IMG/VR virus record: IMGVR_UViG_3300030329_003372
Coordinates: 1 to 61,732 of that record
DNA from: a virus
Length of the DNA stretch: 61,732 bases
Direction: 5' to 3' (one strand)
Below, in pieces: positions 1 to 61,732 of the stretch. A program made the translations under genes and the position numbers. The stretch's first letter is position 1, and each line of letters starts with the position of its first letter. The notes under the pieces were generated by a model, which had not been told where the DNA came from, did no database searches, and was given only the letters and a program-made list of their open reading frames with translations.

Positions 1-1
1 A

Positions 2-3000
2 TCATTTTCTGTTGGTGAAGTAATCTACAAAGCAGATGGGTCAAAAATTGGAACAATTACTGCTGTAGGTTCAACTTCTATTACAATTGGTGGTGGGACT
101 TTAGTTGCAGTAGCAGACCATGATGTAGTCTTCAAAGGTAATCGTGTGTATGCAGCGGGTAAAGGTGCATGGCATCCGAAACTCGGCTTCTCTCCTTACG
201 GTGCGGCGTCTTCATGCCTGAATGTCTTGAGTCATCTCCCGTCTGCATATCCAATGTTGAACAGTCCTGAAGCATCACCGATTTCTGATGGTCATGAATC
301 GAGTTATTTGACAGGTTTTGGTTCTGCCTTACTACACGCACCATATCATTGGAATGTATTCCGTCCATTAGCAAATTATTTTTCAAGTGCCGCCGAAGGT
401 ATTTATTGTCAAACACAACATAATGATTACCACTACAATAACTACGCAATTGGCAACCAACACAATACATACACACCTGAACACTACGACATTACCAACT
501 TTGATTTGCCGTCAAAGATGTATCATCCACAGGGATTGTATAGCCGTGCTATGTTGGTGGTATCGTATGAAAGCGAGTTACCATTGATTGCCAAGCGTGA
601 CCGCGATGGTATCACATCTACAGGCGATTGGCTTGCTGTAGTCAGCAAAACAACGGCAGGTGTGGCTGCGGCTACGGCTATCACGTTCGCGGGAACAACA
701 CAATGGGACGAGCGAATCCACGACCCAAGCCGATACACCGCACCCGCTACAGCAGGGCCGAATGTTGAGGCTTTGATTGCAACAGGAACAGCACTACCAA
801 CTATCGCTGATATGAACGATGCCGATGCAAGTCCATTCAATGCAACGTATGGTCTTCATTCAGCAGTGACAGCCGATACTGCGTTGTTCAACGCCGAGCC
901 ATGTTTGAACCACATAGGTGACTTGTTCTTTGATTACGATAAGAGTCCCGGTTCAGGGCATTTGGAAACTTTCAGTGGAAGAACAGGAAGCGTAGAACGA
1001 AACCTTGCTCTCGGTTGGGAACAGCGCACAAGCGGTGCAGGTCTTGGGGATAGATACGGTGCATCTGATGACAATAACGCATATTGGATTGGTGATGTGA
1101 ACGGCTATGATACCTACAAGAATAACCCTGCCAAGAATTTCAGCGTCGAACACGTAGTTTGGAAGCGCATGGATGGTGGAAACCTCACTCTACCTGCATC
1201 CAACGCACGTGGTCTTGGTGCTGTGCCGTGGACAACGAGAGTGTTGAGTAACACACCGTATGTCATGGGTGAAGAGTTACTCGGTAACTGTCGCTTCTCC
1301 TTTGAAACAACCAACAGTGCGATGTTCCCTGTGATTCAAGCACAAGAATTGTCCCATCCACAACTCGCTGCTCGTCACCCTGATGAACTACGAAATGTGA
1401 TGATGATTCCAAACGAAGACATTCAGTTTGAAGAGATAGAGGTTCAAGATGATACAGGTCAATTCCATATTGTGGAAGGTGGCTCTCCATTTGGAACCAT
1501 TATTCGGGGCTTTAGAACAATAAGTGACCGAGGAACGGAAGGTTTGGCCCCTGCTGTCGCAAACAGTGGAATCTCACCAAACCTCAAAGTTCAGTTGCCA
1601 AATCCAGACAGCATACCGGGGAACATCATTGTTCGTTCAGGATTTGACCCCATCCAAGCCTATCAGACAGAAACAATCGGTGGCGGTGGTATGCTTCATC
1701 CCGGTATGGATGCGAGTGTCAAGCATTTGTTTAACAACAGCGTATTGAGTCCTCGTCTTGGGCCATCATATGACAATCTCAATTGGGAACACATCAGTCA
1801 AGAGGCTTCAGGGGTCGCTTTCCCTGATGTAAAGCACAGTGGTTGGGAAACAGCAACAAACAACAAACCCCTACAGACTTCATACGAATTACACGACCGC
1901 ACACTATTCTTCCACGTTACCAAGTCCGGTAGCACACATACACACCGTCATCCAACCACCTATACACACGCGGCAGGTGTAGTGAACAACAATCTCACTG
2001 CTGCTTCATATAGTGGAACAACTCTAACTGTAAATACAGCAATTAACGCGACACTATTCGGAACAGGATTTGGAGAGTCGGAAGTCAAGGATGGTCGTAG
2101 ATTCCTCCGTCTGTATGACGCTACTACAGGGCGCGGTGGTGTAGCGTCGTATACAAGCATCAGTGGTTCAGAATTTAGAGGCTGTGTCGGTGACCCTGAA
2201 TTCGATACTCTTGTCGCAGGGACGATTACAGCACTCAAGGTTGTTCCATCCTACTACATCCCCGCAGGTAGCAGTAGATTCTATGTAGCACGTAGACTAC
2301 GTGACCATAGCGAAGTGAGTGGGTCAAGTCCTGATATGGCACACACGCAATACTTCGACGGCGTGGCTGATTTCACTGTTGGAAGTGCTTCATACAATAA
2401 TGACCCAACAATCACACACGCATCCTCAACAGCAATTAGAGTAGGTATGCTTGTATCAGATGGTGGTGGCGGAAGTGGAATACCCGCAGGTGCATATGTA
2501 GCCTCTATTACAAACAACACAGAATTTGAATTATCGGTGGTTACAACGGGTGGGGCGAAAAGCAGCAGAACTCTAACCTTCCAAACACCCGCGTATGAGA
2601 TTTACAAGAAACCCAAACTCACACCGATGCCAATTCCGCGTATGGGTCATCACTACATCACACCAACGATGGCTATGCTACCGGGTCATTGGGCGCACCC
2701 TGCGTATCAGGCCGTGTATGACCTACATCGCGCTTGTCGCTCGTCTACATCACCTGTGTTGGAAAGACAGTTGATGGATGCACAGGGTAAGACGACACTC
2801 AAGGCAGCCGTAGCGTCGAGCGTCACCGACCAATTCGCTTCACATGACCCACCCATGCAATTCAGTTCACTTACAGCCACACCATCAGGTCCGAGCGACA
2901 TACATGGTGGGGCATTCACGCTGATGTTTGAATCAAAGGTCCGACACGATGGCTATGGAATTTTAGCATCGAAGGGCGAAGCGGGTGTCATCAACAGCAA

Positions 3001-6000
3001 GGGTGGACACACCGTTGTTTTGGAAGCGGCAGCAAATTACACACTTGACCAACACTTCCCTGACCCATCTGAAGTAGGTGCGTATCAAATTGTCATCCAA
3101 CCCAATCTACACAGTTCACAACTGACAGGATTCCATGCAAATGGTGGCGCTACTGCTCTACCTGATGGGTCCGTCGAAGAACTCACCAATCAACAGGTTG
3201 CTTTAGTCATAGGATTGAAGCAAGCAGATGAGCATCGTGGTGCGGTAGCACTTGTTTTGGCCGAAGCAACGATGGCTGATGTGCGCGGCTGTGAGATATT
3301 CATCAACGAATTGATGATTGACCTTGACCCCGACCACGGTTCACAGTTCACCAACATACCACCTCTTCTCACCTACAACGCATTGGGTGTGCAAGGCACA
3401 GAATCACCTGCGTTTACACGTGCCAATTCTTTCCCGTATCATCCCGGTATGTTTGCTAATGCTACACCCGGTTTCACAACAAACATCCCGTGGTGGACGA
3501 TAATCCACAGCGACCCTACACACGCTAATGCTGTTGGATTTAGGCATCTTTCGGTGTATCGCTTTGATGATTACTATGAATTCTGTCGTGCCAACTTTGG
3601 TTCTATATCATCACAATTGACACTTGCGGGCTATCCAAGCATCTATCCTGATATTTACTCACCCATCTTAGAGAATACAAGTCTGAATCCAAGTGCAATT
3701 GTCAAAGAAGTAGACACCAACGGAAAGGCTTCGTGGGCTATTGATTCAAACTACACAGGTATTCGTGTTGATGATGCTCGCGCCTTTATGGAAGAGCCGT
3801 ATTTCGGGCAGGTGTTAGAATATACTGACAACAATGGTGTAAGACGAACAAAAACGTATACCTTCCGTTCGGGTGTGCAAGATGGCGTAAAGAACACACC
3901 AAGTGCATTCTCTATTGAATTGGTCACAGCGATGGATAAGGACGACCCCTTCTACGCGAACTTAGAAGCCGGTATGACCATTCGATTGTCACGTGCATAT
4001 GATTTCAAACCCGCAGGTTCGATTTTCACCGACGCTGATACAAGCATTATAACGCGCACTTTACCACAGACACTACAGGGTAGTCGAGATACAAACTCTC
4101 TCCACATGGCTGATGCCTTCCTATCACTTTGGCATCCTAACCTCGGTCGTTCACACACATTCTACAGCGATAGCAGCAGAACTTGGGGAACGCCCACAAG
4201 TGACCGAGCGGTTGATGCTAAACCATACAACATGATGCCCGAACACTTTGAAACAATTCATTATCACGATGCAACATACTACGCGAGCATGGGACCATTC
4301 GGATTCCATATCCAAACACCCGTGCCTTCATATCACGTAGAGGGTGATGCTTTGGTTTCAGGTGTTACAACAGCAGGGCATATACACACTATTACCCATA
4401 ATACGTTGAGTAGTGCCATAGCGGTTGGAACTTTCGTAACGATTAATGGCAAGGCTATAGGAACTGTATACGCCTCTACAACAGGTCAGATACAAATTGC
4501 ACAGCAAAACATCCCAACAATCAAGGTTGGTGATGCAATCTATATTCAGGGTGATGGAAGTGTTGGAGAGGCAAACGTCATTGATGGTATCACGGGTTTG
4601 ACACATCAGGGTGGACAGTTCGATGGTAGCGATGCACAATCAAAAACCATGCTCAACAAGTTTTGGCCTTCGGGTAGTCGCGGTGGCCCTCTTGTTAGCC
4701 GATTAGATGGTTACGCATACGTTTCAACAGCGTGGACATACCCACGACAATACGATTATGATACACCTGTTTGGTCTGACCAAGACGATGATAATTCATA
4801 CGCTGTTTCAAGTGGAATAACAAAGGGAAATTATGCTGTAAGTAGCACAAGACCACGACCTTTCGGTTATCGTTACGGTCTACGCCAACCATTCAATCGC
4901 CCTCAATGGTCGTTACATGGAGGACGAGGCTATATCGAAGCAAATGAAGGCGGTAGCAGTGGCACGACATTCCTACGAGGTTACAAACATGGGCCACTTG
5001 TTCAAGAAGAAACACAAACTTGGACATACACAGGTGGGTCAGGACTTTCAAACGCTACATATCCAAGCACCTACGTTGGAATCATGGAAAGAAAGACCAA
5101 CTTCAGTGGTATGCTTGCGGGTGATAAATCAGAATGGCAGGTAAGATACAGTGAGGGCCGACGCATGACACGGCCTTTCGGTTGCCCGATTCGCACACTA
5201 CGTAATACGAATAACGTGCCACGTGATTGGTGGGGTGACGGCGAAGGGAAGAATCTCTCAACCATAGACCAAATCGCAGGTTACTACATTGTAGATTGGT
5301 GGGGTAACACACGTGGTGAAGATGTTAGACGATACCCTGTTCGTGGGTTTGGTATCAGGCCCGCGTGGGACTGTGGAAATGCCTACGAATACGACCGAAC
5401 CAATGGTCGAACACCATTTGAGAGAATCTTGAACGACGAGAAACCAATTTTCAACACAAAGAATGTGGTGGCTTGGAATGGCACTACAGTCAGCGTTACA
5501 AGTAACTACACACTACCTCGTTTCGGCGGCACGATGAACGATGATAATAACAACAACACCGATAAGTTGGTTGATGTATTTGCTCCGACACACTCGATGC
5601 GTATCGGTGACATGGGTAACGGTCGTGGTGTGAGATACCCAACACAGTTCAATGAAGATGTGCTTACAGCGCTCGATGAACCTACACACGTGACAGGTCT
5701 TGTGCTGTCAAGCAACACAGCGGAACCACCTGTATCAGACGGACTCATCAGACCACGAAACGATGTTCTCCAAGCAGATGAGATTAAGCGTGGTATCAGC
5801 AACAAGTTGGATATTGCAGAAGATGGTTTGTTGAAGCCCGAAGCAGTTGTCAGCGACCGAATAGAAACCATTTCAGGCACATCACCACACAAGGACCCAA
5901 TCAGCCGTTCATCGCCACGTATCGGTATAGACGCCGAGAACGACCAAGCCACCGAAGCGAGTCTTGTTGCTATCAATACCGAAGCACACAGCCTACACAC

Positions 6001-7576
6001 AGACCGTAACGTGGGACAACGCATCGTATTGGAGGGTGGTATGGTATCAGGCTCGCAGACACTCGCGCACTATGACCTGACAGCACTCACCTTTGCAGGT
6101 CAGCCACAGGGTGGCGTTATGCGCTTCAGCCACACCAATCCGTTCACCGTCTTGGGCGGCACGTATGTGTTGGAAGCACGAAACTATCTGAAGTATGTAG
6201 ATGATACAGGTTGGACAGCAATCCCAACATCAGGTATGTGTCTTTGGTTGAAGGCTGATAATCTGACACTTGCTGACGGTGCGGCTGTAACACAATGGAA
6301 TGATTTATCGGGCAACTCAAGAAATTTCACTCAAGGAACCACAAGTAAACAACCCGCGTATGTAGCAAGCGAGGCCGGTTTCAACAATATGCCTGTAGTG
6401 AGAGGTGATGGAGGCGACAAATTAGAACTCGCCTTTGATGCTGGTTTAAATACAAATCAATTTACTACATTTGTTGTTGGTGCTGTGAATACTGATACTG
6501 ATGCTTATGAGGCCATCATAGAAAGCCGATACACATACGGTAGTGGTGCGATAAGACGCGGTTTCAACATCTATGCCGATATGAGAAATACCGGCGGTAA
6601 CAACAATTGGGAATTTTGGGCGGGTGTAGATAGTGCATGGAATTCTCTAAGCGCAGGTTCAAATTCAGCAAATCCAAGCGGTGCAGCATCGTTAATTACA
6701 ATTCAAATTAGCGGCGGTGATGGTGCCGGTGCTTCAGCAACACAATTATTACGTGTTGATGGAACACAGATTGGAACTGCTACTATTGCTTATCACAAAG
6801 CAGATACAGGTGGTTACAATGTTGGTGCGGTTGAAACATCATCATATATGTTGAATGGCGAAATAGCAGAAATCATTCAATACAACCGCGCTCTAAGCAC
6901 AGAAGAAATCAAACAAGTGGAAGCCTACCTTGCTACGAAGTATGGTATCAGCGGAACAGCCGGGTTCAAGACAAGCAATCCGTATGAAACAGCAACGTTC
7001 CCTGCTGTTTTGGGACAAACGAACTTCGCAGACAAGAGCATGAAATTCCTTGTGCGGCCCGTGCGTATGCTCGATAAGCAACACGTTGAAATCTTCCGAC
7101 CAAACAATTCACTTCACAGTAGTTCACCACAATACGGTTCGACCGCTTACAGTGCGACGGCAGGTGGTAAGTATGGTGTGTTCGCATACGAGATGCCGAA
7201 CTCACGTGCATCAGCAGTGTATATGCGCGTGGCTAATCCCGACACCAATCCACCTTACGCACCTGTATACAGAATCGTTCCCGGTGTGAGCGATAGTGTG
7301 CCTGTGGGTGTGGGTCCGAAACTACTTGGAGCAGGTATGGCCGACTTCGACAAGACAACAATCGGAACCACAGTCAGTCGTTTGGTCATCAGTGAGAATA
7401 CACTTCAACACCACCGTTCAGATGCCGCGCGACGCAGAACTGTAACCGATGATGATGGTGTGGAAACGCGCACAGACTACAACGTGCAACCAAGATTCAG
7501 TCAATCCCTGCATCCAAAGGGTCACAAAGGAGATGTGTCCTTCAACACATCAGACCACAGTGGTGATGCTTCGTGA
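2..7576 (+). CDS. Giant virion adhesin / tail-fibre protein with LamG-like domain (5' partial)
   Basis: The frame is open from base 2, so the gene starts left of the window; the GTG at 146 is only an internal codon. About 2,520 residues are visible. The sequence is rich in Gly, Ser, Thr, Asn and aromatics, as in phage fibres and adhesins. Around 6,230-6,950 there is a laminin-G/concanavalin-like segment (MCLWLKADNLTLADG, WNDLSGNSRNF, then GEIAEIIQYNRALSTEE), a carbohydrate-binding fold often found in surface adhesins. Short Ig-like stretches ending in ITNNTEFELS are typical of virion proteins. It ends in a GTGA overlap with the hub gene downstream. Likely role: receptor binding or tail structure. 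The virion role is inferred from composition, size and neighbours; the LamG call is moderately secure. Confidence 0.75.
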   Translation, partial: SFSVGEVIYKADGSKIGTITAVGSTSITIGGGTLVAVADHDVVFKGNRVYAAGKGAWHPKLGFSPYGAASSCLNVLSHLPSAYPMLNSPEASPISDGHESSYLTGFGSALLHAPYHWNVFRPLANYFSSAAEGIYCQTQHNDYHYNNYAIGNQHNTYTPEHYDITNFDLPSKMYHPQGLYSRAMLVVSYESELPLIAKRDRDGITSTGDWLAVVSKTTAGVAAATAITFAGTTQWDERIHDPSRYTAPATAGPNVEALIATGTALPTIADMNDADASPFNATYGLHSAVTADTALFNAEPCLNHIGDLFFDYDKSPGSGHLETFSGRTGSVERNLALGWEQRTSGAGLGDRYGASDDNNAYWIGDVNGYDTYKNNPAKNFSVEHVVWKRMDGGNLTLPASNARGLGAVPWTTRVLSNTPYVMGEELLGNCRFSFETTNSAMFPVIQAQELSHPQLAARHPDELRNVMMIPNEDIQFEEIEVQDDTGQFHIVEGGSPFGTIIRGFRTISDRGTEGLAPAVANSGISPNLKVQLPNPDSIPGNIIVRSGFDPIQAYQTETIGGGGMLHPGMDASVKHLFNNSVLSPRLGPSYDNLNWEHISQEASGVAFPDVKHSGWETATNNKPLQTSYELHDRTLFFHVTKSGSTHTHRHPTTYTHAAGVVNNNLTAASYSGTTLTVNTAINATLFGTGFGESEVKDGRRFLRLYDATTGRGGVASYTSISGSEFRGCVGDPEFDTLVAGTITALKVVPSYYIPAGSSRFYVARRLRDHSEVSGSSPDMAHTQYFDGVADFTVGSASYNNDPTITHASSTAIRVGMLVSDGGGGSGIPAGAYVASITNNTEFELSVVTTGGAKSSRTLTFQTPAYEIYKKPKLTPMPIPRMGHHYITPTMAMLPGHWAHPAYQAVYDLHRACRSSTSPVLERQLMDAQGKTTLKAAVASSVTDQFASHDPPMQFSSLTATPSGPSDIHGGAFTLMFESKVRHDGYGILASKGEAGVINSKGGHTVVLEAAANYTLDQHFPDPSEVGAYQIVIQPNLHSSQLTGFHANGGATALPDGSVEELTNQQVALVIGLKQADEHRGAVALVLAEATMADVRGCEIFINELMIDLDPDHGSQFTNIPPLLTYNALGVQGTESPAFTRANSFPYHPGMFANATPGFTTNIPWWTIIHSDPTHANAVGFRHLSVYRFDDYYEFCRANFGSISSQLTLAGYPSIYPDIYSPILENTSLNPSAIVKEVDTNGKASWAIDSNYTGIRVDDARAFMEEPYFGQVLEYTDNNGVRRTKTYTFRSGVQDGVKNTPSAFSIELVTAMDKDDPFYANLEAGMTIRLSRAYDFKPAGSIFTDADTSIITRTLPQTLQGSRDTNSLHMADAFLSLWHPNLGRSHTFYSDSSRTWGTPTSDRAVDAKPYNMMPEHFETIHYHDATYYASMGPFGFHIQTPVPSYHVEGDALVSGVTTAGHIHTITHNTLSSAIAVGTFVTINGKAIGTVYASTTGQIQIAQQNIPTIKVGDAIYIQGDGSVGEANVIDGITGLTHQGGQFDGSDAQSKTMLNKFWPSGSRGGPLVSRLDGYAYVSTAWTYPRQYDYDTPVWSDQDDDNSYAVSSGITKGNYAVSSTRPRPFGYRYGLRQPFNRPQWSLHGGRGYIEANEGGSSGTTFLRGYKHGPLVQEETQTWTYTGGSGLSNATYPSTYVGIMERKTNFSGMLAGDKSEWQVRYSEGRRMTRPFGCPIRTLRNTNNVPRDWWGDGEGKNLSTIDQIAGYYIVDWWGNTRGEDVRRYPVRGFGIRPAWDCGNAYEYDRTNGRTPFERILNDEKPIFNTKNVVAWNGTTVSVTSNYTLPRFGGTMNDDNNNNTDKLVDVFAPTHSMRIGDMGNGRGVRYPTQFNEDVLTALDEPTHVTGLVLSSNTAEPPVSDGLIRPRNDVLQADEIKRGISNKLDIAEDGLLKPEAVVSDRIETISGTSPHKDPISRSSPRIGIDAENDQATEASLVAINTEAHSLHTDRNVGQRIVLEGGMVSGSQTLAHYDLTALTFAGQPQGGVMRFSHTNPFTVLGGTYVLEARNYLKYVDDTGWTAIPTSGMCLWLKADNLTLADGAAVTQWNDLSGNSRNFTQGTTSKQPAYVASEAGFNNMPVVRGDGGDKLELAFDAGLNTNQFTTFVVGAVNTDTDAYEAIIESRYTYGSGAIRRGFNIYADMRNTGGNNNWEFWAGVDSAWNSLSAGSNSANPSGAASLITIQISGGDGAGASATQLLRVDGTQIGTATIAYHKADTGGYNVGAVETSSYMLNGEIAEIIQYNRALSTEEIKQVEAYLATKYGISGTAGFKTSNPYETATFPAVLGQTNFADKSMKFLVRPVRMLDKQHVEIFRPNNSLHSSSPQYGSTAYSATAGGKYGVFAYEMPNSRASAVYMRVANPDTNPPYAPVYRIVPGVSDSVPVGVGPKLLGAGMADFDKTTIGTTVSRLVISENTLQHHRSDAARRRTVTDDDGVETRTDYNVQPRFSQSLHPKGHKGDVSFNTSDHSGDAS

Positions 7577-8994
7577 CACTGATAACCGACACAGCCGTAG
7601 GTCGCTTCAGCACAAGTGTGGATGAAGTCATGAGTCACGTGCGTAAGCCTGTGTTCGTGGACAACGCTATCCATCATGCTCGCGTGGAAGTGGCTATGGA
7701 TGGAAAGAACAAAGTGACCATCGAAAAAAGCAACACAACCACCTTCAAAGTAACACCCGAAAGGCGATACAAAATCGTAGAAGGAGAGTCGTCTTTACAG
7801 GTCACCCATAATTTAACGCCGGGTCACAGATATACCGGTAACCCGTTCTATAGCGATGACAAAATTTCATCTTCAAACCAACCTGACCTGTTGTTCAACG
7901 CAGATGCGATTTCAGAACGGTTAGCACCATCCAGCAACGCCAGCAGCACGACAGGAAGGACGTTGTTTCTCCAAAATATGAAGAATCAGCGAATTGCAAA
8001 TGTGGGTTTTTCGGGTGATAAGGTGCATTTTGCTAATCCTATTGATGTAGGTTTAAGAACTACAGACCTTGCTATCAAAATGGGGAAGAGCCTGACGGGA
8101 ACGGGCGTAAGAGTGAACATTGGTTTGCCTTTGTCATCAGGCAACACAGGTAACACACGTAATCATTCAACCCGATATTTGGCTCAAAATTTCAATGAAG
8201 TAAATTTGAAATCAGCACTGAAATTCATTTCAAGACACGACAAAAGAATGATTTTGTTTGACAAGTTTGGCAACTTGTTGTATGTTCCGTTGAGATTCAC
8301 AGAATCGGAACGTGTGATTGACTCATCGTTGCGATTGGGTAATGAAAAAGAGGACCCCATCGAAGACACACCTAATCGAATTCTGATTCAAGGTGGACAA
8401 CGTGCTTTGAACGACCATGCACAGGTCATCGTAGACAATGCTGAACAACAGTCGGGTGATGAAGGGGTGATTGTCGGAGAACCGACAGTTATCACTGATA
8501 TGAGCGTGAGAACGAAGCAGGGCGCGAAGAGAGTAGCGCGTCAAATCCTTCAAGCAAACGCGGCTGCTAAGGGAAGCATCACTTCAACGGGTCACATGAG
8601 GAACACAGACTTGAGGCCCGGTGACACGGTGGTATTCAACGGTGTGCAGACAGCCGTTGTCGAATCAAGACACAAGTTGCCCGAAGGCATATCAGATTTG
8701 GTCTTGATGAACGTTGATACAGGATTAGAGGGTGTTCTAACGGGTATCAGGGAAGGGTCTGTAATCGAGAAGCAGGGCAGCAATCCCGACACGACACAAC
8801 AGAAGCAAACAATCAATCTCGGTTTCTTCGGAAACATCAAAATTAATGTAGCGTTAAATATCAAGGAGCGCGGCGTTGGAACAACTAAGATACTCTTGGG
8901 TGGAACAAAGGGAACCAAAACAAGAGGCAAGATTGGAAAGAACGGTCTACAATTGGGCGCAGCAAAGCGTGGTGTAAACAACATTAGGAAGTGA
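7573..8994 (+). CDS. Baseplate hub / gpD-like tail protein
   Basis: 473 residues from a GTG start that overlaps the previous stop (GTGA). Residues about 270-390 carry the layout typical of phage late-control gpD and T4 gp27-like hubs: a repeated RILIQGG-type strand, a helix of the form AKRVARQILQANAAAKG, then LRPGDTVVFNG followed by a strand pair. The last 60 residues are basic and glycine-rich (GGTKGTKTRGKIGKNG). Its position between the giant fibre and small tail genes supports a hub role in a contractile or siphovirus-like tail. The family call rests on motif layout and context, not on catalytic residues. Confidence 0.6.
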   Translation: MTLITDTAVGRFSTSVDEVMSHVRKPVFVDNAIHHARVEVAMDGKNKVTIEKSNTTTFKVTPERRYKIVEGESSLQVTHNLTPGHRYTGNPFYSDDKISSSNQPDLLFNADAISERLAPSSNASSTTGRTLFLQNMKNQRIANVGFSGDKVHFANPIDVGLRTTDLAIKMGKSLTGTGVRVNIGLPLSSGNTGNTRNHSTRYLAQNFNEVNLKSALKFISRHDKRMILFDKFGNLLYVPLRFTESERVIDSSLRLGNEKEDPIEDTPNRILIQGGQRALNDHAQVIVDNAEQQSGDEGVIVGEPTVITDMSVRTKQGAKRVARQILQANAAAKGSITSTGHMRNTDLRPGDTVVFNGVQTAVVESRHKLPEGISDLVLMNVDTGLEGVLTGIREGSVIEKQGSNPDTTQQKQTINLGFFGNIKINVALNIKERGVGTTKILLGGTKGTKTRGKIGKNGLQLGAAKRGVNNIRK

Positions 8995-8998
8995 ATGA

Positions 8999-9343
8999 AT
9001 GCCGGTATCGAATCATCTACGTAGACTACTTACGAAGACAATTGCAGACAACATCAACGAAGTGACGTTAGGCTTCGACGGAACATCAGCAACACCATCT
9101 GATGGCGCAGCAGGTAGACCTGCTATCACACTCACACCAACGGTCACAATCGTGGATGACGACACTATCTTGATTGAAGCCATTCTCCCCTTCGCTGATT
9201 CATTCGATGAAACTATCAAGGAGGTGTATGTCCAATTTCGTGGGGCGAGTAGTTTTACCCCCATCGGTCGGTTCACAACACGCCCTATCACAAAAACAAC
9301 AACGAATGAATTGGTCATACAAATTGTAATCGAGGTGGCATAA
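8999..9343 (+). CDS. Small tail-associated protein, unknown family
   Basis: 114 residues, starting four bases after the hub stop codon. It has a basic helical N-terminus (NHLRRLLTKTIADNINEV) followed by beta-rich sequence with alternating hydrophobics. It ends in GAGGTGGCATAATGG, where the stop touches the next start and the GAGGTGG can serve as its ribosome binding site. The position between hub and fibre suggests a baseplate or fibre-attachment part. No family recognised. Confidence 0.6.
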   Translation: MPVSNHLRRLLTKTIADNINEVTLGFDGTSATPSDGAAGRPAITLTPTVTIVDDDTILIEAILPFADSFDETIKEVYVQFRGASSFTPIGRFTTRPITKTTTNELVIQIVIEVA

Positions 9344-10512
9344 TGGCAGGTAATCCCCTATCAGGACATACGAACGCGAACGTGAGTCTATCAGGCTCGG
9401 CATCAGCAGCAGACAAACTAATCGACGGGTCGCATATCCTATCGCCGTCGCTCACCAATCTCTACGAGGGTGTTCATGGCAACGGTATTCTGTTGCTACA
9501 AGACACAGCATCGGGTGACAGTAACAGAAGCGTCCCTGAAGATTTACCGGGTGTGATTGAGCAACAAACAAATGCATACACTGTGAGAGTTACCGGCGGT
9601 CACTGTGTGATAGACGGTGTTATCTACACCTTCGCCAATGGTCCGGGTAGTTACGTAGACATAGCCCTCACGAACAGCGCAGGTAAGAAGGGAAGCCCCG
9701 CTACTTTGTCGAGTGGACAGGAAGCACTCATTGTAATGTATGTATCATCAGATGGGAGCGGTGCATCAAAGAACGTGTTTTGGGAGATGGGAACACCCGT
9801 CACCACAGCAAGCAGCACCTATCCTTCGTGTCCTGTATCGTTCCTTAATTTCCCTGATGCTGCTCTCACTGTGAAACAAACAGTTGTTTTGGCTGTGTTG
9901 CGTGTTGTGTATGCTTCGGGTGGTGACTACAACATCAGTGTATCAGAAAGTAATGACAAGAGAGTGTTCCTTCGCCCGTCACCAATTTACTTTACACCCG
10001 TTACTTCGGGTGCGGTCGGAGCGACAGCAGCCGTTGATAGCCACACTGACCTTGATGCTTTACACACAGGCGCAGCACAAGCGGCTGACTTCGGTGCATC
10101 AACTCTTGGCGGTTTGTGGCAATCCTTCGGTGACCAAATCGGTAGCACCACAGCAGGTGACAACGACAAAGACGTTCTTTACTACAGTGCAACCCACGCT
10201 GCACGATTTACAAGGTCAGTCTTTGACCGTGTTCTCACAAGCACGGCTACGTCAATTGACCTAACAGCGGCTGATGCTAACATTCTTGTTTTGAATCCCG
10301 GCGGAACATTCGCTGTTACTACAAGCGGCTGTTTCCCTGCGGGCTACGTCATCGAAATCAAGAACACACATGGAACAAACACAGGCACGTTCGCCCTGAC
10401 CAACTCAACAACATCAGCAATTGGTGATACGGGAGATGCAGACGGCGGATATGCACGATTTGTTTGCACAGTAAGCCACGCGTCAGACCCCACCTTTGTC
10501 AGACTTCAGTGA
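9343..10512 (+). CDS. Tail-fibre-like structural protein
   Basis: 389 residues, Ser/Thr/Gly/Ala-rich and beta-rich. The N-terminus (NPLSGHTNANVSLSGSA) resembles an assembly tag, and the C-terminal third (VLNPGGTFAVTTSGCFPAGY and on) resembles fibre-tip beta domains. It is the last gene of the left plus-strand block. Its 3' end converges on the minus-strand zinc-ribbon gene and the two coding regions overlap by 30 bases. Fibre role is inferred from composition and context. Confidence 0.6.
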   Translation: MAGNPLSGHTNANVSLSGSASAADKLIDGSHILSPSLTNLYEGVHGNGILLLQDTASGDSNRSVPEDLPGVIEQQTNAYTVRVTGGHCVIDGVIYTFANGPGSYVDIALTNSAGKKGSPATLSSGQEALIVMYVSSDGSGASKNVFWEMGTPVTTASSTYPSCPVSFLNFPDAALTVKQTVVLAVLRVVYASGGDYNISVSESNDKRVFLRPSPIYFTPVTSGAVGATAAVDSHTDLDALHTGAAQAADFGASTLGGLWQSFGDQIGSTTAGDNDKDVLYYSATHAARFTRSVFDRVLTSTATSIDLTAADANILVLNPGGTFAVTTSGCFPAGYVIEIKNTHGTNTGTFALTNSTTSAIGDTGDADGGYARFVCTVSHASDPTFVRLQ

Positions 10513-10665
10513 TGAGTCTTGCCAAATGTGGCCGCACTCTTTACAGACCAACAGGCGCAGCCGCTCACGCTCTCCATCGAGGAAGCGAGCAGACAGCCTA
10601 CGCGGTATGTGGTTGTGTGTGCAACGACGGCACTTGACCTTCAACCGCTCAAGCAACCGACCCAT
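10483..10665 (-). CDS. Small zinc-ribbon protein
   Basis: 60 residues from ATG 10665, with two Cys pairs (CRRC and CKEC) about 30 residues apart, a basic linker (RERLRLL) and an acidic/basic tail. I chose 10665 because AGAAGG lies nine bases upstream; an ATG at 10674 touches that site directly and is the alternative. Last gene of the chaperonin operon; its 3' end overlaps the convergent fibre gene. The function of such ribbons is usually nucleic-acid or protein binding; nothing more specific can be said. Confidence 0.6.
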   Translation of the reverse strand: MGRLLERLKVKCRRCTHNHIPRRLSARFLDGERERLRLLVCKECGHIWQDSSLKSDKGGV

Positions 10666-10666
10666 G

Positions 10667-10783
10667 TTATTCATCCTTCTCAAGTGTGAAAAACGAAAAC
10701 GCTGTGTGAACCAACCAAACAACAGTGACGGTGATGAACACACCCGCACACGCTTGGATGATGAAGTCAGTTATTGTCATCAT
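10667..10783 (-). CDS. Mini membrane protein (38 aa)
   Basis: Starts at an ATG that overlaps the chaperonin stop (ATGA). It encodes MMTITDFIIQACAG, a hydrophobic run (VFITVTVVWLV) and an acidic end LEKDE. One predicted transmembrane segment. Tight coupling to the chaperonin upstream and the zinc ribbon downstream supports it as a real gene. Function unknown. Confidence 0.5.
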   Translation of the reverse strand: MMTITDFIIQACAGVFITVTVVWLVHTAFSFFTLEKDE

Positions 10784-12267
10784 TCCACACCCTTGCGTCC
10801 GATAATGTCGTCAATACGTAGGATAGCATTGGTCACCTCGGTTGCGCTTAGGACGGCTTGACGCACAAGTTCTGTGGGTTCGACCACACCGTGTTCTGCC
10901 ATGTCTGTGATACCACCCTCGTTCACATCAGGACCCATAGAGGTGTTACCGTTGAGGACAGCGTGACGCATAGCCAACACTGTGTCAAGCGGGTCATGCC
11001 CTGCGTTCTCCGCGATGGTAGCCGAGATAGACTCAAGCGCATCAGCGAATGCCTCAATCGCCATCTGTGCGCGGCCACCGATAGATGCCGCACGTGTGCG
11101 TAGGTGTGACGCCATAGCCACGTAAGCCGAACCACCGCCATATACCGCACCGCCGTTGTTGAGGACAAGGCTGACGACACCAAGTGCATCATCGAAGCCG
11201 CGCTCTACTTCATCGAGTGTGGTGGTTGTTGCGCCACGTAGGATGAGGGTGGACTCATCATCTTCTACGGACTTAATGAAGATGTAGTTTACATCATTGT
11301 ATTTTTCCAAAGACCACGGACGATTTACGGAATGGCTTACATCTTCAGGTGTTTGTGCTATGGATAATCCAAGAGCATTCGACAATGATTTCATACTACT
11401 TTCGGGAAGGCGGTGAACAACACGAATGTTCTTCTTTTCCAAAAACGCAACAACGCTTTCTGCTACACCATCACGAACAAACACAATCCCACCTTCAACC
11501 AAAACATCAGCAATCTTTTTTGCGAGCGTGAGTAGGTCATTCTTTCCTGAATCTTTGAACGATTGGTATGATTGGGCATCCAACTGAACCTGCACGTTGT
11601 CGTCACTCTTCACCATTTCCAACCCCGTATTGATAAGTAAACAGTCATCTGCACCAACTTGAATTTCAGCCCCGCCCACGAAATCCTTGTTCAGAACCAC
11701 ACCGTTGAACAGGTATGAGTCATCAATGGACCCGCCCGGTAGCGATAGGACGCGCACGTTGTCTGCGTTACCTGCCGCCGTAACTGCATCTACACACAGT
11801 TGTGATACTCTATCGAGCGACGTTTCAAGCGTCTTGCCTGTGATTGCCGTTCGTGCTACTGCGAGCGGTTCCGCTTCAGTTGTCAATTCCTTCAGGTATT
11901 CAGTCGCCATTTGTGACGCTTCGTGATACCCACGACAGATGACGTTGGGGTGTAGCCCCTTCTCAAACAACATCTCACTGTTGGCGAGCAGTTGCCCTGC
12001 AAGCACCACAGTTGAAGTCGTGCCGTCATAGCATAGACTCTCTTGCATCTTTGCCACTTCAACAATCATCTTGCCACCGGGATGGGCAACGTCTAACTCA
12101 CGTAGGATGGTTGCACCATCGTTAGTGACTATCACGTTCCCGCCTCCGTCTACGAGCATCTTGTCCATGCCCATAGGACCGAGGGTTGTCTTCACCGTAT
12201 CTACAATCTGCCGCGCCGCACGAATGTTGTGCGTTTGTGCGCTCTTCTTTCCTTCTCCTTCACTCAT
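10780..12267 (-). CDS. Group II chaperonin (thermosome subunit)
   Basis: 495 residues, clearly of the archaeal/eukaryotic thermosome-CCT family, which folds proteins in an ATP-driven double ring in the cytosol. Visible signatures: TLGPMGMDKMLVD near the N-terminus, VTNDGATIL, and the nucleotide-binding DGTTSTVVLAG. The family usually has about 545 residues and a Gly/Met-rich tail. Here the protein stops after IDDIIGRKGVE, so it lacks that tail. Starts in an ATGA overlap with the upstream gene. Chaperonins are a known feature of magroviruses, presumably for folding virion or replication proteins; that role is inference. Confidence 0.95.
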   Translation of the reverse strand: MSEGEGKKSAQTHNIRAARQIVDTVKTTLGPMGMDKMLVDGGGNVIVTNDGATILRELDVAHPGGKMIVEVAKMQESLCYDGTTSTVVLAGQLLANSEMLFEKGLHPNVICRGYHEASQMATEYLKELTTEAEPLAVARTAITGKTLETSLDRVSQLCVDAVTAAGNADNVRVLSLPGGSIDDSYLFNGVVLNKDFVGGAEIQVGADDCLLINTGLEMVKSDDNVQVQLDAQSYQSFKDSGKNDLLTLAKKIADVLVEGGIVFVRDGVAESVVAFLEKKNIRVVHRLPESSMKSLSNALGLSIAQTPEDVSHSVNRPWSLEKYNDVNYIFIKSVEDDESTLILRGATTTTLDEVERGFDDALGVVSLVLNNGGAVYGGGSAYVAMASHLRTRAASIGGRAQMAIEAFADALESISATIAENAGHDPLDTVLAMRHAVLNGNTSMGPDVNEGGITDMAEHGVVEPTELVRQAVLSATEVTNAILRIDDIIGRKGVE

Positions 12268-12497
12268 TCTTCCTCACCCTTTAATTTTTGAATTAGTATT
12301 TGTGCTTGATGCCACGCTTCATAAGCATAGACCGCTAAACTACCTCTCGCCCCTTGATTGCGTCGTAGTTCATTCCGAAAATAGCGCACTTCCATTTGTA
12401 AAAATTCCACGTTTTCGTTCGGGTTTTTACCAGCATCATACAATTCCTTAGCCTTCGCCTCTAATTCATCCCATTCGATTTTTTCATCTCTCACCAT
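12264..12497 (-). CDS. Helical hypothetical protein
   Basis: 77 residues, almost entirely charged helix (WDELEAKAKELYDAGK, then VRYFRNELRRNQGARG). It ends in LKGEEE, where GGTGAGGAAGAATGA encodes the tail and also provides the ribosome binding site and start for the chaperonin. No family recognised. Confidence 0.65.
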   Translation of the reverse strand: MVRDEKIEWDELEAKAKELYDAGKNPNENVEFLQMEVRYFRNELRRNQGARGSLAVYAYEAWHQAQILIQKLKGEEE

Positions 12498-13102
12498 TCT
12501 ACATCCACCTCAATAATTGCGCCGGTTTCCAAGCACCGGCTTTTCACGAATCCCTCATCAAGCCCATGCTTGTATAGGTCATACGTGAGTTGTGCATCAG
12601 ACAAGCAATACTTTGCTACGTCATCAAATTGCCCGTTGCGCCATGCGAGTGGCGCGTCGTGGCTTTGCATTAGTTTCTCCCCACCAAGTGTAGACTTGAC
12701 GAGTGTGTTCAGGGTAGTGTCGCACTTGACACCGCCCATCAGCGTTACCGCCTTTTGGAATAGGTTCTTTGTATCGAGGACTGAATCAGCCTTGCCGAGT
12801 AGGTCGCCCGCTGTCCAACAGTCGAGCGCATCACGTAGCACAGGTAGGTCGAAGCCCTTGATGTTGTGTCCGAGGATGCGGCCACCCTTCGCTATGAATG
12901 CCGTCAAGTCATCACCTAACGTGCGTGGGTGTAGTTCCTTGACCGTCGCATCAATGTCGAGTGCTTTGTTACAGTAGACGTTACCATCGGTCCCGTCCCA
13001 CGTAGCCACCACTGTTGGTTCAAACAGTGCGGTCTTATCCCATCCTCCTATCTCGTAAGAGTAGTTGCCGGTTTCTATATCAAGTGCCATTATGTCAGTC
13101 AT
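12491..13102 (-). CDS. 3'-5' exonuclease, DnaQ/DEDDy type
   Basis: 203 residues from the ATG at 13102, which overlaps the previous stop (ATGA); the open frame extends 27 codons further but that is inside the neighbour. Exo motifs are clear: ALDIETG (DxE), LGHNIKGFDLPVL (NxxxFD) and YCLSDAQLTYDLY (YxxxD). This is the two-metal RNase H-fold exonuclease family, which removes 3' nucleotides from DNA or RNA. Its position beside a P-loop ATPase suggests a replication or repair role, possibly accessory proofreading beyond that of the polymerase. Confidence 0.85.
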   Translation of the reverse strand: MTDIMALDIETGNYSYEIGGWDKTALFEPTVVATWDGTDGNVYCNKALDIDATVKELHPRTLGDDLTAFIAKGGRILGHNIKGFDLPVLRDALDCWTAGDLLGKADSVLDTKNLFQKAVTLMGGVKCDTTLNTLVKSTLGGEKLMQSHDAPLAWRNGQFDDVAKYCLSDAQLTYDLYKHGLDEGFVKSRCLETGAIIEVDVEW

Positions 13103-14508
13103 GCTGATGCCCCCTTCATACGGATGTAGCGAGTGCTTCCCTCTTGAGTGTTCGCAAACATATCGGCTGCGAACTGCTTCCAATGCCGGTCAGCGGTCGC
13201 TTTCGATACACCCTTCGCCCCCATGTATGTTTTGACAACAACGGTCTTTCGCCGCCAACCATCACCACGACCATCGAGTTCGTATTCACCACACTTCTTG
13301 TAGGCTTGTTGCCAATTCTCCATGTGGTGTGCTTTCTCGGATGCCTTCATACCTACATCAACCTCATCCTCAAGCCACGTAATTAGATTGCGGAACAGGT
13401 CATACAGAATCTCATGCGCCATATCCACATACTCGGCCTTGACCACCCACGACTTATCGAGCATGGCAATATGCAAGGAGAAGATACCGAGATAGTTCTC
13501 GATACCGGGTGTGAACGAAGCAACTACTTCGGACAACGATGGGTCCATGTTCTCAACCAAATCGTATATGTCATCAGCGGCTGCGTGTAGCGCAGCCTCA
13601 TAGTTCTCATCGGCTGTGAATGCTTCCCACATACATGATTGAAGCAACGCTTCTTGGTCTTCGCGGTCCATCGCATCCCATTCGATGTATGGGGTTTCGG
13701 TCAAGTTAAGCACTCTATCACGTAGGCGTTTGTTGAGGTCAATGAAATAATCATACAAGTCTTGTTTACTCATGCTCGCCTCATCGGGCTTTCTGAAGAA
13801 TGTCGAAAGGCGCATTTGACTCACCTTCTTTCTTTGCTCCATATCCCATTCACCCCAATAGAGAAGCACACGTTGGAAGATACCACGTGTGAGAACGTAT
13901 TCCTTTACACCCTTCGGTGGGTATGTCGTAATCCACATAGACACAAGAGATTCATTTTCAATCGTCCCGTCCTTCATGTGCTTCACAAGTTTGTTGTTCT
14001 CCGTGCCTACAGGATTACACGCGCTTTGTAGATACAACACAGTTTCTTGGCTGAACTTACCGGGTGTAAGAATGATACTTCCTTCATCGAAATTGAGAGC
14101 CTTGCGCCCTGCAAGCAAGCCCTGTTTCTTCACTTTCGTGTAGGTCTTGTCCTTGCCTTCGCCTTCCTCTACAGTGTCCCATGAACCCACAAGACCTGCA
14201 TCAGTTCCTGTGGTATACATCGTGTGTGGTATGTCTACCTGTGATAGAATATCACCTACGAAATTCCATGCGATGGATTTACCTGACCTTGAGGGTTGAA
14301 TCCAAAACACATGAACGCGCGGGTCAGTATACGAATCACCTGTCGGTAATCGGATATACTGCACCGCAATCTGACCTTGCACGAAGAAGAACGATAACAA
14401 CCCCGGAATGGAATTGTCCATTGACGTTCGCTCAAAGTGTTCAAGGTATGCTTTCACGATAGGAAACTTCTGCACCAATTCATACTTGCTGTAATTCACA
14501 TCACTCAT
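13099..14508 (-). CDS. P-loop ATPase, possibly helicase-like
   Basis: 469 residues from ATG 14508 (ATGA overlap with the upstream stop). A Walker A-like QPSRSGKSIAWNF follows hydrophobic strands around residues 70-85, and ALNFDEGSIIL is a plausible Walker B with DE. The C-terminal half is helical, with a late segment (KGVSKATADRHWKQF) resembling a winged-helix. The arrangement recalls phage DUF3987-type or primase-associated helicases, but I cannot assign a family with certainty. Co-transcribed with an exonuclease and chaperonin. Confidence 0.7.
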   Translation of the reverse strand: MSDVNYSKYELVQKFPIVKAYLEHFERTSMDNSIPGLLSFFFVQGQIAVQYIRLPTGDSYTDPRVHVFWIQPSRSGKSIAWNFVGDILSQVDIPHTMYTTGTDAGLVGSWDTVEEGEGKDKTYTKVKKQGLLAGRKALNFDEGSIILTPGKFSQETVLYLQSACNPVGTENNKLVKHMKDGTIENESLVSMWITTYPPKGVKEYVLTRGIFQRVLLYWGEWDMEQRKKVSQMRLSTFFRKPDEASMSKQDLYDYFIDLNKRLRDRVLNLTETPYIEWDAMDREDQEALLQSCMWEAFTADENYEAALHAAADDIYDLVENMDPSLSEVVASFTPGIENYLGIFSLHIAMLDKSWVVKAEYVDMAHEILYDLFRNLITWLEDEVDVGMKASEKAHHMENWQQAYKKCGEYELDGRGDGWRRKTVVVKTYMGAKGVSKATADRHWKQFAADMFANTQEGSTRYIRMKGASA

Positions 14509-14816
14509 CCCATCAACTCCCAATCAAACTCTTCAGGTGGTGTGCATAGTAATCGTTCGTATGCTTCCTTCCAAAGATGTGTATAAGATTTACAATATGA
14601 ATCCTCTATGTTCAATGAACTAAGGGCCGAGGGAGAGTCGAGGTCTACTTCAAAACCCATATCTTCATCCATAGGTTCAATCTCTATGCTGACACTTTCG
14701 TATACACGTTCCCAACCGTCTTTTGTCAAGACTGATATTTTCTTGGTTTTGCATAACTCAACGTCTACCTCAAGTTCTTCTGCTAATTTCATCAACTTCT
14801 GTTTGTAACTCACCAT
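14505..14816 (-). CDS. Hypothetical protein, first gene of chaperonin operon
   Basis: 103 residues with a helical basic start (SYKQKLMKLAEELEVD) and an acidic middle. Starts 16 bases below the shared promoter element, so it is the first gene of its operon. No family recognised. Confidence 0.65.
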   Translation of the reverse strand: MVSYKQKLMKLAEELEVDVELCKTKKISVLTKDGWERVYESVSIEIEPMDEDMGFEVDLDSPSALSSLNIEDSYCKSYTHLWKEAYERLLCTPPEEFDWELMG

Positions 14817-14831
14817 TCAATCACCACTCTC

Positions 14832-14858
14832 AATTCTATTGTTGGTTTAAATATAAAA
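14832..14858 (-). promoter_or_regulatory. Shared promoter element, copy 1
   Basis: Reading the minus strand: TATA part TTTTATATTTAAACC followed by AACAATAGAATT. Heads the ATPase-exonuclease-chaperonin operon. Confidence 0.85.
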
Positions 14859-14986
14859 TTCAATCCACATCGCCGCTGTGTCCTCACGAATGGTCAGGGA
14901 TATATCAACATGACTCAACACCAAATGAGGCATGGTGAGTCAGCACTATAAGCCTACATCATTTTTTTGATGTTGCTTTAAATACT
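14859..14986. other. Intergenic repeat and hairpin region
   Basis: Holds a perfect hairpin at 14956-14973 (ACATCA, six T, TGATGT) and an imperfect inverted repeat around 14913-14943 built on GACTCA/TGAGTC. The same GACTCA words fill the candidate origin near 53.1 kb. May act as terminator for the nuclease-primase operon. Confidence 0.5.
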
Positions 14987-15694
14987 TCACAGATTCCGGC
15001 GCGTTTTTCTCTCAATCTTCACCTCGTCCTCCGATGTTAGCACATCTATGATGCGCTGCCTCAATACCTCACCTAATCCCTTGATTTGTTTGAGTGAATC
15101 CTTGTGGCACATCTCTTCGATGCTGCCACATTTTTCAAGCAAACGTTCCGCTACATCGTTACCGATGCCGGGTATCGTTAGGAGAACATCATGGCGTAAG
15201 TCGTTGCTTGCAACCCGTCGTAATGACTGTGCGCCGTGTCGTGATGCGGGCTTGTGTAACTTGTCGTGTAACTTGACAATGAATTGTGCAGCCTCGCTTG
15301 TGTTAGGTGTGAAGAAAACTTGACAATCAAAGTCACACATGATACGTGCAATCGTTCCTGTGAGTTCATTTTGAATTCTTGAATAGGTTACCTTTCTCCC
15401 ATTCTTTTTCGCCATCGCTACATACTTGTCAATGGAACCGTGAACGACAATGAAGAACCGTTCATAGTTCGCATCCATGTTGTCGAGTTGCCTCCACAGA
15501 TGACCGGAATGTGATGATTGGAATAGGTCTGCGATACTCTTGGCTTCGACCAATGCACCACCAAGTAAGTAATCACCTACTACGAGAGTTTTGCGAACAA
15601 CGTGCATCCCCATCTTCGCAGCCTTGCGTTCTATAGATTCACAAAGTGAACCACGTTCGTTGCTATCAATAATCAAATCAGGTCGTTTACTCAT
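14987..15694 (-). CDS. XPF/ERCC4-family nuclease with helix-hairpin-helix
   Basis: 235 residues from ATG 15694; the longer open frame upstream lies inside the neighbouring zinc-finger gene. Residues 1-130 form an ERCC4-type nuclease: LIIDSNERG, VVGDYLLGG, then VEAKSIADLFQS. The last is the family ERKxxxD motif with Arg replaced by Ala (EAKxxxD), while Glu, Lys and Asp are kept. The C-terminus has a tandem HhH domain (LLTIPGIGNDVAERLLEK, LKQIKGLGEVLRQRI). Family role: cutting branched or fork DNA, as archaeal XPF/Hef does with PCNA. Last gene of its operon. Confidence 0.9.
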   Translation of the reverse strand: MSKRPDLIIDSNERGSLCESIERKAAKMGMHVVRKTLVVGDYLLGGALVEAKSIADLFQSSHSGHLWRQLDNMDANYERFFIVVHGSIDKYVAMAKKNGRKVTYSRIQNELTGTIARIMCDFDCQVFFTPNTSEAAQFIVKLHDKLHKPASRHGAQSLRRVASNDLRHDVLLTIPGIGNDVAERLLEKCGSIEEMCHKDSLKQIKGLGEVLRQRIIDVLTSEDEVKIERKTRRNL

Positions 15695-15920
15695 CGTGAT
15701 ACCTCTCATGTTGTGGACAATAATCTGAATCTCTTGAACGCCACTTCTTACATCTTTCACCGTTGTGTCTGATGTGTTGACAACGACGCGCATCATCCGG
15801 TCCCTTGCTCTTACAAACAAAACAGACACCGAATCCTCGGTTTGTTGCTACCCTCGCTGACTTCCTTAATCCAAGTTTGTTGTTACAATCAACACAACGT
15901 CTACCGAAATGGATTGTCAT
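15687..15920 (-). CDS. Zinc-finger protein (CxxC pairs plus CxxxH-type finger)
   Basis: 77 residues. Two Cys pairs (CVDC, CFVC) are followed by RCQHIRHNGERCKKW and DYCPQH. The latter C/H pattern is the small finger seen in many large DNA-virus proteins. The same finger opens the phosphatase-zinc protein at 41.2-42.4 kb. Overlaps the nuclease start by eight bases. Probably binds DNA or protein; exact role unknown. Confidence 0.75.
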   Translation of the reverse strand: MTIHFGRRCVDCNNKLGLRKSARVATNRGFGVCFVCKSKGPDDARRCQHIRHNGERCKKWRSRDSDYCPQHERYHDE

Positions 15921-17008
15921 CTAACATCACCTGACCCATCGTAATACTTGCACTTACCGAGGCAATAACCCTCGGCATAGAGAGTGGCGCAAGAAGCATG
16001 GTTGTAGCCCTTCTTGACGATGCTCGCTACCTGTTGATATGTCTTGTTCAAATCATAGTCCACCCATCCCTGCGCTGCACAAATTTCAGCAATCTGATGA
16101 ATGTGCTTCTTCTTCTCTTCGTCGTTCACTGTGTGATGTGGAAAGAAGAAGCGTAGTCTATCAGCAAGGTATGATGCGAAATGCACACGCGCACGATGCG
16201 GTGGATTCCCCTCGCCCATAGCGGCCTGTGCAAGACAGGGGAGAACCTGTATGTCCGTGAGAGATACTGTGGGTATATCAACGGGCTTTATGTCAGCCAT
16301 CGTCATGACAGGTGCGCTTGATACGTCGAGTGTAATAGGAGTAGAGCCGTGTTGTATGAAACCTCGATGTGGGTTTTGTCCTCGTTCCATAAAGTCGTCG
16401 TGATTCATTTTGAAAAGTTCATCACTACTTAGGGGTATCATCCACGTGCCTCTCTTTGCGTTGTATGAATTCGGAATACGTATCATACGTTTCGTATCGA
16501 AATGAATACCGGGGTCGAGGCAACGTAAATCAAACATCTTTCTCCATTGATTTACTAATTTTCTACCCACATGATTGATTCTTGAAACGGCTGACCCGTT
16601 ACTCGGTGTGTGTGTCTTATCCAACTTGACCCACACGTGAAACCCACCACCACTGAACCATACGTAATGCTGAATATCTTCTTCCAAGAAATAACGATGT
16701 AGCCTTTTAACCTGCTCATGTGCCGTCGAGAAAGGAACTTCCAACCCATTGTTTTTGAAATCCTTACAATCAAAGTCCATCACAAAGTGATGGATGATTG
16801 GTGTGTTGTAATCTACACGATGATGCTTCGGTGCTTGTGTGCCACGATACCCATAGGTTGTGAAGTAAACATCTCCACTACCACTCTTGCCACGCCAATA
16901 GGATTCAAGTTCTTCCTCGCTCTTGACCATCCATCTATACCCGTGACTACCATCAATGCCTGAAACCTCAAGCACTTCACGCGGGAAATCTATGGGAACA
17001 AACGACAT
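15917..17008 (-). CDS. Archaeo-eukaryotic primase, PriS-like with PriL-like C-terminus
   Basis: 363 residues. The catalytic AEP motifs are visible: HHFVMDFDCKDF (DxD metal site, residues 78-80), WFSGGGFHVWVK (120-128) and RMIRIPNSYNAKRGTW (174-189). The C-terminal 110 residues look like the large-subunit domain: LPCLAQAAMGEG, a helical stretch, then HASCATLYAEGYCLGKC. This puts four Cys at 258, 340, 349 and 353, which could hold an iron-sulfur cluster. Synthesises RNA or DNA primers. A single-chain PriS-PriL arrangement is known from some viruses and plasmids; the iron-sulfur assignment here is inference. Co-transcribed with nucleases. Confidence 0.88.
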   Translation of the reverse strand: MSFVPIDFPREVLEVSGIDGSHGYRWMVKSEEELESYWRGKSGSGDVYFTTYGYRGTQAPKHHRVDYNTPIIHHFVMDFDCKDFKNNGLEVPFSTAHEQVKRLHRYFLEEDIQHYVWFSGGGFHVWVKLDKTHTPSNGSAVSRINHVGRKLVNQWRKMFDLRCLDPGIHFDTKRMIRIPNSYNAKRGTWMIPLSSDELFKMNHDDFMERGQNPHRGFIQHGSTPITLDVSSAPVMTMADIKPVDIPTVSLTDIQVLPCLAQAAMGEGNPPHRARVHFASYLADRLRFFFPHHTVNDEEKKKHIHQIAEICAAQGWVDYDLNKTYQQVASIVKKGYNHASCATLYAEGYCLGKCKYYDGSGDVR

Positions 17009-17011
17009 ACA

Positions 17012-17314
17012 TCACGCCACCTTTGCTAAATCTTGTCGTAGTTCATGATACAACTCTTCGATGTTCTCGTCGTCCACATAGCGTGGATTGATTGTGTAAG
17101 ACACAGTGTTCATCACGGGTTGTAGTGGGTCACCTGCTTCTAAATCATAGAACTCATCAAGTGTTGTTTGAATCCAAGTCTTTCTTTCAAACTTCATCTT
17201 TCCGAGTCGCATGAATCGAACAGTAACATTCCACGCAGGTGTCGAACCTCGATAGGCAATTTCGTCAGCGTAAGTTTGCAGTGCCTCTTTCAATAACAGT
17301 CTAATTGTATTCAT
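17012..17314 (-). CDS. Hypothetical protein
   Basis: 100 residues, basic N-terminal half (VRFMRLGKMKFERKTW) and acidic C-terminus. Lies between primase and RecB-like nuclease with an ATGA overlap upstream. No family recognised. Confidence 0.65.
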   Translation of the reverse strand: MNTIRLLLKEALQTYADEIAYRGSTPAWNVTVRFMRLGKMKFERKTWIQTTLDEFYDLEAGDPLQPVMNTVSYTINPRYVDDENIEELYHELRQDLAKVA

Positions 17315-18321
17315 TCATCTCCCTCCGGTAGAACGTATTCTTCCCCGGTGAACCGAGGACACACATCGGTGAAGGAACACCAATCGCATTTAGACCTTAT
17401 CGGCCCGCCTCTTGAAAAGAATGTAACCTCCTTCTTCGTAGGTGTTGGGAAGTCATTGTCTATGTGCGCTTGTATCAAGCGTTGCACAGACTTCAACACA
17501 CTCGATGGTGTCTGCGTAGCCGCCTTCACGGGTTCGTAGTAAATTGTAGGGCCATCACCATCCTCCATACCACCGCCGGGAAATTCCCAACCCCAATGTG
17601 TGATAGGTAGATACTCGTAGTGTGCGCTGTTCTCCAACATCATACGATAGAACTGCATTTCTTTTCGCATCGAAGTTCTCTTGCTCTTGCCTTTGTATTT
17701 ACCTGTCTTCAATTCCATGAGAGCGAAACCATCGCCCTCATCATTGGGGAAGATAGTATCAATGAAACCTCTCACGTGTATAGGAATACCCTCACCATCC
17801 ATATCAACAGTCATCCTTGCGTGTATGTTTGCTTCCACACCTGCGGGTTTCCACCCTTTACCTTGTGTGTAACGGTAGCGATTGAATTGCCAATCAACCC
17901 ACTGTCGAATCTGTTCTTCTTCTCCGAACTCATAAGGTGTGGGTGGGTTCGGCATTACATCATGCATGAGCGCACGTGCCTGTTCTATAGAGTTTGATGC
18001 CAACGCCATATCAATGGCTTCTAACTGTGAATCAACATTCGCCCAAAAGTATTCCACAGCATCGTGAACGTTGAGTCCTCGTATACCTGCCTCACCTGCA
18101 TCATCACGAAGGCGAGCGAAATGCTTGAGCCAATACTGCATCTTACACCATTCAAAGGTGTTCAATGATGACTTGGTAATACGAAGAATCTCTTCATCAT
18201 GGACGGCGGGATTCCAATCGTAACGACTTTGTTTGTATGAATCATACATCTCTTGGTCACGCGTGACCTCATAGTAATCATCAATAGTTGGTCGTGTATC
18301 ATCGTTCGGATTGAATCTCAT
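17311..18321 (-). CDS. RecB/Cas4-like PD-(D/E)xK nuclease with iron-sulfur cysteines
   Basis: 336 residues. Core motifs: SSLNTFEWCKMQYW (first Cys near 59), VRGFIDTIFPND with the metal-binding Asp, LMELKTGK (ExK), and RKEMQFYRMML (QxxxY). The end has CDWCSFTDVCPRF, three Cys that with the first would coordinate a 4Fe-4S cluster, as in AddB and Cas4. Such enzymes resect DNA ends. The operon also holds primase and XPF nuclease, so a role in replication-linked processing is likely. Ends in GDE just ahead of the next start. Confidence 0.88.
   Translation of the reverse strand: MRFNPNDDTRPTIDDYYEVTRDQEMYDSYKQSRYDWNPAVHDEEILRITKSSLNTFEWCKMQYWLKHFARLRDDAGEAGIRGLNVHDAVEYFWANVDSQLEAIDMALASNSIEQARALMHDVMPNPPTPYEFGEEEQIRQWVDWQFNRYRYTQGKGWKPAGVEANIHARMTVDMDGEGIPIHVRGFIDTIFPNDEGDGFALMELKTGKYKGKSKRTSMRKEMQFYRMMLENSAHYEYLPITHWGWEFPGGGMEDGDGPTIYYEPVKAATQTPSSVLKSVQRLIQAHIDNDFPTPTKKEVTFFSRGGPIRSKCDWCSFTDVCPRFTGEEYVLPEGDE
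18255..18268. repeat. 14-bp palindrome GGTCACGCGTGACC, copy 1
   Basis: Perfect palindrome inside the RecB-like gene. The identical 14-mer occurs again at 47373-47386. Confidence 0.6.
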
Positions 18322-18452
18322 TTCTTCTTCGCCTCCTTTTTCAGTTGTTTCAGTTCAGCAATCGTAATCGGTGTGTAACAAGCGATGCAACGCATGAAGT
18401 GTTCAGACACACACGGCTTGCCACAGTGTGGACAGTCGTATGTTTTACTCAT
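18318..18452 (-). CDS. Zinc-ribbon mini-protein (44 aa)
   Basis: Encodes MSKTYDCPHCGKPCVSEH, CIAC and a basic tail KKEAKKK. CPHC and CIAC form a ribbon. Starts inside the upstream gene and ends in an ATGA overlap with the nuclease gene. Confidence 0.7.
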   Translation of the reverse strand: MSKTYDCPHCGKPCVSEHFMRCIACYTPITIAELKQLKKEAKKK

Positions 18453-18562
18453 TCGCCACACCCCTCACATTTGTAGTTCGTGAACGGACGGCGACACGCA
18501 GGGCAAGCGGGTGAGCCATTCGTCGGACCCATCCAACCACAGAAACATTTCTTGATGTTCAT
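18449..18562 (-). CDS. Zinc-ribbon mini-protein (37 aa)
   Basis: Encodes MNIKKCFCGWMGPTNG, CPAC and CEGC, so six Cys in 37 residues. ATGA overlaps on both sides. Confidence 0.7.
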   Translation of the reverse strand: MNIKKCFCGWMGPTNGSPACPACRRPFTNYKCEGCGE

Positions 18563-18753
18563 TCACCATCACCCTGCCAATCAATGTATTCTTCCAAAGG
18601 TTCTGCCAACCCATACGTTACTTCCATGCCGTAGCCCATCTCATGTAGCACATTCATAGCCATAGCAAGCCTGTCTTGTATGTGCGGTGGTGGGTCACAT
18701 GGCTCACCATCCACATCGTATCTAATCACTAACGTCCAAAATTTCTTACTCAT
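18559..18753 (-). CDS. Hypothetical protein (64 aa)
   Basis: Encodes SKKFWTLVIRYDVDGEPCDP and a helical, acidic C-terminus ending in QGDGE. ATGA-coupled to the zinc ribbons on either side. No family recognised. Confidence 0.65.
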   Translation of the reverse strand: MSKKFWTLVIRYDVDGEPCDPPPHIQDRLAMAMNVLHEMGYGMEVTYGLAEPLEEYIDWQGDGE

Positions 18754-18857
18754 TCTTCCTCACCTAATCTTTCTAAAGCACACTCACCACATTTGGCCCC
18801 GTAGTATAGTAGTTCTCCGCACGTAGGACATTCTTTTGCTTTCAAATTCTTACCCAT
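18750..18857 (-). CDS. Zinc-ribbon mini-protein (35 aa)
   Basis: MGKNLKAKECPTCGELLYYG then KCGEC; CPTC plus CGEC make one ribbon. Ends in LGEEE encoded by the next ribosome binding site. Confidence 0.7.
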   Translation of the reverse strand: MGKNLKAKECPTCGELLYYGAKCGECALERLGEEE

Positions 18858-19048
18858 TATTCATCCACCTCTTCCAACAGTTCTTTCACAGGGACAGGGA
18901 CGTAATCAGCATCAGCAATACATACACAGATGATGGGGTATTCGATAATGCCTCCTACTTCCTCGTAGTATGTCTGTCCGTATGCTACTGTTCCTGAACC
19001 ATGACATAAACAACACACACCATTTTCGTCAACAGGATATTCCTTCAA
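18857..19048 (-). CDS. Small protein with DnaJ-type CxxCxGxG finger
   Basis: 63 residues with VCCLCHGSGTVAYG and a later CVC. A single CxxCxGxG unit like those of the DnaJ zinc domain. Acidic tail EEVDE. Stop and next start overlap (TAATG). Confidence 0.7.
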   Translation of the reverse strand: MKEYPVDENGVCCLCHGSGTVAYGQTYYEEVGGIIEYPIICVCIADADYVPVPVKELLEEVDE

Positions 19049-19245
19049 GACTTTTTCGATTCTTCCACCACCATGTCAATTAACTTCTGAACATAGACTG
19101 TAGCATCCATCAGTTCTTCCTGTAGATGTGTGAGCCACTCAAGCATATTCAAGTCCTCACGTTCCATAGTAACTTGATACTTACTTTCACCTTTGGCGGC
19201 TCGCATCATGATTTTCTTACAGACCATATCTTCGATTGCGCTCAT
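19045..19245 (-). CDS. Helical hypothetical protein (66 aa)
   Basis: Charged helix throughout (EDLNMLEWLTHLQEELMDAT); probably dimeric. No family recognised. Confidence 0.65.
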   Translation of the reverse strand: MSAIEDMVCKKIMMRAAKGESKYQVTMEREDLNMLEWLTHLQEELMDATVYVQKLIDMVVEESKKS

Positions 19246-19400
19246 TCCTCTTCATCTCCTAATTGTGGTGGTATCTTACCTGTCTTAAGATAGAACTTCT
19301 CCGCCAAGAATTCGGGTGCAGTATAAAATCCATCACTCCGTAGGAATGCTCTCCACTCTTCTATCGTTGCTACTTCGTATGGGTCTATATCATCACTCAT
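19242..19400 (-). CDS. Acidic mini-protein (52 aa)
   Basis: Encodes MSDDIDPYEVATIEEWRAFL and ends LGDEEE. ATGA overlaps at both ends support it. Function unknown. Confidence 0.6.
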   Translation of the reverse strand: MSDDIDPYEVATIEEWRAFLRSDGFYTAPEFLAEKFYLKTGKIPPQLGDEEE

Positions 19401-19507
19401 TCTTCCTCACCACTTGCACTAAACTGATGCTGACATTCTACGCATAGATACGCATCAAGCGCACTCAAATAGTAATGCACAGTTGAATTACACTTAGGGC
19501 AATTCAT
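19397..19507 (-). CDS. Zinc-ribbon mini-protein (36 aa)
   Basis: MNCPKCNSTVHYY, then CVECQHQF: a compact CxxC/CxxC ribbon. Ends in GEEE. Confidence 0.7.
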   Translation of the reverse strand: MNCPKCNSTVHYYLSALDAYLCVECQHQFSASGEEE

Positions 19508-19731
19508 CAAATGTTCCCCCTGTATTTACGCTTGTCGCTCTTCATACCCACACGTTCTGTAATCTCATCCGTTGGGATGTAGTCGCTAATCAGACGTTGC
19601 GTATCAGGTCGGAACACATGAGGGTCCCATTCATCAAGCGTTGTCTGCCGCATTTGTTTGCCACCACATTGGCAGCAGTAACTACGGTCATCAACCGTAG
19701 GCTTCTTTCTAAATCTCTCAAACCATTTCAT
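19507..19731 (-). CDS. Small basic protein with CxxC, first gene of operon
   Basis: 74 residues: basic start (MKWFERFRKKPT), CCQCGGK, then a polar C-terminus. Preceded by GGAGG and nine A just upstream of the ATG, below promoter copy 2. Confidence 0.65.
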   Translation of the reverse strand: MKWFERFRKKPTVDDRSYCCQCGGKQMRQTTLDEWDPHVFRPDTQRLISDYIPTDEITERVGMKSDKRKYRGNI

Positions 19732-19750
19732 TTTTTTTTCCTCCGTATAC

Positions 19751-19777
19751 TATTCTATAGTTGGTTTAAATAGAAAA
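19751..19777 (-). promoter_or_regulatory. Shared promoter element, copy 2 (variant)
   Basis: TATA part reads TTTTCTATTTAAACC followed by AACTATAGAATA. Its upstream end abuts the stop codon of DNA polymerase. Confidence 0.8.
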
Positions 19778-22120
19778 TCACCAATATCCTTTCGGCACAT
19801 ATCGTGCAACCAACTTTTCTAAATCCCATTCAAGCATCGTGTAAACCTTCTCTAATTTGTCCGACACTAACTTCTCCAAAGTCATGTGCCAATCAATCGA
19901 GTAATCATCTAAATCATCTATAGACCGGTATGCCATATACTTGGTCGCAGGTAATCCCTCCGGCACACCATCAACAAATACCCACGAAGAACTCTCGCCT
20001 TTGCGGAATGGTTCTGTGCCTGTATGTTCGTTGTAATACATCGCCGCTCTTACACCATTACCGGGTTGTTGATAATCATCGAACGATTTTGCTATCCGTG
20101 TCCGTGTCGTTATCTCCTTCACATCAGTTTCATGCTTGTGTAACTTCTTCACAATAGGCCGTAACTTGTCGAATACATCTTGTTCGCTCCCGCCTGTAGA
20201 TATGATTTTGAAGGCATCGAGTTGCACCTGCTTTGTGATAGGCGCAGCGTTAGCAGCCTTCGCCTCAAAGCCTGTAATTTTCATCTGCCCTGCCTCTTCA
20301 GGCGGGTGTGATTTGATACCGAAGTTTTTGTTCGTTCCTGTGGTCGTCCAATACGGGAAGAAGGCTTCCCATTCCACATCCAAGTATTTCATCTCCAAGT
20401 GATTGTGTGACACATCAGTAAGATGTTCGGCCAACCACTGTGCCTTCTCTTCAGGCACAGTAACGTAGACAGAATCGGTGTGACCTGCCAATGCCTTGTA
20501 ACCCATCACCTCGCTTTCTGTTACAAGCATAGAGATAGCCTCCCTTCCCTTGTAGGTAATCGAACGTGCTATGTCGTAGTCAGACCACATACCACCCACG
20601 CGCTTAGACCCACACATACCGTAGATTGCGTTGACCGCAACTTTTGTGGCTGCTTGGAGCATATTGTATGCGAGCCTTTCATCATCCGTCTTCGCCGCTT
20701 TCATCAGGCGTTTGTATTCCTTACGGACCTTGAGCATCTCTTCTACAACAGACGGTAACAAACCCTGCTTGGTTTGGTCCCAATAGGTTCCGTTACCGAG
20801 AGCGAGAATACCGTCGCCGGGGCCACTACGTTTGGTCGTCCAACACAAGTTGTTGCTTAGGATGATGTTTGGATATAGTGAAGCGAAATCTAACAGGGCT
20901 ACGTCTTCATGACGCCCCGGTATGGCGGGCTTGACCCACGCCGCTTGTAGTGGCTCACGCTCCTGTATGTATGAAGAGGGAGCCTTGAGTTCTGTCCTCC
21001 GTGCAATCAAGCCACGGAAGTATCTGCTTACATTGTGTGTGCTAAAGAATGCAACACCACACAACTGTTGTAGTGCGAGATGGAAATCAATACAGTGCAA
21101 CTTCTCGTCGCACTTGCGTAAGAGTGTAGTGTCAACAAGACAGTAATCTACGAAGTCATCGAAGTAATCATACCACCCATTGAACACAGTCATGCCTTCG
21201 ATACGATTGGTTAGTTTGCCACCGAAGCCAAGTTCCTGTGCTATCCAATCCAACTGACGCGAAGGCATCTGCCCCTTGCCTGACTTCTGCCATACACCCT
21301 CAAAGCCACTGCCATCAGTCCATGATGCTGATGTGTCAAAACACAATCTACCACGAATAGGTTGTCGAGTTGTCTTATATGAACCTACATTACGAGGCGG
21401 CTTGACAATTTGATTCAGTGGTGACAAGCGATTGGGATTGTCTAAGCGTCGTATCAGGTGAGGTAGGTCAGCCCACATGATAGCATGAGCCACCAACATA
21501 TCGGGGTCGCACTCGTCCATGTGTGCAAGGAAGCCTTCGTGCATATCCTGTTCATTCCCGTAGAGGTGTAGTTCGTAACCATCCTCCCTGTCTATCCATT
21601 TCTGTTCGTGCTTCGGCCCATCATCCTTCCACGCAAACACAACAGGATGTTCTGCGTGTGTATCATCAACAGCCATCACTGTAGTGAAGTCATCTTCCGG
21701 GTCCCACTCTAAATCGAAATACCAAATGCGCGGTTTGAACACCGGCATCTTATCAGGGAACATTGAGATTAGAACTTGGTCAACGTATTGCAGGTCAGCC
21801 TCATACGTGAGTTGCGGGTAGTTGTTCTTGACTTCCCACAAGTCTTCGGGCTTCTCCACATTCATCTTCCAAAGTGGCTTTCCATCCAAGCCCGTAGCCG
21901 TAGTGTTGCGGTCTATAGACACAGTGGGAAAACGTTTGAGCAAACTAATGCGCTTCCAATCAGGAAGTTCCTGACTTATCCAACAGAACGGTGCTTGCCA
22001 AGCATCGTCTTCAGGATGGATGTGTCGCTCTATCAATACACCATCTTCACCACGTGTGCGTAAGTAAAGTGAAGGGCGTTCATCATCGGATGCGTAGTCG
22101 TGATACCAATCAATTATCAC
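19778..22120 (-). CDS. polB: Family B DNA polymerase with proofreading domain
   Basis: 780 residues, typical length. Exonuclease motifs: WYFDLEWDPED (134-144), a diverged Exo II (AHAIMWADLPHL, where the usual Asn and Phe are changed but Asp 218 is kept) and YCLVDTTLL (Exo III). Polymerase motifs: A is DFASLYPNIILSNN (411-424), B is KVAVNAIYGMCGSK (493-506), C is AGHTDSVYV (545-553). Motif C has His where YGDTDS enzymes have the first Asp; the second, essential Asp remains. Last gene of the replisome operon, directly after the clamp. Confidence 0.97.
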   Translation of the reverse strand: MIIDWYHDYASDDERPSLYLRTRGEDGVLIERHIHPEDDAWQAPFCWISQELPDWKRISLLKRFPTVSIDRNTTATGLDGKPLWKMNVEKPEDLWEVKNNYPQLTYEADLQYVDQVLISMFPDKMPVFKPRIWYFDLEWDPEDDFTTVMAVDDTHAEHPVVFAWKDDGPKHEQKWIDREDGYELHLYGNEQDMHEGFLAHMDECDPDMLVAHAIMWADLPHLIRRLDNPNRLSPLNQIVKPPRNVGSYKTTRQPIRGRLCFDTSASWTDGSGFEGVWQKSGKGQMPSRQLDWIAQELGFGGKLTNRIEGMTVFNGWYDYFDDFVDYCLVDTTLLRKCDEKLHCIDFHLALQQLCGVAFFSTHNVSRYFRGLIARRTELKAPSSYIQEREPLQAAWVKPAIPGRHEDVALLDFASLYPNIILSNNLCWTTKRSGPGDGILALGNGTYWDQTKQGLLPSVVEEMLKVRKEYKRLMKAAKTDDERLAYNMLQAATKVAVNAIYGMCGSKRVGGMWSDYDIARSITYKGREAISMLVTESEVMGYKALAGHTDSVYVTVPEEKAQWLAEHLTDVSHNHLEMKYLDVEWEAFFPYWTTTGTNKNFGIKSHPPEEAGQMKITGFEAKAANAAPITKQVQLDAFKIISTGGSEQDVFDKLRPIVKKLHKHETDVKEITTRTRIAKSFDDYQQPGNGVRAAMYYNEHTGTEPFRKGESSSWVFVDGVPEGLPATKYMAYRSIDDLDDYSIDWHMTLEKLVSDKLEKVYTMLEWDLEKLVARYVPKGYW

Positions 22121-22122
22121 TG

Positions 22123-22881
22123 TTAATCCTCCGCCAAATCAACAACCATCATCAGGGTGTTCGCCTGTTCAAACACAGCCAACGTGCCGTCGCCCATGTG
22201 AACACGAACAGGTGACTCGTCAAGATACTCAAGGCAACTCGGCAACCACTCACCGAAGTTCGATTGCACAGTAGCATTCGGACCCTCGGCATTGGTGATA
22301 GGAAGCGTCGTGAACAGTCGTCCTGACGCAGCCTTGCCCGCCACGATACCGAACTCGGACTCGCCCGTGTGCATACGCATACGGAAGGATGCCTCCTTCG
22401 ACACCAACGCTCTCATCTCCGCGAGAGCAGTAAGGTCGGTCGCATCAATCGTTCCGTGTGCGCTGAACTTGATGCTGCCCATTGTTTCCCAACCGGAATC
22501 AACACCCTTCTTCAACAGTTTACGAATCGCGGGAACCTTCGATGCACTCTCCAAGTGATTCGTAGATGGTAACTGCAACTTGTTCCCGCCGCTTACAGCG
22601 TGTAGAAGTTTGTCGGTTCCGGTCTGTCGTAGTTCAATGAATTCAGACTTCGCTGCCTTGATGAACTTGAGTAACTTCTGTAGGTCAGCGATGTGGATGT
22701 TGCCTTCTTCAACAACGCTCTCCTTTGAAACGTTCAACGACTTACGTAGATAGAAAGAAGCGTATGCAATCTCGGCTGTGATACGTGCGCCGCTACATGA
22801 CAAGCGCACATCAGGCAAGCCCTTACCGAACGATAGTAAGAACTTCTGTAAGTCCTTCTTCAACACAGTTACCTTTGTCAC
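22123..22881 (-). CDS. PCNA-like sliding clamp
   Basis: 252 residues, matching the PCNA length of about 250. Alternating strands and a helical linker in two similar halves, an interdomain stretch near residues 100-125, and the typical C-terminal strand (TLMMVVDLAED). It would encircle DNA and tether polymerase and nucleases. The polymerase gene starts two bases after its stop. The call rests on length, fold pattern and position in an operon with RFC and PolB. Confidence 0.85.
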   Translation of the reverse strand: MTKVTVLKKDLQKFLLSFGKGLPDVRLSCSGARITAEIAYASFYLRKSLNVSKESVVEEGNIHIADLQKLLKFIKAAKSEFIELRQTGTDKLLHAVSGGNKLQLPSTNHLESASKVPAIRKLLKKGVDSGWETMGSIKFSAHGTIDATDLTALAEMRALVSKEASFRMRMHTGESEFGIVAGKAASGRLFTTLPITNAEGPNATVQSNFGEWLPSCLEYLDESPVRVHMGDGTLAVFEQANTLMMVVDLAED

Positions 22882-23333
22882 TCTTCCTCACCCCAAGTCC
22901 ACCAATGCGCTGCTTCGTATGTAGATACGTCCGTGAGTATAGTGAGAAATGCTTGTGCTGTATATGGTGAGGTTTCTTGGTCAGTGTCAAAATGAATCAC
23001 AATACATACGTTTTGTTTGTGCGTGTCTGTGTCGTTATACCACTTGTTTGTTCTTCGATACGATTTCTGTCCAAACGACCATGAGTAGTTTGTCCAATCC
23101 ATGTTAGCATCATAATTGAATGCTAACTGTCCATAACCTGAACCGAAATTTTCAACACCGTGTTTCTCTAAATCTTCCTTCAAAGATTGCGCGTAACCGC
23201 CATTATTCTCCGTGTCTGAAGGCATCAAAACCCATTCATCTACAATGTTAGCAAGTGTTTCAGGGTGCATACGAACCTTCATCTTGTATGGTTCGCATTC
23301 AAACATTTCAATTCCTTCACATATCATCATCAT
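22878..23333 (-). CDS. Hypothetical protein in replisome operon
   Basis: 151 residues rich in Trp, Tyr and Asn, beta-rich, ending in WGEEE that overlaps the clamp start. Several in-frame ATGs cluster at 23333 and the exact start is uncertain. No family recognised. Confidence 0.6.
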   Translation of the reverse strand: MMMICEGIEMFECEPYKMKVRMHPETLANIVDEWVLMPSDTENNGGYAQSLKEDLEKHGVENFGSGYGQLAFNYDANMDWTNYSWSFGQKSYRRTNKWYNDTDTHKQNVCIVIHFDTDQETSPYTAQAFLTILTDVSTYEAAHWWTWGEEE

Positions 23334-23471
23334 ATCATCTCCGCAAATAATACACAGGTGGGGAGCAGGGCATTTGGAAAGCCCGCGGTTGACGAAGCCG
23401 CTAATGAAAACCGTGCCTCTCGTAGTGGCACAGGAACACGAAAATTTGCAGCCCTACCCCCCATGTGTGTG
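23334..23471 (-). pseudogene. Possible frameshifted Cys-rich mini-gene
   Basis: An ATG overlaps the stop of the RecA-like gene at 23472 (ATGA), as is usual here, but that frame reads only MTHTWGVGL and soon stops. Another frame, open from a TAG near 23441 and lacking a start, reads CKFSCSCATTRGTVF, then GLSKCPAPHLCIICGDD and joins the next gene in frame. Losing one G from a GGG run would connect the two. Could be a frameshift, assembly error or chance; low confidence. Confidence 0.3.
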
Positions 23472-24470
23472 TCATAGTGAACCGTCATACAGTTCGGGTA
23501 ATCCTCTCCATTCAGGTTTTTCTCCGGCCTTCGTGATGAAGGTCGTTCGTCGTTGTCCTTGCAGTTCAGCATTCGTCTTACACTTCTCAAAGGTGACGAC
23601 ATACTCACTGCGAATCACATTCCCATCTTCATCGTGTTCGTCGTTGCGCTCACAGATGAGAATCGTAGGGATGTAATTGTTCGATGCCTTCTCCCAATCA
23701 GGACGCCACTTAGCATTCTTCTCGGAATCGCCATAGGAATAGTTGGTCTTGCGTAGGTGTGTTTCCCAAAAGACACTGACACCCAACTTCACCAATCTTC
23801 GACAGATGGCTGTGAGTTGATGGAAGCGAGTCTTACGCATAGCCCAATCCCATTGGTGGCCTACACGCTCACCCTTACCTGACCCTCGGTTGTCGGCGGC
23901 ATCAATGCCATCCTTCGCCAAGCCCAAGTCAGTGATTCTCATGTTGTTGATGCACACTTGGTCCCATAGGTCTACACCTGAAACAAGCAAGCCCCAAAGT
24001 CGCTCGCCATCATAATCAGGGTCGAGTTGCTTCTCCGCGATGTGAACCGCATACTTGCAAATGTCGAGGGTGCGCTTGTGTGTGCCGGGATAGTCGTTGG
24101 CTGTGCGCTCACCGACCTGCATAACCCACGGGTCCCAATTGACAATGCTTCGGTCCTCACCGTAGTGAGCATCGTGCAGCATCATACTACCTGCGTCATA
24201 ATCAAGCACCCATAATTGGTCTTTCTCATGACGGTTCGGGTCCTTGTGATAGGCATCGAATACGATACCTGATTTGCTTGTCCCTTCGTGTCCACCGATA
24301 CCGATGAACTTGTGTGAACGTGGTCGCACATCACGGAGAACATTCGCCTCCTTGTGTAACGATGCGAACACATCCTCCGTTGTTGCGGGGGCCGCTGCTG
24401 CTGCCTCATCTGCCTTCTTCTCTTTGTCTGCTAACTTCTGTTGTTCTGCTGTCTGTCCAAAACCACCCAT
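23472..24470 (-). CDS. RecA-superfamily ATPase (Sak4/RadA-like)
   Basis: 332 residues. After an Ala/Lys-rich N-terminus comes a Walker A-like FIGIGGHEGTSKSGIVF (residues 55-71) and a hydrophobic Walker B-like strand LWGLLVSGVDLWDQV. The layout matches short phage RecA-like recombinases (AAA_24/Sak4 group). It lies in the replisome operon between clamp and putative ssDNA-binding protein, so strand annealing or recombination is likely. The superfamily call is good; the exact family is not settled. Confidence 0.75.
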   Translation of the reverse strand: MGGFGQTAEQQKLADKEKKADEAAAAAPATTEDVFASLHKEANVLRDVRPRSHKFIGIGGHEGTSKSGIVFDAYHKDPNRHEKDQLWVLDYDAGSMMLHDAHYGEDRSIVNWDPWVMQVGERTANDYPGTHKRTLDICKYAVHIAEKQLDPDYDGERLWGLLVSGVDLWDQVCINNMRITDLGLAKDGIDAADNRGSGKGERVGHQWDWAMRKTRFHQLTAICRRLVKLGVSVFWETHLRKTNYSYGDSEKNAKWRPDWEKASNNYIPTILICERNDEHDEDGNVIRSEYVVTFEKCKTNAELQGQRRTTFITKAGEKPEWRGLPELYDGSL

Positions 24471-24472
24471 AT

Positions 24473-24625
24473 TTATTCCTCCTTGTCTACAATTTTGATG
24501 TTAAACGATGTAATCCCTTTCCCATCGTCTGAATTGATTTGTAAGTCAACTTTCTTACCTTCAGGTAGATTTGCTAATGCTTCATCTACTTCGGCCTGAA
24601 CAAATTCCCACGGTATGTAAGCCAT
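24473..24625 (-). CDS. Hypothetical mini-protein (50 aa)
   Basis: Starts MAYIPWEFVQAEVDEAL, ends KIVDKEE. Start overlaps the upstream stop (TGATG). Its end GACAAGGAGGAATAAATATGG supplies a strong ribosome binding site for the RecA-like gene. Function unknown. Confidence 0.6.
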   Translation of the reverse strand: MAYIPWEFVQAEVDEALANLPEGKKVDLQINSDDGKGITSFNIKIVDKEE

Positions 24626-25938
24626 CACTCATCACCATCCTTGAATTGGTCAAGGCCGGTGTCGCCGCCGTCTGCACGACGACGACCTCGGCGTGGGTCT
24701 GCATAGACCCCGAAGATATTCAACTTGGGACGCGCCTTGCCATCAGACACACGCATACCAATACGACCGAACACAAGCACTGTGCTGCGCTCGGCATACG
24801 GGAATGACTCTTCACCCCAACCTGCACTGAACGGGTCACTGCCCCGTGCCGAGGCAAAGGAAATCCACCCCATCACATCATCTGTGAGTGTGCCATGTGT
24901 GAGTGAAAGAGAGTAGTTGAAACCCTCTTGGTCATACTCGCTCTCGCGGGGTTCGGATGACATACGTGACACCGTTCCCTTCGTGAATACAAGTGGCCCT
25001 GCTGTGCCTGTGTTCCCGTCCCGACCCTCAAAGGAGCGGCTACGTGTATCATAGGCTTCACCCAACTCATCAATCGGCACATACATATCATGGAAATCAC
25101 CGTTCAACCAAAAGACACTCGGCTTTAGTAGTGGCCGCACATCTTCGTTCACGAATGCATCTGTGTATTCGATAGTGTCAAGGAAATTCATGTTCGTTCC
25201 AAGCACATCCTTGAAGTTTTCAGACACCTTCTCACCCGGCAACCGCACTTGAATACGACACGGACGACCAATCTGATACTCGGCATCAGCAGCATCGTCA
25301 GTGGCGTCTACGCGCCACAGTTGAATGTTTGAATTGTTCACGAACTCTCCCTCTTCGTTGCCGAGGAAGTAGAGGTATCGGCCCATGCGAACTGATGGGT
25401 ATGGACGTTGGCCCATTGTAGTCACGAACGTGACCCACTTACCATCAGCCTTGAACCCATGAAGCGGTGCTTCATCTGTTGATTGGTCTGTCAATACAGG
25501 GTCACCGGATGTGTGTAGTTGCCACTTACCATCCTGTTCAGCGTATACACCAAGACGACCACTCTCGACAATCTGTGCAGGGTCGTTGGTGAAGTCCTCG
25601 ATAGCACGACGACGACGCCATTCCATACGGTCGGACTTCTTATCCCCCACACCTACGAAGCAACCCACGAAAGATGTAGTCGAACCTGAAGCCCCACTAC
25701 CTGTGCGTCGCATAGTTACGAACGCACTCTCCGCCCAATCAAGAAGCAGGTCTTCGTCTTCTGAATACGGGTCGTCGCAATTCCATTCCGCCTTGATGAA
25801 ATCCAAATACTGTTTGGTTGTTTCCTCAACGCTCTTCTTGGTTCGCTCGGCTTGCGCTTTGATGCGCTCCAAGACACCATCGGGTAGTGTCTTACCTGCA
25901 CTTGCGAACTCATCTTCTTCATTCCATTCTTCACTCAT
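24625..25938 (-). CDS. Putative single-stranded DNA-binding (RPA-like) protein
   Basis: 437 residues: a charged helical N-terminus, a long beta-rich middle, a C-terminal strand group (TVLVFGRIGMRVSDGKARPKL), a basic Arg patch (ADPRRGRRRADGG) and an acidic tip (LDQFKDGDE) like those of SSB proteins. Encoded between the clamp loader and RecA-like ATPase. The RPA/SSB role is inferred from context and the acidic tail; no OB-fold signature is certain. Confidence 0.45.
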   Translation of the reverse strand: MSEEWNEEDEFASAGKTLPDGVLERIKAQAERTKKSVEETTKQYLDFIKAEWNCDDPYSEDEDLLLDWAESAFVTMRRTGSGASGSTTSFVGCFVGVGDKKSDRMEWRRRRAIEDFTNDPAQIVESGRLGVYAEQDGKWQLHTSGDPVLTDQSTDEAPLHGFKADGKWVTFVTTMGQRPYPSVRMGRYLYFLGNEEGEFVNNSNIQLWRVDATDDAADAEYQIGRPCRIQVRLPGEKVSENFKDVLGTNMNFLDTIEYTDAFVNEDVRPLLKPSVFWLNGDFHDMYVPIDELGEAYDTRSRSFEGRDGNTGTAGPLVFTKGTVSRMSSEPRESEYDQEGFNYSLSLTHGTLTDDVMGWISFASARGSDPFSAGWGEESFPYAERSTVLVFGRIGMRVSDGKARPKLNIFGVYADPRRGRRRADGGDTGLDQFKDGDE

Positions 25939-26878
25939 TGTTTTCTTCCTCCAATTTCGTTTTCAAGCGGCCCACAAATACATCAATATACGCTTCCGTA
26001 GAACCGGGCCAATCGTATACGCGCTCCATCATATCCCCCCATACGGAGAGAACGGAGAATACTGTGTCGCAATCGTTGTCAAAGTATTGACTCATCTTGC
26101 GATGGAAATGGTTCATCATACTCATGCGGTCACCATTGGACTTCAGGTATGTCTTAAGGTCGTCGCGCAGGTCTAACCAATTGTTATGGATGACCGCCGC
26201 AAACGGGTCTGCATCATCAACAGGTTCCTCACTTGGTGTGCCACCTGCCTGTAGGAAATTGACGGCGGCTCGTAGGTCGCCATTGTGTTGAAGGACAATC
26301 TTCTCATACCCCTTTTGGGCGTCGATATACTGTTGATAAGTGTCAGGTAGCCCCACTAACGTGTTGATACGTTCCAAGTGTTTCGCACCATCAGCAGGTG
26401 ACACTCTATCGAACGTGTAGATATTACACCGGCTCTTGATAGCCTCACGAATCTTGTCGGCGTAGTTGGCCGTAAGGATGAACGTGCATACATCAGCATA
26501 CTGTTCCATGATACCACGCAGGGAATCCTGTGCGGCAGGTGTGAGGCCGTCAGCCTCGTCAAGCACAATCAACTTGCGCTTTGTGCCAATGCCACTCATG
26601 CGAGCGAACATCTTAATCTGCGAACGGATGAAATCAATGCCTCGGTCATCTGAAGCATTTGTCCACAGGACGTTCATCTCATTGTTAGCATCACCCGGTA
26701 GGAGCAGGTGAACAAGCACATTGGCTGCGCTTGACTTGCCTGTTCCGGGTGGCCCGACAAAGAGAAGGGCTGACGGCGGATTCATGGACGCTCCCCACGC
26801 TTTCATATCCTGAACCAAGTCGTCGTTGCCAACGATGTGGTCAGGTTCTGTAGGTCGTAGTGCCTCGTTCCAATTCAT
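25931..26878 (-). CDS. rfcS: Clamp loader, RFC small-subunit type
   Basis: 315 residues. Walker A FVGPPGTGKSSAANV (residues 40-54), Walker B LIVLDEADGLTP, and an arginine-finger SRC motif in AIKSRCNIYTF. Usual length is about 320. AAA+ ATPase that opens PCNA and loads it on primer ends. No separate large subunit is seen in the window, so the complex may be homomeric or borrow a host subunit. First gene of the replisome operon, 21 bases below promoter copy 3. Confidence 0.95.
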   Translation of the reverse strand: MNWNEALRPTEPDHIVGNDDLVQDMKAWGASMNPPSALLFVGPPGTGKSSAANVLVHLLLPGDANNEMNVLWTNASDDRGIDFIRSQIKMFARMSGIGTKRKLIVLDEADGLTPAAQDSLRGIMEQYADVCTFILTANYADKIREAIKSRCNIYTFDRVSPADGAKHLERINTLVGLPDTYQQYIDAQKGYEKIVLQHNGDLRAAVNFLQAGGTPSEEPVDDADPFAAVIHNNWLDLRDDLKTYLKSNGDRMSMMNHFHRKMSQYFDNDCDTVFSVLSVWGDMMERVYDWPGSTEAYIDVFVGRLKTKLEEENNE

Positions 26879-26898
26879 ACCGAATTCCTCACAATCCT

Positions 26899-26925
26899 AA
26901 TTCCACTATTGGTTTAAATATAAAA
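26899..26925 (-). promoter_or_regulatory. Shared promoter element, copy 3
   Basis: TATA part TTTTATATTTAAACC followed by AATAGTGGAATT. Heads the replisome operon; its upstream end lies two bases from the stop codon of the previous operon. Confidence 0.85.
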
Positions 26926-26927
26926 TC

Positions 26928-27341
26928 TCAATTCAGCCCAAATTCAGCGTTTTTTGAATCCCATTCAGCGGCCCATTTTAGGAACGTATCATAGGATTCG
27001 TGCGCCCTCGGCACGGGGTTCTCTATCACCCATGCCATCCGTTCATAGTTACCCTTGTGTTTGAGTAAGTCCGTGTATGGTTCAAGCGCATCCAACCAAA
27101 ATTGTATGTCACGTATCTTACCGATGCGTCTTTTGTCCACCCAATTACTGTATGCCAACCCCGGTAAATCATTCTCTTCGGCCCATGTCCACATCGCTAT
27201 CCACTGCTGTGGGGTATGTGCGCTAAACGTGATATGGCGAGTAATTTTGAAGCCATGCCCGCTTGCCACCTGTTTTATACCTACATTAAAATTTATTTTG
27301 GCTAAAATCAAGCCTAATCCTATATCTCCAATCTTACTCAT
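26928..27341 (-). CDS. Hypothetical protein, possibly LAGLIDADG-like fold
   Basis: 137 residues. The middle (KRRIGKIRDIQFWLDALEPY followed by LKHK) resembles the strand-helix end of LAGLIDADG-type endonuclease domains, but no LAGLIDADG helix with the catalytic acid is visible, so activity cannot be claimed. Starts inside the last codons of its neighbour. Confidence 0.5.
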   Translation of the reverse strand: MSKIGDIGLGLILAKINFNVGIKQVASGHGFKITRHITFSAHTPQQWIAMWTWAEENDLPGLAYSNWVDKRRIGKIRDIQFWLDALEPYTDLLKHKGNYERMAWVIENPVPRAHESYDTFLKWAAEWDSKNAEFGLN

Positions 27342-28431
27342 CCAATTCCCCCATTAACATCTGATAGTCCACCAACTGACTCACATCACTTGCACCCATT
27401 TCCGATTCAACGCCATCGAATCGTAAGTGCCACTCATCATCAGGATTCCACAACAATACCACACGTGCTACAAGCGAGGCTTCAACTACGTGCCAAGACC
27501 GACCATAATTGTATCGGACACCGAAACGCCCGAACGCCCCTTCTAAGACAAAGGGCATCTCCGGCAGCACGATTGTGCAAACCTCAACAGTTGTGTCACC
27601 ATCGAGGAAGCCAATTTCCAATTCGTAGTAGGTGTCGTTTAGTTTACGCACACGTAGAATCTGACCGTAGAGGCTCGTTGTGCCACTCGTCATGAGATAA
27701 TAGTCATCATCATGTATGAGCAACGCACCACGTGGATGTAGTTGCATGAGTTGAACTGATTCGGGCCATGACATATCATCAAGGCTTTGTAGATTTTCAG
27801 CAATCCATGTGGGCTTTTCATGCTCAACATCCGAATCTTGATACAACAACGTATATTTTTCATCAATGAGTCCGTTTCTGTAACGAACAACCCGTTGTTT
27901 ACCGGGGAAGGCCAAACGTAGTGTTGATACATCTTCGACCAACCACCACTCTTTCGGTATTTTCGTCGTTGTTTCTTTCCACGGCTTGAGTCTGTGTTCG
28001 CCTAAGTCGTTTTGAACATCGTCACCCATCCACTTCTTCATTCGATTGACAACCGAACGCCAACGCTCACTGAAGGCCCATCGCCACACAAACTCGGCTT
28101 CGTCTGAATCGAGTGCATGGCACAATGACAGTAGTTTGAAATCGTCAGCCGAGAAGAAGGCCACGACCTGCTCAAGCGTCATGCCTGTAGATTCTGAATC
28201 AGATGATTCCCAAATGAGTGCTGTAACGATTGAGTTAGAACCGATACTTGCGTCGAGAACATCAGGATAGACACCACATTCAGCCGCCAATCGAAGACGA
28301 GCCATTTGTCGTGTCAAGGGACAACGAACAGGTCTGTTGAGAAAGTTCCACAGTTCGCGTGTTTCATCTTCAGATATGTCTGTGAGATTTGGCATCGCGC
28401 TGATACACGATACAGCGCGACTAATCTTCAC
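27334..28431 (-). CDS. Hypothetical protein (365 aa)
   Basis: Starts at GTG in a GTGA overlap. Helical first half with conserved-looking Trp/Asp clusters, beta-rich second half (YYELEIGFLDGDTTVEV). Magroviruses are reported to carry an ATP-dependent DNA ligase; this size and position could fit, but I see no KxDG adenylation motif, so I leave it unassigned. Confidence 0.6.
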   Translation of the reverse strand: MKISRAVSCISAMPNLTDISEDETRELWNFLNRPVRCPLTRQMARLRLAAECGVYPDVLDASIGSNSIVTALIWESSDSESTGMTLEQVVAFFSADDFKLLSLCHALDSDEAEFVWRWAFSERWRSVVNRMKKWMGDDVQNDLGEHRLKPWKETTTKIPKEWWLVEDVSTLRLAFPGKQRVVRYRNGLIDEKYTLLYQDSDVEHEKPTWIAENLQSLDDMSWPESVQLMQLHPRGALLIHDDDYYLMTSGTTSLYGQILRVRKLNDTYYELEIGFLDGDTTVEVCTIVLPEMPFVLEGAFGRFGVRYNYGRSWHVVEASLVARVVLLWNPDDEWHLRFDGVESEMGASDVSQLVDYQMLMGELDE

Positions 28432-28790
28432 TCTTCCTCACCATTGAGGACGGACAAAACTTCGTTAATTTCATCTTGGAACAAATGTTTCCAAGTGTTT
28501 GGACGGGTGGCCGTGCAAAGGCCCCACAGTTCTTTTGTTTTGTTTTGAATTTTCAACTGTGTTACTGCTTTGTTCTTTGTATACTTCCCAACAAGGTGTA
28601 TACAATCAATCATGAGTGCGTGTGGTGAGCGTTGATTCGTCCACCGAGGATGTTCGGCAATCTTCTCTTTGAGTGTGTAGGCCGTGAGCCATTCCTTGAG
28701 AGTCATGCTTAATGCTGATGCTAACTCAAGTGTGCGGTCCTCTTTGTGTAATTCCGCTACACGTTTCATTCGTTCAGATGCTTCTGTCAA
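28428..28790 (-). CDS. Helical hypothetical protein (120 aa)
   Basis: Starts at a TTG directly after the upstream TAG, with GGGGTGG as ribosome binding site; an in-frame ATG at 28769 is the alternative. Charged helices, ends LNGEEE. No family recognised. Confidence 0.55.
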   Translation of the reverse strand: MTEASERMKRVAELHKEDRTLELASALSMTLKEWLTAYTLKEKIAEHPRWTNQRSPHALMIDCIHLVGKYTKNKAVTQLKIQNKTKELWGLCTATRPNTWKHLFQDEINEVLSVLNGEEE

Positions 28791-28931
28791 CTAACCACCC
28801 CTCAAGACCCATGCGCGATACATGGCGGTTTCTCTTGCGGCTTCATTACAGGCGTTGCACAATTCCTCATGGTCGCCCCATTCATCTTCGTGAACATCTT
28901 GGTCACATCCTTCACAATAGTGTTTAGTCAC
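28791..28931 (-). CDS. Zinc-finger mini-protein (46 aa)
   Basis: GTG start in a GTGA overlap. YCEGCDQDVHED, CNAC, then AMYRAWVLRGG. Two Cys pairs plus His. First of a run of tiny zinc proteins reaching 30.7 kb. Confidence 0.65.
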   Translation of the reverse strand: MTKHYCEGCDQDVHEDEWGDHEELCNACNEAARETAMYRAWVLRGG

Positions 28932-29017
28932 GCCGTCACCCCCCAAAGTGATTTCATACAATCACAAGTTCCATCTTCCTTTGCTTCGTGGCCGCAAATC
29001 TCACATTCTTCACTCAC
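28928..29017 (-). CDS. Zinc-finger mini-protein (29 aa)
   Basis: GTG start after AGGAG. VSEECEICGHEAKEDG then CDC and an end in GVTA, where GGGGGGTGACGGCGTGA doubles as the next ribosome binding site and start. Confidence 0.6.
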   Translation of the reverse strand: MSEECEICGHEAKEDGTCDCMKSLWGVTA

Positions 29018-29037
29018 GCTGTCATCTCCTTCCATTC

Positions 29038-29388
29038 TCAACACCATCCCTCTTTTTCCAATTTATCTATGTCAAGCACTTCGGATTTCTCTTCGCACTT
29101 TTCACAACAATCACGACCATAAGCCATGTATGTGTGTTTTGGTTTTCTACCATTTATTATGGCTTGTTCTATTTTCGTTATATCTCTTAGAGTAAAGAAT
29201 CTACCCACATAGCCACCGCAACCGCAAAAATATGGTTTCTCACAAAAGGGACACGATGACATTTCTTCATCACATTTCATACACCAATGGACTTTCACTT
29301 TCTCAAGTTGCTCCCAACGGTCTTCGACCCACAAAAACTTCCCACATTCTGAAACTACGGGTTGTTTTCTACGTTTCCACCAACTCAC
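29038..29388 (-). CDS. Multi-cysteine zinc protein (116 aa)
   Basis: GTG start at 29388 in GGAGGTGACGGCGTGAG. Cys clusters HWCMKCDEEMSSCPFC, YFCGCGG and RDCCEKCEEK suggest two zinc sites around a basic helix. Unknown partner. Confidence 0.65.
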   Translation of the reverse strand: MSWWKRRKQPVVSECGKFLWVEDRWEQLEKVKVHWCMKCDEEMSSCPFCEKPYFCGCGGYVGRFFTLRDITKIEQAIINGRKPKHTYMAYGRDCCEKCEEKSEVLDIDKLEKEGWC

Positions 29389-29642
29389 GCCGTCACCTCC
29401 GGGGCGTAGCCGTTATCATGGTGTATACGAAATTCTACAATTTTACCACAGTGTATACACTTCGTCACAAATCTTTCTTGGTGACCGTAAGGCCAATTGA
29501 TTTGTGAACCGGGTAACGCCCTAAGAGCGTGTAGCGGGTTGCCTTCGCTGTCCACACAGTATTTTTCATCTCCGTAGCCTTCGTCCCTGAATGTGTGTTT
29601 TTTGTCAAACTCTTCTTCACCATATTCACTATACTTACTCAC
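29385..29642 (-). CDS. Small protein with CxxC...H finger (85 aa)
   Basis: True start is the GTG at 29642 (VSKYSEYGEEEFDKK). An open frame from 29672 is longer but begins inside the previous gene. KCIHCGKIVEFRIHH near the end. Ends in EVTA. Confidence 0.65.
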   Translation of the reverse strand: MSKYSEYGEEEFDKKHTFRDEGYGDEKYCVDSEGNPLHALRALPGSQINWPYGHQERFVTKCIHCGKIVEFRIHHDNGYAPEVTA

Positions 29643-29776
29643 GCCGTCACCTCCGCGCACATTTTGGCACAAGTCAAAGCATCCTTGTATTCGTAATAGA
29701 TTTGATTACAACCATGACAGCGATGATGCTGACAACCACATTCTGAAAGAATGTATTCTATTGCATACGCCCTCAC
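29639..29776 (-). CDS. Zinc-finger mini-protein (45 aa)
   Basis: GTG start. CGCQHHRCHGCNQIYY, then TCAKMCAEVTA: six Cys and three His. Coupled on both sides by the GGAGGTGACGGCGTGAG junction. Confidence 0.6.
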   Translation of the reverse strand: MRAYAIEYILSECGCQHHRCHGCNQIYYEYKDALTCAKMCAEVTA

Positions 29777-29943
29777 GCCGTCACCTCCACGCAATCGCAA
29801 TCATCCATATTCCAATCCTCACATATCTCACAGTATGTTGCGCGTTCAGATGCACGATATATCACACAACAATGACAAAGAGGGAAATGACCACTGATTT
29901 TCAACCATTGTGCTTGGCGTCCACAGCCTCTACATTTACTCAC
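29773..29943 (-). CDS. Zinc-finger mini-protein (56 aa)
   Basis: GTG start at 29943. KCRGCG, CHCC, YCEICED and CDC give nine Cys, likely two zinc sites. Ends CVEVTA. Confidence 0.65.
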   Translation of the reverse strand: MSKCRGCGRQAQWLKISGHFPLCHCCVIYRASERATYCEICEDWNMDDCDCVEVTA

Positions 29944-30041
29944 GCCTTCACCTCCACGCATTTACATGGTTTTGTTGTAGGGTCATTTATATCCCATTCA
30001 TGGTCGCACTTGATACACCATCTCCCTGTCCATTCACTCAC
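29940..30041 (-). CDS. Zinc-ribbon mini-protein (33 aa)
   Basis: GTG start. WCIKCDHEWDIND, then PCKCVEVKA. One small ribbon. Confidence 0.6.
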   Translation of the reverse strand: MSEWTGRWCIKCDHEWDINDPTTKPCKCVEVKA

Positions 30042-30181
30042 GCCGTCACCTCCACGCAATCACACTCTTGTGTGTTACAATCACAGGTCTGACACATAGG
30101 ACACCATGAATAGTCAGATACTGCTGTCCAACCACATTCGGGACACATTAGCGCATCAATTAGCATCACCCTTTTACTCAT
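30038..30181 (-). CDS. Zinc-finger mini-protein (47 aa)
   Basis: ATG start at 30181 (MSKRVMLIDALMCPECGW). Further CPMCQTC and CDC; eight Cys. Ends CVEVTA. Confidence 0.65.
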   Translation of the reverse strand: MSKRVMLIDALMCPECGWTAVSDYSWCPMCQTCDCNTQECDCVEVTA

Positions 30182-30315
30182 GCCTTCACCTCCACGCCTA
30201 TTCGTTGCTTTCCACAACAAGTATCGTCTGTATTCTTCCAATCGAATAAACACACATGGAGTGTATTGCATACACTACACCAACGATAATCGCTATTCTG
30301 ACCACCATTCTTCAC
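30178..30315 (-). CDS. Zinc-finger mini-protein (45 aa)
   Basis: GTG start. RWCSVCNTLHVCLFDW, then TCCGKQ. Ends GVEVKA, with GTGGAGGTGAAGGCATGA coupling to the next gene. Confidence 0.6.
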   Translation of the reverse strand: MKNGGQNSDYRWCSVCNTLHVCLFDWKNTDDTCCGKQRIGVEVKA

Positions 30316-30518
30316 GCCGTCACCACCTCATCTAAGGAACCGACAAGTTGTATTCCACAATGACGACAAGTAACTGACAAGCGCATCTCAAACCTCTTAG
30401 TCTTTCCATGAATCACCCAATGTTCGCGACAAGGCCAACTTGAATCGAATACCCATTCACAATCCCCACCGACATTCTTCCCATCGGCATCTCCGGGGCA
30501 TTCGTAGTAATTGCTCAT
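30312..30518 (-). CDS. Small zinc protein (68 aa)
   Basis: MSNYYECPGDADGKNVGGDC and CRHCGIQLVG provide four Cys; basic centre (HGKTKRFEMRL). Ends DEVVTA. Confidence 0.65.
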   Translation of the reverse strand: MSNYYECPGDADGKNVGGDCEWVFDSSWPCREHWVIHGKTKRFEMRLSVTCRHCGIQLVGSLDEVVTA

Positions 30519-30682
30519 TCCTTCACCCCCGGTGGGTTGGTATGTTCTAATTCACCGCTCATACACATACCACATCTTCTACAAACAATCCCAATCATAG
30601 GGGGTTCTAACCAATCAATCTCCCAATCATGATAATGGTCTACATTCATTGTGCTTTCGTCATCTATATCGCATCGCTTCAC
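30515..30682 (-). CDS. Zinc-finger mini-protein (55 aa)
   Basis: GTG start. RCDIDDEST, a His-rich HYHDW, then VCRRCGMCMSG. Ends in GVKE. Confidence 0.6.
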   Translation of the reverse strand: MKRCDIDDESTMNVDHYHDWEIDWLEPPMIGIVCRRCGMCMSGELEHTNPPGVKE

Positions 30683-30927
30683 TTCTTCACCTCCGAGTGA
30701 CTATCACGCTCGCGTATCAGGCGAGCGCACTCTTCCAAAAACAATTGCTTCCATTTTGCTTGATACATATTTCCACCTTTCTCTCCATACTCATCTTGTG
30801 ATTCTATTTCTGTCCAACGATGAACGGGCCACGGTTTGTCGCTTGCATAGAATGGGTATCTTACCTCATAGCCATCAGCCACATGGTTGGCCCAATCTTC
30901 CTCCGCTTCCTTCACAGCCCTCTTCAT
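30679..30927 (-). CDS. Helical hypothetical protein (82 aa)
   Basis: Starts at ATG 30927 (MKRAVKEAEEDWANHV), first gene of the zinc-finger operon. The frame stays open through the promoter, and reading it gives an artificial N-terminus FIFKPTVE that should be removed. No family recognised. Confidence 0.65.
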   Translation of the reverse strand: MKRAVKEAEEDWANHVADGYEVRYPFYASDKPWPVHRWTEIESQDEYGEKGGNMYQAKWKQLFLEECARLIRERDSHSEVKK

Positions 30928-30934
30928 CAATAAC

Positions 30935-30961
30935 AATTCTACTGTTGGTTTAAATATAAAA
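30935..30961 (-). promoter_or_regulatory. Shared promoter element, copy 4
   Basis: Full consensus: TTTTATATTTAAACC then AACAGTAGAATT. Upstream end is one base from the stop of the PC4-like gene. Confidence 0.85.
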
Positions 30962-30962
30962 A

Positions 30963-31229
30963 TCAATTTTCGGCGTTCCGTTTCTTTTCTTCAACAGCAT
31001 CATCAATGTGTTCAAGCATCTCAACCAATGATGGAAGAAGCGAGCGCACTTGGTCGGGCGTCAATCGTAGACCTGACTTCGTGTGTTCGTAGCCATCATC
31101 CTTGCGACGCATGATGCGTAGGTCAATCATGTGACGCCCGCGAAATTCAACCCAAGCCAAGCGAGCGCGGCCCTTGCCGTCGTTCCACTTCCTCTCTTTG
31201 GAATCGTCAGCCCAATACTGCTTCTCCAC
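30963..31229 (-). CDS. PC4-like single-stranded DNA-binding protein
   Basis: 88 residues. RARLAWVEFRGRHMIDLRIM followed by an acidic turn and LRLTPDQVRSLLPSLVEML fits the PC4/Sub1 pattern: four strands, then the helix of the LSPEQW type. PC4 proteins bind melted or single-stranded DNA and act in transcription or replication. Last gene of its operon, ending directly at promoter copy 4. Confidence 0.65.
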   Translation of the reverse strand: MEKQYWADDSKERKWNDGKGRARLAWVEFRGRHMIDLRIMRRKDDGYEHTKSGLRLTPDQVRSLLPSLVEMLEHIDDAVEEKKRNAEN

Positions 31230-31233
31230 AGTA

Positions 31234-31461
31234 TCACCGCTTCTTGTCCCGTTGGTAAATGAAAAATTCGTCTAAAATGTCGCAGCCGTTGAGAGAATCT
31301 TCGTAGTAAAAGACCTTGCTGATATATTCAATGTGAGGATGAAGGCCCTCTTCACATTCTTTCGCTTTTCTTAGAGCGGCTCGCCATTGGCGACCTTCAT
31401 ACACTCCAACGTCGCCGTCGTTGTTTTCGTTATTGACATGGTATTCTATCCAACGTGCCAT
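31234..31461 (-). CDS. Hypothetical protein (75 aa)
   Basis: I use ATG 31461 (MARWIEYHVNNENNDG), five bases past the upstream stop and with GAAGAAGAG as ribosome binding site. Helical, mixed charge. No family recognised. Confidence 0.6.
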   Translation of the reverse strand: MARWIEYHVNNENNDGDVGVYEGRQWRAALRKAKECEEGLHPHIEYISKVFYYEDSLNGCDILDEFFIYQRDKKR

Positions 31462-31465
31462 AGTA

Positions 31466-32212
31466 TCACTCTTCTTCATCACTTACTTCGTCAGCCTTCT
31501 CAATGGCTTCAGGGAAGCGGCGTAGATTGTATGTTCCCCACATCCACGGCGGAACTTTGTCACCTGTTTCGGGTGACACAGAACCCAAGACAATGCCCGA
31601 CACACCTGCATCAGCCATCTCCTTCATCTGCATACGCGTGAGAGCCACGAACTTAGCACCGTCCGTATCATTCCACTGCATGAACAGTTCATCACCTGCA
31701 AGCAGGTTGTAATCATCAGGGTCCATGTTCACTTCTTTCTCACAGTTTGGACACGTGACGTTACAAGACCAAATCTCTACAGGCGTTGTATCACCATTCG
31801 ATAATAGAACATCTTTCTCTTCGATGAATACATCAGTGCGTTCGTCAAGGTTGAAGTTAGCGAGCGGTAATCCACACTCACACTTCCATCCTTGTGCGAT
31901 TGTTTGCTTCTCTTGGTATCGTTCTTCAGCATTCTGTTCAGGCGTGAGAGCGGGCGGTTGCTTTACGAAGCCGTCGCCCTCAATCATATCCACACCTGCT
32001 GCTTCAAACAGTTTCACGAATCGTCGGTGGTGTTCATACGCAGTAGGGTGGTCAATCATACGCATCAGCGCGAATGTATCTTCGTCCTGTCGAACGTATG
32101 TGCAGCCGGATTCATCCGGCGACCACACGCCGCCGATGCCTATACCTGCGAAATGTTGCTTCGCCCATTCAACCAATTCTTCTGCCGGTTCCCATGTATC
32201 ATCTCTATCCAT
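31466..32212 (-). CDS. Hypothetical protein with one zinc ribbon (248 aa)
   Basis: Starts at ATG 32212 after GGTGAGG. An internal CECGLPL...CPNCEKE ribbon sits near residues 115-160. Ends EVSDEEE. The long spacing between Cys pairs, filled by an acidic loop, is unusual. No family recognised. Confidence 0.6.
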   Translation of the reverse strand: MDRDDTWEPAEELVEWAKQHFAGIGIGGVWSPDESGCTYVRQDEDTFALMRMIDHPTAYEHHRRFVKLFEAAGVDMIEGDGFVKQPPALTPEQNAEERYQEKQTIAQGWKCECGLPLANFNLDERTDVFIEEKDVLLSNGDTTPVEIWSCNVTCPNCEKEVNMDPDDYNLLAGDELFMQWNDTDGAKFVALTRMQMKEMADAGVSGIVLGSVSPETGDKVPPWMWGTYNLRRFPEAIEKADEVSDEEE

Positions 32213-32702
32213 TGTCCTCACCGTTGTCCTCAACGAGTGTGGCGTCACTTATCAAATCTTGTATCTTTTTCGCCGCCCTTTCATATTGTTCGTAATGTTC
32301 CACAATATCACAGAAGGCGTAGAGTGCTTCTTCGCTACCAAAATCTATGAACAAATCTTCCCAATCGTGACAGACCCTGTATTGTAATTTGATTATCAAA
32401 GGCACTAAATCTTCAGGGATTCCGAACCAACTTGCTAACGAAGCCGATGCAGATTGGTCGTAGCCGCTTTCTATGTTACGAAGTATACCGAGCCAATAAC
32501 CGGGGGCGTTGAAACCGCCGATGTAACCCCTCTCTTCAGGTTTCATGTGATACTCATACCATCGTTGTGCGGGGCCGCTTTTTCCCATGAATTTGTATTC
32601 GCTGTCCTTCGGTGTCATGCGTTCGGGTGGCCCATCATCATCATACCTGTCAGCATAGTGAGCGTGTGTGCGTTTGATGGAAAGTGGTTTACCGAGGCTC
32701 AT
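32205..32702 (-). CDS. Hypothetical protein (165 aa)
   Basis: Mixed helix/strand with a Tyr- and Gly-rich centre (ERGYIGGFNAPGYWLG) and a helical C-terminus. Ends EDNGEDNG. ATGA-coupled to its upstream neighbour. No family recognised. Confidence 0.6.
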   Translation of the reverse strand: MSLGKPLSIKRTHAHYADRYDDDGPPERMTPKDSEYKFMGKSGPAQRWYEYHMKPEERGYIGGFNAPGYWLGILRNIESGYDQSASASLASWFGIPEDLVPLIIKLQYRVCHDWEDLFIDFGSEEALYAFCDIVEHYEQYERAAKKIQDLISDATLVEDNGEDNG

Positions 32703-34447
32703 TCCTCATCACCTTCCTTCTTGGGCGCGGCCACAGTCTTTGTCTTCACGGGCGTAGACCAACTCATGAACTTGTCTTTGTGATTCTCCAACACCGATGG
32801 TGCTGCTGTCACGAACAACTTGTTCACTTCCTTTGGACTCATGTAATCTTCAGGGTCAATCTCCGCCTTCATTTGGAACGCGGAACTCACTGTAGTATAC
32901 GTGACTGTGTAATTCGGTCGTGGCGCAAACTCACCCTCCGTGTATACACGATTCTTCACAACGGCCCCATCAGTCTTGAGCAAACCATTCACGATTTGCG
33001 TCGCTGCTGCCTTCGCTGCCTCTTTCGTATGGAACAAGAGAACCTTAGAGAAGTCAAGCACATCATTTGTGCTATATCCATAGTAACTCTTGACCCTTGT
33101 AGATACCTTGAATGTGTGCATCACAAGGTCATTTTCTTCAGCAGGTCGCCAAGCAAAATTGGACATATCCATGCCGTAGGATTGTTTTGTTTCGTATGCA
33201 TACCATTCCCAACCATTCTCAACGTCACCTGCCTTTCGGTTCTTGGTGCGTGTCGTCTGAATGTGTGCGTGAACATTTGCGAGCCAACCCCAATCCTTCC
33301 ACTTGTAGATAGCGTTGTTACCTCGTTGCTTGTTCACAAGGTTCTCGCTATCACACGCTGAACAGTTGGTTGCGCTCGGTAGATGGTCTACTGTTGAACC
33401 ACAATCACCACACCGCTTGAGATACATCTTACGAACGATACCCCAATTGCGGCGGGACATACGACCCAACGCTTTCCTAATCATGGATAGAACCTTCTTG
33501 TCATCCACCTTGCGTAGCATGGAACGACGTTGTGAGTCCCATGAAACCCATTTTGTAGAGTAGCATGGTTTACCTGTTGCGGGGATAACCTTGCTCCCGC
33601 TTGTGCGCTCACCTCGTTGTTGAAGCATATTGTCGTTCCAATTACTACTACAGGGTGCATTCGTATACAATTCTTGCATTTCACCATTAACCACATACAT
33701 GGCCCAACCTGTTGTTGTAACCTTGTCGTGATGGCGACACTTCTCGCCTTCCTTTTTCTTACACTGACCGAGTGTGTTGTCTACAAAAAACATTTGACCG
33801 CCGCTGCTTTTCACAGCCGCACCTGCATCAAGATACTGCTTGACACTTGGACAAATCGCTGAAAGATATTTCTTGTAAACCTCCATTGGTGTGTCTGTAT
33901 CTTTGGCTACAGTATCACCCATGTTGTGCATGAAATCTCTACGACAACCGTTCAACAACCGATACTTCGTCACATCAGACAGGTCTTTGAAAACTTCCGC
34001 GTTCAAGTGTGTTTCGTTAATTTTGCTACCCGATACGTCTACTACAACCACATCAGCGTCCTTGAAATAACGAATCTTTTCCGCCTTGTTGAATTTGTAT
34101 ACCGTAACATTCACTTCATCATGTCCACATGATTCCGCATCCATATCACTGTGCATTCCATAACCAATGGCACGTGAATCTTCGATGAGATACGCTGCAC
34201 GTGTATAGTCCGATAGCAAATCTTTGGGTGAAACACCCTCCGTATCTGCACCTACCGAACCAAGTTCGTAAGCGACGGCTGCATCCATCGCACGACAGTT
34301 CTTCATCACATCAGCAGTTCTCGCAAGAGTCTGCTGCGTAACAATATCATCGTCGGTAAATCGTAGTTTCGTGCCTACGACACCTGCCTTCTCCCATCTC
34401 TCCCATATTTGCTGTCCTGTGTAAAATCGTCTTGCTCTTCCGCTCAT
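32699..34447 (-). CDS. Large hypothetical protein with zinc ribbon (582 aa)
   Basis: No family recognised. A ribbon (RCGDCGSTVDHLP, then NCSACDSEN) lies near the middle, flanked by basic segments (MSRRNWGIVRKMYLKR). The second half is Tyr/Thr-rich, with helix/strand alternation. The C-terminus is Lys/Pro-rich (PVKTKTVAAPKKEGDEE). Coupled to the 268-residue gene upstream; the pair may work together. Nucleic-acid binding is a guess from the ribbon and basic charge. Confidence 0.6.
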   Translation of the reverse strand: MSGRARRFYTGQQIWERWEKAGVVGTKLRFTDDDIVTQQTLARTADVMKNCRAMDAAVAYELGSVGADTEGVSPKDLLSDYTRAAYLIEDSRAIGYGMHSDMDAESCGHDEVNVTVYKFNKAEKIRYFKDADVVVVDVSGSKINETHLNAEVFKDLSDVTKYRLLNGCRRDFMHNMGDTVAKDTDTPMEVYKKYLSAICPSVKQYLDAGAAVKSSGGQMFFVDNTLGQCKKKEGEKCRHHDKVTTTGWAMYVVNGEMQELYTNAPCSSNWNDNMLQQRGERTSGSKVIPATGKPCYSTKWVSWDSQRRSMLRKVDDKKVLSMIRKALGRMSRRNWGIVRKMYLKRCGDCGSTVDHLPSATNCSACDSENLVNKQRGNNAIYKWKDWGWLANVHAHIQTTRTKNRKAGDVENGWEWYAYETKQSYGMDMSNFAWRPAEENDLVMHTFKVSTRVKSYYGYSTNDVLDFSKVLLFHTKEAAKAAATQIVNGLLKTDGAVVKNRVYTEGEFAPRPNYTVTYTTVSSAFQMKAEIDPEDYMSPKEVNKLFVTAAPSVLENHKDKFMSWSTPVKTKTVAAPKKEGDEE

Positions 34448-35250
34448 GCTAACACCTCCAATTCAATGTAATCGTATCGTTCTTCTTCGTCTTCAGGATT
34501 TCTCCAATCGTATTCGTTTAAGTCTGTTGTAATGTGACAACCATAGTATTCGCCATGATAATTGAATTTCGGTTTGATAATTTTGGTTTTGTTGGCATTC
34601 CAAAATGGACCCTTCGCCCCCACCGCGTAACTCTTCAACTCTCCCATATACGGTAGGAACGAATCGTCGTTTGTGTATATGTGTTGACCAGAAGTTCCAA
34701 CGTAGTTGATGTAACCATTCGTCAAGATTGCTTTAACATCTACAATCTCGGCTTTGCCATCTGCAAAGTGAATTTCATTATCCACCAATCCCAATGCTTC
34801 TGTATAATTGGCAATCGAGATATTTGAGTTCGCGGCTGACCATGTATATTTGTCCGTGTAACCTTCATTGGTCTGCAAGACCCCGCCATTTTCTTTCTGC
34901 GTATATGAATAAACATACGCTTGCGCCTTCTTTTGTCCAACCATGTTCTCAAAGGCTTCAGCCACAGGTATGATAACATCCTGTTCCTTACCATCCCTAC
35001 TCACTGAAAACATCACTAATCGGTTCCAATTCGCCCGTTGGTGGTAAGTGTTATTATGACTATTATCGCCCACGATACCTTCACCTTGTTGTGATACACG
35101 ATACATCCTCGCGCTCTTCTCACTCTTTTTCAAATACGTGTATGTGTAACTACTGCCATCTGCCTTCGCTGCCCATACGTGTTTTAGTTGCTTGCCCGTC
35201 GTAGGGTCTACCACTTTCTTTGCTATTTTGTGTTGTGTCCATGTTACCAT
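34444..35250 (-). CDS. Hypothetical protein (268 aa), first gene of operon
   Basis: Tyr, Asn and Lys-rich with many predicted strands; starts MVTWTQHKIAKKVVDPTTG. Lies below promoter copy 5 and overlaps the 582-residue gene. No family recognised. Confidence 0.6.
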   Translation of the reverse strand: MVTWTQHKIAKKVVDPTTGKQLKHVWAAKADGSSYTYTYLKKSEKSARMYRVSQQGEGIVGDNSHNNTYHQRANWNRLVMFSVSRDGKEQDVIIPVAEAFENMVGQKKAQAYVYSYTQKENGGVLQTNEGYTDKYTWSAANSNISIANYTEALGLVDNEIHFADGKAEIVDVKAILTNGYINYVGTSGQHIYTNDDSFLPYMGELKSYAVGAKGPFWNANKTKIIKPKFNYHGEYYGCHITTDLNEYDWRNPEDEEERYDYIELEVLA

Positions 35251-35265
35251 TTTTTCACCATCCCA

Positions 35266-35292
35266 AATTCTACTGTTGGTTTAAATATAAAA
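35266..35292 (-). promoter_or_regulatory. Shared promoter element, copy 5
   Basis: TTTTATATTTAAACC then AACAGTAGAATT; four bases from the stop of the phosphatase gene upstream. Confidence 0.85.
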
Positions 35293-35296
35293 TTGG

Positions 35297-35800
35297 TCAG
35301 TCCAACGATTTCAATAACTGAAGGTGGAAAGACAGACGTTCGTTCATAAGCGTCTGCCACTGACGCTTCATGCTTGGTCGTGCTTCATACATGGCCGTTA
35401 AGGTCTTACTGTGTGGCAACATCTCGTATTCTTCATACGTCATTCCATTGAATAATTTCCCTAATTCTTCAAAACCGCTATGCTTGATTTCTTCCAAGTG
35501 CCGCATGACCACGTAAGCAATCGTGCCTGTGCGGTCACGACCATGAATACAATGCAACACTACGTCACGCCCTTCGTCTAACAGTTTCATCACCTTCTGT
35601 GCGGCGGCTGTCCAATTCGCTAAGGGTGTGAACTTCTTGTAGGATAGGTAGTGACAATAGGTTTCCCCATGCCATTGACGATGCGGCTTATCGCATAGTG
35701 TAACAACGGCGGGGTTGTCTATGCCTTCGACTGTTTCCATGAAGTCGTTGAGTCCACACATCGTGAGTGTGCCGTTGCCTACTTCGATTGGTGTGTTCAT
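35297..35800 (-). CDS. Protein tyrosine / dual-specificity phosphatase
   Basis: 167 residues. The active-site loop HCIHGRDRTGT (Cys 84, Arg 90) is a perfect HCx5R(S/T) signature following a hydrophobic strand (DVVLHC), as in DSP and PTP enzymes. The reaction is removal of phosphate from Tyr or Ser/Thr via a Cys-phosphate intermediate. The general acid is probably in the TLCDKPHRQWHG region. Last gene of the HTPGPW array operon (ATGA overlap). A second phosphatase lies at 41.2 kb. Confidence 0.88.
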   Translation of the reverse strand: MNTPIEVGNGTLTMCGLNDFMETVEGIDNPAVVTLCDKPHRQWHGETYCHYLSYKKFTPLANWTAAAQKVMKLLDEGRDVVLHCIHGRDRTGTIAYVVMRHLEEIKHSGFEELGKLFNGMTYEEYEMLPHSKTLTAMYEARPSMKRQWQTLMNERLSFHLQLLKSLD

Positions 35801-36108
35801 TCAATCCTCTCCTTGTATTCCTCGTAAGTTTCAATGTCACAATGACCACCATCGAAGATGGATTCAATGTAGGCATTCAACCGCTTGACTTCTGCGAGTA
35901 GTAGTGGTGCGTCTGCTATGAGTTGTGCATTAACATCTGTGCATCCACATTTACTCGGTTGGGTATCTATGATGTGGAGGCGTTGCCCTTCTGCCCTTCC
36001 TTTCCAAACCAAATCCCCTATCGCAATATGCTTTTTGTTGATTTTTATTTTTCCCCTAAGTTCCCACGGTCCCGGTATGTGTCCTTCGTATTTGTCTGTG
36101 TCAATCAT
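35797..36108 (-). CDS. HTPGPW-family coiled-coil protein, copy 1
   Basis: 103 residues from ATG 36108. N-terminal MIDTDKYEGHIPGPWEL, central NAQLIADAPLLLAEVKRLN and a variable tail. The HTPGPW...NAxLIAxAPxLL pattern is common in phage accessory proteins, of unknown function. First of a tandem array of paralogues. Confidence 0.75.
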   Translation of the reverse strand: MIDTDKYEGHIPGPWELRGKIKINKKHIAIGDLVWKGRAEGQRLHIIDTQPSKCGCTDVNAQLIADAPLLLAEVKRLNAYIESIFDGGHCDIETYEEYKERIE

Positions 36109-36448
36109 TCTTTCGCCCCCAAACCCTGTCCTGTATTCCATCTGTCCATTCTTTCCACCGTTCTTCAAAGTCATTTTTTCCATAATGTTGGAAGAAGAAG
36201 TCCTTGCTTCTCGGTGTTACAATTTGAACTTGAATAATCTTACGCAATCGCTTGACTTCTGCAAGGAGAAGTGGTGCGTCTGCTATGAGTTGTGCGTCTG
36301 CTTCCTTATCTATTGAATAGGAAAGCCTCCGGTGTCTTTCTGTGATAATGTATTTGTTACGACCCGGCCCTTTCAGTAATATCGAATCTTTTTTGGGCCA
36401 TCCCCACGGCCCCGGCGTGTGTCCTTCGTATTTGTCTGTGTCAATCAT
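36101..36448 (-). CDS. HTPGPW-family coiled-coil protein, copy 2
   Basis: 115 residues: MIDTDKYEGHTPGPWGW, ADAQLIADAPLLLAEVKRLR, then a unique basic tail (ERWKEWTDGIQDRVWGRKND). Same array. Confidence 0.75.
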   Translation of the reverse strand: MIDTDKYEGHTPGPWGWPKKDSILLKGPGRNKYIITERHRRLSYSIDKEADAQLIADAPLLLAEVKRLRKIIQVQIVTPRSKDFFFQHYGKNDFEERWKEWTDGIQDRVWGRKND

Positions 36449-36729
36449 TCATCCACCTCCGGTAGTATTCCAAGATAATCGCACCATTCCAGCAACACAT
36501 CTTCGTGATAAATGCCTAACCAATCTTCAAGTCTGAAGTTTTGTTCAAATAACTTAAGCACTTCACGCAACCGCTTGACTTCTGCGAGTAGGTCAAGAGC
36601 ATTACCATAAAACTCATACGCATATTGTATTGCTAATTCTTTGTGCATATCACCACACGCAATATCATTACAGAACTCCTTGTTCATTCTATGCTCTAAT
36701 TTCTCTTCGTATTTGTCTGTGTCAATCAT
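36445..36729 (-). CDS. HTPGPW-array protein, copy 3 (lacks HTPGPW)
   Basis: 94 residues. Keeps MIDTDKYE and LDLLAEVKRLREVL but has lost the EGHTPGPW and LIADAP parts. Ends LPEVDE. A diverged or partly deleted array member. Confidence 0.7.
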   Translation of the reverse strand: MIDTDKYEEKLEHRMNKEFCNDIACGDMHKELAIQYAYEFYGNALDLLAEVKRLREVLKLFEQNFRLEDWLGIYHEDVLLEWCDYLGILPEVDE

Positions 36730-37070
36730 TCATCATCACTCTCTCTTAGTTGGGAACACATATAACAAACCCAACCCCATTGGGTATGATGAGGGTGTTG
36801 CATTATCTGTTCTTCAATAAGCCAATTCTTACACCCATCACATTCAACCAATAGGTTAGCCTCTAACACATCACGCAACCTCTTCACTTCTTCACGCAAC
36901 CGCTTGTAGTCTGCGAGCAGTAGTGGTGCGTCTGCTATGAGTTGTGCGTCTGCAAGTTTGGGTGGAATTAACTCAATGTCACCCGGTAACACCACTGCGT
37001 GATAAGCAGCCGCCGAGTATTGTTCCCACGGCCCTCTCGTATGTCCTTCGTATTTGTCTGTGTCAATCAT
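36726..37070 (-). CDS. HTPGPW-family coiled-coil protein with zinc finger, copy 4
   Basis: 114 residues: MIDTDKYEGHTRGPWEQ, DAQLIADAPLLLADYKRLRE, then a unique C-terminal ECDGCKNW...VCYMC ribbon. So the array core is combined with a zinc ribbon. Confidence 0.75.
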   Translation of the reverse strand: MIDTDKYEGHTRGPWEQYSAAAYHAVVLPGDIELIPPKLADAQLIADAPLLLADYKRLREEVKRLRDVLEANLLVECDGCKNWLIEEQIMQHPHHTQWGWVCYMCSQLRESDDE

Positions 37071-37420
37071 TCTTCTTCATCTCCTTCTATGTAGTCCTCG
37101 TAGTCCATCATCGCTGAATCGCTTTGTCCGGCAAGGGAATGTATAATTTTCTTCGCTCTCACAAGTTGCTCGCGCATTCGCTTAATCTCTTCAAGCAGAA
37201 GTGGTGCGTCTGCTATGAGTTGTGCATTGGCTTCAGTTGAAGCGACTACACCAACATCATGACAGAAATCTTCGTGTCGGTATTCTTCACCGAAGTCACG
37301 GATATTGTCCCAATCGTCTGACATTTCTTTATCAAACCAATAGATTTTCCAACTTGAAAAGTAACCCCTAAGTTTCCACGGCCCTTGTGTGTGTCCTTCG
37401 TATTTGTCTGTGTCAATCAT
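37067..37420 (-). CDS. HTPGPW-family coiled-coil protein, copy 5
   Basis: 117 residues: MIDTDKYEGHTQGPWKL, NAQLIADAPLLLEEIKRMRE, acidic tail ending EGDEEE. Confidence 0.75.
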   Translation of the reverse strand: MIDTDKYEGHTQGPWKLRGYFSSWKIYWFDKEMSDDWDNIRDFGEEYRHEDFCHDVGVVASTEANAQLIADAPLLLEEIKRMREQLVRAKKIIHSLAGQSDSAMMDYEDYIEGDEEE

Positions 37421-37635
37421 TCTTCTTCATCTCCTTCATGTAAAACATAACGTCGTATATCATCAATCAAGAATTTCAACTTAACCGTATCTGACATACG
37501 TGTGCTACCCTCAAGGAAGGTCAAAGCGTTCTTGATAATACCACGTATCTTCTTGACTTCCTCAACTGCATTCAGATAGAAAATCATTTCTTGCTTTGAG
37601 CAATACCCTCCCTTTACATTGTCTGTGTCAATCAT
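37417..37635 (-). CDS. HTPGPW-array protein, copy 6 (degenerate)
   Basis: 72 residues from ATG 37635. Keeps MIDTDN and a helix (NAVEEVKKIRGIIKNAL) but not HTPGPW. Ends HEGDEEE. Confidence 0.65.
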   Translation of the reverse strand: MIDTDNVKGGYCSKQEMIFYLNAVEEVKKIRGIIKNALTFLEGSTRMSDTVKLKFLIDDIRRYVLHEGDEEE

Positions 37636-38015
37636 TCTTCCATCTCCTTTTGCTTCTTCCATACTCCATCTTCCAAATAGAAGGCTTCGCTCTTAGGGGC
37701 GTTTTCACCCCATACATAAGGCCCTCTTTGGAGTGCCTTAATTTCCTCGCAAAGAAAGCATTTGCCTTCAATGCCACCACATACCTTTTCTTCGTGGAGT
37801 GTGCAACCTTCGTCAAAGGGGTCCATTCTGTAACTCATTATTTCAATGACCTTATTCAACCGCTTGACTTCTGCGAGCAGGTCATTCATGAGTTCCGATG
37901 CTGTGAGAATATATCCCATCAAATCTACTGCTTCTATTGGGTCGTCATCACTCTTGTTCGGTGTCCAACGCATCAAAGCGTCGCGTCGTTTTTGAAATTC
38001 TTCTATGTCACTCAA
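37632..38015 (-). CDS. HTPGPW-array related protein with Cys cluster, copy 7
   Basis: 127 residues from TTG 38015. Shares only LMNDLLAEVKRLNKVIEI with the array; has a C-terminal GCTLHEEKVCGGIEGKCFLC cluster. Ends KEMEE. Confidence 0.65.
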   Translation of the reverse strand: MSDIEEFQKRRDALMRWTPNKSDDDPIEAVDLMGYILTASELMNDLLAEVKRLNKVIEIMSYRMDPFDEGCTLHEEKVCGGIEGKCFLCEEIKALQRGPYVWGENAPKSEAFYLEDGVWKKQKEMEE

Positions 38016-38225
38016 TTACTCGTCCTCCTGTGCCATTTCGTCAATCCATCCTCTAATCTCATCCACATCTGCACCGAACACTTTCTCATACAGTTCATAG
38101 AAATCATCGGCGGCTTCCCAACCTACTGATTCAACCATCATCTCAACCGTATCTCGGTCATATTCTCCTACGTATTGGGATGCTACAAAGCAAGCCAATC
38201 TTGTCATTCTCCCGTAGTCACTCAT
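38016..38225 (-). CDS. Acidic helical protein (69 aa)
   Basis: MSDYGRMTRLACFVASQYVG, acidic helices, ends MAQEDE. Stop lies directly beside the TTG start of the next gene. No family recognised. Confidence 0.6.
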   Translation of the reverse strand: MSDYGRMTRLACFVASQYVGEYDRDTVEMMVESVGWEAADDFYELYEKVFGADVDEIRGWIDEMAQEDE

Positions 38226-38536
38226 CTATGCTCAACTCCATAATCATACATGACCGCCCACATACGTTCAAACGCTCTCTTCAAATTCGTTTCATCCACG
38301 CTATTCTTGAAATTGTCATAATCAATCCCTTCGATATACTGCATGACTACCTGCGCTACATTGAGGCGTGGTATCACGCTCCTATACGGGTAGTCTGCGT
38401 CCGGGTTATGAACAACCTCCACATCCGGCCAAAAGGTAGAGATATGCCTCTCTCTACGCGCCCGCACCAATAGGTCATCGGGTCTTTCTCGGTGAGCCAC
38501 TATGCTCAACCATCCATTACTGTGTCCAAACCACAT
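38222..38536 (-). CDS. Hypothetical protein (104 aa), first gene of HTPGPW operon
   Basis: Start is ATG 38536 (MWFGHSNGWLSIVAHRERPD), eight bases below the promoter. Reading upstream through the promoter gives an artificial FIFKPTVE extension. Arg-rich centre (VRARRERHISTFW). No family recognised. Confidence 0.65.
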   Translation of the reverse strand: MWFGHSNGWLSIVAHRERPDDLLVRARRERHISTFWPDVEVVHNPDADYPYRSVIPRLNVAQVVMQYIEGIDYDNFKNSVDETNLKRAFERMWAVMYDYGVEHR

Positions 38537-38543
38537 CAATAGA

Positions 38544-38570
38544 AATTCTACTGTTGGTTTAAATATAAAA
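38544..38570 (-). promoter_or_regulatory. Shared promoter element, copy 6
   Basis: TTTTATATTTAAACC then AACAGTAGAATT. Confidence 0.85.
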
Positions 38571-38579
38571 ATGAGATTT

Positions 38580-39287
38580 TCAAGCAACTCTACGTGCGAT
38601 GTTGCCGATTCGTTCTTGCATGACATTTCTCGTCATAGGATTCTGAAGATGTTGTAGTGCTTGTGTGAAAGCATCCTCACCACCGTATTGGTCCCATGAT
38701 TGACCCAACTCTTGCTCACTCATGTTGCCGAACACTTCAGGTGTGTATGATGGCTTCCACTGCATTGTGTCGAGGTCGCTAATGTCGCCGCTCCAAGCAT
38801 CCTTCTTGGGTGCGCCCTGCGCCCTGAATGGTCCCGCGCCTCCTACATCAACGTAGGTTGGTGTCCCATCCGGTCGAATCAATACGTTGTCTAAACCAAG
38901 ACCGAGAACATCCCAATTCCCAATCGCAGCATGAGGCACGAAGTCCTGTCGAACTCGTTGCACTGCGTCCTTATCATGTAGGTTTAAGGGTCGCGCGTCC
39001 TCTTCATATCGAGAAAGCATGGTGTAGGGCCATTGACTTGGCCCGAATAATTTTGCTTCAGGAACACCAACGCCGAGGGCGTCGAGATAACGATTCATAT
39101 CGAACTCGTTGAGAATGTGAGCAGGGTGCGCCCCCTTCTTTCTAACAAAGCGTTGCCCTGTTGGTGTTTCATGCAAACGCGCCCCTGTGCTACCACCGAG
39201 ATTGATGCCTCGCCTACCGCGAATGTTCTGCCAAGCGGCATCCATCGGGTCGGGCATGAAGAAGCGGAAGTGACTATCACGTATCAT
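38580..39287 (-). CDS. Kinase-like protein (HipA/PI-kinase fold) with AW motif
   Basis: 235 residues from ATG 39287. A Gly loop NLGGSTGARLHETPTG (29-44) precedes FVRKKG with a candidate ATP-binding Lys (50-51). GNWDVLGLGLDNVLIRPDG (123-141) fits a catalytic Asp-Asn loop, and YVDVGGA (145-151) a metal-binding DVG in place of DFG. This order matches HipA/PI4K-like atypical kinases. Near the N-terminus PDPMDAAWQNIRG resembles the PMDLAWRLLK motif of the 55-61 kb proteins. Kinase call is by motif layout only. Confidence 0.6.
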   Translation of the reverse strand: MIRDSHFRFFMPDPMDAAWQNIRGRRGINLGGSTGARLHETPTGQRFVRKKGAHPAHILNEFDMNRYLDALGVGVPEAKLFGPSQWPYTMLSRYEEDARPLNLHDKDAVQRVRQDFVPHAAIGNWDVLGLGLDNVLIRPDGTPTYVDVGGAGPFRAQGAPKKDAWSGDISDLDTMQWKPSYTPEVFGNMSEQELGQSWDQYGGEDAFTQALQHLQNPMTRNVMQERIGNIARRVA

Positions 39288-39289
39288 GC

Positions 39290-39874
39290 TTACGCGAGCC
39301 AAAAGTCATGGCCCTTGAGTGCATCATCAACAGACGACTCAATGCCTGACATATCCAAGAAAGATTGAAAGACACCTTTGTTTGTTTCATTCACTTCGGC
39401 ATCTGATGGATTACGAAGAAACACGGCATCCTCGCTAAGAGGAATAAGCCCTGCCTCGTAACCATCGAGGTATGCTGCGTATGCTGATTCGTTTAGATAG
39501 CCCTCATCATCCATCAGGGTAATGCCTTTCACACGCCACGTTGATTTCATCGGGTCTGTTATCGCCTGTAGTTGCAGCGTATGAATCCAAGACAAAGGAA
39601 CTTCAAAGTGTTCAGCAAGTTGCTCGTATGCCAACCACCAACAAACCACATCGAACTGTTGAGCGGAACCCAACATCTGTATCGGGTCACCTACCATACT
39701 CAACCATGAGGTGTGGTCCGTGCTTGAATCACGTGCGGCATTCAACATTCGCTCGGCTGCGTTACGTCGCTTGAAGTAAACATCATTGATAGTCTGATTG
39801 AACTGTGGCATATCCACTTGCATTCTCTCAACCAAGTCGTTAAGACCTTCTTCTAATGAATGGAATAGTGTCAT
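39290..39874 (-). CDS. Hypothetical protein (194 aa)
   Basis: Helical, with QTINDVYFKRR near residue 28, a peptide nearly repeated in the small zinc protein at 45.5 kb. C-terminal SFLDMSGIESSVDDALKGHD. No family recognised. Confidence 0.6.
   Translation of the reverse strand: MTLFHSLEEGLNDLVERMQVDMPQFNQTINDVYFKRRNAAERMLNAARDSSTDHTSWLSMVGDPIQMLGSAQQFDVVCWWLAYEQLAEHFEVPLSWIHTLQLQAITDPMKSTWRVKGITLMDDEGYLNESAYAAYLDGYEAGLIPLSEDAVFLRNPSDAEVNETNKGVFQSFLDMSGIESSVDDALKGHDFWLA
39763..39796. repeat. 34-nt shared repeat, copy A
   Basis: Reads TACGTCGCTTGAAGTAAACA and on to AGTCTG. Matches 45563-45596 with one mismatch; encodes the TINDVYF peptide in both genes. Confidence 0.8.
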
Positions 39875-40029
39875 TCGTCCTCACCTACTATCTGTATGTA
39901 TTGTTCAATCTTTTTCAACTCTTCCGAAACCACGTGTTCGATATGCAAACTCAAGATAGGACAACTCGTTACACTCTTTACGAAGCACTTCAACGCGTAT
40001 TCTTCATACGTCATTCCATTCTCACTCAT
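39871..40029 (-). CDS. Mini-protein (52 aa)
   Basis: MSENGMTYEEYALKCFVKSV, two isolated Cys, helical, ends IVGEDE. ATGA overlaps at both ends. Shares the GMTYEEY peptide with the phosphatase at 35.3 kb. Confidence 0.6.
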   Translation of the reverse strand: MSENGMTYEEYALKCFVKSVTSCPILSLHIEHVVSEELKKIEQYIQIVGEDE

Positions 40030-40517
40030 AGTCCCACCGCCTCATGTATCTGTGCGATGGTCATGTCACTGTTCAGGTGATAGCCCATGCGCTGTGCAGT
40101 TTCAAGAAGGTCAGCCTTGTTCATCTTCTTCATGTTGCTTCGCCACTCACCGCATTGGTTAGCGACGATTGTTTCTAAGTTCGCAAGAGTAATCTGACCT
40201 GACTCTATCAAGTATTGAATCTGTTCCTCACCTGTGCGCTCTTCCGGTAGGGCCAAGTGTTCTACCAAGCGTTGCACTGTGTGGCGTAGTTCTGTGAACT
40301 CATCATTATCTTCAAGCGCATCATCAAAGTATTCATACAACTCTTCACGCGCTGTATCACGCATATCGCTATCGTCAATGTATTCATTCAAGTCTTCGTC
40401 CCGAAGGACAGACATTACCTCATCCCTTATGTCGAGATGCTCGGCCACATCACGTGCAATTTCTCTTACATCTATGTCTAATTCTACATCGCCTATATCT
40501 ACTGTTACCCAAGTCAT
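40026..40517 (-). CDS. Acidic protein with SAP/HeH-like C-terminus
   Basis: 163 residues: a very acidic first 100 (DSDMRDTAREELYEYFDD) and a C-terminal MNKADLLETAQRMGYHLNSD then TIAQIHEAV that fits the SAP or HeH fold, which binds DNA in other proteins. Could be a DNA mimic joined to a DNA-binding end; that is inference. Confidence 0.6.
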   Translation of the reverse strand: MTWVTVDIGDVELDIDVREIARDVAEHLDIRDEVMSVLRDEDLNEYIDDSDMRDTAREELYEYFDDALEDNDEFTELRHTVQRLVEHLALPEERTGEEQIQYLIESGQITLANLETIVANQCGEWRSNMKKMNKADLLETAQRMGYHLNSDMTIAQIHEAVGL

Positions 40518-40969
40518 TCTTCCTCACCTACATCTGTTGCCAATGTGTATGGTTCTTCACCAAGCACTATTGTAATCAAATCATTCAACCCTGCGAACTG
40601 TAGTAGTTCAGCCACAGCGGGTGATGCGGGCTTCATGTTCAGCACCGCACCCTTCGGATGGTTGAGCGGGTCAGACCCTTGCGGGCTTGACTCAATCATC
40701 ATCTGTGTAACCTCGCCGTATTGATACAGCGTCGCAGGGATGTATAGTGTATCGCCGCTCGCAGGTGATTGGTTCACCGGCTCTTGTGCAGCGAGCCACT
40801 CATTCAGTTCCTGTGGAATACGATATTCCGCAGCCATGCCATACTTGCGTAGGTATGGTGAGTTCTCGTTCACGTTCGGGCCAAGCACTTGTATGTGCAT
40901 CAGCGTGTCGCTGAAGTTACATCTCACCTGCAATCTATTCTCAAACTTCTGTTCTTGTTCAGTCGTCAT
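40514..40969 (-). CDS. Hypothetical protein (151 aa), first gene of operon
   Basis: Mixed strands with a Pro-rich centre; ends TDVGEEE. 21 bases below promoter copy 7. No family recognised. Confidence 0.6.
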   Translation of the reverse strand: MTTEQEQKFENRLQVRCNFSDTLMHIQVLGPNVNENSPYLRKYGMAAEYRIPQELNEWLAAQEPVNQSPASGDTLYIPATLYQYGEVTQMMIESSPQGSDPLNHPKGAVLNMKPASPAVAELLQFAGLNDLITIVLGEEPYTLATDVGEEE

Positions 40970-40990
40970 ATCATCACTTCCTTCATTCCT

Positions 40991-41017
40991 AATTCTACTA
41001 TTGGTTTAAATATAAAA
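40991..41017 (-). promoter_or_regulatory. Shared promoter element, copy 7
   Basis: TTTTATATTTAAACC then AATAGTAGAATT; its upstream end is one base from the stop of the zinc mini-protein at 41019. Confidence 0.85.
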
Positions 41018-41018
41018 T

Positions 41019-41153
41019 TCATTCTTCATATCTCCTAATGTTCCATCGGGTATTGCATACAGAACATCTAAGGTGGTCATGCCATTCTGTTCCTGTGTGA
41101 ATGAAGGATATGTCCTCCATGCAACACTCTCTTATGTTACGCTCGTCGCTCAT
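41019..41153 (-). CDS. Zinc mini-protein (44 aa)
   Basis: MSDERNIRECCMEDISF, HTGTEWHDHLRC, CNTRW: Cys and His ligands for one site. ATGA overlap with the phosphatase gene. Ends IRRYEE. Confidence 0.6.
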   Translation of the reverse strand: MSDERNIRECCMEDISFIHTGTEWHDHLRCSVCNTRWNIRRYEE

Positions 41154-42370
41154 TCTTTCACATCCTCAAGTTTCTTTGGGCTACGCTTCGGTGGCTTCTT
41201 ATTCGTCATGCCATTGTAGCACTGCGAGCAAGTAGTGTCGTCCTGATGATAGCGGAAGAATTGGTAAGCAGGTTTGTATTTGTTACAATCACAACACTGA
41301 ACCTTCTCCTGTGATGCACGGATTTTCAAGTCAAGTGCGGAAGCATGACACATAACACACACGCCCAAGTTCGGGACCATGTATGCCTTCGGGTGTTCAC
41401 CGTCACACATCGGACAGAATTCTGTGTGTAATGTAGAATCGTCTTCCCATGTGAGAGAGTCATGGTGACAAGTATGACAGTATGAATCATCTAACTTGGC
41501 TGTGCATAGTGGACAGTCTTCTTCATCTTCGATAACAAGAAGTGGCTCATCGAATTCCTCATCTTGCATCGCATCGAATTCATCTTCGGCTACTTCAGCG
41601 AGCGTCATGATTTTGTCATCATCCACATCCTGAATGTCAGCCCACTGATTGCTTCCGCCCCAATAGTTACCACCATAGGAAACTTCTGCGATTAACATCT
41701 CGCCCAAAGGGATGTTGCATACCTCGGCAATATACTTCTGTTGTGACTGTGCTTCGACAGCGTGGTGACAGTGAGCATCACGAACCCACTTGGTTAGAGT
41801 GGCGGCATCGGTGAAGAATTCTCGGTCCTTGTCATCACCCAATAGGTAAGCGAGGATAGCCAACTGCACACCTGTGCGTCCGTGACCACCTGCACACTGA
41901 CAGGAGATACGCTTGATACCATGCTCATGAATGTCATTGACAAGCGCATACCAAAACTCCTTGCCAACCTTTGGGATGGAGAAGTCAGGCCAATCAAAGG
42001 AAATCATGAGTGGCTCTACTTCTGTAAGCGTGTCACCGCAAGTCCAACCTTCAGGAACTTCTGTCTTACTCGCACCCCATGACCCAAGTGTTTCGCTCGG
42101 TCCCATCGCAAGGTCAGCGGGAGGGTTCATCTTCTGCCAACCGCCGTTGCGGTTACGCCCACCTGCGAACACTTCAATGTCGCCCACAGTGAACACACTG
42201 TTCTGCCCTGTGTGGCAGGGTGGCTTGGGTGTAATTTTGTAACCACTACCAAAGCCTGTGCTTGTGCTACTGTAGTTGTGTGTCTTACAGTAACTCTTTC
42301 CTTTCGGTGCGTTGTTCTTGCATCCGTGCCTTACACATTTCTTTCCTTTGTTTTTCTTTCCTTTCCCCAT
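41150..42370 (-). CDS. Protein tyrosine phosphatase fused to multiple zinc fingers
   Basis: 406 residues. N-terminal C/H finger (KKCVRHGCKNNAPKGKSYCK). PTP core: WPD loop SFDWPDFSIPK (125-135, acid Asp 129) and active-site CAGGHGRTG (Cys 159, Arg 165). After an acidic linker come at least four Cys clusters: CPLC...CHTC, CPMC...CVMC, CCDC and CSQC. The fusion suggests targeting of dephosphorylation to a nucleic acid or protein partner. Basic KKPPKRSPKK tail. Downstream of the PEP-synthase-like gene, likely the same transcript. Confidence 0.85.
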   Translation of the reverse strand: MGKGKKNKGKKCVRHGCKNNAPKGKSYCKTHNYSSTSTGFGSGYKITPKPPCHTGQNSVFTVGDIEVFAGGRNRNGGWQKMNPPADLAMGPSETLGSWGASKTEVPEGWTCGDTLTEVEPLMISFDWPDFSIPKVGKEFWYALVNDIHEHGIKRISCQCAGGHGRTGVQLAILAYLLGDDKDREFFTDAATLTKWVRDAHCHHAVEAQSQQKYIAEVCNIPLGEMLIAEVSYGGNYWGGSNQWADIQDVDDDKIMTLAEVAEDEFDAMQDEEFDEPLLVIEDEEDCPLCTAKLDDSYCHTCHHDSLTWEDDSTLHTEFCPMCDGEHPKAYMVPNLGVCVMCHASALDLKIRASQEKVQCCDCNKYKPAYQFFRYHQDDTTCSQCYNGMTNKKPPKRSPKKLEDVKE

Positions 42371-42372
42371 AT

Positions 42373-44934
42373 CTATTCCTCCGTCAATTGTTCTTGTAGT
42401 TCTGTGAAGAACTCAACAATGTTCTTCTTCACACCCTTGCCGTTGCTTGTTGACTTACCCTTGAGTGTGTCAATCGCTGTAACCTCGTCGGGTATAATCA
42501 CAGGCGTGTCCGTGACCTCGCCCAACAGAACAAGTCTTTCATCTGTGGGTAGTCTTGACACCACCTTTGAAATCATCTTCATCACATATACTTGAACATC
42601 GTTACTTGTAGTAAGCGCATTGGCGATGTTGAAGCATTTCAAAAGTGTATCAGGTTCAGGCGCACTATTGCTCGCCTTCATCTCTTCCATTGTTTCGACG
42701 ACCCACTGCTCCGCCTGACTTAGAGAAGAGCCTTCATTCTCTTGCACGGGCCACATATCAAAGTGCAAGCCCATGTCCACAAAGGACAAGCCGAGTTCTG
42801 CGGTTGCTTCATTCAAAGCCTGTTCATATTTCTGTGCTGCTACCTCCTTCAGTGTTTCCATGTGTGCGCTGCAAACTTCACAGTCCTCATGACCACATGG
42901 AACGAACTTGTCGGCTCCCGCTTGTGTTGCTTCCCCGCCACCACTGTGTAGGAGGTAGGCGTCACCACGTGAAACCATCTCATTGATGCTGTCCTTGAGT
43001 AGTTGTGGTGCAGCCTCATCGAGCATAATGGGGTTCTTCTTCCACTTACTGTTACCACGACTCAACACATACTGCATTGTGTCAGCAACGTCGTGTAGTT
43101 CAGGTCGAACACCGCGCTTGGTGACAGCGGCTCGCGCTGCATAGTAGACGTTGAACATTTGGCTAAGTTCAGGCTCGCAGCCATCGGCTGCCGTGGACAT
43201 ATCCATTGTGGATTGCTTGACGAACTTGTTGAAGAACATACCATTGTTGTGAACTGCATTCTTACAGATGTTTGTTGTTTCAATGAGTGAGAGTAGTGTG
43301 TCCTTGCATGGGTTGGCTACGAACTCACCTGCCTTGAGAAGCAGGGCTTGTCCCTTCTGTATGCTCTCCATGTATTTTGTGCCACCGTATGAGGATGACC
43401 AATTGCTTCGGAACATACGGACAAGCCATTCAAAGACGCCGTGCATCGAGAGCATAGTCAGTGGTGTCTTCTCCATTGTGTAGTAGTAGTGTTGTCGAAC
43501 ATTGGGTGGTGCTGTAATGTTGTAACCGTCACACTCCACCCACTTACCCTTGAAGATAGCATTGAGTGTGCTGAACACATCGGGCGTGTTGGAACGTCGC
43601 TGTCCCTTTGCATTCCTCATCTCACCAAGACCCACAGCCAACGTTGCATTGACGAGCCAACCTGTATACACACCACCCAAGAAGGCAGTGGTCTTCGGGT
43701 CGCTCATAGGAGCAGCAGCGAACTGATGGAAGTGGTGTCCCAAGTGAACATACATACGAGTCCAATGGTGCAACCCAACAGTGAGTCCTTCCTTGAAGTC
43801 GTTGATGTAGTCCACCGGGTCGTATGGACTTGCCTTGTATTTTGGGTCGTCAACAACCCAACCCGTAGCAGGTTCAACCCATGTGCTACCTACGTTCACC
43901 CTGTCAATGATGTAGGGTGTTGAGTATGAACGTGCTTGAGCAGCAGCGTGTGAAGCCATGTTACCATCAGGGTGACTGATGACGAATCCCTTTGGCAACT
44001 CTTGTCGAAGACGTTCTTCAAGGGCTGCGCTGTAATCCTCCATCTCACCCTCGCAAACGAATACTTCTGTAACCTTGACCTTGCCTTGTGGAACGAAGCC
44101 CTGCACAGTCACACCCTTTGGTGGTGGGTTGATTGGTTGGTGGCCCGCGCATCCACGTAGTTGAGTAATGGAATTGGCGGTGTTCAACATCATACCTGTG
44201 TGCATGGTGTTGAACAAGGCATCATCATCATTCTTCGGAATGGGTTTGTTGTGTGTGTTGTCACGCAACAAGGACACGAACTCAACCTCGTAGTTGGCAG
44301 GGTCCATCTCAAGTGTCCTCCACATCTGTCGGAGCCATGCTGACTTGCCCGTAACAGGCAAGGTAATTTTCAAGCCATCCAATGCTGCTGTGATGCCATC
44401 ATTGTCACGACCCATCACAATGTAACCCTGCGTGTGGGTGCCTGTATCTTTGTCCCACACACCGGGAGCCATGACCGCCGAGGCATGAGCATTGATGAAA
44501 GGTTGGATGATGATACATCCTTCAGGCTCACAAAGACCATGCTTGTAGAGCGCAGGTTCAGCAGTGTCTTCACTGAACATGGTTTCCATGATACGAATAA
44601 GGTTGTTCTGTAACTGAACCTTGTCGAAGACAGGCAGTGACTCAAGCACACCGGGTCGTGCATTGAGTGGACAGACACGAATGAATAGTTCTTGGTCGTC
44701 GTCGCCACCGAAGTGTTCCCATACATGAGAAGCCTCCGTTTTAGCGAGGTTCTTGATGAGTCCCTCCTTGACCATAGCCAACGCATGAGCCTGACTATTG
44801 AACTTGGGCATATCTATGCGGAAGGTTTTGAGTGGTGACCAATACCGTTCGATGGCATACGCATCGTAAACTTCCTTGTATTTGTTGTAGTCACCTGCTT
44901 TCTGACTTGCAATCTTGTCTGTCATATTTCTCAA
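42373..44934 (-). CDS. PEP-synthase-like protein: ATP-grasp-like plus phosphohistidine domain
   Basis: 853 residues (TTG start 44934; ATG 44925 is also possible). Residues 135-180 (CEPEGCIIIQPFINAHASAV and on) resemble the ATP-grasp end of PEP synthase/PPDK. Residues 280-365 look like the swivelling phosphohistidine domain: QGKVKVTEVFVCEG, then ISHPDGNMASHAAAQARSYS with His 329 aligned to the catalytic His of GGMTSHAAVVAR, then GWVVDDPK. The 490-residue remainder is unknown, with a small CGHEDCEVCSAH cluster. Possible roles: phosphotransfer to a nucleotide, drug-like molecule or protein. Inference from motifs; the N-terminal nucleotide site is incomplete by eye. Confidence 0.55.
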   Translation of the reverse strand: MRNMTDKIASQKAGDYNKYKEVYDAYAIERYWSPLKTFRIDMPKFNSQAHALAMVKEGLIKNLAKTEASHVWEHFGGDDDQELFIRVCPLNARPGVLESLPVFDKVQLQNNLIRIMETMFSEDTAEPALYKHGLCEPEGCIIIQPFINAHASAVMAPGVWDKDTGTHTQGYIVMGRDNDGITAALDGLKITLPVTGKSAWLRQMWRTLEMDPANYEVEFVSLLRDNTHNKPIPKNDDDALFNTMHTGMMLNTANSITQLRGCAGHQPINPPPKGVTVQGFVPQGKVKVTEVFVCEGEMEDYSAALEERLRQELPKGFVISHPDGNMASHAAAQARSYSTPYIIDRVNVGSTWVEPATGWVVDDPKYKASPYDPVDYINDFKEGLTVGLHHWTRMYVHLGHHFHQFAAAPMSDPKTTAFLGGVYTGWLVNATLAVGLGEMRNAKGQRRSNTPDVFSTLNAIFKGKWVECDGYNITAPPNVRQHYYYTMEKTPLTMLSMHGVFEWLVRMFRSNWSSSYGGTKYMESIQKGQALLLKAGEFVANPCKDTLLSLIETTNICKNAVHNNGMFFNKFVKQSTMDMSTAADGCEPELSQMFNVYYAARAAVTKRGVRPELHDVADTMQYVLSRGNSKWKKNPIMLDEAAPQLLKDSINEMVSRGDAYLLHSGGGEATQAGADKFVPCGHEDCEVCSAHMETLKEVAAQKYEQALNEATAELGLSFVDMGLHFDMWPVQENEGSSLSQAEQWVVETMEEMKASNSAPEPDTLLKCFNIANALTTSNDVQVYVMKMISKVVSRLPTDERLVLLGEVTDTPVIIPDEVTAIDTLKGKSTSNGKGVKKNIVEFFTELQEQLTEE

Positions 44935-44948
44935 ACTCCTTCATTCCA

Positions 44949-44975
44949 AATTCTACTGTTGGTTTAAATATAAAA
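44949..44975 (-). promoter_or_regulatory. Shared promoter element, copy 8
   Basis: TTTTATATTTAAACC then AACAGTAGAATT. Confidence 0.85.
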
Positions 44976-44994
44976 TGGTTCAGTGCTTTGATTT

Positions 44995-45240
44995 TCATTG
45001 TCTTCCAAGCACCTTGTTTTCAGATACGTGTAGGTCACCAAGCACCCATCGTAGTGCCATGATTACACCTTCCAATGCCTTGTAGTTTCTCATGTGTTCA
45101 ATGCGTTTCTTCTTACTCTTTGCGCGTTGCATGAACATGAAGTGTTTGTTCTGTTCAAGTTCAGCCTTGTCGAGCATGGCGAGTATGTCTTCCCAATCCT
45201 TGTCGTATGCAAAGTTCTCACTGTCTTGATGGTCATTCAT
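44995..45240 (-). CDS. Helical basic protein (81 aa)
   Basis: From ATG 45240 (MNDHQDSENFAYDKDWEDIL). Coiled-coil-like, basic centre (QRAKSKKKRIEHMRN). An in-frame ATG at 45249 is the alternative. No family recognised. Confidence 0.6.
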   Translation of the reverse strand: MNDHQDSENFAYDKDWEDILAMLDKAELEQNKHFMFMQRAKSKKKRIEHMRNYKALEGVIMALRWVLGDLHVSENKVLGRQ

Positions 45241-45367
45241 CTCCGTCATCCTCCAATAGTATTTCTAACAATTCAATTACATCACAACTCCTATCCTCAT
45301 ACGAATAATTCATGAGATTCATGAGAGAAAGGATGTGGCTGACCAATCGCTTTTCCATGCTGTTCAT
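45233..45367 (-). CDS. Mini-protein (44 aa)
   Basis: MNSMEKRLVSHILSLMNLMN, acidic end LEDDGDE. Overlaps both neighbours. Function unknown. Confidence 0.55.
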   Translation of the reverse strand: MNSMEKRLVSHILSLMNLMNYSYEDRSCDVIELLEILLEDDGDE

Positions 45368-45537
45368 TTTTTCACCTTCCCCATAACATCCAAGTGAATT
45401 AACAATAGGTCTATCTTCTTACTCTTTGTGTAAGAACCAAGACTACCCATGCCCAAATCACGGGCCATGTGGTTCAAGCCAACACTGTGTATTCTATCGA
45501 GGTAGTTTCTCCAAACCTTTTCTGTTCTTACTTTCAT
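45364..45537 (-). CDS. Mini-protein (57 aa), possibly HeH/SAP-like
   Basis: MKVRTEKVWRNYLDRIHSVG, then YTKSKKIDLLLIHLD. Helical and basic; the pattern weakly recalls small helix-extended-helix proteins. ATGA-coupled. Confidence 0.55.
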   Translation of the reverse strand: MKVRTEKVWRNYLDRIHSVGLNHMARDLGMGSLGSYTKSKKIDLLLIHLDVMGKVKK

Positions 45538-45758
45538 TCTTCCTCATCCTCCGATGGTGGTATACGTCGCGTGAAGTAAACATCATTGATAGTCTGTATG
45601 TGTGGCTGTATGATTTGTTCAAACTTTTTCTTGCGGTTGTATAGAATACGGTAATACTCGGCCCGACTCTTCTTTACAGAAGTTTTTTTCTCGTCGGGGC
45701 AACAACGCACATATCTGTGGTATTCCTTACCGCATATTCTACAACGCATATAACTCAA
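45534..45758 (-). CDS. Zinc-finger protein with shared TINDVYF peptide (74 aa)
   Basis: Starts at TTG 45758 (TTGA overlap) or ATG 45749. RCRICGKEYHRYVRCC, a basic helix (YNRKKKFEQ), then HIQTINDVYFTRR and SEDEEE. Confidence 0.6.
   Translation of the reverse strand: MSYMRCRICGKEYHRYVRCCPDEKKTSVKKSRAEYYRILYNRKKKFEQIIQPHIQTINDVYFTRRIPPSEDEEE
45563..45596. repeat. 34-nt shared repeat, copy B
   Basis: Partner of 39763-39796, one mismatch. Confidence 0.8.
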
Positions 45759-45865
45759 TTCAATCGCCTCGCTAATACTGATTCGACTACGAGGTAGCCG
45801 AATGATAATACAAAGATGCCCATGACTAACACGACAGGTAGTATGTCTATTGTGTCTTGACTCAT
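45755..45865 (-). CDS. Mini membrane protein (36 aa)
   Basis: MSQDTIDILPVVLVMGIFVL then SFGYLVVESVLARRLN: one membrane segment. Ends in a TTGA overlap. Confidence 0.55.
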   Translation of the reverse strand: MSQDTIDILPVVLVMGIFVLSFGYLVVESVLARRLN

Positions 45866-46008
45866 TTTTCGCTCACCACAATATCAACTACTTCCACGTA
45901 ATTTGAGTCATTAACGATTTCATAACCCATAGCGTCTGCTTCTTCTTGTGATTCAGCCTCAACTTCTGCGTAGTATTCTACCAACACTCTCACTCTATAT
46001 GTTTTCAT
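45862..46008 (-). CDS. Small DpnD/PcfM-like protein (48 aa)
   Basis: MKTYRVRVLVEYYAEVEAES, QEEADAMGYEIV: a strand followed by 'xAxSxEEA' helix as in small DpnD/PcfM family proteins. Weak similarity. Function unknown. Confidence 0.55.
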   Translation of the reverse strand: MKTYRVRVLVEYYAEVEAESQEEADAMGYEIVNDSNYVEVVDIVVSEK

Positions 46009-46130
46009 TCTTCATTCCTCCTGTATGGTGCGTAGTATCTCATGGCCCAAGCCATCGCACACCACGCACAGATTTCTATGATTGTTCCCACGACTACAAC
46101 CCACTGTGTTGTTGAAGAGAGTAGGTTCAT
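46005..46130 (-). CDS. Mini membrane protein (41 aa)
   Basis: MNLLSSTTQWVVVVGTIIEI, CAWCAMAWAMRYYAPYRR. Hydrophobic core with basic C-terminus. ATGA overlap upstream. A competing open frame at 46012-46317 is a shadow. Confidence 0.55.
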   Translation of the reverse strand: MNLLSSTTQWVVVVGTIIEICAWCAMAWAMRYYAPYRRNEE

Positions 46131-46441
46131 TCGTCTTCACCCAAACATTGACACTCGCCATCACAATCATCACATTCATCATAACAATCACAAAATTCCG
46201 TGTTGCACTCACCTTTGTATAGCCTAAGCGCACCAATGTATTGACTACCATCTGCAAAATACACTGTGACATACGGCCCTGTGTGTTCGCTACCAACCAC
46301 CTTATCCCAATCGTCAATTGTTACTCTCGGTTGTTCAGCGTATTCCAATGCTTTACCTCTCCACTCTTCGTGCTGCATGGAAAGGCGCTTCACTAAAGTG
46401 ATTAGTTCTTGCTTGCTCATGTCTTCGTATGTTCTACCCAT
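46127..46441 (-). CDS. Protein with dense Cys/Asp tail (104 aa)
   Basis: Helical start (MSKQELITLVKRLSMQHEEW), a beta part (GPYVTVYFADGSQYIGALRL), then TEFCDCYDECDDCDGECQC. Seven Cys among many acids, an unusual metal-binding-like tail. Ends GEDE. Confidence 0.65.
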   Translation of the reverse strand: MGRTYEDMSKQELITLVKRLSMQHEEWRGKALEYAEQPRVTIDDWDKVVGSEHTGPYVTVYFADGSQYIGALRLYKGECNTEFCDCYDECDDCDGECQCLGEDE

Positions 46442-46568
46442 GATTTACACCCCAATGTTCCGGCCATCTATTTTGTAATGAAGCACCGTGTTCGCATACT
46501 TCATCCGGTTTAATGGTTCCACCTCTTACTGCTACAACGCAGCCGCATGGTAATCTTGTTCTATTCAT
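46434..46568 (-). CDS. Cys-containing mini-protein (44 aa)
   Basis: MNRTRLPCGCVVAVRGG, then VCEHGASLQNRWPEHW. Cys and His could form one zinc site. Overlaps neighbours by eight bases. Confidence 0.6.
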   Translation of the reverse strand: MNRTRLPCGCVVAVRGGTIKPDEVCEHGASLQNRWPEHWGVNHG

Positions 46569-46785
46569 TTACAATCACCCTGATACTTGCCAACAAATCG
46601 TTCAACTCTTGCGTTGCTTTCTCATTGAATACTACCTGCTCATCGAGCATCTTCTGTAGTTCAATGAGTTCAAGAGTCAACTTCTCTAACTCATCCATGA
46701 GTGTCCCATTGATATACATGAGATACTCCATCTTGCTATCGAAGGCCCTGCCTTCAGCCACCATAATGTCGTCTTCCTTACTCAT
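46561..46785 (-). CDS. Coiled-coil protein (74 aa)
   Basis: LMDELEKLTLELIELQKMLD gives clear heptads. MSKEDDIM start in ATGA overlap. Probably oligomeric; function unknown. Confidence 0.65.
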   Translation of the reverse strand: MSKEDDIMVAEGRAFDSKMEYLMYINGTLMDELEKLTLELIELQKMLDEQVVFNEKATQELNDLLASIRVIVNE

Positions 46786-47024
46786 CCTTTCACTTCCTCG
46801 GTGCTGTCCTTACTCTTCAGTAGTGGTGTGTTACAGAACACATCTTGTTGTGGGTCATGGTAGTAACCCTGTCGCCCTTGCTTGAGTAAGCGTTTGCATA
46901 CGATGTTGTCCTTAACATCCTCATACTTGTCCTGTGGTCTGTGGTGAAAGCGGCTTGGCTTTCTTGCCATGCTATGTGTGCGCCACTTCTCACAAGTAGG
47001 ACAATAACCCGCCCACTTACTCAT
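46782..47024 (-). CDS. Zinc-finger protein (80 aa)
   Basis: YCPTCEKWRTHSMARK, then IVCKRLL and VFCNTP. CxxC plus two later Cys, basic and His-rich middle. Confidence 0.65.
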   Translation of the reverse strand: MSKWAGYCPTCEKWRTHSMARKPSRFHHRPQDKYEDVKDNIVCKRLLKQGRQGYYHDPQQDVFCNTPLLKSKDSTEEVKG

Positions 47025-47299
47025 TCTTCCTCACCATCCTTCAAGGTGAAGGCCATGTTGTATTGACCATCTACTTCTTCCCATGAGAACTCATAGTGTC
47101 CTTCACTAATGTCGAGCAACTGTCGACCCGTAAAGTGCGGGAAGCACGACGCCAATATCTTAACACGAACTGCTTTGTTCTTGAACTCTTTATTCCAATC
47201 ACTTGCCCGTGATTCCATTTGCGTAGCCACGAAGTTAGGGTGGATGAACCCGTTGCTATCCCATGCTACTGTTATCTCATTCTCCATTTCGATTGCCAT
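47021..47299 (-). CDS. Hypothetical protein (92 aa), first gene of operon
   Basis: Starts at ATG 47299 (MAIEMENEITVAWDSNGFIH), eight bases below the promoter. The longer frame reads FIFKPTVE from the promoter itself. Ends DGEEE. Confidence 0.65.
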   Translation of the reverse strand: MAIEMENEITVAWDSNGFIHPNFVATQMESRASDWNKEFKNKAVRVKILASCFPHFTGRQLLDISEGHYEFSWEEVDGQYNMAFTLKDGEEE

Positions 47300-47306
47300 C
47301 AATCTT

Positions 47307-47333
47307 AATTCCACTGTTGGTTTAAATATAAAA
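47307..47333 (-). promoter_or_regulatory. Shared promoter element, copy 9
   Basis: TTTATATTTAAACC then AACAGTGGAATT. Confidence 0.85.
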
Positions 47334-47387
47334 CAGATTTTGGGGGCTGAAAACAAATGTCTTCAACAAGAAGGTCACGCGTGACCT
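47334..47387 (-). terminator. Possible terminator with 16-bp palindrome
   Basis: AGGTCACGCGTGACCT (47372-47387) overlaps the stop of the gene above. It is followed on the minus strand by a small CTTC/GAAG hairpin and TTTGTTTT. Its inner 14 bases recur at 18255. Confidence 0.45.
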
Positions 47388-47682
47388 ACTCTTCTTCATC
47401 ATTGATTACCGTGCTATCCAAAGCAAGGATGAACCAAGAGCGTGAAGATATTGTCACGTTTCGATAGTGTAAACGGAAGCGAGTAAAGCCATGCTTCCCG
47501 TTGTATGTAATCAAATCGTTCTTCTTTACTTCGTGTCTTAGATTGGGTGAGGATTCGGCCACCATGATTGAGTCACCTGACCACAATCCTTCCAACCACT
47601 TGGCGTTACCAAGCATCAATCTCACCATCTGTCCGCGCTTGTATGTATCTATTGCTTCATTCCAATCTTCTATTCCTTTCAT
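47386..47682 (-). CDS. Hypothetical protein (98 aa)
   Basis: From ATG 47682 (MKGIEDWNEAIDTYKRGQMV). Strand-rich, SH3-like feel. Ends INDEEE. Last gene of the SNF2 operon. Confidence 0.6.
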   Translation of the reverse strand: MKGIEDWNEAIDTYKRGQMVRLMLGNAKWLEGLWSGDSIMVAESSPNLRHEVKKNDLITYNGKHGFTRFRLHYRNVTISSRSWFILALDSTVINDEEE

Positions 47683-47810
47683 CTTCCGAACACCTCCTTG
47701 TGTCCACACTTCTTACATTGAAGAATCGCTTTCTCTTTTCTGTAGTTACCCGCGCCCTTCTCAAAGTGAACAAGAGAGAATCCCTCGGCCTTGCACTTCG
47801 GACACTTCAT
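47679..47810 (-). CDS. Zinc-ribbon mini-protein (43 aa)
   Basis: MKCPKCKAEGFSLVHF, then QCKKCGHKEVFGR: a classic ribbon like TFIIS/TFIIB types, with basic residues on the second knuckle. Confidence 0.7.
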   Translation of the reverse strand: MKCPKCKAEGFSLVHFEKGAGNYRKEKAILQCKKCGHKEVFGR

Positions 47811-48499
47811 GAACTCCCCCCCTTCGATGGGTCGAACTCATCGAGAAGTTCCTGTCGTGGATTCATCTTTTTCACTACGTTGAATCGTGATTGTGGTGTG
47901 TGTATACGACCGGGAATCTTCCCATCCCTGTCATCTCTAAGATTCTCTATCGTTTCGTATGCGGAACTACACCTTCTATTCGGACAAAATCTTGCAGTTA
48001 TTCTTCTGTCGGGTGTGATTGTTTCACCACAGAACAAACAATCTTGGTGTTCTCTTAGCATTTCTTTACACGCATCGTCACACCAAACAGTTCCTTTGTT
48101 TTCTTTCAACTTCCAAAACTTCTCGCCACAAGCGTGACAAGATTCATGCTTGACAAGACCAATGCCAACATCCCTATCGTTTCGATGAGCAACTATGGCT
48201 TCACCTGCCGATTGACAAGGCGGGCAATATCTTTTGTTAATTGCGCGTGGAAGGAATTCTTCTTCACAGAATTCACATACCTTTGGTGTAAGACGAAGAT
48301 TGGAATCAACTAAGTTTCCCATCCTGTCCCACACGCGACGCTCGGTAACGTGTTGACCTTGCTCAACTCTCTTCTCATCCCAATGGGCGTGTTGTTGCTT
48401 CTTCCTTGTGGCCTTACATTCAGGACACCATGTGGTCGCCTTTGTGCCGCCTCGTTTGAACCGTTTGTTACAACCGTCCTTTGTGCAAGTGCGCCACAT
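47807..48499 (-). CDS. Multi-zinc-ribbon protein (230 aa)
   Basis: Begins MWRTCTKDGCNKRF at ATG 48499. Cys pairs: TWCPEC, VCEFCEEEF, YCPPC, SCHACGEKFW, WCDDAC, CLFCGETI, FCPNRRC. At least four tandem ribbons or treble-clef units. Highly basic. Likely DNA or RNA binding. A TATA box lies 27 bases above this ATG, so it may have its own leaderless transcript. Confidence 0.7.
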   Translation of the reverse strand: MWRTCTKDGCNKRFKRGGTKATTWCPECKATRKKQQHAHWDEKRVEQGQHVTERRVWDRMGNLVDSNLRLTPKVCEFCEEEFLPRAINKRYCPPCQSAGEAIVAHRNDRDVGIGLVKHESCHACGEKFWKLKENKGTVWCDDACKEMLREHQDCLFCGETITPDRRITARFCPNRRCSSAYETIENLRDDRDGKIPGRIHTPQSRFNVVKKMNPRQELLDEFDPSKGGSS

Positions 48500-48521
48500 G
48501 GATGAGGACAGGTGTATGTCC

Positions 48522-48529
48522 TTTTTAAA
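48522..48529 (-). promoter_or_regulatory. TATA box TTTAAAAA for leaderless start at 48499
   Basis: Centred about 27 bases upstream of ATG 48499, the spacing expected when transcription starts at the start codon. Lacks the shared downstream element. Confidence 0.45.
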
Positions 48530-48562
48530 TCCCACGAATAGGGACTATCACGCTTACGTGTA

Positions 48563-48835
48563 TCAGGGCCACATCTGTATGAGGTATGTCCCATCAGGTT
48601 GGTAGTGCTTCAACTTCAACATGGCATCATCATCCCATGCTTGGAGGAATGCGATAAGGGCAGGTGTGAATCCTTCGACATACAACGTGACCCAATCGGG
48701 GTCGTTATCATAGAGCCATTGAGAGCATACTGCTTTCATCCAACTGTAGTCATCCATCTTGTCTTCAGGTATACCTTCAGGGAACACGATGTGTTCAGCA
48801 GGTGATGGGTGTCGCCCGAACAATGCTATGTTCAT
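48563..48835 (-). CDS. Hypothetical protein (90 aa)
   Basis: MNIALFGRHPSPAEHIVFPE, helical C-terminus. Starts in ATGA overlap with the helicase stop. No family recognised. Confidence 0.6.
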   Translation of the reverse strand: MNIALFGRHPSPAEHIVFPEGIPEDKMDDYSWMKAVCSQWLYDNDPDWVTLYVEGFTPALIAFLQAWDDDAMLKLKHYQPDGTYLIQMWP

Positions 48836-51468
48836 TCAATCACTTCCTTTGGTTTCTTCTTGCTTACCTTCTTACCGAAGTCAGAAGGTAGGTCGCCGCT
48901 CTCTATCATACTCTCAATGAGAGCAGCCACAATACCTGCTCGCTCATCCAAGTCACCACCATCAAGGACAGCCTTCACTACCTTGCGCTTCTCTTCAATC
49001 ACTCGGTCGAACTTCTCATCAATGGTTCCCTTGACTGATATGTATGTGGCCCAAACTGTTTCAGCATCTTGACCAATGCGGTTAATGCGGTCCTCGGCTT
49101 GCTCTTCCCAACCGGGAACCCACTCACGTTCTACGAAGAGAACAGTGTCGGCTGCTGTGAGAGTGATGCCTTCTTTGGCAGCGAGGGTTGAACAACATAG
49201 TATGTCGAGCGCACCTGATTGGAACTGCTCAACTCTTTGTTGTCTGACTTGGGCATCAGTCCCACCCACAATACCTGCGATGCTGTAGTCTTTCTTGAGT
49301 GCGTTCATGAGAGCAGTGCCAACATCCTTGTGGTGGAAGAACACAACCAATGGTGTGTCAGGGTTCTGTTCTTTGTATTCCTTGACCCATGCTACTGTTG
49401 AGTTCACCTTGAGTAAACCACATTGGTGTCGAAGGTCGGTCAGCATATTGAGGACGAACCCTGCGGGCATGGAACCTCTTGACTGATGCTGTTGATACTC
49501 GGTCATCCATGCGTCATGGCATTCCTTGTAGGCACGAAGGTCCGCTGCTGTTGGGTCCACTGTGTGTATGCTACGAATCTTGTCAGGTAGTTCATCCATC
49601 ACTTCCTTCTTGAGTCGGCGTATACAGAAGTCGCGTGTTCTCTCATGTAGTTCATCAGTGTTGGTTGCTTTATCGTATTGCCAAGCATACCGACCTCGCC
49701 CAATGTGAACTTGTTGTCCACCACAGTATCGCACACCATAGGTATGGAAGGATGGGTATTCAGCAGGGCGTAGTAGGTTGAGCGTAGTGAAGAACTCGGA
49801 AGGTCGGTTGGTAATCGCAGTGCCTGTCAAACAGATGACTGAATCAGTTGCTTCAGCAATAGTCAGTGATGCTTGTGTGCGCTGCGCCTTCTTGTTCTTC
49901 AAGTAGTGTGACTCATCAAAGACACTGATGTTAAAACCATACTTGAGTAGGTTGGGTAGTTGCTTCTTCATCAAGTCGTAGTTGATAACTACGAAGTCTT
50001 GCCCCGCAGGTATGTCGGTCTTGCCATTCTTCACAGCGAAGGTCGAGGCTTGTGGTAACCACGTTCGTAGTTCCTTAACCCAATTGTATTTGACTGAAGC
50101 AGGGCATACAATGAGAGCGGGCCACTTGTCTGTGTTCAATGCACAGTAACCAATGGCTTGGATGGTCTTACCCACACCCATGTCATCACCGATAAGACAA
50201 CGACCACCTGATAGTTCAGCGAACTGAACACCAACGTATTGGAATGGGTATAGTTCAAAGCCTTCAGGGAAGGACTCATCGAATGTCTTCTTCATGTTCT
50301 CTATCTGTTCCTCATTGTTGAGAGAAGCAGCACCACTGATGGCAATCCTTTCGGCTCGCTCTTGTAAGTAAGTGTCCACTTGTTCGATGGACTGAAGACT
50401 TGACTTGAGTTTGTTGAGGACAGCGAGAACTTCTTTCGACGGTTGCCCGTCGAGGAAACGTTCCAAGCGTGTCATGAAGTCACCGGCTTGGGCGATGCTA
50501 AACGTCCACACCTTGCGGTCGGCATTCCACTTGCGCCCATCAGTTCCTTTGATGAGTCCCATGATTTGTCCTCGGTCACTTGGGTTCGCAAGGTATGGTG
50601 TCTTGACTACAAGCATGGTTCCCTTCTCAAGTGTGACAGAAGTATCATCCTTACTTGCGGGCGCAGTTGTCTGTTCTATAGCAACCTCGGCCAACTCCTT
50701 CAGGTGGTCATCCACATACCAACCGAACTTCTCTATGGCATTGATGACAGCCACGATGGTAGCCTTGTCATTCTTGATAGTCCACAACTTGAGTGAGCCA
50801 TCGAACTTGGAACCGGGGAAGGGTGCTGCACCCTTGATGACATTATTGAGGTCAGGGTTGTATGTGAAGACAAGACCAATGCGTTCTGTCTTGGTTGTCT
50901 TGCCCCACTTGTTTGTCCACACATCCTGAACTATCTTACTCTTGACTGTCTTGAGTCTTATCTCGGCTGCCACCCAATCGGCTGCCTTCTGTGCTGCTGA
51001 CTTCTTCAACTCTTCAACTTGCGCTTCAGTGCAACCAAGTTCAATCAACTTCGCAAGAGCATTCTCTTCGATGGTGTGGTCGCCCTTCTTGTATGCTTGA
51101 GCCAATGAGTGTTCGGCTGATGATACTGCTGCCTTGTGCTTGGCTTGCTTGCGTTGAACTTCCTTCGCTCGCTCGCCTTGTATCTTCATCTGTTCAAGTG
51201 ACTTACCTACATCTTTGGCTAAGTCAGTAAGTCCTAACTCTCGTAGGATGCGAGGCAACTGCGTGTTGCGATACTTGTGAAAGCGAGTTGCTGCTTCAAG
51301 GAACTCATGTTCCTCAATGGTTTCTTGCTGTGCTATCTGTGAGAAGAAGGGCCAATCAGGTTTGTTCGGTCCTTGCCCATCGTCACAGTTAGGCGCACCA
51401 TAGGAAACAAGTTTCCCAATGATGCGATGCACTACTGCCGGGTCAATTGGTGTTGTTGTCATCATCAT
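48832..51468 (-). CDS. SNF2-family helicase, SMARCAL1-like with two HARP repeats
   Basis: 878 residues. After a helical N-terminus come two similar modules, GLVFTYNPDLNNVIK... SLKLWTIK (about 198-232) and MLVVKTPYLANPSDRG... KVWTFS (about 284-324), matching HARP repeats of SMARCAL1. Helicase core: DDMGVGKTIQA (428-438), FDESHYLKN (517-525), LTGTAITNRP, FFHHKD, and DRINRIGQD near 800. SMARCAL1-type enzymes anneal ssDNA and regress stalled forks. A viral version could protect or restart viral forks. First gene of its operon, 12 bases below promoter copy 10. Confidence 0.9.
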   Translation of the reverse strand: MMMTTTPIDPAVVHRIIGKLVSYGAPNCDDGQGPNKPDWPFFSQIAQQETIEEHEFLEAATRFHKYRNTQLPRILRELGLTDLAKDVGKSLEQMKIQGERAKEVQRKQAKHKAAVSSAEHSLAQAYKKGDHTIEENALAKLIELGCTEAQVEELKKSAAQKAADWVAAEIRLKTVKSKIVQDVWTNKWGKTTKTERIGLVFTYNPDLNNVIKGAAPFPGSKFDGSLKLWTIKNDKATIVAVINAIEKFGWYVDDHLKELAEVAIEQTTAPASKDDTSVTLEKGTMLVVKTPYLANPSDRGQIMGLIKGTDGRKWNADRKVWTFSIAQAGDFMTRLERFLDGQPSKEVLAVLNKLKSSLQSIEQVDTYLQERAERIAISGAASLNNEEQIENMKKTFDESFPEGFELYPFQYVGVQFAELSGGRCLIGDDMGVGKTIQAIGYCALNTDKWPALIVCPASVKYNWVKELRTWLPQASTFAVKNGKTDIPAGQDFVVINYDLMKKQLPNLLKYGFNISVFDESHYLKNKKAQRTQASLTIAEATDSVICLTGTAITNRPSEFFTTLNLLRPAEYPSFHTYGVRYCGGQQVHIGRGRYAWQYDKATNTDELHERTRDFCIRRLKKEVMDELPDKIRSIHTVDPTAADLRAYKECHDAWMTEYQQHQSRGSMPAGFVLNMLTDLRHQCGLLKVNSTVAWVKEYKEQNPDTPLVVFFHHKDVGTALMNALKKDYSIAGIVGGTDAQVRQQRVEQFQSGALDILCCSTLAAKEGITLTAADTVLFVEREWVPGWEEQAEDRINRIGQDAETVWATYISVKGTIDEKFDRVIEEKRKVVKAVLDGGDLDERAGIVAALIESMIESGDLPSDFGKKVSKKKPKEVIE

Positions 51469-51480
51469 TCCTCACTTAAC

Positions 51481-51504
51481 ATTCTACTCTTGGTTTAAAT
51501 ATAA
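51481..51504 (-). promoter_or_regulatory. Shared promoter element, copy 10
   Basis: TTATATTTAAACC then AAGAGTAGAAT; the T-run is shorter than in other copies. Overlaps no gene but its upstream end is one base from the stop at 51506. Confidence 0.75.
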
Positions 51505-51505
51505 T

Positions 51506-51598
51506 TCAATCAACCTTACACCAACATGAGTCTAAGCATTTACCATTGGCATCCCATTCGTGTGGGATAGGTTGGGTCATGGCATACCAAAGAATCAT
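51506..51598 (-). CDS. Cys-rich mini-protein (30 aa)
   Basis: MILWYAMTQPIPHEWDANG then CLDSCWCKVD. ATGA overlap with the upstream stop. Last gene of the small-zinc-protein operon. Confidence 0.5.
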   Translation of the reverse strand: MILWYAMTQPIPHEWDANGKCLDSCWCKVD

Positions 51599-51969
51599 TC
51601 TTCCTCACTCTCCTTCTGTTCTTTGTAAAGCATCTGCCCTAACTGTAGTAACAGTTGGAATGCCAAGAGCGTCTTCTTCTTCGACAAGTTCTTGCTCACG
51701 CCATACTCATGCTTGACTATCGCTGAACACGAACGACCTTTGCCTGTCAATCTCATGCCTTTCATCTCCGTTTCAATTCCCATTTGAAGCATACCGTAGC
51801 GCATACTAATGGTGGGTATCTCACGTAGTTCATGTGCAATTTTCCTCACGCTCATGCCAACGACTTCGGTTCCACCTGTGAACTGTTGTGAGAGAATGAA
51901 CTCTTCACCATCGAGTGTGCTTGTGCAGCAGTAGCCATCCAAACCATCGCTGAAGTCTTCCGTTCTCAT
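51595..51969 (-). CDS. Hypothetical protein (124 aa)
   Basis: From ATG 51969 (MRTEDFSDGLDGYCCTSTLD), overlapping the upstream stop (ATGA). Basic middle, helical C-terminus ending KESEEE. No family recognised. Confidence 0.6.
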   Translation of the reverse strand: MRTEDFSDGLDGYCCTSTLDGEEFILSQQFTGGTEVVGMSVRKIAHELREIPTISMRYGMLQMGIETEMKGMRLTGKGRSCSAIVKHEYGVSKNLSKKKTLLAFQLLLQLGQMLYKEQKESEEE

Positions 51970-52097
51970 ATTCCATTCCCCCATTCGTAGCACTGCTCGC
52001 AGCAGTAGTCGGTCGCCTTGCCATCATCATTTCTGTATGCGTCACCGAGGGTGAACTCACCCACTTCGCACCACAAGCACAGTCTTATCGTTCTCAT
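51966..52097 (-). CDS. Zinc mini-protein (43 aa)
   Basis: MRTIRLCLWCEVGEFTLGD, then YCCEQCYEW. Two Cys pairs. Start preceded by GAGGTGAT. Confidence 0.65.
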   Translation of the reverse strand: MRTIRLCLWCEVGEFTLGDAYRNDDGKATDYCCEQCYEWGNGI

Positions 52098-52101
52098 TCT
52101 A

Positions 52102-52266
52102 TCACCTCAAACATTCAGGTGAGCAAGTTCCCCGCACACCATCACCACATGGCATACACACCTTGTGTGTCTTACACCACCAATCGCTGTCCTCTTTTAC
52201 TTCGTGACCACATTCAGGACAGTTGACTATCCATACCCAATCACGACCGTTGCTCGCTAACCTCAT
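52102..52266 (-). CDS. Zinc mini-protein (54 aa)
   Basis: NCPECGHEVKED, WWCKTH, VCMPCGDG, TCSPECLR: eight Cys and two His, probably two zinc sites. Confidence 0.65.
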   Translation of the reverse strand: MRLASNGRDWVWIVNCPECGHEVKEDSDWWCKTHKVCMPCGDGVRGTCSPECLR

Positions 52267-52270
52267 TCAT

Positions 52271-52387
52271 TCATCTCCTTGTATGGTTGCGGCACAGGGG
52301 GGTATGCAAAGGGCCATGCCAAACCCTCTCACCGGCCCCCCTGCACCGACTTGTGTAAAACCGGTGAGTGTGAATAGTAGTCATCAT
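52271..52387 (-). CDS. Basic Cys/His mini-protein (38 aa)
   Basis: MMTTIHTHRFYTSRCRGAG, HTPLCRNHTRR; ATGA overlap upstream and an end in AGGAGATGA that serves the next gene. Less certain than its neighbours. Confidence 0.4.
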   Translation of the reverse strand: MMTTIHTHRFYTSRCRGAGERVWHGPLHTPLCRNHTRR

Positions 52388-52644
52388 TCGTTCACCCCTA
52401 AGAGAACATCCATGAGGCGGAAGTATGGTTCTTCCCCTATGTCATCAATGATGACTCGCTCTAATTGTTTAGCCATCTCGGAAACATACCTGCCACCTGC
52501 TTGACCTTCACCTGCTATCTCTCCCAAGAAAAGTATAGAGGGGAAGCCCCTTCGTTGTCTATGGAAATCGGCCATGTCTCTCGGTGTGAGTTCAAACTCC
52601 GCTCCATCATCATCCGTTATCGTGTATTTCTTATCTTGAATCAT
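52384..52644 (-). CDS. Hypothetical protein (86 aa)
   Basis: MIQDKKYTITDDDGAEFELT; beta then helix; ends LLGVNE. ATGA overlaps on both sides. No family recognised. Confidence 0.6.
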   Translation of the reverse strand: MIQDKKYTITDDDGAEFELTPRDMADFHRQRRGFPSILFLGEIAGEGQAGGRYVSEMAKQLERVIIDDIGEEPYFRLMDVLLGVNE

Positions 52645-52742
52645 GCGTTCACTTCCATTATGATACAGGCGTCACAGTAGACACCCCACTTTGAAACACA
52701 GTCAGGGCATGACTTGCCTTTGAGGTCACAAGTGACACACAT
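52641..52742 (-). CDS. Cys-rich mini-protein (33 aa)
   Basis: MCVTCDLKGKSCPDCVSKWG, VYCDACIIM: six Cys. ATGA overlap. Confidence 0.65.
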   Translation of the reverse strand: MCVTCDLKGKSCPDCVSKWGVYCDACIIMEVNA

Positions 52743-52856
52743 TCAAGCATTCCTCCGTGCGGGGCATGGGTCTTTCACCATGTGTATTCGGTCACACTCT
52801 TTGCACCGTGCGTATAGTGCAGGGTAGTTCGGCCCGCCTCGTAGTCTGACGTTCAT
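52743..52856 (-). CDS. Zinc mini-protein (37 aa)
   Basis: MNVRLRGGPNYPALYARC, KECDRIH, DPCPARRNA. Basic, four Cys/His ligands. Confidence 0.6.
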   Translation of the reverse strand: MNVRLRGGPNYPALYARCKECDRIHMVKDPCPARRNA

Positions 52857-53020
52857 TCATTCACCCCACTACTTGGCAAGGCTTGGTGTGCGTGTGGTGC
52901 GAGGCTTGTGCCTTTCAGCACACGCCGCACACATAGCCTGTCCACTAAGTTCCCTTTGTTGTTCCTTACTTTTCTGTAGAAGTATTCATTCTCAAAGGCT
53001 GCTGCTTGTCTTGTTCTCAT
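52853..53020 (-). CDS. Small basic protein (55 aa), possible frameshift
   Basis: ATG 53020 lies below promoter copy 11. The annotated frame gives MRTRQAAAFENEYFYRKVRN and ends SSGVNE with an ATGA overlap. After an AAAA run near 52975 the -1 frame instead reads KSKEQQRELSGQAMCAACAE and RHKP, stopping at 52869. That version looks like a normal zinc mini-protein here. Either is possible. Confidence 0.5.
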   Translation of the reverse strand: MRTRQAAAFENEYFYRKVRNNKGNLVDRLCVRRVLKGTSLAPHAHQALPSSGVNE

Positions 53021-53037
53021 CGGTTTCCCTCAATCAC

Positions 53038-53064
53038 AGTTCTACTGTTGGTTTAAATAGAAAA
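53038..53064 (-). promoter_or_regulatory. Shared promoter element, copy 11 (variant)
   Basis: TTTTCTATTTAAACC then AACAGTAGAACT. Confidence 0.8.
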
Positions 53065-53596
53065 GCCATTCAGTCCATTGGTTTTGTTTGGATGGAATCA
53101 GACTCATGCCTCATGATGAATCAATGGTTGCCTCATGATTTTGAGGCGAGGTGCTTGACTCATCATTACTCACTATGTCTATCTGATAATACAAGTATGT
53201 AGTATAGAGAGTAGTGAGTTGAGTTGCGCCGACGGCTTGACTCAAAATAGTGAGTGAGGTAGTGAGTCGTCATGAGTTATGAGGTCATCATCAACACCCA
53301 CGTGATAGGATTTGGAAGTCAGTAAGTCCTGACTTGTAGTAGTTGTAACACCTTACGCGTAAGAGAATCAGCAATCGCCACGCGTGAGTCGTCGGTCTAT
53401 AGAGTCGAGGTCACCATCACGATGCGCGAGGTTAAGAGGGGAGCATCAGGATGCGTAGCCCGCTCGCAAAGAATCAAGATATTGTGGGCGTGTCACCCAC
53501 CCATATGGGTGGCTTGCCATTAGCCACAAGGTGTGCGAGTAGCACACCGCCGGGGCGCAAGCCGCGCCGCGCGGGTCGCGCTAAATTGGATTTGCC
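53065..53596. other. Repeat-rich gene-free region, candidate replication origin (left part)
   Basis: No convincing gene. 53,090-53,330 is packed with GACTCA, TGAGTC, AGTGAG and CTCATGA words in both orientations, a GCCTCA/TGAGGC hairpin and a repeated GCCTCATGAT. Further on are CTTACGCGTAAG, GATGCGCGAG, one CTATAG and a 16-bp palindrome. Base composition rises to GC-rich toward 53,600. Lies next to the divergence of the two transcription blocks. Confidence 0.5.
53497..53512. repeat. 16-bp palindrome CCACCCATATGGGTGG, copy 1
   Basis: Perfect palindrome, repeated exactly at 54444-54459; the two copies flank the gene at 53667-54314. Confidence 0.85.
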
Positions 53597-53644
53597 AAAA
53601 AAAAAGCCCCCACGCAGGGGCGCCGAAGCGCCCCCACGCAGGGG
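53597..53644 (-). terminator. Hairpin terminator with TTCG loop and T-run
   Basis: Minus strand: GGGGCGC TTCG GCGCCCC inside two copies of CCCCTGCGTGGGG, followed by GCTTTTTTTTT. A textbook bacterial-style intrinsic terminator, 23 bases after the stop of the gene at 53667. Unusual among the otherwise hairpin-less operon ends here. Confidence 0.8.
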
Positions 53645-53666
53645 AGTGTGTGTTCGTGTGTGTGCC

Positions 53667-54314
53667 TCAAGCGAGGTCTTCCGGGTCTTGGCCCACGTGT
53701 GTGGCCGCCTCCCGTAGCACCGCCGCTTTGTCACCCTGCCACCACTCGGCACCGTAGTTGTCCGGGTGACGCGCCCACGCCTTCATAGCACTCATGGCGT
53801 CCGGGTATGGGCGCAGGGTGTCGTCGTCCTTGCTCACGGTCACGCCGCGAGCGTAGAACAGGCCACCGGCTGCCTCCGCCAACTCAAGCGCAAGGCTGCG
53901 GGCTGCTGCCTTCGCCTCGTTCTTGGCTGCCTTCCGTGCCATGCCCGCTCCGTGAGCGAGCAAGTAGCGCACAGTGCCTTTGTGTGCGCCGCCCTTGACG
54001 GTCCAAGTGGACCGTAGGCTATGGACGAGGCCCGCTTTGGGCACGTTCTTGGCCGTTGGTAGGCCGTCGAACATCTCCTTGCCGGTGTCCAAGCAAGCGG
54101 TTATGCACCGCTTCACGAAGGCGTTCACTTGCCCACGTGTGTATGTCTGCTCGTCGCTGTGTTCAGGCCACGCGCCGTTCAGGTCTGCTCGCACAGTGAG
54201 CGTCTTTGCGCTCCCCTGCACAAACGTGCTGACGTCACTGAAGACGTCCGCCATCTGGTCGGCGTATGGTGCTGTCATGTCTACTTCGTTGCTGTTGCTG
54301 CTGTTGTCTGCCAT
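53667..54314 (-). CDS. Hypothetical protein in GC-rich island (215 aa)
   Basis: MADNSSNSNEVDMTAPYADQ; mostly helical, Ala-rich (ARKAAKNEAKAAARSLALEL). Noticeably more GC-rich and Ala-rich than other genes. Stands alone between promoter copy 12 and a strong terminator, flanked by the 16-bp palindromes. This single-gene unit inside the candidate origin could encode an initiator or a segregation protein; no domain supports that directly. Confidence 0.65.
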   Translation of the reverse strand: MADNSSNSNEVDMTAPYADQMADVFSDVSTFVQGSAKTLTVRADLNGAWPEHSDEQTYTRGQVNAFVKRCITACLDTGKEMFDGLPTAKNVPKAGLVHSLRSTWTVKGGAHKGTVRYLLAHGAGMARKAAKNEAKAAARSLALELAEAAGGLFYARGVTVSKDDDTLRPYPDAMSAMKAWARHPDNYGAEWWQGDKAAVLREAATHVGQDPEDLA

Positions 54315-54332
54315 TTGAGTTCCCTCAATAGG

Positions 54333-54359
54333 AGTTCTACTGTTGGTTTAAATAGAAAA
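54333..54359 (-). promoter_or_regulatory. Shared promoter element, copy 12 (variant)
   Basis: TTTTCTATTTAAACC then AACAGTAGAACT; drives the single gene at 53667. Confidence 0.8.
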
Positions 54360-54878
54360 GGGTTCAGTGACTCGATTGCCATCGTGATGCGCGAGCCAAT
54401 TTAGCGGGGTCAATTAGCGTGTGTAAAGGGAGGGCGGCACAGGCCACCCATATGGGTGGGGATGCAACCGGGTTCGTGCGGAACAGGGGGTTGTAGTCAT
54501 CAGTCGGTCATCTATAGACGCCCGCCCGACCGCCCGCTTGACAGTCGCTTGCGACCGCTTGCGCTATAGAAGCGGTCTATAGATTCCTGAATCAGCGAGC
54601 ATTAGCGCGTCAGCGCTAATCCGAGCGTTCTATAGAACCCGACGATGACCCATGCGCGAGAGGGGATTGCTATAGACCGACCCACGCAAGCCCGACCCCG
54701 ACAGGGCCGCAGTGCAGCGTTCTATAGACCCCCTATAGACCGGGCCACTGCTAATTTAGCGCGACCCCTTAGCCGGAGGAATGGGAATTTAACGTCGAAT
54801 TTAGCGCTTCTTAGCCACGCGCAGCGCTCCAACAAAAAAATTTTGAAAAGCAAAAAATTTAGCGCCGCTAAATTCCGG
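54360..54878. other. Palindrome-rich gene-free region, candidate replication origin (right part)
   Basis: No gene seen. Contains seven CTATAG sites in 227 bases (54512, 54564, 54577, 54630, 54670, 54722, 54733), a perfect hairpin ATTAGCGC GTCA GCGCTAAT at 54601-54620, a 19-base AATTTAGCG/CGCTAAATT palindrome at 54856, many TTAGCG words, and an A-rich stretch near 54832-54857 that could melt easily. Sits between divergent transcription units. Confidence 0.55.
54444..54459. repeat. 16-bp palindrome CCACCCATATGGGTGG, copy 2
   Basis: Identical to 53497-53512. Confidence 0.85.
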
Positions 54879-54882
54879 TATG

Positions 54883-54888
54883 TATATT
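54883..54888 (+). promoter_or_regulatory. TATA box for leaderless start at 54913
   Basis: TATATT centred 27 bases before ATG 54913. Its context differs from the minus-strand shared element, so the right block is probably controlled separately. Confidence 0.6.
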
Positions 54889-54912
54889 TGTTTTGACATT
54901 TTAGCGCCGCCT

Positions 54913-56403
54913 ATGGCGACAGCGTTCGATAAAGCGTGGTCGTTTACGAAAATGACCGCTTTCCGTCCTACGGAAGAGGCGTTCAATGTCCACGGTGAGA
55001 GAGAAAGATTACATCAACTCGCTGACATTCTTAGAGATGACCCTGCTATCAATATGAGGCCACGCGACCATATTGGTTTAGAAAGAGTTGGTCATAGAAA
55101 AGGCGAATATGATGTAGGAAGAGTCTTGTCAAATCTTATTGTAGACCGTCCTTTATTGCCTGAAACATTGAAGAGGTTAAGAGCATTGTATGGAACAGCA
55201 GATGCATACAAAATTGATACCGACAAAAATTCTCCTACATATGGAGCCATGATGTATTCAATAGCACCAAAGAGAAGAGGTGGTGAAGGAGAATCAGGTT
55301 CACCGCTTGACCAATTTGAAAGACCTGAAAGTTCTTGGCACGGAAAAGGAACATCACATACTGTTCCTGAACGAACACAAATCACACCTGAACATCGTGA
55401 AAGAATGTTGAACACCCCTCAAACCCCGGAGGAAGAGCGGGCGATGGATTTGTTTGATACAAGTTTAGAGAGTGGTGGAATTTCACGTGGTCGTTATCCG
55501 ATATGGAATAAAATGAGAGTTGCGGGTGAGATTGATTATGCAAAGAACATTTTCGATGTTATCCATCATTGGAATCCAAAATGGGGGCGACCGCCCGACC
55601 TGCATCCTGATGCATCGGAAGAAGAAATTCAAGCATACTACGCCGCAGCCGTGAAATTGAAAGAAGATTGGATAGCAGACAACGGCTATATGCCAGCAAA
55701 GCCAAGCATAAGAGCAATCATTGAACAAGAAAATAAATTGTCACCGGATTGGAATGAATTGATTCATGAACATGGTTTCCTACCACCACGGAGTGATGTT
55801 GGACACCCGCACCCGAACGCGGAAATGAATAGGCGTGTTAGAGAAGAAATGGGACATGACCCACACAAAATGGGGAAAGCGGAAAAACATTTCAGAAGAA
55901 GAATGGACGATGCCAATATACCTCATCCGTGGGTTAGACCGATACAACCACACGTAGCAGAAACATTTTATGAAGAAAATAATAAGAAGTTTTTTGCATC
56001 AGAAGAAGGACAACAGAAATTACGAAATCAACTATTAGAAACAGGTAGATTATCAAACAAATGGTGGGGATATTTACAAGAACATCCTGAACTTGAGCAT
56101 TTGGGCATGGGGCCGGGCGATTTACCTGATGAAATTAAAGAAAAACTTCCTGTTCTACAACCTCTACGAACTTTGCAACCTGATTGGGCAGAAACATTCA
56201 TGCCACAAAATCCCGGTGATGTTTCAAGAGCAGTTGGTGAACTTACCGGTGGCGAAAGTAGTATAGTTCCCAAACTCAACCCCGTTTCAAGAATGTTCAC
56301 ACCGGAACAAGAAGAGCAAAGTTGGGGTTGGTCAAGTAGTAAAAAAGGTAAACCAATGGATTTGGCTTGGCGACTATTGAAAGAAACCGGCACATATATT
56401 TGA
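54913..56403 (+). CDS. AW-motif protein with motif at both ends (496 aa)
   Basis: Start ATG 54913, chosen for its leaderless TATA spacing and because the N-terminal motif FDKAWSFTK then sits at the very start, as in the neighbours; an ATG at 54880 falls in the TATA box. C-terminus PMDLAWRLLKETGTYI. The body is polar, rich in Glu, Pro, His and Trp, with repeated EEFY/WNE segments and little hydrophobic core, so partly disordered. No family recognised. Its last codons (ACATATATTTGA) form the TATA box of the next gene. Probably a head or morphogenesis protein. Confidence 0.7.
   Translation: MATAFDKAWSFTKMTAFRPTEEAFNVHGERERLHQLADILRDDPAINMRPRDHIGLERVGHRKGEYDVGRVLSNLIVDRPLLPETLKRLRALYGTADAYKIDTDKNSPTYGAMMYSIAPKRRGGEGESGSPLDQFERPESSWHGKGTSHTVPERTQITPEHRERMLNTPQTPEEERAMDLFDTSLESGGISRGRYPIWNKMRVAGEIDYAKNIFDVIHHWNPKWGRPPDLHPDASEEEIQAYYAAAVKLKEDWIADNGYMPAKPSIRAIIEQENKLSPDWNELIHEHGFLPPRSDVGHPHPNAEMNRRVREEMGHDPHKMGKAEKHFRRRMDDANIPHPWVRPIQPHVAETFYEENNKKFFASEEGQQKLRNQLLETGRLSNKWWGYLQEHPELEHLGMGPGDLPDEIKEKLPVLQPLRTLQPDWAETFMPQNPGDVSRAVGELTGGESSIVPKLNPVSRMFTPEQEEQSWGWSSSKKGKPMDLAWRLLKETGTYI
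56394..56401 (+). promoter_or_regulatory. TATA box inside coding end, for start at 56424
   Basis: ATATATTT centred 27 bases before ATG 56424; lies in the last codons and stop of the upstream gene. Confidence 0.55.
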
Positions 56404-56423
56404 TAAGGCTTCTTCCTCGCGTC

Positions 56424-56786
56424 ATGGCGCAACCGTTCCGTCGGGCTTGGGTTATACTCAAGCAGGGTCCTTACGACCACCAAAACCCGGATGAGCGACC
56501 ACGCGGATTATACCCTCCTTACAGTGAGCAGATACCAACAGATTGGCCTCCCTATGACCCGCGACCGTATGAACCACACCCGGACGACCCATCAGATTGG
56601 CCTCCAAGACCGGATATAGAACCCTACGACCCTCATCGCCGCCCCCATACGCAGCCAAATCCATTTGACCCAAGTAGTCGAATAGCCGAAATTCAGACAC
56701 AAATTCAACGGTTGGAAGCAGAACTACAACGTTTACTTCAAATGCAAGCAGGTGCAGGTGGAGGTGGTCACCCGTGGGAAAGATGA
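56424..56786 (+). CDS. AW-motif, Pro-rich and coiled-coil protein (120 aa)
   Basis: MAQPFRRAWVILKQGPYD start, then a long Pro/Asp/Tyr-rich stretch (DWPPYDPRPYEPHPDD) and a coiled coil (EIQTQIQRLEAELQRLLQMQ). A motif tag, flexible spacer and oligomerisation helix: the layout of a scaffold or adaptor. Ends in ATGA overlap. Confidence 0.7.
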   Translation: MAQPFRRAWVILKQGPYDHQNPDERPRGLYPPYSEQIPTDWPPYDPRPYEPHPDDPSDWPPRPDIEPYDPHRRPHTQPNPFDPSSRIAEIQTQIQRLEAELQRLLQMQAGAGGGGHPWER

Positions 56787-57247
56787 GTCCTTTTGAATTA
56801 GCATGGTCGCTTTTGAAGGACGTATCTATGCTCGGTTCAGAACCGTGGAAAGATGTGCGCGAACAAGCATTGTTGGATGCATCGAGAGAACAACATACAG
56901 ACGAAGGATGGAAAGAAAGCGGAAGGCAAAGACCGGGTTTGGCTACAATTGCCGGTGGTGTGCCCCCTCTCACATCAGATAATTCAGAACCTGAAGACCT
57001 TCCCTATCAAGGTATGACGCAAGAAGAGGCAGATGAGTTTAATCGGCAAATGGCGCTACAAGCACAAGCACAAGATAGGTTGGTTCCAAAAGCAACCAAC
57101 CTATCGCCCATAGTTTGGCCGAACAACCCACCGCAATCCTCCGGTAGATTGCGATTGGCAACCGGCTCTATCCCGCAACAAGGAATGCCGGATTATCCAT
57201 TCGTCGGTGTAAAACCAAGAATAAATGAAACAAACCCGTTTGCATAG
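56783..57247 (+). CDS. AW-motif protein (154 aa)
   Basis: ATG 56783 (MSPFELAWSLLKDVSMLG), overlapping the previous stop. GTG 56774 is possible but would push the motif inward. Body is polar and Pro-rich with low complexity (ALQAQAQD). No family recognised. Confidence 0.65.
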   Translation: MSPFELAWSLLKDVSMLGSEPWKDVREQALLDASREQHTDEGWKESGRQRPGLATIAGGVPPLTSDNSEPEDLPYQGMTQEEADEFNRQMALQAQAQDRLVPKATNLSPIVWPNNPPQSSGRLRLATGSIPQQGMPDYPFVGVKPRINETNPFA

Positions 57248-57256
57248 GTGTTCGAC

Positions 57257-58216
57257 ATGAACGCTTTTGCAAAAGCGTGGGCGCTTTTGAAAGACGATGC
57301 GGGAACAATGCGTCGTGTTGAATTACCCGAAGAGGGCGACGCAATCAAATATGCACTACCGCACCGAGCCACAAAATTGGGTCAACTTCCAATAAACATG
57401 GGTATCAGCCAAGCATTACAAGGAATGAATTATCCAATCGAAGGCGAAAAGCCGTTTGGTTATCGAGATAAAGTTGGTTACACAGTTTCCCAACCAAAAG
57501 CGCATAAATTGTTTCCCTTTGATATTGATAATCCAACACAATATGGAATAGATGCGACTGACTTAGAATTGGCTTTTCAGGAATCCCCGTTGATTAACTT
57601 ACTTACAAGTGACCGTGGGGATTTGGATATTCATCCGGGGAATCTTGGTTATTTTGGAAATGAATTGAAAACTTTTGACCCGATGTATGGGCCGGAAAGA
57701 AAAGAAAGACCCGGAGAAATAAAAGAAAATGCATTCAACCACGCTATCCGAGATATGTATAACACAATGCATTCTGATTTCGATGCAGGTCAAAATACTG
57801 CTTTAGACCCTAATATGATAGAGGCGTGGAAAGAGCGGCTTCGTCAAGTTCGTGAAGCAAGTGATGAACTACCGGAATTTATTCAACGTTACAAAAATCG
57901 AGAAATGTTTAGACCGTGGTTAGATGATGAATCAGAAAATATAGACCCGCGACATAGACAACAGATGTTAGAAAGATTCAATCAATACAAAAATTTCGGT
58001 GATGCGTTGGCTTGGTTACAAAATACAATCAATGACCCCGAACAAACTCGTTTGTATGATTTTGAAGAAAACCCAAAATACAAACAATATGTTGATTTTA
58101 TGCAACAAGCAGGTCAATCAGAAAGAGGGCCTGAAAGTTTCTATCCAGCACAACAAATAGGGATGAAACCCGCATGGTCACCAGAAAAAATTAAAGAAAA
58201 ACAAGTAGATTGGTAA
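57257..58216 (+). CDS. Kinase-like AW-motif protein (319 aa)
   Basis: ATG 57257 gives MNAFAKAWALLKDDAG at the N-terminus. Residues 120-143 read RGDLDIHPGNLGYFG then NELKTFDPM, closely matching a kinase catalytic loop DxxPxN (Asp 124, Asn 129) and a metal-binding FDP in place of DFG. This form occurs in small phage kinase-like proteins. Gly loop and Lys are less clear (LPINMGISQALQG). Kinase activity is inference. The C-terminal half is helical with many Glu/Arg. Confidence 0.6.
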   Translation: MNAFAKAWALLKDDAGTMRRVELPEEGDAIKYALPHRATKLGQLPINMGISQALQGMNYPIEGEKPFGYRDKVGYTVSQPKAHKLFPFDIDNPTQYGIDATDLELAFQESPLINLLTSDRGDLDIHPGNLGYFGNELKTFDPMYGPERKERPGEIKENAFNHAIRDMYNTMHSDFDAGQNTALDPNMIEAWKERLRQVREASDELPEFIQRYKNREMFRPWLDDESENIDPRHRQQMLERFNQYKNFGDALAWLQNTINDPEQTRLYDFEENPKYKQYVDFMQQAGQSERGPESFYPAQQIGMKPAWSPEKIKEKQVDW

Positions 58217-58225
58217 GGAATTTAA

Positions 58226-58951
58226 ATGTCAATACTCTTTCCGAGATTTATGCGTAAGTCGGCGTTGGAACCGAATGAACGTGAGTTACGTAATGAGGCA
58301 CGTGCGTTGCAAATGGGCGGTGACCCTGCAACAGCCAAACGATTTATTGCTGTGGCAAACGCGATGGGTAGACCTGAAAAACTTCGACAACAATATATTG
58401 AATCACACGCTAATCCACTTCTAAGTGAAATTCTTGGTGAGCCAATAGAAGGCCCTGATGCGGAAGCAGAAGAACTGTGGGATGAAGGACGCAGAAATGT
58501 TGATTTTAGTGAAATTAAGCAAAATCCTGAAAATTACTATGATGCTGCACAGCGAGCAAAATTACTTCAAATGTTTTCTGATATGGAACGAGGGCGTGGT
58601 GTTCATTCACGCGCTCAAGAGAAAAGTCAAAATTTACTTAGTCAATTAATACAAGACGACCCATCAAAATTTTTCGCTGACCGGCGACAAGATGAACACT
58701 ATAATTTTGACCCACCGATGGATATTTCATTTGAAGAAAGTGAAAAAAATGAACAGCGCCGGGCAGAAGAAAGACAACAAGCAGAATCTCTTCAAGGATG
58801 GGATAAAATCGCTTATGATGAACAACAACGTATGTTGATGGGAAGAAACCCAAATCAACCGGGTGATGAAATTACCCAAGTTGGAAAAGGAACACCGATG
58901 GATTTGGCTTGGAGATTATTGAAACAAAATCTTACCTCGGTTTACTTGTAG
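58226..58951 (+). CDS. AW-motif protein, motif at C-terminus (241 aa)
   Basis: MSILFPRFMRKSALEPNERE start; charged helices with Gln/Glu; ends GTPMDLAWRLLKQNLTSVYL, nearly the same as the end of the 54913 gene. Start preceded by AAGGAATTTAA. No family recognised. Same block. Confidence 0.65.
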   Translation: MSILFPRFMRKSALEPNERELRNEARALQMGGDPATAKRFIAVANAMGRPEKLRQQYIESHANPLLSEILGEPIEGPDAEAEELWDEGRRNVDFSEIKQNPENYYDAAQRAKLLQMFSDMERGRGVHSRAQEKSQNLLSQLIQDDPSKFFADRRQDEHYNFDPPMDISFEESEKNEQRRAEERQQAESLQGWDKIAYDEQQRMLMGRNPNQPGDEITQVGKGTPMDLAWRLLKQNLTSVYL

Positions 58952-58963
58952 TAACCTACCACT

Positions 58964-58971
58964 TTAAATTC
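58964..58971 (+). promoter_or_regulatory. TATA box for leaderless HMG-CoA lyase start
   Basis: TTTAAATT centred about 25 bases before GTG 58992. An imperfect ACACC/GGGTGT hairpin lies between them. Confidence 0.5.
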
Positions 58972-58991
58972 CACACCGCCTTTCGCGGGGT

Positions 58992-59831
58992 GTGCGTGAT
59001 TTCACTGTATACGAAGTTGGACCCCGCGACGGTCTACAGAACGCTTCGTTCAGCGCAAGCACAGAAGAAAAAATTGAACTGATTCGCAGTTTAGCGAATG
59101 CCGGTTTAACGGATATGGAAGTTGGGTCTTTTGTCCACCCAAATTTAGTCCCTTCAATGGCCGATTCTGCGGAAGTTTACGAAGAGGTGGCGGACTACGG
59201 CGACTTTTCAGTTTTGATTCCAAATGAGAAGGGATTGGACCGTGCTTTGTCTGTCGGTGTGGAAAATTTCAACATATTTTTTTCTCCATCAGATGAATTT
59301 AATTTGAGAAATCTCGGTCGAACAAAAACACAAGCGATGACAGAATATCTACGAATGCTTGACAAAATTCCTGACAGTAAAATTAGAGTCTATCTTTCCG
59401 TAATTTTCGGTTGTCCCTTTGAAGGGAAAATACCTGACGAAAAAATTTACGAGTCTATCCTTGAAGCCTCGCTTCTTGGAGATACGGTTGTCCTTTGCGA
59501 TACGATAGGACAAGCAACAAAAAATGACATACAAAAAATATGTGACTATGCTGAAGATTTCAAAGCAGATTTCGCTTTGCATCTTCATCATAAACCAAAT
59601 GAAAATGAAAGAGCATTGGCTCTTGTAGAAGAAGCGATAGCCGGTGGTATTACAGAAATTGATGCCAGCATTGGTGGTATGGGTGGTTGTCCATTCATCC
59701 CCGGCTCAAGTGGTAATGTCGCTACCGAACAATTGGTGAATTTGCCCGGTTATGACTGTGGTATTGATTCTGATTCCTTACTTCCCTCGCTTGAGTGGAT
59801 AAGTAAACGGAAACAGAAAGTGATACTATGA
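58992..59831 (+). CDS. HMG-CoA lyase (auxiliary metabolic gene)
   Basis: 279 residues from a GTG. HMG-CoA lyase splits 3-hydroxy-3-methylglutaryl-CoA into acetyl-CoA and acetoacetate. Visible signatures: YEVGPRDGLQN (catalytic Arg 12, Asp 13), LSVIFGCPFEG, LCDTIGQAT, metal-binding ALHLHHKP (His 197, 199) and the Cys-loop GGCPFIPGSSGN (Cys 233, Asn 242). The strand after HLH differs from the usual HCHDTYGQAL: HHKPNENERAL with three extra residues. Slightly short versus about 300. Likely taken from a host; could feed leucine breakdown or isoprenoid-precursor balance. Followed by an ATGA-overlapping membrane gene. Confidence 0.9.
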   Translation: MRDFTVYEVGPRDGLQNASFSASTEEKIELIRSLANAGLTDMEVGSFVHPNLVPSMADSAEVYEEVADYGDFSVLIPNEKGLDRALSVGVENFNIFFSPSDEFNLRNLGRTKTQAMTEYLRMLDKIPDSKIRVYLSVIFGCPFEGKIPDEKIYESILEASLLGDTVVLCDTIGQATKNDIQKICDYAEDFKADFALHLHHKPNENERALALVEEAIAGGITEIDASIGGMGGCPFIPGSSGNVATEQLVNLPGYDCGIDSDSLLPSLEWISKRKQKVIL

Positions 59832-59992
59832 TGATTGTAATTACTGCGATAATGGGCTTGTTAGGAATTTTTTGCTTGAATACTTGGATTGCTGTCCGAA
59901 GTATCAACAAAATGGAAATTGTGTTGGATTTTTCGGTTGAAGACTTCGTAAATGAAATGTATGAAGGTCACCGCTTTGGGCGGGATGACTGA
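59828..59992 (+). CDS. Small membrane protein (54 aa)
   Basis: MMIVITAIMGLLGIFCLNTW then IAVRSINKMEIVLDFSVEDF. One N-terminal membrane segment, acidic cytosolic tail. ATGA overlap with the lyase; TGATG with the next gene. Confidence 0.6.
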   Translation: MMIVITAIMGLLGIFCLNTWIAVRSINKMEIVLDFSVEDFVNEMYEGHRFGRDD

Positions 59993-60240
59993 TGCTCAAA
60001 TTTTTCATGAGAATAATGGGACACGTTTATTGTTTCCTTGAAAAATTTGTTAAATATCCAAATGACCATACAATTCTTGGCGTTCCTATTGATGAAGACC
60101 TTCAGGCTATGAGCCGAAAGGAACTTTGCATATTTATCGAAAGTAAAACACCCGCGAGTGGTTCATTTTGGGATTTGGATTCTACATCTAAAATTCGTTT
60201 TGGCGCACAACTTCTTCGGGAGATGTTGAAAAATGATTGA
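59992..60240 (+). CDS. Hypothetical protein (82 aa)
   Basis: MLKFFMRIMGHVYCFLEKFV, then a polar domain (ILGVPIDEDLQAMSRKELCI). Amphipathic or membrane-near N-terminus. Overlaps the next start. No family recognised. Confidence 0.6.
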   Translation: MLKFFMRIMGHVYCFLEKFVKYPNDHTILGVPIDEDLQAMSRKELCIFIESKTPASGSFWDLDSTSKIRFGAQLLREMLKND

Positions 60241-60409
60241 GTGGATGGTAGTTTTTATCCCATTATGGATTCTTGGTTTCTTTATCGGGTTCTTTTCCGC
60301 CCGAATCAATAAATTCTTTGAAGAACCGAAAGCATTTATTCTCCAAAAAGGAACCGTAATAGAAACACCAAAGGCGTTAGAAGAATTACTATTCCACCAA
60401 AAAGAATAA
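60233..60409 (+). CDS. Small membrane protein (58 aa)
   Basis: MIEWMVVFIPLWILGFFIGF, SARINKFFEEPKAF, acidic/basic tail. One membrane segment. The last 74 bases overlap an antisense gene. Confidence 0.55.
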   Translation: MIEWMVVFIPLWILGFFIGFFSARINKFFEEPKAFILQKGTVIETPKALEELLFHQKE

Positions 60410-60467
60410 TTCCGAGAATGTAAGTTACAAGAAGCGGTAAAATCTTGAGATATTCAAGCCACCTCAT
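60336..60467 (-). CDS. Small membrane protein, antisense overlap (43 aa)
   Basis: MRWLEYLKILPLLVTYILGI, ILFGGIVILLTPLVFLLRFL, FGE. Two hydrophobic segments, holin-like in size. Lies ten bases after the stop of the minus-strand AW protein, so it would be co-transcribed, and overlaps the plus gene by 74 bases. Confidence 0.5.
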   Translation of the reverse strand: MRWLEYLKILPLLVTYILGIILFGGIVILLTPLVFLLRFLFGE

Positions 60468-60476
60468 GTGGCTCCC

Positions 60477-61262
60477 TCAAAAATAATCTGATTCAGGTTG
60501 TGGAACAACGGGGTCGGTTTCAGCAAAACTACGGTCGTAACTTTCGATGAGTCTTCTTGCTATATCTTCATCTTGGTCATGGATATTATCGAGAATGAAT
60601 GAGTTATCATCTTCATTTGTGTGAATAGTATGTTGTGGATTCAAATTTTTGAGATGCTCAAATAATTCATCCTGTTGCTCATCATGTGGACCGACTTCCA
60701 TACGGTTTTTCAAAAGTCTGTTGGCGACTTCCATTGGTTCGCTCGTCCATTTTTGTTCAAATTCAGATGGGAAGCATTGTCTACATTGATGAAATCCACC
60801 AGCGGGGTCGGCAACCCATTTCAATCCGCCACACATTTCACAAGTGGGGTCGTCTTCAGGGAAACCCGCCGGACCTGCCATCACCGCTTTCAAAATAGCC
60901 CAAGCGTTATGCATCGGACCATCAAGCACCCAATCACCGTAGTAGTATTGGTCGTCACTTTTCGCCGTGCCTGTAGAAATTTCTTTTCCGTGTTGCGCGG
61001 CTTCCATCGTTTGTTGTTGGCTCGCTTGTTTTTTTGCTTCGGCATTTGCTTGGTGTTGGGAGATATTACCCTGAACAAAACCCGCCGTTGTTAGAGGATT
61101 TTCTTTGACGGCTGTTTTAGCCCCTCTACCAATTTTTGCACCCATTTGACCAATTCTACTTCCCGCGATTGCTCTACCTATATTGGCAACTATTGGTCCC
61201 AAAGCGGGCAGTGCTTTCTCAACGTCATCGCCGGTCGGTTGAGTAACAGCGATGCGCCCCAT
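60477..61262 (-). CDS. AW-motif protein with zinc ribbon (261 aa)
   Basis: From ATG 61262 (MGRIAVTQPTGDDVEKAL). A Gly/Ala/Ile-rich amphipathic N-terminus (IGQMGAKIGRGAKTAVKENP) resembles membrane-active or scaffold helices. Then comes a motif PMHNAWAILKAVMAGP, a ribbon (TCEMCGG, CRQC), a second motif PMEVANRLLKNRME, and an acidic C-terminus. Divergent from the plus-strand gene at 61316. Confidence 0.65.
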   Translation of the reverse strand: MGRIAVTQPTGDDVEKALPALGPIVANIGRAIAGSRIGQMGAKIGRGAKTAVKENPLTTAGFVQGNISQHQANAEAKKQASQQQTMEAAQHGKEISTGTAKSDDQYYYGDWVLDGPMHNAWAILKAVMAGPAGFPEDDPTCEMCGGLKWVADPAGGFHQCRQCFPSEFEQKWTSEPMEVANRLLKNRMEVGPHDEQQDELFEHLKNLNPQHTIHTNEDDNSFILDNIHDQDEDIARRLIESYDRSFAETDPVVPQPESDYF

Positions 61263-61280
61263 GCATCCTCGCAAACGTCG

Positions 61281-61290
61281 GTAATTCTAA
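61281..61290. promoter_or_regulatory. Possible shared divergent TATA region
   Basis: TAATTCTAAA reads TTTAGAATTA on the other strand; its centre is about 24 bases from minus ATG 61262 and 30 from plus ATG 61316, so it could serve both genes. Confidence 0.35.
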
Positions 61291-61315
61291 ACGATGCCGG
61301 TTCTTAGCCGCCCCT

Positions 61316-61732
61316 ATGGGGCGGAAGCATTCTCCTGAACGTGATGCTTGGGTCCTTCTCAAAAGAGCGGCTTTCAGTGGTTCGCCGTGGTTGACACCAC
61401 AATGGAAAAAAACACCTGAACAATCACTTTACGATGCTGAAATGCAATCACAAGAACAAGCCGACCCTGAATTTGAATGGCCCCAAGCGCCGCAACCCCC
61501 ACAACTTCCACCCGGACCTTCAAAATTAACAGATTTTGATTCGACCATGTTTGACCCCGAAGAACCGGATAATCGAATGACTTTGGGACAAGTCGCTGTT
61601 AAGCAAGGAATACCACATCAGCAAGGTGCTGATGAATTTTCACATATTTTGGATGGGAAAACATTCGTGGATAGAATGTTAGAAGATAAACCCAAAGGCG
61701 CATCAAGCCCATATTTTGGTGAATGGACAAAT
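61316..61732 (+). CDS. AW-motif protein (3' partial)
   Basis: ATG 61316 gives MGRKHSPERDAWVLLKRAAF, then a Pro/Gln-rich spacer (WPQAPQPPQLPPGPSK) and a polar part; runs off the window with no stop. The sequence before the start (TTAGCCGCCCCTATGG) resembles that before the 54913 start (TTAGCGCCGCCTATGG). Confidence 0.65.
   Translation, partial: MGRKHSPERDAWVLLKRAAFSGSPWLTPQWKKTPEQSLYDAEMQSQEQADPEFEWPQAPQPPQLPPGPSKLTDFDSTMFDPEEPDNRMTLGQVAVKQGIPHQQGADEFSHILDGKTFVDRMLEDKPKGASSPYFGEWTN

Follow-up and report, generated by a model that had tools for sequence, protein, structure and literature searches.

A ten-residue tag on dissimilar proteins of marine Poseidoniales viruses most likely marks cargo for loading into the virus head

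The window analyzed here, a 61,732-nucleotide stretch of viral DNA, ends in a block of genes whose products carry a common ten-residue tag and which we regard as cargo candidates. The first of them (54913..56403, forward strand) encodes a protein of 496 amino acids with a tag at each end, the N-terminal AFDKAWSFTK (54922-54951, 24.7 bits) and PMDLAWRLLK (56353-56382, 28.9 bits), the latter six residues before the C terminus. This protein had no Pfam or PHROG match, and the homologue search found no relatives of it in phages or viral contigs. On the same strand follow a Pro-rich protein of 120 amino acids (56424..56786) with the N-terminal tag PFRRAWVILK (56433-56462, 22.2 bits), a protein of 157 amino acids (56774..57247) beginning with PFELAWSLLK (56789-56818, 28.9 bits), and one of 319 amino acids (57257..58216) beginning with AFAKAWALLK (57263-57292, 26.4 bits). 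The last of these genes had been called at 57248, but its start is more likely the ATG at 57257, which places the tag at residues 3-12. A protein of 241 amino acids (58226..58951, forward strand) has its tag, again PMDLAWRLLK, at the C terminus (58895-58924, 28.9 bits). On the reverse strand, 60477..61262 encodes a cargo or head candidate of 261 amino acids with a hydrophobic, Gly-rich N-terminal part and two internal tags, PMHNAWAILK (60888-60917, 23.5 bits) and PMEVANRLLK (60708-60737, 18.9 bits). The forward gene at 61316..61732 is cut by the window end (139 amino acids seen) and carries the N-terminal tag PERDAWVLLK (61334-61363, 16.6 bits). Scans of the window's tagged proteins against Pfam and PHROG gave weak or sub-threshold matches only. 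Every peptide listed in the first-pass annotation is present in the window.

The tag follows the consensus [AP]-[FM]-D-x-A-W-x-L-L-K and usually occupies residues 3-12, but some copies stand at the C terminus and others recur within large proteins, between one cargo module and the next. The motif is genuine, departs strongly from chance expectation, and is conserved. A strict pattern matched 7 times in seven window proteins against 0.0 expected from 5000 residue shuffles, and a looser pattern matched 9 times in the same proteins against 0.016 expected. All 7 strict matches lie within the 54.9-61.7 kb block, and a six-frame scan of the whole window found none outside it. The motif had been ascribed to a whole gene block, which is overstated because the HMGL-like gene inside the block (58992..59831, forward strand; PF00682, E 3.7e-26) and the small ORFs at 59828-60409 are untagged. 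The HMGL-like gene is a synteny marker in common with the relative G001 (79599-80564). A further related motif had been noticed at 38.6 kb, where the reverse-strand gene 38580..39302 encodes a kinase-like protein (weak match to the Ser/Thr kinase StkP, E 0.0013) with the degenerate N-terminal sequence PMDAAWQNIR (39219-39248). At 9.4 bits, against a best chance score of 11.4 bits among other window ORFs, its score alone is not significant and we rejected it as a strict match, but AW.FLKEEVRLRG opens its homologues in G013 and G026, and we keep it as a tentative member.

Beyond the window, the tag occurs in about 130 proteins across 13 related genomes. A profile search of 15 viral genomes found 171 sites of at least 13 bits in real ORFs, whereas the same profile gave 5 sites in reversed and 1 in shuffled control proteins. 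Tagged proteins of these 15 genomes form about 90 clusters; all loci together yielded 570 tagged sequences in 175 clusters. About 70% of all distinct sites are N-terminal; internal sites number 131 and C-terminal ones 21. Paralogues exist among the tagged proteins (the xHGT and RQTTL groups), as would be expected if the tags were remnants of homologous N termini, the other such explanation being chance similarity among helices. We consider either very improbable, since the 175 clusters have no detectable mutual similarity outside the tag, a result on which homology of all tagged proteins was rejected. Moreover, tags sit at both termini and internally, the shuffled and reversed controls are near zero, and the two identical copies of PMDLAWRLLK in the window use different codons. 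The first-pass annotation had proposed looking for the pattern in host proteins, in unrelated parts of the genome, and in related viruses. The N-terminal pattern was found in 0 of 146 Poseidoniales-order genomes, and a host origin of the motif was rejected on this basis; other parts of the viral genomes seldom contain the motif, and related viruses conserve it. None of these three tests refuted the proposed tag. It was not found in about 92 kb of HVTV-1, a virus only distantly related but with a homologous capsid protein (best score 7.3 bits). The halovirus vir519 has one 19.4-bit match, in a gene outside the head module, which we treat as unproven.

Tagged genes are linked to the head module. 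On the capsid-gene strand lie the genes of 119 of 124 tagged proteins; for 99 of the 124, the gene is on this strand and precedes the capsid gene by 8-45 kb (odds ratio 15, Fisher p 1e-39). The first-pass annotation had asked whether the tag is confined to the surroundings of terminase, portal, and capsid genes; some tagged genes are at a great distance from the head module, in the 60-80 kb bins. The same capsid-protein family was present on 21 of 22 long contigs retrieved by the motif alone, and head module and tag diverge together (position 1 is Ala or Pro depending on the clade, p 1e-18), the two clade versions being AFDTAW and PFDQAW. Downstream of the tagged genes, on the same strand, relatives encode terminase, portal, prohead protease, and capsid protein, which supports the earlier suggestion that the tag serves docking or packaging through one shared partner that would be encoded beyond the window. 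As the window ends before its own capsid gene, PolB and gene content are what link it to the magrovirus-like (Poseidoniales) tailed viruses, to which it probably belongs. The relative G001, whose PolB is 55% identical to that of the window, encodes the capsid protein, and one Poseidoniales single-cell contig carries this capsid protein (a 63% relative) together with tagged genes.

The tag could instead be a short linear motif that recruits proteins outside the head, to a host protein, a replication focus, or the tail. The tagged genes outside the head module fit such recruitment, as does a PCNA-binding-box-like sequence, RQTTLGEF, that often lies 0-3 residues after the tag (23 sites versus 3 expected), so that tagged N termini do carry interaction motifs. 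However, the close association of tagged genes with head genes and with a single capsid family, clade-specific tag changes that follow the viral head genes, and the absence of the N-terminal pattern from the 146 host genomes, which implies that no host motif of such form was copied, make recruitment outside the head quite unlikely.

The end of the tag is probably a prohead-protease site of the form hydrophobic-x-Lys. Matching sequences are present in the head proteins themselves: [LI]LKAD is invariant in the N-arm of the capsid protein, as in the arm peptide SGSELLKADSP, and hydrophobic-hydrophobic-K is conserved near the N terminus of the prohead protease and at the protease/scaffold junction in 13 of 13 homologues. 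Hydrophobic-x-K is enriched 2.35-fold in the protease-scaffold protein and avoided in cargo bodies (144 versus 220 expected, z -6.3; 7 versus 16.8 in the window cargo by itself). Cargo bodies showed no depletion of hydrophobic-x-R/E/D, and other viral proteins none of hydrophobic-x-K. The HK97 protease likewise cleaves after Lys (K103/S104; PMC10275583); the SPN3US protease, in contrast, cleaves after A-x-E (PMC10052503). A structure prediction of the capsid protein, meant to assess exposure of LLKAD, had a pLDDT of 30. With 2-10 residues beyond the Lys, C-terminal tags would benefit little if cleaved there; docking may be their sole role, or the cut may fall at another place, such as before PM in GE-PM.

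Encapsulin cargo-loading peptides are short peptides that steer unrelated cargo into an HK97-fold shell. By analogy, the tag could be a pure docking helix that binds capsid or scaffold, with LLK as part of the surface that binds and no cleavage. C-terminal and internal tags would function uncleaved, and the tag of an ADP-ribosyltransferase-fold cargo protein is predicted to form a short helix at residues 3-10. Yet the AWS(S/E)LLK variant, one residue longer, still keeps LLK, the capsid arm and protease conserve comparable LLK/ILK sites, and hydrophobic-x-K is avoided elsewhere in cargo, which together render docking without cleavage unlikely. In contrast to encapsulin peptides, most copies of the tag are at the N terminus and cleavage is probable, and the shell is not a non-viral encapsulin compartment but that of a tailed DNA virus, with portal, terminase, protease, and capsid genes present in relatives.

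We think it probable that the sequence is a portable cargo tag that docks proteins in the assembling head, is cut by the prohead protease, and precedes injection with the genome. The helical part, [AP][FM]D.AW, would dock the protein onto an inner head component during head assembly, either the capsid protein or a scaffold-like region that forms one protein with the prohead protease. The protease would then cut at the tag end inside the head, freeing cargo that would be injected together with the genome to act on the host at an early stage. We infer each of these elements (docking partner, packaging, cleavage, and injection) from sequence.

The injected set would comprise ADP-ribosyltransferase-fold enzymes, DNA methyltransferases, hydrolases, probable metallopeptidases, and many proteins of no known function. 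An ADP-ribosyltransferase fold in cargo is predicted by structure comparison (Tpt1/KptA, E 2.5e-4, probability 1.00), and Pfam matches identify DNA methyltransferases and an HD hydrolase (PF00145, 4.7e-12; PF02086, 2.7e-7; HD_4, 5.1e-7). ASCH, ParB, and acetyltransferase cargo, suspected by eye, were not confirmed by Pfam; the ParB candidate had a weak PHROG match (E 3e-4). Pfam and PHROG scans gave most cargo no name, so the label "effector" rests on a minority of families.

The closest parallel is the capsid-targeting sequence (CTS) of phage T4, a short N-terminal propeptide on highly diverse head-packaged proteins that is removed by the prohead protease; T4 cargo includes an injected ADP-ribosyltransferase, Alt (PMC3012670, PMC5694885, PMC9503650). 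In both systems, one short peptide spans dissimilar proteins (175 clusters here), and the archaeal-virus cargo, with its ADP-ribosyltransferase-fold proteins, DNA methyltransferases, and HD hydrolase, is reminiscent of Alt and the T4 internal proteins. Unlike the CTS, the tag has a different sequence with Lys at the putative cut, is also C-terminal and repeated in polyproteins, and occurs in archaeal viruses on far more cargo families; ten residues are too short for a claim of homology. P1 DarA and Hdf are internal capsid-bound antirestriction proteins, and the prohead protease removes the DarA N terminus, but the parts of that account available to us describe no short tag common to many dissimilar proteins (PMC12810830).

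We found no description of the motif in the searchable literature, within which it would be the first such loading code for archaeal viruses. The search likewise returned no virion proteomics or cleavage results on any magrovirus. Marine Poseidoniales viruses most likely use one label on well over 100 unrelated proteins for head loading, release, and delivery to the next cell, which suggests that tailed viruses in general load proteins into their heads and free them by proteolysis. Given the tag, sequence alone singles out, among hundreds of proteins with no known function, those that probably travel in the virion and are the first to act in the host cell, and what archaeal tailed viruses deliver besides DNA becomes testable. 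The tag is also a candidate handle for packing foreign proteins into an archaeal virus head.

Internal tags coincide with module borders, and the same modules are found elsewhere as separately tagged proteins, consistent with tag copies delimiting the modules of polyproteins. Polyvalent proteins of phages and conjugative elements are large, virion-embedded, and probably injected, with several effector domains among which ADP-ribosyltransferases are common (PMC9503650). The large tagged proteins combine several modules in one polypeptide, most of them left unnamed by the Pfam and PHROG scans. A recurring tag parts these modules, which are found as individually tagged proteins too, and this suggests that the polypeptide is cut apart instead of remaining a single multidomain protein. 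More speculatively, and as a possibility we do not favor, viruses of the magrovirus kind could share a universal code of address helix and cut site, by which effector polyproteins would be loaded, split at every tag, and injected separately, some with a newly N-terminal PCNA-binding box through which they would act at the replication clamp. The number of tags varies by genome (one in G014, three in G026), and single proteins can carry many: a 1205-amino-acid protein of G016 has 9 and a 960-amino-acid protein of G013 has 5, with modules in common with single proteins.

The window, a 61.7-kb IMG/VR virus record, carries PolB, a thermosome gene, a clamp loader and further replication genes of archaeal type (gene list read by eye), and all of the motif peptides listed in the first-pass annotation are present where it placed them. 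In a six-frame search of the window, the strict pattern [PSA][MF]..A[WN].[LIV]LK was confined to 56.3-61.7 kb, within long ORFs. The seven window proteins hold seven matches to this pattern, against 0.0 expected from 5000 shuffles, and nine to a looser pattern, against 0.016. Because the two window copies of PMDLAWRLLK differ at several synonymous positions, their identity points to selection at the protein level and not to recent DNA duplication. The claim that a whole gene block is tagged held for seven proteins; the exceptions were an HMGL-like gene (hydroxymethylglutaryl-CoA lyase family) at 58992 and the small ORFs that come next. This untagged gene (58992-59831) lies inside the block of tag-bearing (cargo) genes, with synteny kept in the related contig G001 (79599-80564). 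The kinase-like gene at 38.6 kb appears as two overlapping ORFs (38222-38626 and 38580-39302, minus strand), possibly a frameshift or split gene; its homologues in related genomes have a clearer N-terminal tag.

G001, an 81-kb contig found via PolB (55% identity to the window), has its motif copies grouped at 77-81 kb, beside the same HMGL-like gene. Downstream of this cluster, on one strand, lie terminase, portal, prohead protease and a major capsid protein homologous to that of HVTV-1 and HCTV-1 (E down to 1e-55). We searched the whole viral collection for DNA encoding M-x-[AP]-F-x-x-A-W-x-x-L-K, and many contigs among the matches listed had 2-5 copies inside a few kilobases. The same capsid family was present on 21 of 22 long contigs picked from these matches purely by motif; the sole exception, of 258 kb, is probably a chance match. 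The first-pass annotation had named equal frequency in host proteins and lack of conservation in related viruses as grounds for rejection. The N-terminal pattern had no matches among 146 genomes of the Poseidoniales order and the motif is present in G001 and many other viral contigs, so the observation stood, to a greater extent than first reported. A contig from a Poseidoniales single-cell genome encodes a capsid relative (63% identity), with two tagged proteins at the same locus; virus contig CACGHY010000002.1 (L281), within Poseidoniales single-cell genome AG-422-I20, ties this virus group directly to its host.

The first-pass annotation had also asked whether tagged genes keep to the neighborhood of terminase, portal and capsid genes. 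With contigs taken as circular, 99 of 124 tagged proteins were encoded 8-45 kb upstream of the capsid gene (odds ratio 15, p 1e-39), and 119 of 124 on its strand. The halovirus HVTV-1, despite its homologous capsid protein, showed no copy of the tag in the ~92 of 102 kb covered. HVTV-1 gp115 and gp116 (10623-15018), between portal and protease, have recurring modules in common (RVYVDSPDEAPEGVQVQQG), and WVSDPTEQAPNRW is repeated in gp115; these modules are perhaps a haloviral counterpart of the tag. A methanogen-virus protein (vir519, 30170-30673), remote from head genes, has an internal TATRIAWRLLK (19.4 bits), either chance or a distant tag version.

A 10-position profile gave 171 sites of at least 13 bits in 15 viral genomes; reversing the proteins left 5 such sites and shuffling them left 1, controls that allow for the profile's training on the same genomes. 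The consensus over all loci was [AP] [FM] [DEN] x A W x [LVI] L K, with the final Lys in 470 of 500 distinct sites; a variant, AWS[SE]LLK, is one residue longer and keeps the LLK end. About 70% of sites are N-terminal, usually starting at residue 3 (MTAFDTAW.LLK, MNPFDQAW.LLK), and internal or C-terminal copies most often follow GE or SE (TGEPMDIAMRLLK). Position 1 is dominated by Ala in one viral clade and Pro in the other (p 1e-18), paralleled in the capsid arm by SGTDLLKAD versus SGSELLKAD. A tag co-evolving with a head component would be expected to show this split, but common descent by itself could give it too.

The tag end matches sites in two head proteins. Some 34 residues into the capsid protein lies a conserved LLKAD (ILKAD in the related genome G014). 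In 13 prohead protease homologues (down to 34% identity), a hydrophobic-[LIV]-K is conserved right ahead of the protease domain, and a second site (FRILK, YTILK) lies at the junction with a long C-terminal scaffold-like region. If such sites are cut, packaged cargo would be expected to lack them elsewhere. Counting in a single representative of each cluster after masking the tags, we found 144 hydrophobic-x-K sites versus 220 expected (z -6.3) and 17 hydrophobic-hydrophobic-K sites versus 39.5; window cargo alone showed the same trend (7 versus 16.8). Hydrophobic-x-R, -E and -D equaled or exceeded expectation, other viral proteins showed no hydrophobic-x-K depletion, and the protease-scaffold protein was 2.35-fold enriched. 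Judging from sequence, hydrophobic-x-Lys is the likely site of a prohead-protease cut here. The HK97 protease cuts after Lys103 (PMC10275583) and that of SPN3US after A-x-E (PMC10052503).

Polyproteins carry repeated tags: nine in a 1205-aa protein of G016 and five in a 960-aa protein of G013, both related viral genomes. In-silico cuts at these tags yielded modules that reappear in other places as proteins with a tag of their own. The tag thus lies at the borders between modules, like a processing site; module alignments typically start 1-4 residues past the tag Lys. An 82-residue module (phrog_6437), C-terminal in many polyproteins, also stands alone as an 88-aa tagged protein in G020. RQ[ST]TL-type peptides (RQTTLGEFHPDFPS) stand 0-3 residues past the tag Lys in 25 of 28 occurrences, and fit the PCNA-binding-box pattern Q-x-x-[LIM]-x-x-[FWY]. 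A cut after the Lys would place them at the new N terminus. Near tags this pattern occurred 23 times versus about 3 expected, an excess that paralogy partly explains; we regard it as a lead, not a result. RQTTLGEF/RQTTLDEW copies (L043, L058, L067, G010:52984-53592 and other loci) mostly lie directly after a tag; the one in the window belongs to a small protein that lacks the tag (19507-19731, minus strand).

Most cargo had no Pfam match. The cargo that could be named comprises a C5-cytosine methylase, two D12-type adenine methylases, an HD hydrolase, a GP88-family protein and a DUF5872 protein. [YFWH]HGT occurred in 41 of 570 tagged versus 3 of 1014 untagged proteins, and the zinc-peptidase-like HExxH in 46 versus 14, rough ratios given homologous copies within the tagged set. 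A structure model of one family bearing the HGT motif (pLDDT 80.8, tag helical) had its top matches in the ADP-ribosyltransferase superfamily, the best being RNA 2'-phosphotransferase Tpt1/KptA (E 2.5e-4, probability 1.00, TM 0.45), in weak agreement with a sequence-profile search of solved structures. As a set, the named cargo recalls T4 Alt and the polyvalent effectors that phages are believed to inject (PMC9503650).

Together, the genomic evidence supports well the earlier proposal that the tag may be a packaging signal for cargo. The T4 capsid-targeting sequence is the sole common feature of a highly diverse internal-protein set (PMC3012670), and the archaeal-virus tag would work similarly, as a targeting sequence common to highly diverse proteins. 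Sequence, residue at the inferred cut and virus group set it apart, and, unlike the T4 element, it also occurs C-terminally and as a repeated linker. In open-licence literature on magroviruses, internal proteins or capsid targeting, no account of a comparable tag turned up.

Separately, TTTTATATTTAAACCAACAGTAGAA occurs in the window as seven near-identical minus-strand copies (54349, 53054, 47323, 44965, 38560, 35282 and 30951), each 21-35 bases ahead of an ATG, and is probably a common viral promoter of leftward genes.
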